A stretch of 22,945 nucleotides of DNA, from the IMG/VR virus record IMGVR_UViG_3300020125_000123, positions 1 through 22,945 of that record; one strand, written 5' to 3'. The notes under the pieces are model-generated. The model did no database searches and had not been told where the DNA came from. It worked only from the letters and a program-made list of their open reading frames with translations. Source of the DNA: a virus. Positions 1-22,945 of the stretch are shown piece by piece. The translations under genes and the position numbers were made by a program. The first letter of the stretch is position 1, and every line of letters starts with the position of its first letter.

Positions 1-5
1 GCCCG

Positions 6-76
6 CATCTGCGCCATGAGCCGGCTACGGCAGGCGGTTGTGGATCTCCCGGAAGCCGGCGGCTCATGCGCAGATG
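6..76. repeat. Imperfect inverted repeat, 17/16 nt arms
   Basis: The left arm, positions 6-22, reads CATCTGCGCCATGAGCC. The right arm, 61-76, reads GGCTCATGCGCAGATG. They are reverse complements apart from one extra C (a single-base bulge) in the left arm, and are separated by 38 bases. As RNA or single-stranded DNA this would form a long hairpin. There is no T-run after it, so it does not look like a simple intrinsic terminator. It overlaps the first ATG of the leftmost open frame. Its role is unknown; the match is seen directly. Confidence 0.6.
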
Positions 77-351
77 TAGCGACCCGCAGAGCCGAGCGCC
101 GCGGCCCGTTGGTTCGCGGCATCAAGGTCACTGATCAGCGCACCGGACAAGTCCTCTCCGACACCTTGGGCATCATCTACTGCGATCCCATGTACCTCAG
201 CTATGACGGAGGGACGGGGGTTCGCCCAGAGACCGGGAGAGATGAAGAGGTCCGATGGTCGCTCGGCTTGGGCTGCTGGGTTGTTACCCGCCGAGGTTGT
301 TATGAAGTGGAGATGCTTGACCTCGACCAGAACCTGATAATCTACCGATGA
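16..351 (+). CDS. Hypothetical protein, 5' end uncertain
   Basis: This is an open frame of 111 residues from the first ATG. The same frame has no stop back to base 1, so the gene may start outside the window. No Shine-Dalgarno sequence precedes position 16, and the first 20 codons lie inside the inverted repeat at 6-76, so the real start could also lie further downstream. The C-terminal two thirds, from about residue 34 (motif RGIKVTDQRTGQ), look like a folded, mixed-charge soluble protein with four cysteines in total. No signal peptide or membrane segment is visible. I do not recognise the family. It lies on the same strand as three downstream genes for small exported proteins and may share their transcript. 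A chance GC-rich frame cannot be excluded. Confidence 0.4.
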   Translation: MSRLRQAVVDLPEAGGSCADVATRRAERRGPLVRGIKVTDQRTGQVLSDTLGIIYCDPMYLSYDGGTGVRPETGRDEEVRWSLGLGCWVVTRRGCYEVEMLDLDQNLIIYR

Positions 352-415
352 GACGCGGTCGTGGCCATGACGAACGACAGGCGGGCCGAGGCCGCCCTAC
401 CGAAGGGAGCACCCG

Positions 416-742
416 ATGAAGAGAAAGTTCGCCCCATCCTACCGCTGTTCACTTTTCGCCCTCGCGCTGATCCTCCTAGCTCTCGCTGGGCCGCCAGCCA
501 TCGCCGGTCCGGCCGGAGGTACCCGCGTCCAGCTCCGAAACCAGTCCCCGGCCACCGATCCGGACTGCTATGAGTACGCGGCGGATTCGGCCTATGTCTA
601 CTACGACTGCGACGACTACGGGGGTCAGGTGTGCGCTGTCGCCAACGACGGCTCGTGGACCTGCCAGGTCCGGTGCGTCTGCTACACCTACAACAGCCAA
701 GGGGTTTGTTCGAGCTTTGGCCCTCCGGGATGCGCGACTTAG
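416..742 (+). CDS. Small secreted cysteine-rich protein
   Basis: The product is 108 residues. The start is supported by a GGGAG ribosome binding site 7 bases upstream of the ATG. The N-terminus is a clear Sec-type signal peptide: basic MKRK, a hydrophobic core at residues 12-25, and an AIA cleavage motif at 28-30. The mature part is about 78 residues and contains eight cysteines plus a Tyr/Asp-rich segment (YVYYDCDDYGG). The even number of cysteines suggests a small disulfide-bonded periplasmic or extracellular protein (inference). I do not recognise a named family. Its stop codon overlaps the start of the next small gene. It sits beside another signal-peptide gene (935-1321) and converges on the virion operon. 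Phage-encoded exported proteins of this kind may act in host-envelope modification, exclusion of other phages or lysis, but nothing in the sequence chooses between these. Confidence 0.7.
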   Translation: MKRKFAPSYRCSLFALALILLALAGPPAIAGPAGGTRVQLRNQSPATDPDCYEYAADSAYVYYDCDDYGGQVCAVANDGSWTCQVRCVCYTYNSQGVCSSFGPPGCAT

Positions 743-858
743 CCACCGCGGGGAAGAAAACCTTCGCCGCCCTAGCGGCCATCCTCTGCGCCGCCTTCCT
801 GCTCGCCCTCTCCCTGGCGGCCTGCTACCTGGCTACGTTGCCGGGCGCCTGGCGGTAG
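730..858 (+). CDS. Very small membrane protein or lipoprotein candidate
   Basis: This is a 42-codon frame starting at ATG 730, which overlaps the stop of the preceding gene (TAG at 740-742) and so could be translationally coupled. The frame is also open further upstream from a GTG at 631, but that part lies entirely inside the preceding gene. The peptide has two lysines at residues 9-10, then a hydrophobic stretch at 12-31 ending in LAAC (29-32), a good lipobox match. If processed there, the mature lipoprotein would be only 11 residues, far shorter than typical Rz1-type outer-membrane spanins. A simple single-pass membrane peptide is the alternative. No strong Shine-Dalgarno sequence is visible. 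It lies between two genes for exported proteins, which supports a role at the envelope. Function is not assigned. Confidence 0.4.
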   Translation: MRDLATAGKKTFAALAAILCAAFLLALSLAACYLATLPGAWR

Positions 859-890
859 AATAGGCGCCCCGCTTCACCCCCGTGCCGGGG
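843..890 (+). other. Two adjacent small hairpins after the micro-lipoprotein gene
   Basis: GGGCGCC at 843-849 pairs with GGCGCCC at 863-869 across a 13-base loop that contains the TAG stop at 856-858. A second hairpin, CCCCG-TGC-CGGGG, follows at 878-890. Neither is followed by a T-run, so these are at best weak terminator or mRNA-processing structures. They occupy the gap before the next gene at 935. The pairing is seen directly; the function is inferred. Confidence 0.3.
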
Positions 891-934
891 ACAATCCCTC
901 GCGCGGTTACGTCTCTTTTGAGAGGAGATCACGT

Positions 935-1321
935 TTGAAGACTACCCTGATTGCCCTCGTCCTCGCCGCCTCTTGCGGCCCCGCGTTCGCTGCTGAGAAC
1001 GTGTTCACCCTCGGTGGAGAGGTCGTGGACGTGGTGCTCGTGCCGGACGGGGCGAAGGCGTCCGAGGCTGACCCCTCGGCCCCATGTCCAGCTGGGAGTG
1101 ACAACTTCGCGACCATGTACCTGCGCGTCTCGACCGGAGAGATCGTGCCGGTCACCTGTTCCTTCGCGCTGGCCTGCACCTGTTGGGCCACGCCCTTGCA
1201 TTCCTCCGTCGCGATCTCGGGCGTCATGGGCGCGGCGTCTTTCGGTTCTGCCCCCGAGGATGTTGTGCCGTTGCTCCTGGCGCAGACCATCCGCCGCCCG
1301 CAGATCACCCGCCGCCGCTAG
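935..1321 (+). CDS. Small secreted protein with signal peptide
   Basis: The product is 128 residues from a TTG start. This start is chosen because GAGAGGAG lies 7-8 bases upstream and because the frame then opens with a textbook signal peptide: MKTT, a hydrophobic core at residues 5-13, and AFA or FAA before a cleavage site at 19/20. The mature protein has four cysteines, two of them in the motif ACTC, a predicted beta-rich first half (FTLGGEVVDVVLVPDG), and a basic tail ending in RRR. I do not recognise the family. The stop codon TAG occupies 1319-1321 and shares the CTAG palindrome with the stop of the convergent last gene of the virion operon. It is the third exported product in the left plus-strand cluster. 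Confidence 0.65.
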   Translation: MKTTLIALVLAASCGPAFAAENVFTLGGEVVDVVLVPDGAKASEADPSAPCPAGSDNFATMYLRVSTGEIVPVTCSFALACTCWATPLHSSVAISGVMGAASFGSAPEDVVPLLLAQTIRRPQITRRR

Positions 1322-1947
1322 CCGTGCACCCTAGGCACCACGCTATCGATCACTAGGCCCGTTCCGTCCTCGCTTCCTGCCTGGAGGACCGGGACGGGTG
1401 AGGTCGCGCCCAGGGAGAGGAAGCTCCCGCTGTTGGCGGCTACTAAGCGAGGCTCCGGGGTCGATAGGTCTAGGTGCGGGTAGACAGCCCGTAGTTCAGC
1501 CTGGTAGACCGTGACCGAGAAGATCGTGCCGTCGTCGGGATGGGTGAAGCGGTACCGGAGATTCGTAATGTCTCCGATCGATGCCGTGACGACGCGGGTA
1601 AACTGCGCCGGCCCCGCGCTGGTGACGCTCATGCCCACCGTCTCAAGCACGGTCAACCCCTCCAGCAGCTCCCACGTCACGATCCTGGCGCCACCCGATG
1701 AATAGGCGGCGGCCGCGTAGCAGCTCATCAGGTAGGACTCGCCAGCGCCGAGAGCGGTAGGCGTTGAGAGCGTGAACGTCACGGCTCGCGTAGGCGCTGG
1801 CGAGACGGCGTATGAGATAACCGAAATCCAGTTGGAGAGGTTGAGCGTCGCCTCGTTGATCGAGGAGAAGAGCGGCGAAGTCGCGCCGGTCTCATTCGTC
1901 CACCCGTCCAGGTTGACCAGGTCAGAATTGGGCCGTCCGATCGCCAT
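1318..1947 (-). CDS. Beta-sandwich virion protein, likely tail fibre or tip component
   Basis: The product is 209 residues and is the last gene of the virion operon. Its composition is typical of a jelly-roll or carbohydrate-binding-like domain: alternating beta-strand patterns, rich in Thr, Ser and Val, with almost no charged helices. From about residue 36 to 155 (from TLNLSNWISVISY to RYRFTHPDDGT) it resembles the shape of CBM-like beta-sandwiches found in phage adhesion proteins; this is a fold impression, not a family match. GAGGGG precedes the ATG, and the upstream gene's TAG lies in the same leader. Its position after the hub, spike and fibre genes fits a host-recognition role. No enzymatic motif is visible. 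Confidence 0.6.
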   Translation of the reverse strand: MAIGRPNSDLVNLDGWTNETGATSPLFSSINEATLNLSNWISVISYAVSPAPTRAVTFTLSTPTALGAGESYLMSCYAAAAYSSGGARIVTWELLEGLTVLETVGMSVTSAGPAQFTRVVTASIGDITNLRYRFTHPDDGTIFSVTVYQAELRAVYPHLDLSTPEPRLVAANSGSFLSLGATSPVPVLQAGSEDGTGLVIDSVVPRVHG

Positions 1948-1950
1948 GGC

Positions 1951-2739
1951 CTAACCCCTCGCGATGAGCTGCGGAGACCACAGAAGCGAGGTCGTAGAGG
2001 GGGCGAAGCCGAGCCGCACCAGCTTGACCGAGCCGCCAGCCGTGACCGTTACCGGGAGCGCCCCGGATGTCCAGGAGAGCATGTTCCCGGACGTGCCCAG
2101 GAAGTAGACGGCGCCAGCCGTGAGAGATGAGAGGCCGGTAATCAGGCCGGTGCCGACGTGGTAGCCAAGCGCCGAGAGGTAGGCGAGGAGCGAGAGTTGC
2201 GCATCCGTGTCAGTATTCCCCGCGTTCGCCATGGTGTTCGCCGAGGCCCACCGCACCGCCTTGCCGACCGTGCCCCCGGTCCAGTCGCCGTCCGTGCCGG
2301 CTCCGGCGGGAATCAGCCCGAGGGTCGCGGAAGCATACTGCCCAGCTGATTGGACGCCGATGCTGGCGCGGAAGGCGGCGGCATAGGGCGCGAATTCAGA
2401 GCCTCCGTTGGGGGCGTGCACGCTACCCGGCAGCACGAGGACATTCTGCGCCCCGGCCCATGACACGGGGGATGCTCCGCCCGCCGACGTCTCTGCGCGA
2501 GAGTACCAGCTCATGACCGCGATGCCGCCCGTCACCACGACATCGGCATAGCCTCGCTCGAAGTTCACGCCCCCGTCATCCTGCCGGATGCAATGGACGC
2601 GCGAGCCGGTCGGCACGCTAGACCACGGACGGTAGGTTCCCCCGGCAGGCGTGGCCAACGTCCCCGTGATCGTCCAGGGTCCGGTCCCGGTCGTGGAAGT
2701 GATCCCGGCGACGTCCGGCGGAGAGGTGATGTCGGTCAC
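1951..2739 (-). CDS. Tail fibre-like protein
   Basis: The product is 262 residues from a GTG start whose GTGA overlaps the preceding stop codon. The N-terminal 100 residues (TSTTGTGPWTITG, then a one-strand-at-a-time beta pattern ending NVLVLPGS) match the N-terminal module common in tail fibre proteins of metagenomic and proteobacterial phages. The C-terminus (GLITGLSSLTAGAVYFLG, then VKLVRLGFAPSTTSLLW) matches the terminal beta-module that closes many phage fibre and virion-surface proteins. A shorter central part at about residues 100-190 contains the segment ASATLGLIPAGAG. It is predicted to be a virion adhesin or a support for one. These are remembered family patterns, not alignments. 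Confidence 0.65.
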   Translation of the reverse strand: MTDITSPPDVAGITSTTGTGPWTITGTLATPAGGTYRPWSSVPTGSRVHCIRQDDGGVNFERGYADVVVTGGIAVMSWYSRAETSAGGASPVSWAGAQNVLVLPGSVHAPNGGSEFAPYAAAFRASIGVQSAGQYASATLGLIPAGAGTDGDWTGGTVGKAVRWASANTMANAGNTDTDAQLSLLAYLSALGYHVGTGLITGLSSLTAGAVYFLGTSGNMLSWTSGALPVTVTAGGSVKLVRLGFAPSTTSLLWSPQLIARG

Positions 2740-3590
2740 TTCAACTCCTTGTAGGCCAGCGTGAACGTGCTCTCCCCCCAGCTCTCAGGGATCGGGATGG
2801 CCGTCAGCGAGTCGCGCGTGCCGTAGACGAAGTGATCCATGTACCGCGAGGTCGCGCCCAACCGGGTGATGACGGCGAACGGGTCATGTACGCCGACCGT
2901 CTCTTGGAGCGCCACCCACTGATCCTGCACCTCATCCGCGGCGGTCGCCCCGCGTGCCTGGAGAACGATCTCCCGTAGCCGCATGATCGGGCGGGGCTGC
3001 GTGTGCCGGGCGCCTGCGACACTGATGGTCTCCCGGAGTTCCTCATCGGCGCCGAAGTTCGGCTGCTGGCGAATGCCAGAGGTGGGGACGTAGCCGGGTG
3101 ACGGGAAGATCACCCCGACATCTAAGAAGCCATCCGAGTTGGTCGGATCCGAGAACACAACGCGGACGAAGGGCTCGGTCCGCTGACTCCCGAGGTCTAT
3201 GTAGGTGTGCCGCTTCGGGAAGCGGTTCCCGTTGTTCTCGACCGTGAGCCAGAACAGTTGCGCCGGGATGTGAAGAGAGGCCGTGCCGGCACTCGCCACG
3301 GAGACCTGCGTCGGGCCGGTGAGCACCTCGACTGTGCCCGTCCTGGTGATCGTGCTGGCGATGATGATGATGTAGCGGTAGGAGGAGATGCCGGTGTCGG
3401 CCACCGCCGCCAGCGCTAGCGTCAAGTCAAGCGTCGCCTCTGCCTGCGTCAGGTCGAGGAATCGGCAGTTCTTCCCCGGCTGATGATGCAGGAGGTTCGT
3501 CACCGGCATGGAGGATGGCGTAGGCCCCGGCGTGGTGACGGACGCGAGCTTGGCTAGCTCGAGGTTCGCGATGAGGGACTGATCCGGCAT
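2736..3590 (-). CDS. Tail tip/fibre-associated structural protein
   Basis: The product is 284 residues from the ATG at 3590, five bases after the spike gene's stop. The frame is open further upstream to 3737, but that extension lies inside the spike gene and encodes an Arg-rich stretch unlike a folded protein, so it is rejected. The protein is beta-rich at 60-200, including RYIIIIAS, GTVEVLTGPTQVSV and an FVRVVFSDP strand. A more helical C-terminal part contains MRLREIVLQ and a final ESTFTLAYKELK. The general plan, a beta domain followed by a region scanning strain-to-strain variable surfaces, resembles tail-tip proteins that attach fibres. I cannot name the family. The gene sits between the spike and a fibre and overlaps the latter by GTGA. 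Confidence 0.6.
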   Translation of the reverse strand: MPDQSLIANLELAKLASVTTPGPTPSSMPVTNLLHHQPGKNCRFLDLTQAEATLDLTLALAAVADTGISSYRYIIIIASTITRTGTVEVLTGPTQVSVASAGTASLHIPAQLFWLTVENNGNRFPKRHTYIDLGSQRTEPFVRVVFSDPTNSDGFLDVGVIFPSPGYVPTSGIRQQPNFGADEELRETISVAGARHTQPRPIMRLREIVLQARGATAADEVQDQWVALQETVGVHDPFAVITRLGATSRYMDHFVYGTRDSLTAIPIPESWGESTFTLAYKELK

Positions 3591-3595
3591 ATTCG

Positions 3596-5959
3596 CTAGC
3601 CTACCGCCAAACAATAGAACTTGTATGAGGTCGAGACGGTGAGGGCGGTAGCGACACCGCCGACTAGATTTGTCCAGGTGAACACCGGGGCGGTCGAACT
3701 CTCGGTCGTAAGCTGAATGGTCGCGCCGTTGCCCCACGCCGTGGCGCCCTTAACGAGCATGCAGACGAGCGGCGCGGACGCATAGGTCTTGGCGAAGGTA
3801 ACTGTGCAAGTTCCCGTTGAGCCGGGAGATCCGGTGCCTGTTGGCATGGTGACGAGAAAATGCTGATCCGTACTGCCGGCAGCGATGGACGGCGCCGTCG
3901 GCGAGGTGCCCGTGCCAGTGCACGCGACGGTCGGGGACGCCGCCGACTGGAGGAGGAGGTGACCGCTCGCGTCAATCACCATCTTCCGGGTGAGCGTAAG
4001 CGTCCCGATGTCCACCGTCGAGAAAAAGATATTCATGCCATGCGCGCCGGTCGTCCAGTTCTCCGCAGCTTCCGTGCCTACCGTAGCCGCCGCACTTGAC
4101 CACGCGCTGCCGTCATAGCCTTCCCAGCTCAGGCCGCCGTCTCCTGCCGCTGCCGTGAGGGCTGTCGGGCTAGCGGCCGTTCCGGCTGCCCGTCGCAGGT
4201 CGATACCCGGCAATCCACCAGCCCCAAAGGAGTCAACAGTGAGGCGCGTCGCCGTCGCGTCGGCGTTGCCAACGTGGAGCAAGCTCCCGGTTACTGGCGA
4301 GGGGAGCGCTGCGGCGTTCGCGGAAACCTCAAGCGGTACGTCCGGGACGGTGGCACCGATCCCGACTCGCCCCGCAGCCTCATCTACGGTCAGCGGCCCG
4401 AAGAACATCTGACCCTTCGTCGCGTGACTCGTGCTATGAAACGTGCAGTCCTCTCCCGATCCCGTGCCGCAGTAGATTGTCATGCCGCCCGCAGCGCCGA
4501 GGAGATGAAAATAGCTGTCGGGTGCCGCGACCCCTAGGTTGTCGAGGGTCCGTACGGTGGCGGAGAGGGTCGCGAGGTTGTTCAACGCACCAGTCAAATT
4601 GCCGGTGAGGTCGTTGCCGACGAGGTTCACGTTCGTGCTGGTCGCGTCCACCGCCAGTCCGTACTTTTGAGTATTCGAGCCGCCCGCAATATTGCCGGAG
4701 CGGACGCCTGACACTCTGATTCCGGTTGCGCCCGTCACAGCGATTCCGGAATAGGTTCCGCTTGACTGTTGACTGTTGGCGCTCATGAAGCCGCCTTCGA
4801 TGGCTATGTCGCTAGCGGTCGTGACGCTGATGCCATCGCCTCCATTGTTTATGATCCTCGGGGAGACGATCCGCACGTTGCCCACGCTGCCAGACGATCC
4901 GTTGATCACCACGCCGTGTCCACTCGCCGTGGTCGTGCCGTTGCTACTTCCCCACGGCGCGACAATCGTAATGCCGTAGACGCTGCCGCCTGTCGGCACG
5001 ATCTTGTAACCGTCGGTCAAGTTAGAATCAGTCAGCGTGTTATAGAAGCTCAACCATGACACGGTAGCACCCGCCGCCGGGGCAATTAACACTCCGTGAT
5101 CAGAGCTGACTGATTCGATATCAGAGAACCAGTCGCCCGCACTGCCCGTGATTTTGATTCCGACGCCGTTCGAGGTGCGGTTGCCTTGAATCCAGATATG
5201 AGAGAAGTATCGATCATTGCCGCTCGCCAGGCTCAGCCCGGTGAACGCTCCTGTCATCGTCATGGTGACGTTATTCACATACCAGAGCGCGGAAAGCGCC
5301 GAAGTCGTAGCACCGAAGGTTATCCCATTGCCGCCCGCGGCCATGAAGATTTTGATATTCTCGATTGCCCCCTCGCCGCAACCATCGATCACGAGCTGGG
5401 AGCCGGCCGTCTTCGTTATGGCTGAATTGAGGCTGAGATCGCGCACTCCGCCGCACGGAGAGAATGGTGCCGAAGTGTTGCCAAACTTCAGTAGGTCGCC
5501 AGCGGCGGACGCGTTGTGTATGACGGTCGTGGTCGGGCCGGAGCCGCTCAGCCACACCCCCGCACAGGTGACGGTAAGCGTCGAGGTCACCCTGTAATCG
5601 CCGGCCGGCAGGAGCACCCTGCCTCGACCATTGGTGCAAGCCGCCGCAATGGCCGCCTGAATAGCCGCAGAGTCATCGGCGACGCCGTCTCCAACGGCAT
5701 TGTAGGGCGACGCCCTTACGTTGAAGGTTGGCAACCGCGGGTCCGTCGTGGCGACGGTGCCGAGCAGTAGGTCGGCCATCGTTGTGTATTTGACGACGGA
5801 GGAAGCGTTGTCCTGAATTGGTATGCATGCGGTAGTCGCGGGTGAGGAGTTGTGCGCCATGTTGCAGATCTCGACCGTCGTCGCCCCGAGCAGCGCGGAG
5901 CCGCCGAGGAGCGTGAGCGCGAGCGCGGTCCATATGCCGCGCCTAGAAGATGCCCGCAT
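3596..5959 (-). CDS. Pectate-lyase-fold tailspike with an N-terminal signal-like segment
   Basis: The product is 787 residues. The ATG at 5959 is chosen because GGAGGG lies 7 bases upstream; the frame is open to 6034 but has no comparable site. Residues 1-25 look like a Sec signal (basic RR, hydrophobic TALALTLLGGSALL), which is unusual for a virion spike. Residues 80-105 (FNVRASPYNAVGDGVADDSA) match the start of the Pectate_lyase_3 parallel beta-helix, which appears to continue to about 480. Around 525-545, RVGIGATVPDVPLEV resembles the repeat found in trimerising tail-fibre stalks. Residues 678-787 form a Cys-containing terminal beta-domain seen in other phage fibres. There are about twelve cysteines. 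The catalytic residues cannot be identified by eye. The likely role is binding or cleaving surface polysaccharide. It overlaps the hub gene by 17 bases. Confidence 0.8.
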   Translation of the reverse strand: MRASSRRGIWTALALTLLGGSALLGATTVEICNMAHNSSPATTACIPIQDNASSVVKYTTMADLLLGTVATTDPRLPTFNVRASPYNAVGDGVADDSAAIQAAIAAACTNGRGRVLLPAGDYRVTSTLTVTCAGVWLSGSGPTTTVIHNASAAGDLLKFGNTSAPFSPCGGVRDLSLNSAITKTAGSQLVIDGCGEGAIENIKIFMAAGGNGITFGATTSALSALWYVNNVTMTMTGAFTGLSLASGNDRYFSHIWIQGNRTSNGVGIKITGSAGDWFSDIESVSSDHGVLIAPAAGATVSWLSFYNTLTDSNLTDGYKIVPTGGSVYGITIVAPWGSSNGTTTASGHGVVINGSSGSVGNVRIVSPRIINNGGDGISVTTASDIAIEGGFMSANSQQSSGTYSGIAVTGATGIRVSGVRSGNIAGGSNTQKYGLAVDATSTNVNLVGNDLTGNLTGALNNLATLSATVRTLDNLGVAAPDSYFHLLGAAGGMTIYCGTGSGEDCTFHSTSHATKGQMFFGPLTVDEAAGRVGIGATVPDVPLEVSANAAALPSPVTGSLLHVGNADATATRLTVDSFGAGGLPGIDLRRAAGTAASPTALTAAAGDGGLSWEGYDGSAWSSAAATVGTEAAENWTTGAHGMNIFFSTVDIGTLTLTRKMVIDASGHLLLQSAASPTVACTGTGTSPTAPSIAAGSTDQHFLVTMPTGTGSPGSTGTCTVTFAKTYASAPLVCMLVKGATAWGNGATIQLTTESSTAPVFTWTNLVGGVATALTVSTSYKFYCLAVG

Positions 5960-8309
5960 CGATAGACCCTCCGGCGCCGTCACTGATGGACGCGCCCGTT
6001 CCGGGGCCGGCGGAGATTGACGTGCCCCCGACATGCTTCAGCTCGCCCGTCACCTCGCACCCGTGCGTGCCCGTGCCGTCATCGGCCAGGACCGCTGTCA
6101 CGATGACGTTCTTGCCGTCGTCGTAGTCCAGCACCGGCATCGTGATCGTCAGTACCTGTCCGACGTAGAAGCGCGGCACCGGCTCAGAGTATGGCAAATA
6201 ATCCGTCCGCCGCGGCTTGGAGCGCCAGGCGGCCTCTAAGGCGGCCTGCGTCTGGGCATCAGCCGCAGAGTCGAGCACGGTATCCCGTACCGCCAGCTCA
6301 GCCGCTGAGTCGGCCCCAAGCACGGCAAGATCCTCGGGGGTGGAGACCGAGCGGAATTGCTGGCCGAGATCCTGTTTCTCGGCCTCAGTGAGCAAGGGGT
6401 CGAGCGCCGTGGGCTGCTGCGTCTGATAGTAGGGCCGGTAACGCACCAGGGCCGCACGGGCCGCCGGGAGCGTGAACACGGGCTTGATCCCGTCGAGTGC
6501 GAAGTCGTCAGGCCCCGCCTCCGCCGAGGGGATAAGGCTCTCCGGCGGCGCGATCACCCCGAAGGCGAGGGCGCCCATGGGATTCGAGCTGCGCCAGCCC
6601 TTGACGCTGGCTAGGTACTTGAGCAGCACCGCGTCCACGCTCACAGGGTCGAGGCCAGAGAGCACGCCTACGCCGTCCGTGGCAGGCAAGGCCGCAGCGC
6701 TCGCCGCGTCGAACTCGCCAGCGGTCAGTGCACCGTCCCCGGTCGTGATGCCCGCCACGCAGCCCGGCAGGTCGGTTGCGGCGGTCAGATAGGGGTCGCA
6801 CGTCAACTGCCCGACCGGCGATGAACCGAGCCGGATGAGGCCCATCGAGGGGATTTCCATGTACTCGCCTGTTGCGGGCGTCGCCGCCCAGGGATCGGGA
6901 TAGGTGCCCTTGAGCGTCCAGACCCGGATGCCGCGATCCTTCAGGAGTGGCCCGGAGACGTCCATCGCTAGATGGTCGAACTCCTCCGCGACCTGATAGA
7001 TACGGTCGATCGCGGAGAGCAGGACGGGGTTGATTTCCCGGACGATCCCGCGGCCCTTCGGGATGCACTTGCCTTGGAGCTCGACACCGCCTGTCAGGCT
7101 GTCAACCCAGGTGCATGAGGCAAGGGTAAGGTTCGGTCCCGCGCCGGCCGACTCATAGGCGATCGTGCCGGTAGCTTCCGTCAGCGACCACTGATAGACG
7201 AGCCCTGCAGTGCCGGACGGTGCCCGCTGGCCGGTCCACTGCGCGATCTCCACCGTGCTTAGGGCGTGCGACCATATCGTGATCTCATCCACGTCGCCCA
7301 AGAGGAAATTGGTGGCGAAGTCCGGCAGGCGCCCGACCGCGAACGAGGTTAGGACCGAAGAGACGTAGGTGCCGGCGATTGATGCCTGAGCGATCGGCGT
7401 GTCCGGGGAGGCGCCGTCGTAGAGGCTGATCCTCATTGCCGCGGTATCGAGCACTCCCCAGAGGTCAATCCAGTTGTAGGGCCCGAGCACGCCGGCCGCG
7501 GTGGCCGAGTATCCGTTGCTCGAATCGTCCCGCACCGACCATGTGACGGAGTTCCCCGGCCCGGTATGGAGTCGCCGCTCTCCGGCGCCCGTTGAGTTGT
7601 GCCAGCCGACGATATGCTCATCCGTTGAGATGGCTGCTCTGGGCCGGAACCGGATGCCGATGGTCATGCCGCCGATCGGGCAGGATGTCGCGCCGGTGTA
7701 GAGGTAAGATGCCGCGCCGTCCAAGCGCACGCATGCCCCGCGGCCCGCGTAGCGCTTGGTCTGATAGTCCCGAGATTGCAGCTTGGCGACGACATCCTGC
7801 AAGCCTATCGACATCTGGTCTACCTCGGGGTCGAGCGCCGTTGAGACTCCGTGGAACACTTCCGCAAAGCTGCTCAGGGGCCATGATGGATCGCCCATGA
7901 AGTGTCGGGCTGAAGCGTTCTTCCACCCGAAACTGAGCCATTGCGTCAGCTCGCGCCGCGAGTCAGCGATGACGCAGTTCCCGTAGGTCGAGGCGCCGGT
8001 GTTGACCTCACCGTTGGACAGGATTCGTGATTCGCGATTCGGTGGCTGGACTAGATGGCCAATGAAGAGCTGATGCGCTGCGGCCTCACCAGTCGGGAAG
8101 GTGTCTCCGCCTGCGGTTTTGAACCATCCGCCCGAAACGAACAGGTCGATCGGGATTCCGGTAACCGGATTGTACGGTTGCAGCCAGAGGAGGTGCTCAA
8201 ACAGAATGTGGAGATTGCCCGCGATGAGCGCCGTGACCGGCGAGGCCATGGCGCCGCTCGTAAGCGAGCCGCCGTAGGTCAATCCTCCGTAAGGCGTCGC
8301 GCCGTACAT
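5943..8309 (-). CDS. Tail-tip/baseplate hub protein with inserted LamG-like domain
   Basis: The product is 788 residues; its ATG overlaps the tape measure stop as TGATG. Residues 90-190 (ILSNGEVNTGASTYGN..., then MSIGLQDVVAKLQSRDYQTKRYAG) and 405-545 (GGVELQGKCIPKGRGIVREINPVLL..IYQV, then GLIRLGSSPVGQLTCDP) look like the two halves of a conserved phage tail-tip protein. In its relatives, as I remember them, an 'RYAGTG ... DLKGxPKP ... NVxPVLVDxxxLIYQVHD' block is nearly continuous. Between them, residues 194-402 (VRLDGAASYLYTG to VDEITIWSHALSTVEIAQW) form a LamG/concanavalin-like jelly-roll. The C-terminal part, about 640-788, is mixed and ends in a Gly-rich tail. The gene follows the tape measure, as hub genes do. 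The hub would cap the tail tube and carry the spike and fibres. Confidence 0.72.
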   Translation of the reverse strand: MYGATPYGGLTYGGSLTSGAMASPVTALIAGNLHILFEHLLWLQPYNPVTGIPIDLFVSGGWFKTAGGDTFPTGEAAAHQLFIGHLVQPPNRESRILSNGEVNTGASTYGNCVIADSRRELTQWLSFGWKNASARHFMGDPSWPLSSFAEVFHGVSTALDPEVDQMSIGLQDVVAKLQSRDYQTKRYAGRGACVRLDGAASYLYTGATSCPIGGMTIGIRFRPRAAISTDEHIVGWHNSTGAGERRLHTGPGNSVTWSVRDDSSNGYSATAAGVLGPYNWIDLWGVLDTAAMRISLYDGASPDTPIAQASIAGTYVSSVLTSFAVGRLPDFATNFLLGDVDEITIWSHALSTVEIAQWTGQRAPSGTAGLVYQWSLTEATGTIAYESAGAGPNLTLASCTWVDSLTGGVELQGKCIPKGRGIVREINPVLLSAIDRIYQVAEEFDHLAMDVSGPLLKDRGIRVWTLKGTYPDPWAATPATGEYMEIPSMGLIRLGSSPVGQLTCDPYLTAATDLPGCVAGITTGDGALTAGEFDAASAAALPATDGVGVLSGLDPVSVDAVLLKYLASVKGWRSSNPMGALAFGVIAPPESLIPSAEAGPDDFALDGIKPVFTLPAARAALVRYRPYYQTQQPTALDPLLTEAEKQDLGQQFRSVSTPEDLAVLGADSAAELAVRDTVLDSAADAQTQAALEAAWRSKPRRTDYLPYSEPVPRFYVGQVLTITMPVLDYDDGKNVIVTAVLADDGTGTHGCEVTGELKHVGGTSISAGPGTGASISDGAGGSIDAGIF

Positions 8310-11300
8310 CAGGCCGCCACCCTTTCATTCGGTCTGAGGCGACCGCCGCCGCCGGTTGGACGCAGCAGCTCAAGGTTCCTGTTCAGCGAGCTTTGTACCG
8401 CCTGGAGGGTGTCCGAGATTGTCTTCAAGTGCTGGACGGCCCTCTTGTGCAGGTCGATCGTAGTCGCCGCGTTTGTGGCCGCATCGATCCCGCCCTGGCG
8501 GATGACCTTGTAGATATCGCCGTCTCTGCCGAGGGCACCCTTGACCGCGTCGAGCTGATCGCCGGTGTCGCGCACGACATGCAGAGGCGGGGGCGGCACG
8601 ATCCCGGAGCCGGAGACGGTAGGCGGCTTGTAATCGCTCCCGCTCCCTCCGGCTGCGTATCCAACGTTGGTCGGGAAGAGCGCCAAGTTCTGGGCCGGAT
8701 TCCCGGTGAGCGTCGCCTTCAGCCGGTCAGCCTCTGCCGACACGGAGAGCACCTCGGCGGCGAAGGCCCCGGTCCGGCCGAAGGTAGCGCTGAAGAGCTT
8801 GAGATAGGCGTCCGCCTGTTGGGTGAACTGGTCGCGCGCCGTCGTGTCGCCGCCGATTCCCCTCGCGAGCAGATCCTCTAGCTGCCGCTTCGACTCCGCT
8901 ACCTGGGCGCGCGGGGTGAGCGGCGAGGTCTCTGGATTCGTGAGCAGGCTCTGCTGCCACTGCGTCAACTTCTCCGCTGCGGCCTGGTTCGCCTGCGCGG
9001 CCTGAAGCTGTGTCTGCGCCGCGCTCGACTGAGTAGCCGCCGCCTTGCTCGCCGACGCCGCCGCGGCAGGCATCGTGTCGGGCAGACTATAGATGATCTT
9101 GCCGAGCCGGTTGTATGCCTCCAGGGTGAGCGTGCCGGCCGTATAGGCCAGCGCCAGCTCTTCCTTCACCCGCGCGATGTCCAGCTCATACTGGACTTCC
9201 TTGTAGGCGGCGAGGGTCTGCTCATCCGTGATGTAGCCCTGAATCTTGCCGAAGATCGAAAGCTCGGTGGCATCCGACAGCTCGCTCATGTAGCCGGCGA
9301 GCTGATCCGCGCTGATCCCGAGTTCGTCCATGTGCGACTTCAGGAAGTCAACTGCCTGCCCTTCGGTCTGATACTTCAGCACGAGCGCGGCGGATTCGAT
9401 GCCGAGATCTGAGGCGACCTGGAGGCCGAGGATACGGTGCATCTCGGTGAATGCCGCCGTGACGCCGCGCACGGAAAGCGCGAGCTGTGCGGCGACGGAG
9501 AGCAGATCCTTCTGCTGTGCCTCTTCATCGGCAAGCGTCTGGGCGTATGCGCTGCGCGAGCCAGAGAAGGCGTCGCCCGCGAACGGAGCGAGCTTGACCT
9601 TCTCCTGCTGGGCGAGAACGTTGATTTCCTGCTGCTGCGCGACCGCGAGCTGCGCCAGGAGATCGGCGTGCTTGCCGGCCTTCTTGTTCAGGTCGGCGTA
9701 CTTCGTCGCCAGATCGGCGAGCGCCTTGCCTTCCTCGCCGAGCCGAGCGATGCGCGCCTGCTCTAACGCGTCACGCACCTCTTGCGCCGGATCAGTCCCG
9801 CCGCCCGCGCCCTTGCCCACCTTGCCGAGCCGTTTCAGCGCGTCCGCGAGTTCCTTATCCGAGATGAGCGTAATGCTATCGATGACGGCCTGCGCCGCCG
9901 CGATATTCGCAAGCGTGGCATCTAGCGCAGCCTGGAGGGCTCCCAGAGAATCGAGCGCCGCTCCGTCCACGGCGATGTCCGCCTGAACGCGGGCCTTGGC
10001 GAGATCGATATGCCCCTTCGTGGCGAGCTGCTCTGCCTTGAGCACCGCGATCTTTTGTTCTAGATCGACTTCCTTGAGCTTCAGGTCGGCAACGTCCAGC
10101 GCCTCCTGAGCCTTGATAAGCGTCGCCCGCTGATTGAACGCGGCGGCGTCCGCCTTCATTTGATCCGCAGGGCTCAGGTTGCGATTGATGCCGAGGATCT
10201 TGTCTTTTTCCTGTTGGATCGCGAGCGCGAACTGCGCAATCGATTTGGTCGTATCGATTCCGAGTGACACGTCACGCTGCATCTCGACAAAGAAGTCAGA
10301 GACCGCCTTAGACAATGCCTGAGCCACCTGCGGCACGCCGTAGTTCGCGACCTTCATCGCGAAATCGATGTCCGATTGCAGGGCGGTCATGTCCGTTGCG
10401 GTCGTCTTCTTGAGGGCCGCAAGCACCTCGGGCGGGAGGTGTCCGCCGGACGTGGCGGCTTGCTTGACCGCTTCGCTGATCCCGAATGAGATCGCGTCCT
10501 GCATGCTGCTGAAGGTACGGACGACGGTGCCGACCACGACGCGTATAATGTTGTCGCGCACCTTGATATCGATGAGCGGGATGCCCTCCAGGAAGAGGCC
10601 GAGCGAGGCCATCTCGGCCTGGAGGCCCTTGAAGATGTTGGTGAGCGCATCCTTGACGGCGCCGTTGAGTTGGTGCGAGGTCTCACCGATGACAATGTTG
10701 CCGGAGGCCGTCAGGGATGCAGAGGCGGAATCACCAGCCTTGGAGATGAGGGCACCCAGGATAGAGCCGATCGCGCCGCCGATCGAGCCGCCAGTCGCTG
10801 CGCCAGGCCCCGCGCCCACGCCGCCCGCGAAGGCCCCGATGATGGCCCCGATGATGCCGCCGATGATCGTGCCCACGATGCCGCCGACGCCGGCGTAATT
10901 GCCCTCCAATCTGCCGCCAAGGGCGGACGCGCCGCCGGTCTTGGATGTGGCGCCGACGCCGAGGTCCGTAAGGAGCGTGGCGCCTACGTTGATCGCGGCC
11001 GCGGCGCCCAACGCCTTCTGCATTTTGCTCGCGGCGGTCGCGGCTGCATCAATCGCGGTGATCAGCTTGCCCATGTCCGCCGCGATCTTGCCGATAGCTG
11101 TCGAGGAGCCGCCAAGGGAGGTCGATAGGGTGTCGAAGGCGCTCGCGAGATCGGTCCGCAGCTCATGCGCTGCGGCACGCGCCCGCTCTTCCGCAGAGGC
11201 CGTCAGCGCCGCAGAGTCGGCCCGCCGTTGATAGGCGGCGATTTCCGCCTCGATATCCGCCAGGACCCCGCCGTCCTTTTTCTGGATCGCGATGGCCTGC

Positions 11301-13684
11301 TCATGGATGAGTAGCGCCTTGGACGCGTCATCCAGCAAGTTGTACTTCTCAAGGACGGCGACGACGCTCGCGCCGTACTTCTGCGTCGCCTCTATGAGTT
11401 CGTGGTTGTCCTTACCCTTGGCGATGATCGCGTCGATCTGCTTCTCAGCGGCGACGCGACGATCCTCCTCGGCCGTGGTGCTCTTGAGGAATTCCAGGAA
11501 GGTGCGCGCGCCGATGATCCGCGCCGCAGCGGCATCCTTCTCCTCCTGCGTCTTTGGCAGTTGCTTGCGGAATGCCGCTTCGATCTCTAGCTGAACAGAT
11601 AGATCTCGGGATGCTTGCGTGCTTTGCGCCTTGGCATCTGCGAGCGCGGCTTCCGCCTCGCGGCTTGCGATTGAGAACTGAAGATTCTCTTGCAGGATCG
11701 CTAACCCGTCAGCGGTCGCCTGCTTATCATCGATGCGCTTAGCCACGAGGGCGGTCAACTTCGCGGTTTGCTCATCGAAGGCCGCGCTCTCACTCTTGAT
11801 CTTGGCCGCAATGTTGGCCGCATCTGCGCTCTTGCCGAGTTCTAATAGCTTACTGCGCGAGTCCGTAAGCTTATCGATCTCCGCTCGCTGCAACTTCGTT
11901 AGCTGCAACACCTCCGCATCGATCGCCGCGTGCCGCTCCTGGGCACGCTTCGCTGTCTCATAGGCAATGATGCCGCCGCCAACCGCCGCCAGAAGTTTCG
12001 CTTGCCCATCGGCGGCGAGCTGCGCCTTAGTCGTTAGGTCGGCCAGCCCTTCGGAATAGGACCGTACCGCGGCTAGCGCTGCGCGCAGCGCGTCGCCGGT
12101 ACCCTTGACCTTGTTCGCAATGTCATCCTCGCCGCGTGCATGCGCGGCATGCACCTTTGTGTTGCCCTCCAGCGCCTGCGAATTGGCTGCGAGATCAGCG
12201 AGGATCGCCGCATTGGCGTCATCGTAGGTCTTGGCTTCCTTGCGCCGCGCGTCGGCGGCCATGCCCAGGTTAAGGGCGACCTCCGCCTGATACCTGGAGA
12301 CTGCGGCGATAGCTGGCCGCCACCGATCCCCGCCGCCGAGTGCAGATGGGAGATTTGAAATCCCCTCCATGATGTGCTGCACGGCAGCGAGGCTATTAAC
12401 CGCGATGAACTTGAAGGCTTCGATGATCCCTGCGGCCAAATTATTTGTTTCGAATTGCCACTCGTTGTAGGCGAGCGCCACTATCGAAACAGCGCCCCGG
12501 ATGGCCTGCCCGATTGTGTGACCGACCTCCTTGACCTTCTCGCCCAGCGCATCCCATCCGCCCGCGTTGTTCAGCGTTCCGGTCAATATGGCCTGTAGCG
12601 TCGGGATGACCTCGCTGGCGATGGATTCCTTGAAGAGGTCGAGCTTGCTCTTCGCGATATTGATGCTGCCGCCGAGGGTCTGGGAGAAGGCCAGCGCGGC
12701 GCCCTCCGTGTGCTGCTGTAGGAGGCCAAGAATCGTTGACTGATACTCCGCCACCTTCCCGGTGTCGATCATGTCCTGGAGGGTCTTACGCTGGCCGGCG
12801 GACAGGTCGATACCAACATCCTTAATCCGGGTCAGCGACCGAGCGTTGCCCTCTAGCAGGGGGCCGAGAAGGGTTGCAGAGGTCGAGAGATCTTTGCCGG
12901 TCGCCTGCGCATAATCCAGGACGGCCTTCGTGGCGACGGGGAACACGTCATGGCCGATTCGCGTATACCGCGTCAGGATGCCCTCGGCGGCTACGATCGC
13001 ATCTTTGCTGCGGCCGGTCACGTTCACCAGAGATTCAGCGGTGCGAATCAGCTCGGCGGAGGAATAGCCAGCCGCCGCGCCGTTACTGCGCAGAGAAGCC
13101 TCTAGCTGAGAGTAGGTCTCCTGCGTCTTGATGCCATCGGCTATGATGTCCTTGAGGATTTTCAGCGCTTCAAGTCCACCGACGAGCGCCACGACCCCGG
13201 CCGCGAGAGCGAGCACCGCCGGGAGGGCGGCGCCGCCTAGCGATCCCGCGAGGGATTCGAGCTGACCCGATAGGCCACCAACCTTCTGCCCCATCTGGTC
13301 TACGGCCTGACCGCCAAAGCCGCAGACCTCGGTTAGCTTTGAGATGAGACCAGAGAACGTCTGTACGCCGCCCTCGGCGTTCTGGAACTTCTGCTGTGCC
13401 AGGCCGAGCTGCGCGTTGTAGGTCTGGTGGGTGATAATCCCGCGCTCTAGCGCCTGCCCGAGGGTGCGCTGCGCGTTCTCATACTTGACGTGCCCGGCGA
13501 CGACGGGGTCTAGACTGGAGGCGAGGCGGCGATAGGACTCCTCGATCTTGTTCGTCTCGGTGCCGAGCGCGCGCATCGCCGCGGCGGCGGAGTCTCCGCT
13601 CCGCTTCGTGTCCTCGACACCCGTCACCAGGCCCTTCGAATCGAAGAGCAACCGGACGGTGCGGGTGACGGTGTCGCCGCTCAC
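8309..13684 (-). CDS. Tail tape measure protein
   Basis: The product is 1791 residues from a GTG that directly abuts the TAG of the T frame; GGAGG lies about 11 bases upstream. Residues 50-100 (RRLASSLDPVVAGHVKYENA, then an ITHQTYN stretch) match the N-terminal region of lambda-type/TMP_2 tape measure proteins. Hydrophobic segments occur at about 151-178 (ALPAVLALAAGVVALVGG) and in a long Gly/Ile-rich block at about 925-982. Much of the rest is Ala/Lys/Glu/Gln-rich helix with coiled-coil character. At roughly 1.5 angstroms per residue, the helical ruler would set a tail about 270 nm long. The Gly-rich block probably inserts into the host membrane during DNA delivery. The position after the frameshifted chaperone genes is the classic one. 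No peptidase or lysozyme domain is evident. Confidence 0.93.
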   Translation of the reverse strand: MSGDTVTRTVRLLFDSKGLVTGVEDTKRSGDSAAAAMRALGTETNKIEESYRRLASSLDPVVAGHVKYENAQRTLGQALERGIITHQTYNAQLGLAQQKFQNAEGGVQTFSGLISKLTEVCGFGGQAVDQMGQKVGGLSGQLESLAGSLGGAALPAVLALAAGVVALVGGLEALKILKDIIADGIKTQETYSQLEASLRSNGAAAGYSSAELIRTAESLVNVTGRSKDAIVAAEGILTRYTRIGHDVFPVATKAVLDYAQATGKDLSTSATLLGPLLEGNARSLTRIKDVGIDLSAGQRKTLQDMIDTGKVAEYQSTILGLLQQHTEGAALAFSQTLGGSINIAKSKLDLFKESIASEVIPTLQAILTGTLNNAGGWDALGEKVKEVGHTIGQAIRGAVSIVALAYNEWQFETNNLAAGIIEAFKFIAVNSLAAVQHIMEGISNLPSALGGGDRWRPAIAAVSRYQAEVALNLGMAADARRKEAKTYDDANAAILADLAANSQALEGNTKVHAAHARGEDDIANKVKGTGDALRAALAAVRSYSEGLADLTTKAQLAADGQAKLLAAVGGGIIAYETAKRAQERHAAIDAEVLQLTKLQRAEIDKLTDSRSKLLELGKSADAANIAAKIKSESAAFDEQTAKLTALVAKRIDDKQATADGLAILQENLQFSIASREAEAALADAKAQSTQASRDLSVQLEIEAAFRKQLPKTQEEKDAAAARIIGARTFLEFLKSTTAEEDRRVAAEKQIDAIIAKGKDNHELIEATQKYGASVVAVLEKYNLLDDASKALLIHEQAIAIQKKDGGVLADIEAEIAAYQRRADSAALTASAEERARAAAHELRTDLASAFDTLSTSLGGSSTAIGKIAADMGKLITAIDAAATAASKMQKALGAAAAINVGATLLTDLGVGATSKTGGASALGGRLEGNYAGVGGIVGTIIGGIIGAIIGAFAGGVGAGPGAATGGSIGGAIGSILGALISKAGDSASASLTASGNIVIGETSHQLNGAVKDALTNIFKGLQAEMASLGLFLEGIPLIDIKVRDNIIRVVVGTVVRTFSSMQDAISFGISEAVKQAATSGGHLPPEVLAALKKTTATDMTALQSDIDFAMKVANYGVPQVAQALSKAVSDFFVEMQRDVSLGIDTTKSIAQFALAIQQEKDKILGINRNLSPADQMKADAAAFNQRATLIKAQEALDVADLKLKEVDLEQKIAVLKAEQLATKGHIDLAKARVQADIAVDGAALDSLGALQAALDATLANIAAAQAVIDSITLISDKELADALKRLGKVGKGAGGGTDPAQEVRDALEQARIARLGEEGKALADLATKYADLNKKAGKHADLLAQLAVAQQQEINVLAQQEKVKLAPFAGDAFSGSRSAYAQTLADEEAQQKDLLSVAAQLALSVRGVTAAFTEMHRILGLQVASDLGIESAALVLKYQTEGQAVDFLKSHMDELGISADQLAGYMSELSDATELSIFGKIQGYITDEQTLAAYKEVQYELDIARVKEELALAYTAGTLTLEAYNRLGKIIYSLPDTMPAAAASASKAAATQSSAAQTQLQAAQANQAAAEKLTQWQQSLLTNPETSPLTPRAQVAESKRQLEDLLARGIGGDTTARDQFTQQADAYLKLFSATFGRTGAFAAEVLSVSAEADRLKATLTGNPAQNLALFPTNVGYAAGGSGSDYKPPTVSGSGIVPPPPLHVVRDTGDQLDAVKGALGRDGDIYKVIRQGGIDAATNAATTIDLHKRAVQHLKTISDTLQAVQSSLNRNLELLRPTGGGGRLRPNERVAA

Positions 13685-14161
13685 CTACTTCTGCGCCTCC
13701 GCCTGGATACTGTCCATGACCGCCCAGAGGTCTAGCCAGATCTCCCAATCATCGGGATCGACTTCACGGTACTCGAAGTAGGAGCGGGCGGCGGTGAAGG
13801 GGATCGGGCCCGGAAGCGCGCCCCCCATAGGGAGGATGATCGTGCTCCGATTGCCGGCGAGGCGACGCCAGCCGGTCCAGACCTCGCCGGCTAGCGAAGG
13901 CGGTTCGGAATGTTCCCGGTAAATCTGATAGGCGGGATCTAGGAAGCACGGCTGCGCCCGCCCGGCCTTCCAGCCGTTGACCTCCGCCAGGAGCACGGCG
14001 AGGTCTTCTCCAGTCCGGCTCGCCCGCTCCATGGCCTCCTGCCTTCTATGCTGGTAGATGGTCTCGGTTTCTTGCTCGAATACCAGCTTGGACTTGAGAG
14101 CGCCTCCGTACCGTACCCACCAGCGAAACGCTGAGGGCGACTCAGGGGAGGCGCCGATCAG
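13685..14161 (-). CDS. Tail assembly chaperone T extension, expressed by -1 frameshift from G
   Basis: This frame has no plausible start of its own: the only candidate, a GTG at 14182, lies inside G and has no Shine-Dalgarno sequence. The heptamer G GGA AAC just before the G stop places the ribosome exactly in this frame (GGG AAA CTG), so it is read as the second half of a G-T fusion of 319 residues (161 plus 158). The T part contains an amphipathic start (KLIGASPESPSAFRW), an RRQEAMERA helix, and the C-terminal DPDDWEIWLDLWAVMDS. In lambda-like phages the G and G-T proteins coat the tape measure and recruit tube subunits in a set ratio. The T stop is directly followed by the tape measure start. 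Confidence 0.82.
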   Translation of the reverse strand: MIGASPESPSAFRWWVRYGGALKSKLVFEQETETIYQHRRQEAMERASRTGEDLAVLLAEVNGWKAGRAQPCFLDPAYQIYREHSEPPSLAGEVWTGWRRLAGNRSTIILPMGGALPGPIPFTAARSYFEYREVDPDDWEIWLDLWAVMDSIQAEAQK

Positions 14162-14643
14162 TTTCCCTTGGCGCCCTCCCACCGGGCGTCTCGCTCACGC
14201 GTGAGGCGGTTCCTGGCCGTGATCCATGCATCGTTGATCTCATCGATCTCCAGGAGGGCGACGCACATATCGACGTCTAAGGAGCCGTCCGGCTTCGTGT
14301 CCGAGATCGGCTGCTCGTCCTCGCCGATGAAGTCACTGAAGCCGCCGAAAGTCGTTCCGACGGAGACCACGCGCGCGAGCCGGATGTTCTCGCGGCCGAG
14401 CTTCTCCTCCTCGGCGTCATTCATGACCGTCTTGCCGGACGTGGCGAGCGTGCCTAGCTTCTCCATCTCCGCCGCCTCCGCCTTGGTGAGCTTGTCGGTG
14501 AGACCGAGAGCCGCCCGGGCGTCGCGGATCGCGTTGAGGTAGGCGGTGAAAAACTCCTGCCCCTGGGCGCGCACCTTGATTGAGCCGCCGCCGTCTAGCG
14601 GGACCGTCGTCCACTTCTTGAGGCCAGAAAGCTTGACTGCCAT
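14158..14643 (-). CDS. Tail assembly chaperone G
   Basis: The product is 161 residues. The ATG is preceded by GGGAG with 5-base spacing and lies just after the tail tube gene. The protein is predominantly helical and charged, with a beta-like start (MAVKLSGLKKWTTVPLDGGGSIKV), a KLTKAEAAEMEKLGT helix, and an acidic region EDEQPISDTKPDGSLDVDM before the C-terminal helix (INDAWITARNRLTRERDARW). Position, length and the slippery sequence at its very end identify it as the short form of the G/G-T chaperone pair. Family identity is inferred from context and the frameshift, because these proteins diverge strongly in sequence. The G form ends at TGA 14158-14160, immediately after the slippery AAC codon. 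Confidence 0.82.
   Translation of the reverse strand: MAVKLSGLKKWTTVPLDGGGSIKVRAQGQEFFTAYLNAIRDARAALGLTDKLTKAEAAEMEKLGTLATSGKTVMNDAEEEKLGRENIRLARVVSVGTTFGGFSDFIGEDEQPISDTKPDGSLDVDMCVALLEIDEINDAWITARNRLTRERDARWEGAKGN
14161..14167 (-). other. Programmed -1 ribosomal frameshift site (G GGA AAC)
   Basis: On the minus strand the end of G reads AAG GGA AAC TGA. The heptamer G GGA AAC fits the X XXY YYZ rule with X=G and Y=A, in the correct phase relative to G, and lies directly before the stop codon. A one-base slip back reads GGG AAA CTG and continues through T to the TAG before the tape measure. Lambda uses the closely related GGGAAAG. I did not identify a clear downstream pseudoknot or stem by eye. 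Confidence 0.85.
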
Positions 14644-14653
14644 AGATCTCCCG

Positions 14654-15871
14654 TTAGGTCAACAGAACCCTCTCGAACATGGTGTGGGTGGCGTCCGCGT
14701 GAGCCATCCACTCGAACTCGAAAATGTCCTCTCCGGTCTGGGCGACGCCCTGTCCCGGCGTGCCCTTGCTCGGGTCGAGGCCGGCGAAATACCAGTACTC
14801 CAAGGCGCCGTCCGGTGCCTGCCAGGCCCACCCGAGGGACGCGACCGTGTTCGGGTTGCGCGAGTCGGTGAGCAATGCCCGCGCGTCGGCGTGGTCGTTG
14901 CAGACCTTCAGTGACACCTTGATATCGAACAGGTCGTCCACGAAGACCACGAGCGGCCCGAGTGCCCCAGCGGCGCCCGACACCTTGCGGGGCCGGGTGA
15001 TCGCAACGCTCAGCTCCTGGACCCTGACGTTCGGATACAGCGCTCCGGAGTAGAAAAGTCCCCCGCCGCCGCCCGTTAGCAACTTCGCCCCGAAGCCGAT
15101 ATTGCTGTTCATCGGATACTGCGCGGCCGCCGCGGTCGTGGTGTTCGCGAGAGCCGCCGTGATCGCAGCGATATTCGGCCCCATGAGCTGCCAGGTCAGG
15201 TCCGGCGCGCCGGGGTGCGCGAATTTCGCCGTGACGCCATACGCCGACAGGTAGGTGAGCACGCTCCCCGTGAGGGCGGTCGGGTGGAACATCTCGTAGG
15301 TGCCGGTGAGCAACGAATTCCCGAGCCGGAACCGGCTGGCATAGCTCACCGAGATGCTGCCGGGGTTGGCCTCCGCGACGAGAGTGCCATAGGCGGTGTC
15401 AAGCGTCAGATTGACCGTCGAGTTGACGGTGACGCGACTGATGAACTTAACCGGATTGCTTACCCACGGTCCAGTCACATAGACGTAGTCGCCGACCAGG
15501 AACGGCCACGTACCGGAGACGAGGGTGAGCTTGTTCCCGGACGTGATGCTGATGTTCGTGCCGGTCACTGCGGCGGGACCGGCCACGGCGTCGGCGCACA
15601 TCACCTCTCCCCACTGCTGGTTATAGTGGGAGTGGAGTAGATCCGACGAGGCGGCAACCGAGGGCGTGACGAGATCCGTAGCGATGTTGGCGGGCACCTG
15701 CCCGCTGCCGCTCACGTTGCCGGCCTTGGTGCGGGTCACGTCGCCGCCCGCGGGAGTAAAGGTCTTGAATGGAAGGCTCTGCATCGCGCCGGCCGGAGTG
15801 GTTCCGGGCGTGACCTCGCGGATGGAGCGCACGGTGTACCCACTGAGGGTCGTCGGGATCGGATTGGTCAT
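14654..15871 (-). CDS. Major tail tube protein
   Basis: The product is 405 residues. The ATG is preceded by AGGAG, whose first bases come from the upstream stop (TAGGAG). The N-terminus, residues 14-40 (VRSIREVTPGTTPAGAM then SLPF), is the characteristic start of the Phage_tube_2-type tail tube family, in which an 'E-x-x-x-G-T-T-P-A' motif begins the first strand. The remainder is beta-rich, with an inserted segment at about 100-175 (NKLTLVSGTWPFLVGDYVYV) that may form an additional surface domain. The conserved-looking DDLFDIKVSLKV lies near 315-330 and a FEFEWMAHAD strand near the end. It should polymerise around the tape measure under control of the adjacent G/G-T chaperones. It is longer than minimal tube proteins (about 150-250 residues), consistent with the two-domain class. 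Confidence 0.82.
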   Translation of the reverse strand: MTNPIPTTLSGYTVRSIREVTPGTTPAGAMQSLPFKTFTPAGGDVTRTKAGNVSGSGQVPANIATDLVTPSVAASSDLLHSHYNQQWGEVMCADAVAGPAAVTGTNISITSGNKLTLVSGTWPFLVGDYVYVTGPWVSNPVKFISRVTVNSTVNLTLDTAYGTLVAEANPGSISVSYASRFRLGNSLLTGTYEMFHPTALTGSVLTYLSAYGVTAKFAHPGAPDLTWQLMGPNIAAITAALANTTTAAAAQYPMNSNIGFGAKLLTGGGGGLFYSGALYPNVRVQELSVAITRPRKVSGAAGALGPLVVFVDDLFDIKVSLKVCNDHADARALLTDSRNPNTVASLGWAWQAPDGALEYWYFAGLDPSKGTPGQGVAQTGEDIFEFEWMAHADATHTMFERVLLT

Positions 15872-15880
15872 GTGCGTCTC

Positions 15881-16387
15881 CTAGAGTCCTGGATTATCGA
15901 AATCGCGGGGCGGCGGATCGCGCCGCAATTCTGGCGCGACCCCTACCCACCAATCGCTGAGCAAGTCCGCGACGGAGTCAACCTCTTGGAGGTTAAGGGG
16001 CGGTGCGTTGCCGTCCTGGATTGCAACGCGATGTATTAGCTCAATGCGCCACTTCAACTCGTTCCACTCGTCCCTTTGCGGCGCTACGCTTCGGGCGACC
16101 ACGGCCCCCAGAAGCCCGGCTGTAAGGGCGGGCAGAACCTTCATGCGCCATTCCGCGCCACCCCCAATCGTCGCGACGGGACCCAGCCGCCCAAGGCTTT
16201 CGCTAGCGATCTCCGTCACCCGCTCGCTGCCAGTCGATCGGTCGAACGACCAGAGGATCAACTTCTCGCCATTCCATGCCTCTTGGATTCTGGCCTCATG
16301 GCCATTGAACGCGAGCCATGTACCCGGCGGCAGCTCCTTGGCCGTTTGTTCCACGAAGGGCGGGGGCGAGGGCAAATAGAAGCTCAC
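15881..16387 (-). CDS. Hypothetical protein between neck and tail tube genes
   Basis: The product is 168 residues from a GTG start; GTGA overlaps the preceding stop and AGAGG lies 8 bases upstream. The first half looks like a small beta-barrel (LPPGTWLAFNGHEARIQEAW, then KLILWSFDR). A hydrophobic helix at about 85-102 (LPALTAGLLGAVVARSVAP) follows, then a helical tail with DEWNELKWRIELIHR and LLSDWWVGVAPELRR. I do not recognise it. Its position between the gp10-like protein and the tail tube suggests a neck or tail-related accessory role. The single hydrophobic segment could be a buried helix or a membrane anchor. No signs of transfer are evident. Confidence 0.65.
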   Translation of the reverse strand: MSFYLPSPPPFVEQTAKELPPGTWLAFNGHEARIQEAWNGEKLILWSFDRSTGSERVTEIASESLGRLGPVATIGGGAEWRMKVLPALTAGLLGAVVARSVAPQRDEWNELKWRIELIHRVAIQDGNAPPLNLQEVDSVADLLSDWWVGVAPELRRDPPPRDFDNPGL

Positions 16388-16797
16388 CGCGTTGCCTCTT
16401 CGATGATGACGTCGAGTCGGCCGGTGTCGAACTTCTGTGAATGGCCGTCCGCCAGGATGATCGAGGAGTAGGGCAGGCTCGTGACCACGCCGCAGTCATC
16501 CCCGATCTGCCAGCCCTTCATGACCGCCTCGACCTCGGCGTGGCTCTGAATGAGCGACGTCTCGCCGGCCGGCGGGCTTGCCCTTTCGCCTTCAGGGACC
16601 TTGGCGGAGAACGGGGTCACGGAGGCGCGCAGTCTGCCCGAGAGCACCGGCACGCCGCCGGGTCCGGTCAGCCCCGCCTGGAGCCGATCCATCATGTCCG
16701 TGACCACAACCCGCGCGGGCTCGTTCATCCCGACCACCGGGAGGTCGTCCTCCAGGAAGGTGGCGAACTCGCTCAGGTTCATGTCGCCGCCGGCCAT
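16384..16797 (-). CDS. HK97 gp10-like neck/tail completion protein
   Basis: The product is 137 residues from ATG 16797, preceded by AAGG; an internal ATG at 16782 is a less supported alternative. The pattern of an N-terminal helix (MNLSEFATFLEDDL), the motif PVLSGRLRASVTPFSAKVPEG at about 49-69, and LPYSSIILADGHSQK at about 108-122 is the signature arrangement of the HK97-gp10/phage neck protein family. Members of that family have 'TG.L..s....v.......v....pYA..ve.G'. It probably helps join the head to the tail or completes the tail terminus. The genes upstream encode a Pro-rich protein and the tail terminator. It overlaps the next gene by GTGA. Confidence 0.75.
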   Translation of the reverse strand: MAGGDMNLSEFATFLEDDLPVVGMNEPARVVVTDMMDRLQAGLTGPGGVPVLSGRLRASVTPFSAKVPEGERASPPAGETSLIQSHAEVEAVMKGWQIGDDCGVVTSLPYSSIILADGHSQKFDTGRLDVIIEEATR

Positions 16798-16806
16798 AGG
16801 AGTGCC

Positions 16807-17145
16807 TTACGGCTCGACCTCATGCACAGGCAGGCCGGAGAGGATCGCGGGCTCGCCGGTCAAGGGGTTGGCGCCGGACGGGGCGGGCTGCTCAGGCGCG
16901 GGATTCTCGGGCGGCGCGGGTGGCGTCTCGTGCTCCGGCGTGACCAGCTTCGCCTTGCCCTGGTCTACGTAGAGCAGCGCCTCGCTCCGGGGGCGCCACA
17001 CCCGCAGGCCGGTACGTACCGGCTCCGGCATCGGCGAGGTGTAGAGCGCCTCAATCTCGACCAGTTCCTCCTCGACCGGCGCCGGCTCCTCGGCTGGTGC
17101 GGTGGGCTGAATGATGCCGTTGCCTTTCTTGGTGAGCGGGTCCAT
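16807..17145 (-). CDS. Pro/Glu-rich hypothetical protein
   Basis: The product is 112 residues with a strong GAGGAG site 7 bases before the ATG. Residues 13-30 and 70-90 are low-complexity and rich in proline, glutamate and alanine (PTAPAEEPAPVEEELVE; PEHETPPAPPENPAPEQP). The middle, about 30-68 (IEALYTSPMPEPVRTGLRVW then RPRSEALLYVDQGKAKLV), has ordinary composition and could be one small folded domain flanked by flexible arms. Its function is unknown; small head or neck proteins with flexible tails are common in this location. The ribosome binding site and start lie in a perfect 7-bp inverted repeat (see 17144-17160), which suggests regulated translation. Confidence 0.6.
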   Translation of the reverse strand: MDPLTKKGNGIIQPTAPAEEPAPVEEELVEIEALYTSPMPEPVRTGLRVWRPRSEALLYVDQGKAKLVTPEHETPPAPPENPAPEQPAPSGANPLTGEPAILSGLPVHEVEP

Positions 17146-17160
17146 TGAGGTCTCCTCAAT
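17144..17160 (-). promoter_or_regulatory. Hairpin over the ribosome binding site of the Pro-rich gene
   Basis: Positions 17144-17160 form a perfect inverted repeat, ATTGAGG-AGA-CCTCAAT on the coding strand. The 5' arm carries the GAGGAG Shine-Dalgarno sequence and the 3' arm ends in the AT of the start ATG. In mRNA the 7-bp stem would hide both, so initiation may depend on ribosomes arriving from the upstream gene, whose TAG lies at 17164-17166. The pairing is seen directly; the regulatory role is inferred. Confidence 0.5.
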
Positions 17161-17163
17161 CTC

Positions 17164-17580
17164 CTAGGTGTAGGTGAAGTTGTCGAACACGAGCGTGGCG
17201 AGTGCCCGGTAGAAGTCTCGGCCGTCGCGCACCGCGCCCAGGAAGTCGGATTGCGTGCGGAGGCAGACCAGCACGCCGCTGCCGCCGCTCGGCGCCAGGA
17301 GCGTTTGGTTGCGGAAGATCGCGCGCACTTGCTCAGCGTAATCCTGGACAAGGCCGTTGCCGCTTCCCTTCGGCACGTTCAGCTCAAGCACGAAGGCGAG
17401 CGGCTCCCGGAATACTCCAGGGCTGGCATAGGGCACTTGAGCGCCCGTCGAGAGCTTGAGCCGCGCCCCGCCGTCATCCGGGATCGGCACCGCATCCGAG
17501 TTGTCATCGGCGAAGACCGGGAGCGCCGTAAACGCCGCCAGCTCAGTCTCGACGACCTTCCACGCCTCACGCACCGTCAT
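17164..17580 (-). CDS. Tail terminator-like protein
   Basis: The product is 138 residues from ATG 17580, overlapping the upstream stop as TGATG; a GTG one codon earlier is also possible. The layout resembles the tail terminator (lambda gpU/DUF4128-like) group: an N-terminal helix (VREAWKVVETELAAF), a loop with FADDNSDAVPIPDDGG, a strand FREPLAFVLELNVPKGSGNG, then a helix LVQDYAEQVRAIFRN and two C-terminal strands. Its position between a head-closure candidate and the gp10-like protein agrees. Tail terminators stop tube polymerisation and bind the head. Identity rests on the secondary-structure pattern and gene order, not on strong sequence identity. The stop codon TAG is part of a TAGGAG motif upstream of the next gene. 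Confidence 0.65.
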   Translation of the reverse strand: MTVREAWKVVETELAAFTALPVFADDNSDAVPIPDDGGARLKLSTGAQVPYASPGVFREPLAFVLELNVPKGSGNGLVQDYAEQVRAIFRNQTLLAPSGGSGVLVCLRTQSDFLGAVRDGRDFYRALATLVFDNFTYT

Positions 17581-17969
17581 CACCGCCTAACCTCTAGCTC
17601 ATAGGCGACCGCATAGCCGACCACCGGGCAGATGGGGCGCACGAGCGCTAGAGCAAACTGCTCTCCCGTGGTGTCCATGTAGGCCCACTCAGTTCCGGGG
17701 TGAAGGTCGATGACGTTTGGCACCGTGTCCGCGGAGGCGATGACTAATTCGGTTGTGATCTTCTCCTCCCCGCCCGGAGTCTCGATCTGATGGATTTCCT
17801 TGGCCTGCGCAAAGACGGGATAGTAGACCGGCGGCACGCTCGGCGCCAGCTCATGGTCTACGACCTCGCGCGTCACATGCACCAGGTAAGAAGAGACGCC
17901 GCCGCACGCCTCGCGCAAGGCGGCCGTGTTTGTGGCCCGGATGGTGACGGGGTCGAGGAGAGCGGTCAT
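17580..17969 (-). CDS. Head closure/stopper candidate
   Basis: The product is 129 residues from ATG 17969 (TGATG overlap with the upstream stop; a GTG lies one codon before). The predicted fold is mostly beta: SSYLVHVTREVVDHEL, then YYPVFAQAKEIHQIETPGG, VPNVIDLHPGTEWAYMD and a closing LVRPICPVVGYAVAYELEVRR. Gene order, directly after the DnaT-like adaptor and before the tail terminator, is the usual place of the head-closure (stopper) protein. No family motif was recognised with certainty, so the role is mainly positional. No clear Shine-Dalgarno sequence is visible, so it is probably translated by coupling to the adaptor gene. Confidence 0.55.
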   Translation of the reverse strand: MTALLDPVTIRATNTAALREACGGVSSYLVHVTREVVDHELAPSVPPVYYPVFAQAKEIHQIETPGGEEKITTELVIASADTVPNVIDLHPGTEWAYMDTTGEQFALALVRPICPVVGYAVAYELEVRR

Positions 17970-18499
17970 CACGCGCGTACCGACCGATAGGGCGATAAGA
18001 GGGCGCCTAGGAGCTCTAGCAGCTCGGGATAGGTAGTCGCGCTAGGAGCGCCCGCCGCGTAGGTGGTGGATTCAGAGACGAGGCCGCCGAAGTTCTGCGA
18101 TCTGGAGTAGGACTGCACTTCGCCACCGCGGGCCAGTTTCGGGGCCAAGTCATCCTGCGCGGCCCGGAGCGCCATGAGGGCTGTTGCGTTCTGCACGCTC
18201 ACTGGCACGACGTCCGCAGGGACGCCGTAGCCCTGTGAATCAGAGGAGTTGAACCGCGGCCACTCAAGCGCCTGAGTCGGCTTGAGGCGCCGGCCATACC
18301 AGCGCATGCGGTAGCGCGAGTTGATGTAGACCGTGGCGCGTCGCAGAAGCTGCGCCTTCTGATCTGTGCCCAACGATGCCCACTGCACCGCGTCGGCGGA
18401 GCTGCTGTATGCCGCATGGTAGGCATTCGCGAACTCGACTGAGCAAAACGAGTCCGCATTCGGCAGGCCCGTGCCGTCCTCTGGGATAAGCGCGGGCAT
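17969..18499 (-). CDS. Head-tail adaptor with DnaT-like domain
   Basis: The product is 176 residues. The N-terminus IPEDGTGLPNADSFCSVEFANAYH, followed by WASLGTDQKAQLLRRATVYINSRYR and QALEWPR, matches the phage family annotated as 'DnaT-like ssDNA-binding protein' (DnaT_2). Members begin 'VEDGTGLANANSYVSVAEADAYH', continue 'W..L....K..AL.RAT.YLD..Y' and reach 'Q.L.WPR'. In phages these proteins sit right after capsid genes and are now regarded as head-tail adaptors rather than DNA-binding proteins. The C-terminal third (SQNFGGLVSESTTYAAGAP then LLELLGALLSPY) fits the adaptor's variable end. The ATG lies 16 bases after the previous stop, with only a weak Shine-Dalgarno sequence. Stop and start overlap the next gene as TGATG. 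Confidence 0.8.
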   Translation of the reverse strand: MPALIPEDGTGLPNADSFCSVEFANAYHAAYSSSADAVQWASLGTDQKAQLLRRATVYINSRYRMRWYGRRLKPTQALEWPRFNSSDSQGYGVPADVVPVSVQNATALMALRAAQDDLAPKLARGGEVQSYSRSQNFGGLVSESTTYAAGAPSATTYPELLELLGALLSPYRSVRA

Positions 18500-18515
18500 T
18501 GCCGTCTATCGTCCA

Positions 18516-18971
18516 CTAGGTGAGGACGACGCCCTGCTCCTTGAGGACAACCCACTTGGCGCCGCTAGAGATCAGGATGAGCGTATGGCCGGCGACGGTG
18601 AATGTCGCCGTGGACGCCTGGGTGCCCCCGACGACATTGGTCAGGGCGAGGGTGACCGAATTGGTTCCGGTCGTTGAGACCATGTAGATCACGAGGTATT
18701 GACCGGCGACCGCCGGAGCCGCGAGGGTGATGGCATAGGTACTCGTCGCCGGGCCTGTCAGAGCGACGGCGTTGGCGGTGAGGTCTACGGCACCGGCCGC
18801 CGTGATGAACTGTACCTTGCCGCGCAGGGAGGCCGCCACGGCACCGCCCGTGATCGCGACCGCCGCGGGATCCTGGAGGCCGAGCCCGCCGAAAGTCTGC
18901 GGCTGAATCTGCTGGACTCCCGGCACCGCGGAATCGACGACATGGGCATCGATGGTTGTGGTTGCGGCCAT
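18516..18971 (-). CDS. Beta-rich virion protein, possible capsid-associated
   Basis: The product is 151 residues from an ATG overlapping the upstream TAA (TAATG). After a 50-residue N-terminal segment, the protein is almost all beta-strand and small residues: AITGGAVAASLRGKVQFITAAG, VDLTANAVALTGPAT, TYAITLAAP and LVIYMVSTTGTNSVTLALTN, ending TLILISSGAKWVVLKEQG. The pattern 'YAITLAAPAVAGQYLVIYMVSTTGTNSVTL' is common in small virion proteins of uncertain role encoded next to capsid genes. It may be a decoration or fibre-like head appendage. No helices, membrane segment or catalytic motif are apparent. The assignment is structural in feel only. Confidence 0.6.
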   Translation of the reverse strand: MAATTTIDAHVVDSAVPGVQQIQPQTFGGLGLQDPAAVAITGGAVAASLRGKVQFITAAGAVDLTANAVALTGPATSTYAITLAAPAVAGQYLVIYMVSTTGTNSVTLALTNVVGGTQASTATFTVAGHTLILISSGAKWVVLKEQGVVLT

Positions 18972-19396
18972 TAGCGCTTACCTCCGGCAGCGGGAGGCGC
19001 CGCAGCCGGTGTGACAGCGGTAGCCGCCTTCACCTCCGCCGCCTTGCCGCGGGCCGCCGGATCGGCGAGGCGTCGCGCGCTACCGCCCGCGATCCATCGA
19101 TGGAGTGCGGCCACGTCCGAGGGCGAGAGCCCCTCGATTCGGTCCGCCTCCTCCAGCGAAAGCGCGCGGAGTGAGGCGGTCGTCGGATAGCCGGCCGCGA
19201 CGAGCACCGCTGCGCCGGACTGGCTCATGCCCTCGACCAGCGCCACATCTGTCGAGACGGACGGCGCGCCGGGCGTGAGGGTGTAGAGGCCGCCCGCCAA
19301 CATCTCTCGGGCATCTACCGGAGCGCGCTCTACCCGCTCACCGGTCTCGACGTGGTAGAGGACGATGACCTCAGATCCTGACGGGAAGAGGATCAT
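18971..19396 (-). CDS. Small head-region protein with HhH-like motif
   Basis: The product is 141 residues. The first 45 residues (MILFPSGSEVIVLYHVETGE, then AGGLYTLTPGAP) look like a short beta hairpin module. Residues 62-103 (VLVAAGYPTTASLRALSLEEADRIEGLSPSDVAALHRWI) fit the spacing of a helix-hairpin-helix motif ('L..aG..t...L...s.eea..I.GLs...v..L'), typical of non-specific DNA binding or protein-protein contacts. The C-terminal 35 residues are Ala/Pro/Lys-rich and probably disordered. The gene lies between the candidate cement protein and a beta-rich virion protein, in the head part of the operon. A DNA contact inside the capsid is a possible but unproven role. Confidence 0.6.
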   Translation of the reverse strand: MILFPSGSEVIVLYHVETGERVERAPVDAREMLAGGLYTLTPGAPSVSTDVALVEGMSQSGAAVLVAAGYPTTASLRALSLEEADRIEGLSPSDVAALHRWIAGGSARRLADPAARGKAAEVKAATAVTPAAAPPAAGGKR

Positions 19397-19399
19397 GGC

Positions 19400-19900
19400 C
19401 TAGTCTTTGTCCTGAGTGACGTACGCAGAGTAGTTGATGCCTGTCGCGATCGTGCCCGCGACGACTGTGTAGAGCCGCATGTAGCGGTAGATTGTGCCGT
19501 TGATCTCGTTGGTGAATGGCACCACGTACCGGCCGGCGGTGCTCTCACCGTCCGTGCCCGGAGGGGCAACGGTCGAGCTGTGATGGCCGAGGAACACGCT
19601 GCAATAGGTGACGATGCCCGAAGCGAAGGTCGCTGAATTGGAGAACTGGAGATAGACTCGGAAGCTCTCATCCGAGCTGTCCGTCTCCAGCGCCGTCACC
19701 AGGAGGATTAAGTTCGCATCGTAGAAGCCGGTGCTCGAACCGGAGACGTTCGCGGGCGGCGCGGCGGCGCCGTTGTTGAGATCGAGGATTTTGTTCACAC
19801 CGCCGACCTGAGCTGCGGCGGACGCCGCCACTAGACCGGCGTCCTTGAGCTGAAGATTTACGTCGAAGAGGTAGCCGTGGTTGTTGTACGGGCTGGGCAT
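19400..19900 (-). CDS. Candidate capsid cement/decoration protein (Bbp16-like)
   Basis: The product is 166 residues from ATG 19900, preceded by TAAGGAG, in which the TAA is the stop of the major capsid gene. An apparent extension of the frame to 20047 lies inside the capsid gene and is Ser/Pro/Arg-rich noise. The sequence HGYLFDVNLQLKDAGLVAAS near the start, KILDLNNG at about 38-45, and the alternating strands LILLVTALETDSSDESFRVYLQFSNSATF recall the Bbp16-type capsid cement proteins, which sit directly after the major capsid gene and have 'FD..L.LSDAQ.vTata.S.n.iDLG...' starts. The order scaffold, capsid, this gene agrees. The family call is tentative. Confidence 0.65.
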   Translation of the reverse strand: MPSPYNNHGYLFDVNLQLKDAGLVAASAAAQVGGVNKILDLNNGAAAPPANVSGSSTGFYDANLILLVTALETDSSDESFRVYLQFSNSATFASGIVTYCSVFLGHHSSTVAPPGTDGESTAGRYVVPFTNEINGTIYRYMRLYTVVAGTIATGINYSAYVTQDKD

Positions 19901-19910
19901 CGCTCGCTCC

Positions 19911-20852
19911 TTACTTGACGATCGCCGCGTCGGAAATGGACGAGAGGCGCGAGGCCGCACGACCGTGGTAGAGGGCGATCCCGGCGTACCACTCGACGCG
20001 GGTGCGGAAGACGGGGACGGTCTGGAGCTCGCCCAGATCCCGGACATCCATGACGCCGTTCTGGATTCCGGTCAGGCGGTTGTCGCCGAGAGAGAGCACG
20101 TAGACTGAGGTCCCGGTCGCGGTACCGGCGTAGGCCGAGCCGGTCCAGGTCGCTTCAGTGAACGGCAAGACCTCAGTGCCGCCGTTGTTGTTGTAGGCGA
20201 CCAAGATGGGGAGGTCGTTGTAGAACATCTGGCGACGGCCGAACGAATCGGGGTTGTAACTGATGTAGCCGCCGACCGTGGTGTCGCGTGCCGCAGCGGA
20301 GAGGCGGCGGCGCATCGCCTTCGACATAAGGAGGTGAGTGGGGGAATCGACGGCGTCGATCGCTGCGTCCAGAGCGCCCAGAGAGAGCGGCGTGCCGCCC
20401 GAGGTCGTACCCGCCGGAATGAGCTGATTCCCGGTGAGGCGGACCTGGAGGCCATCGAACTCGCGGGGCTGCGTCGAGCTATCGCCCTTGATGAACTTGG
20501 TCGTCCAGGTGTCGGCGAGGGCCTTCACCTTCATGGCCTCATGCGTCGCCCGCTGCTCAGCTCCCATCGTAGTCACGATGAAGCGGTCCACGTCGAGGTC
20601 ACCGCCCGCGATCACGAGCGACTCGACGATCGGGTTGAGGACGCCCACGCTCTCCGTGTAGCCCTCCCCGATGCCGCGGAAGCCGATGCCCGGAAGCGCC
20701 TGCTCCCGGTTGTACTTGACGGCGTTGCCGGCGATGTCCTCGAACGGCAGCGCCATGAGAATGTCGCTCTCGCGAGCGAACATTTCGATGACGGCAGACT
20801 TCACCACGTCGCCGCTGTTGAGCTTCGCGGCTTCGACTAGGGTCAGGGCCAT
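19911..20852 (-). CDS. Major capsid protein (HK97 fold)
   Basis: The product is 313 residues. The ATG follows TAGGAGACC, in which TAG is the scaffold stop. Features typical of capsid proteins lacking a delta domain are present: a start with MALTLVEAAKLNSGDVVKSAVIEMF, the FRGIGEGYTESVG region at about 58-70, a long spine-like helix at about 95-120 (MGAEQRATHEAMKVKALADTW), then FDGLQVRLTGNQLI, THLLMSKAMRRRLSAAARDT and a beta-rich end (GELQTVPVFRTRVEWYAGIALY). A scaffold gene immediately upstream and a cement candidate downstream support the call. It assembles the icosahedral shell. No prohead-protease gene is visible nearby, so the N-terminus may not be cleaved. Confidence 0.9.
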   Translation of the reverse strand: MALTLVEAAKLNSGDVVKSAVIEMFARESDILMALPFEDIAGNAVKYNREQALPGIGFRGIGEGYTESVGVLNPIVESLVIAGGDLDVDRFIVTTMGAEQRATHEAMKVKALADTWTTKFIKGDSSTQPREFDGLQVRLTGNQLIPAGTTSGGTPLSLGALDAAIDAVDSPTHLLMSKAMRRRLSAAARDTTVGGYISYNPDSFGRRQMFYNDLPILVAYNNNGGTEVLPFTEATWTGSAYAGTATGTSVYVLSLGDNRLTGIQNGVMDVRDLGELQTVPVFRTRVEWYAGIALYHGRAASRLSSISDAAIVK

Positions 20853-20863
20853 TTAGGGGTCTC

Positions 20864-21673
20864 CTACCGTGTGGCAGCCTTGCGAGCAGCCTTCAACCGC
20901 TCGACCGGCGCCAGCTTTTGGAAGTCGGCCCCGCCGAGCTTGCCGGTTGTTACCTGATTGGCGGAGGCCCCGCTTCCGCCGTTGTCCGTGGACTGATAGA
21001 ACTTCGGCTTGATCGTCTTGTAGTGCTCTTCCCAGAACTTCTTGAGCGACATGTCGGTCGGGTCGCCCTCGTCGTCGAGGACGACTAGCTTCTCGGGATC
21101 GTTCTCTGCTGGCCGGAAGTATTTCTCCGTGAGGAGAAGAGCGTCCTCAAGATCGGCCGGGATGATTCCGGCTTCGCTCGCCGCTCGGCGGATGGTGCCC
21201 TTCAGCTTGAAGCTAAAGAGATCATTCCTGGCCTTCGCTACGGCGTCCTCAGCCGCCTTGACCTTGTCTTTCTCGGCCTTGATGTCGCGGTCACGCTCTG
21301 CGCGCCACTTGTCGAGGATCGCCGGAGGGATCACGAACTCGGGGTCACTCTCGCCGCCCGACTTCTTGGCCGTCGCCTCCGCCTTCTCGCGCTTCAGTTG
21401 GAAGAGCTCCGCAAGATTGATGGCCTCGTCACCGATCCCCAACTCGCTGAACTTGTCGGGATCGATCCCCTTCGCCTTGAGCGCCTCTAGGCGGTCGCGG
21501 TGCGCCTTGGCCTCCTTGAGCGCCTTGTCGCGGTTCTTCTTGAGGCCCCCCAGGTCGGCCAGCTTGAACTTCCCCGTCGCGGCGTCTGGCTCGAAGACGC
21601 CCCGGAACGGCTCCGGGACTTCGTCGAGGCTGTCCAGTCCCTCCGCAGGAATGTTGCTCGGGTCGAACGGCAT
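20864..21673 (-). CDS. Capsid scaffolding protein (GP20-like)
   Basis: The product is 269 residues. The ATG is preceded by GAGGAG at 6-base spacing. The sequence is charged and helical: KNRDKALKEAKAHRDRLEAL at about 46-65, then AERDRDIKAEKDKVKAAEDAVAKA at about 124-147, strongly coiled-coil-like. A conserved-looking C-terminal region has FYQSTDNGGSGA and KAARKAATR. The opening 'VPEPFRGVF' with a following 'DLGGLKKNRDK' matches the phage minor structural GP20/scaffold family. It directly precedes the capsid gene and is the first gene of the minus-strand block. Its role is to guide capsid assembly and then leave or be degraded. No protease domain is fused to it. Confidence 0.85.
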   Translation of the reverse strand: MPFDPSNIPAEGLDSLDEVPEPFRGVFEPDAATGKFKLADLGGLKKNRDKALKEAKAHRDRLEALKAKGIDPDKFSELGIGDEAINLAELFQLKREKAEATAKKSGGESDPEFVIPPAILDKWRAERDRDIKAEKDKVKAAEDAVAKARNDLFSFKLKGTIRRAASEAGIIPADLEDALLLTEKYFRPAENDPEKLVVLDDEGDPTDMSLKKFWEEHYKTIKPKFYQSTDNGGSGASANQVTTGKLGGADFQKLAPVERLKAARKAATR

Positions 21674-21687
21674 CCGATCTCCTCACC

Positions 21688-21702
21688 CCCGGCCCCGCCG
21701 GG
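21688..21702 (-). promoter_or_regulatory. GC-rich hairpin in the scaffold gene leader
   Basis: CCCGGC-GGG-GCCGGG on the coding strand is a perfect 6-bp stem with a 3-base loop, ending 15 bases before the scaffold start and immediately before its GGTGAGGAG ribosome binding site. It would sit at or near the 5' end of the long virion transcript, where it could stabilise the message. The function is inferred. Confidence 0.35.
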
Positions 21703-21775
21703 CACAGTGGACCGCTTTGCGCGGATTCTGTTGGCCGTGAGTAGATAGGTGACGGTTTCCCCCTGCAAGGAATGG

Positions 21776-21784
21776 TGATACACT
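21776..21784 (+). promoter_or_regulatory. Possible extended -10 promoter for the right plus-strand genes
   Basis: TGATACACT has the form of an extended -10 element (TG-N then TACACT), with a weak -35-like TTTCCC 17 bases upstream at 21756-21761. It lies 44 bases before the ATG at 21828, in the 154-base divergent gap between the scaffold gene and the plus-strand operon. This is a weak match by eye, and the host sigma factor is unknown. No convincing promoter was seen for the minus strand. Confidence 0.2.
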
Positions 21785-21827
21785 GCGCCACCAGACCATT
21801 TCGACCCGAGGGGGCGCGTGGCGACAG

Positions 21828-22073
21828 ATGACACCAGCGCAGGCCGAGGACGTTAGGAAGCTCTACCGTGAGGCCCGAGAGAGAAAGCGGATGACGCGGG
21901 AGCGAGTGGCTCAACTCGCCGGGGAGCAATGCGACCGCGTCTTAGACACGGATGACGTGCGGTTCCTGGAATGCCTCTTGTCATCTCACCTCAATCCCGA
22001 GAAAGCCCGGCCGATAGCCGCCGTCCTGGGGGTGCCATGGGAGCGGGTACTTCAGGCGATGGGGATGGCATGA
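21828..22073 (+). CDS. XRE-like helix-turn-helix candidate
   Basis: The product is 81 residues. GAGGGGG ends about 13 bases before the ATG, a loose but possible ribosome binding site. The segment VRKLYREARERKRMTRERVAQLAGEQ at about 9-34 resembles the first helices of XRE-type DNA-binding domains ('LRe.Re..gltreelA.laG'). The end, ARPIAAVLGVPWERVLQAMG at about 60-79, resembles the last helices ('...iA.aLgv....l'). The middle is atypical (CDRVLDTDDVRFLECLLSSHLN), so the fold may be a variant without DNA-binding ability. It is the first of the small plus-strand genes divergent from the virion operon, a natural place for a regulator. Its TGA overlaps a following ATG. Confidence 0.55.
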   Translation: MTPAQAEDVRKLYREARERKRMTRERVAQLAGEQCDRVLDTDDVRFLECLLSSHLNPEKARPIAAVLGVPWERVLQAMGMA

Positions 22074-22147
22074 GGAACAGGGCAATCTGCCGTGCGGTTT
22101 TTGGGCCGCCGCCCTCGCGCTTTCTTCATTCGGCCTTGGTGTCGTGA
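22070..22147 (+). CDS. Possible 25-residue coupling ORF
   Basis: A 25-codon frame starts at ATG 22070 (ATGA overlap with the preceding stop) and ends at TGA 22145-22147, overlapping the GTG start of the next gene at 22144. The peptide starts MRNRAICRAV. It could be a translated linker that carries ribosomes between the two neighbours, because the GTG has no Shine-Dalgarno sequence of its own. It is too short to judge by composition and may be chance. Confidence 0.2.
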   Translation: MRNRAICRAVFGPPPSRFLHSALVS

Positions 22148-22371
22148 CCGCCGAGGAATGGAAGCTTTACGCAGTGCTCGGACTCATAGGTGCGATCCTG
22201 ATAGCCATTCATGAAATCGGCTCATGGGCGCATGAGTATCAGCGCGCCGCGCAAGAGCGTCGTCTGGACAAAACGATGGGCGATATCTTCGCTGAGCTAG
22301 AGCGTCGGATAGATTCTCGGCGAGATCACGTTCCGGGCAGTCCTCGCGATGACAGCGGGTTGGTGATGTGA
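22144..22371 (+). CDS. Small single-pass membrane protein
   Basis: The product is 75 residues from a GTG start without a visible ribosome binding site. Residues 8-25 (YAVLGLIGAILIAIHEIG) form a membrane segment, followed by a charged helical cytoplasmic or periplasmic part (HEYQRAAQERRLDKTMGDIF, then ELERRIDSRRD). The frame is open further upstream to 22018; a CTG at 22087 would add a second hydrophobic stretch (FWAAALALSSFGLGVV), but no ATG, GTG or TTG exists there, so this is only an alternative. The size and topology fit a holin-like or spanin-like accessory protein, but lysis partners were not seen. The stop overlaps the next ATG as TGATG. Confidence 0.5.
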   Translation: MTAEEWKLYAVLGLIGAILIAIHEIGSWAHEYQRAAQERRLDKTMGDIFAELERRIDSRRDHVPGSPRDDSGLVM

Positions 22372-22637
22372 TGAACCGTGAAGAGGCGTTGATCTCCAGA
22401 GTGCTCGGGCTCCTGGTGAAGCCACTACCGGAACCGTCTGCTCCTCCATGTCCGTCCGATGATGAGTTGAGAGAGCGGGCGCGCCAGGGAGTCGGGAAGT
22501 ACGCATCGGCGTACTATGGCGCGGAGCCCTGTTATTGGACCGAAGAGCAGATTTTCCGCTGGCTATGTGAACGACGACGCAAGGAGCAACGCGAGTACCG
22601 ACAGAAGCGCAAGCGGTGGGTCAAGGGGATGGCATGA
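22371..22637 (+). CDS. Small basic hypothetical protein
   Basis: The product is 88 residues from ATG 22371, overlapping the upstream stop as TGATG; a GTG one codon earlier is also possible. The N-terminal helix (EEALISRVLGLLVKPL) is followed by a Pro-rich turn, then DDELRERARQGVGKYASAYY, an ACYWTEEQ-like segment with two cysteines in total nearby, and a very basic C-terminus (CERRRKEQREYRQKRKRWVK). The basic end suggests nucleic-acid contact (inference). I do not recognise the family. It is coupled to both neighbours by start/stop overlaps, ending in ATGA with the next gene. Confidence 0.55.
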   Translation: MNREEALISRVLGLLVKPLPEPSAPPCPSDDELRERARQGVGKYASAYYGAEPCYWTEEQIFRWLCERRRKEQREYRQKRKRWVKGMA

Positions 22638-22945
22638 GCGAGGCGAATGCGGTTTGCCTCCATCGGTTCGGCGTCGTCCGCTATTACCCGAACGATCCGG
22701 CGCGCGGATGGGCTGAATGCGACGCGTGCGGGACTCGCTTGCTGATCACCGTAGGGGACGCCGTTCCCGCGAGCCTTCGGGTGCCGAAGGAGCCCGATCT
22801 CTCCGAGTGCGACTGCGAATTCACCCCAGACCCTGACGACCCGCACGAGGACACGCCAGAGACTGCCCACCACTTCCTCCGAACCTGTCCGGCCACGGGC
22901 GGCCCGTGGTGGTCTCTTCACTGCCCGCACGACGGTCACCAAACC
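22634..22945 (+). CDS. Cys/His-rich zinc-ribbon-like protein, 3' end outside window
   Basis: An open frame from ATG 22634 (ATGA overlap with the preceding stop) runs without a stop for 104 codons to the window's right edge, so the gene is partial. Near the start, a CLH pair followed about 20 residues later by ECDACG resembles half of a zinc ribbon or treble clef. A further CDC motif lies at about residue 60, and later cysteines and histidines (HHFLRTC, LHCPHDGH) could form a second metal site. The acidic linker contains TPDPDDPHEDTPE. The function is unknown; small zinc-binding proteins are common among early or accessory phage genes. Confidence 0.55.
   Translation, partial: MSEANAVCLHRFGVVRYYPNDPARGWAECDACGTRLLITVGDAVPASLRVPKEPDLSECDCEFTPDPDDPHEDTPETAHHFLRTCPATGGPWWSLHCPHDGHQT

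Follow-up and report, generated by a model that had tools for sequence, protein, structure and literature searches.

The window, by which we mean the whole stretch of DNA that was analysed, is a complete virus record of 22,945 bp in which no tRNAs are found. Profile searches identify its minus strand as a siphovirus head-to-tail operon. On the plus strand, three small open reading frames, referred to here as ORF1, ORF2 and ORF3, abut this operon and converge on it. The start of ORF2 lies inside ORF1, with an overlap of 13 nt, and the sequence CTAG at 1318-1321 is common to the stops of ORF3 (1319-1321, plus strand) and of the last tail gene (1318-1320, minus strand). The features of the window are as follows.

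416-742, plus strand: ORF1, 108 aa, with a predicted Sec signal peptide at residues 1-30 (cleaved between PAIA and GPAGG) and a mature part of 78 aa that contains 8 Cys and is rich in Tyr
730-858, plus strand: ORF2, 42 aa, with an n-region, a hydrophobic segment of about 21 residues, a lipobox LAAC (Cys32) and the tail YLATLPGAWR
859-934, plus strand: leader of ORF3, with a small GC hairpin at 877-890 and the RBS GAGGAG
935-1321, plus strand: ORF3, 128 aa, with a TTG start behind this RBS, a predicted signal peptide (cleaved between AFA and AEN) and a variable mature domain
1318-1947, minus strand: closing gene of the operon, 209 aa
1951-2739, minus strand: tail-operon gene
2736-3737, minus strand: tail-operon gene (phrog_8610)
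3596-5959, minus strand: pectate-lyase tailspike-like protein, whose longest ORF extends to 6034
5943-8309, minus strand: LamG-containing tail protein
8309-13684, minus strand: tape measure protein (tblastn to annotated tape measures)
minus strand: tail terminator (phrog_179)
minus strand: head-tail adaptor Ad1 (phrog_477)
minus strand: major head protein (phrog_212)
minus strand: scaffold (phrog_206)

Pfam, PHROGs, NCBIfam and PADLOC give no match above cut-off for any of the three ORFs, and a tblastn search of 50,697 phage records returns nothing for ORF1 or ORF3. An earlier note on this DNA had described three unrecognisable genes in series opposite the virion operon and converging on it, two of them encoding signal-peptide proteins, the first with a distinctive Tyr/Cys-rich mature domain carrying eight cysteines. 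That description holds. The note had also called for homologues and their neighbourhood, and one relative is found, IMGVR_UViG_3300020118_000164 (hereafter G001), an IMG/VR contig of 93,367 bp with a closely related tail block; deeper viral scans yield this same 93-kb contig alone, and searches of bacterial genomes return nothing for either ORF1 or the tail protein. G001 carries all three genes with their order and orientation preserved, on the strand opposite the tail operon and next to its 3' end. The counterparts referred to below are these.

L002:5001-5327, G001: homologue of ORF1
L002:6537-6896, G001: Ga, a homologue of ORF3
L002:7912-8253, G001: Gb, a homologue of ORF3
71467-73779, G001: pectate-lyase tailspike-like protein

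ORF1 starts with MKRK and a basic n-region, followed by a long hydrophobic core and the cleavage site, and it harbors no lipobox. An N-terminus resembling a signal peptide arises in 0.9% of residue shuffles of ORF1 and in 2.9% of those of ORF3. The protein is 97% identical to its homologue in G001, and 10 of the 13 substitutions between the two genes fall at codon position 3, giving a dN of 0.016-0.018, a dS of 0.12-0.14 and a dN/dS of 0.12-0.13. The mature part is predicted to form a six-strand beta meander. Structure prediction, which the earlier note had recommended, gives poor models, with a mean pLDDT of 59 for ORF1 and 38.5 for ORF3 in AlphaFold2; the better part is confined to residues 41-80 of ORF1, where values of 73-81 are reached. 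A fold search with ORF1 finds no match at E < 0.1 in PDB or BFVD, and its plasmid matches (E 0.8-0.9) are attributed to chance. For ORF3 an OB-fold is a conjecture from the strand pattern, its model being of too low a pLDDT to bear on the idea.

ORF2 is 90% identical to its counterpart, with start, stop, transmembrane segment and lipobox all kept. The lipobox is of the PROSITE type, sits at the end of the hydrophobic segment and is present in both phages. In the part of ORF2 that lies outside ORF1, GC by codon position is 0.62/0.62/0.92. Substitutions placed at random leave the segment as hydrophobic in just about 6% of sets, by a test devised post hoc. The substitutions are distributed 4/2/1 over the codon positions, and because they lack a third-position bias the coding evidence is weaker for ORF2 than for ORF1. 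The only family match is to YshB, which at 13.7 bits is well below the cut-off of 34. For the micro-lipoprotein that had been proposed here, the lipoprotein label is a motif match only; the 42-residue product is best described as a candidate membrane or lipobox microprotein.

ORF3 is only 33% identical to the relative. Its mature domain nonetheless aligns with that of Ga at a score of 92 (shuffles 27.8, sd 5.6) and with that of Gb at 71 (shuffles 27.9, sd 4.8). Window positions 838-969 are 88% identical to the leader of Ga. The ORF3 leader matches Ga through about codon 6, then Gb between about codon 8 and the onset of the mature domain; a single breakpoint fits 30 of the 33 informative sites, a result equalled by 1 in 20,000 shuffles. 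Further into the mature domain, ORF3 is nearer to Ga than to Gb. With a leader that combines both paralogues and a mature domain that sits nearer to one of them, ORF3 is a mosaic and belongs to a family that recombines. ORF3 also carries an alternative lipobox-like LAASC (Cys14) alongside its short signal peptide, and the lipobox pattern is present in ORF2, ORF3 and Gb, as it is in llp, cor and rtp45, but is lacking from ORF1 and Ga. Beyond the signal peptide there are four cysteines in ORF3, four in Gb and two in Ga, and any bonds between these, or between the eight of ORF1, are putative. A PDB sequence match of the ORF3 profile to ferrous iron transporter B (E 0.0058) was discarded because the signal peptide carries most of the alignment. 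No sigma70-type promoter or terminator pattern is found at the ORF3 leader, and Rfam gives no match above cut-off; the GC hairpin is kept in the relative with an altered sequence.

As all three are conserved in G001, ORF1, ORF2 and ORF3 are real, conserved genes, with a weaker case for ORF2 than for ORF1. The earlier note had proposed that an absence of homologues together with a Ka/Ks near 1 would mark the ORFs as spurious, and the opposite is found on both counts. That they are spurious or decaying is now very improbable indeed: the distribution of substitutions in ORF2 speaks for it, and against it stand the low dN/dS of ORF1, the homology of the ORF3 mature domain to Ga, and the high GC at the third position and retained transmembrane segment of ORF2. 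For ORF1 and ORF3 the idea is already refuted. The history of the locus has left a trace in G001, where two extra genes lie between ORF2 and Ga, and where the end of ORF2, LPGAWR-stop, occurs again, with three synonymous changes, directly before the Ga leader (L002:6442-6460), pointing to an insertion or exchange footprint.

The divergence between the two phages varies greatly along the tail block. Tail genes within 5943-17145 are mostly 93-99% identical at the protein level, including the LamG-containing protein at 95%; the exceptions are the middle and N-terminus of the tape measure and two smaller genes at 13685-14643 (34-66%). Closer to ORF3, the spike is common to both phages at its ends only (42-47%), with an unlike middle. 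The gene at 2736-3737 is 90% identical over residues 44-333. In the gene at 1951-2739 the N-terminal 149 aa are 56% identical and the C-terminus is unrelated; the counterpart in G001 ends in SHTHD/HSH motifs, which we take to be tail-tip-like. For the gene at 1318-1947 no homologue is detected in G001. These identities place ORF3, at 33%, in a divergent stretch together with the tail-tip genes, and ORF1, at 97%, outside it. This pattern, in which ORF3 changes along with the tail tip and the tailspike and ORF1 remains constant, is suggestive only, the comparison being one of two genomes.

Other features were noted in the two genomes. The tape measures (8309-13684 in the window, 62986-69096 in G001) are 53% identical over the N-terminal 135 aa and 93% over the C-terminal 1254 aa, and differ in their middle and in length (1791 aa against 2036 aa). 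At the DNA level, identity is 87-96% over much of the tail block, whereas the major capsid families differ, phrog_212 being found in the window (about 17.1-21.7 kb) and PF05065/phrog_10 in G001 (54.8-59.4 kb), which suggests an exchange of head and tail modules near the tail terminator. The tailspike-like protein has a Sec-type signal peptide at its N-terminus in both phages (MRASSRRGIWTALALTLLGGSALLGA; MRIVRTLGTATALALTLASAAAA), which is odd for a virion protein.

Small exported proteins located beside tail genes are known from several phages. In unrelated phages, cor occurs downstream of tail-fibre genes as part of a three-gene cassette, accompanied by two membrane-associated partners (PMC13164509). 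Llp, a lipoprotein of the periplasm that carries a Cys11-Cys58 disulphide, is bound to FhuA (PMC9586334), and Rtp45, with a Cys30-Cys38 disulphide, is bound to LptDE (PMC12685063). In the Drexlerviridae, cognate exclusion genes have been proposed to adjoin the receptor-binding genes (PMC8594841). On account of their location, export signals and cysteines, ORF1-ORF3 are tentatively read, by analogy, as a superinfection-exclusion cassette that would mask a receptor in the manner of Cor, Llp and Rtp45, a reading to which we give somewhat less than an even chance. The virion operon and ORF1-ORF3 would be expressed separately; of the three products, those of ORF1 and ORF3 would enter the periplasm and form disulphides as they fold, and that of ORF2 would remain in the inner membrane or be lipidated. 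ORF3, as the variable member, would bind the host envelope component used by the tail tip of this phage, leaving related phages and released progeny unable to re-adsorb, and ORF1 and ORF2 would serve as constant helpers, comparable to the pair of membrane-associated genes found with cor. A more specific version makes ORF3 a fast-diversifying, recombining family of periplasmic receptor blockers, the allele being matched to a co-exchanged tail tip and accompanied by a constant Cys-rich ORF1 and micro-lipoprotein ORF2, in a cassette unrelated in sequence to Cor and Llp; taken as a whole, this is unlikely.

The likeness to the known systems is one of place, export signals and cysteine content. In the window and G001, as in the records of T1, T5, N15, Rtp and HK022, the gene stands beside tail or receptor-binding genes. 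The Cor cassette (T1 ST30-ST32, KanT1, N15, HK022) similarly comprises a small exported protein at the tail-fibre end and two membrane-associated partners, and in the annotated record cor of T1 is placed opposite the tail operon and converges on it; its two partner genes, however, are on the tail strand, and Cor itself is a lipoprotein of 75-78 aa without sequence similarity to the present proteins, of which ORF1 is Cys-rich and lacks a lipobox. Since cor of N15 and HK022 shares the strand of the tail genes, orientation is not diagnostic. T5 llp also lies on the opposite strand, beside oad, the gene for receptor binding, and ahead of four single-TM ORFs, and its product is periplasmic with one disulphide (PMC9586334), but it is divergent from the tail gene rather than convergent, encodes 77 aa and shows no sequence similarity. 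In Rtp, the minus-strand pair rtp44-45 converges on a plus-strand gpJ homologue, and Rtp45 is a disulphide-bearing lipoprotein that blocks LptDE (PMC12685063); again there is no sequence similarity, and the 311-aa product of rtp44 bears no annotation beyond membrane protein. Against the exclusion reading, ORF1 and ORF3 are longer than the 75-78 aa of Cor and Llp, and both ORF1 and Ga lack a lipobox. No homology of the ORFs to Cor, Llp or Rtp45 is found in 72 pairings, a test of low power, in which the best (Gb with T1 Cor, p 0.002) is not significant after correction; hhalign of the ORF3 family with Cor gives a probability of 0.1%. The known exclusion proteins barely match each other pairwise (Cor with Llp p 0.04, Cor with Rtp45 p 0.09), so this comparison cannot decide.

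The earlier note had named exclusion, lysis and host-surface modification as possible roles, and these fare differently. Exclusion is favored by place, export, cysteines and the variation of ORF3, and ORF1-ORF3 may have a role in host-surface modification. A rival reading is an envelope takeover other than by receptor blocking, in which the proteins would be periplasmic inhibitors or modifiers (of a protease, a chaperone or a surface polymer) favoring phage production or spike release. Export signals and disulphide-capable cysteines fit this equally, as do the high conservation of ORF1 and its lack of covariation with the tail tip. G001 has, in addition, a proline-rich, probably exported 123-aa protein of no family (L002:4268-4639), encoded two genes upstream of its ORF1, which suggests an island broader than an exclusion gene. 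We consider such a takeover somewhat unlikely, as no enzyme or inhibitor family is matched and the position beside the tail tip and the variability of ORF3 are left unexplained.

Lysis genes usually include a small TM protein or lipoprotein together with periplasmic proteins, and the make-up of the locus would suit an accessory module of this kind, such as a spanin, a holin regulator or a lysis-inhibition sensor. Colicin-lysis-type small lipoproteins, which are bacteriocin release proteins, resemble the ORF2 precursor in its length and lipobox, but the mature part of ORF2 would be only 11 aa and no bacteriocin is linked. No endolysin is detected among the window genes scanned, and that of G001 (PF00959, phrog_7), together with two small neighbours that look TM-like, occupies 85.9-87.0 kb; it is about 6.5 kb away and its orientation is opposite to that of the ORF1-ORF3 unit (about 82.9 to 76.2 kb). 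With the endolysin on a separate transcription unit, lysis is rejected as the leading reading; ORF1, having no TM plus coiled coil, is also not spanin-like, and we regard the module as improbable. Only a small chance is likewise given to ORF1-ORF3 being partners that aid the export, folding or anchoring of an exported tailspike. The signal-peptide-like N-termini of both spikes, the adjacency of the genes and the joint divergence of ORF3 and spike argue for such partners, but the literature search found no precedent, and the spike also has tail PHROG matches, a virion protein normally not being exported.

If the superinfection-exclusion reading is true, receptor exclusion would have a positional signature, namely a small exported gene opposite the tail operon at its tail-tip end, and this would work where sequence search cannot. 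It would extend exclusion, proven mainly in coliphages, to uncultured phages, and would link each tail-tip allele to its blocking protein. Should it be untrue, the locus would still represent a conserved, probably exported gene family without known relatives. Further predicted signal peptides are found in virion regions of G001, namely on a collagen-like fibre (39317-42238), on a small protein after it (42253-42645) and on a 237-aa protein encoded right after the major capsid gene (56379-57092).
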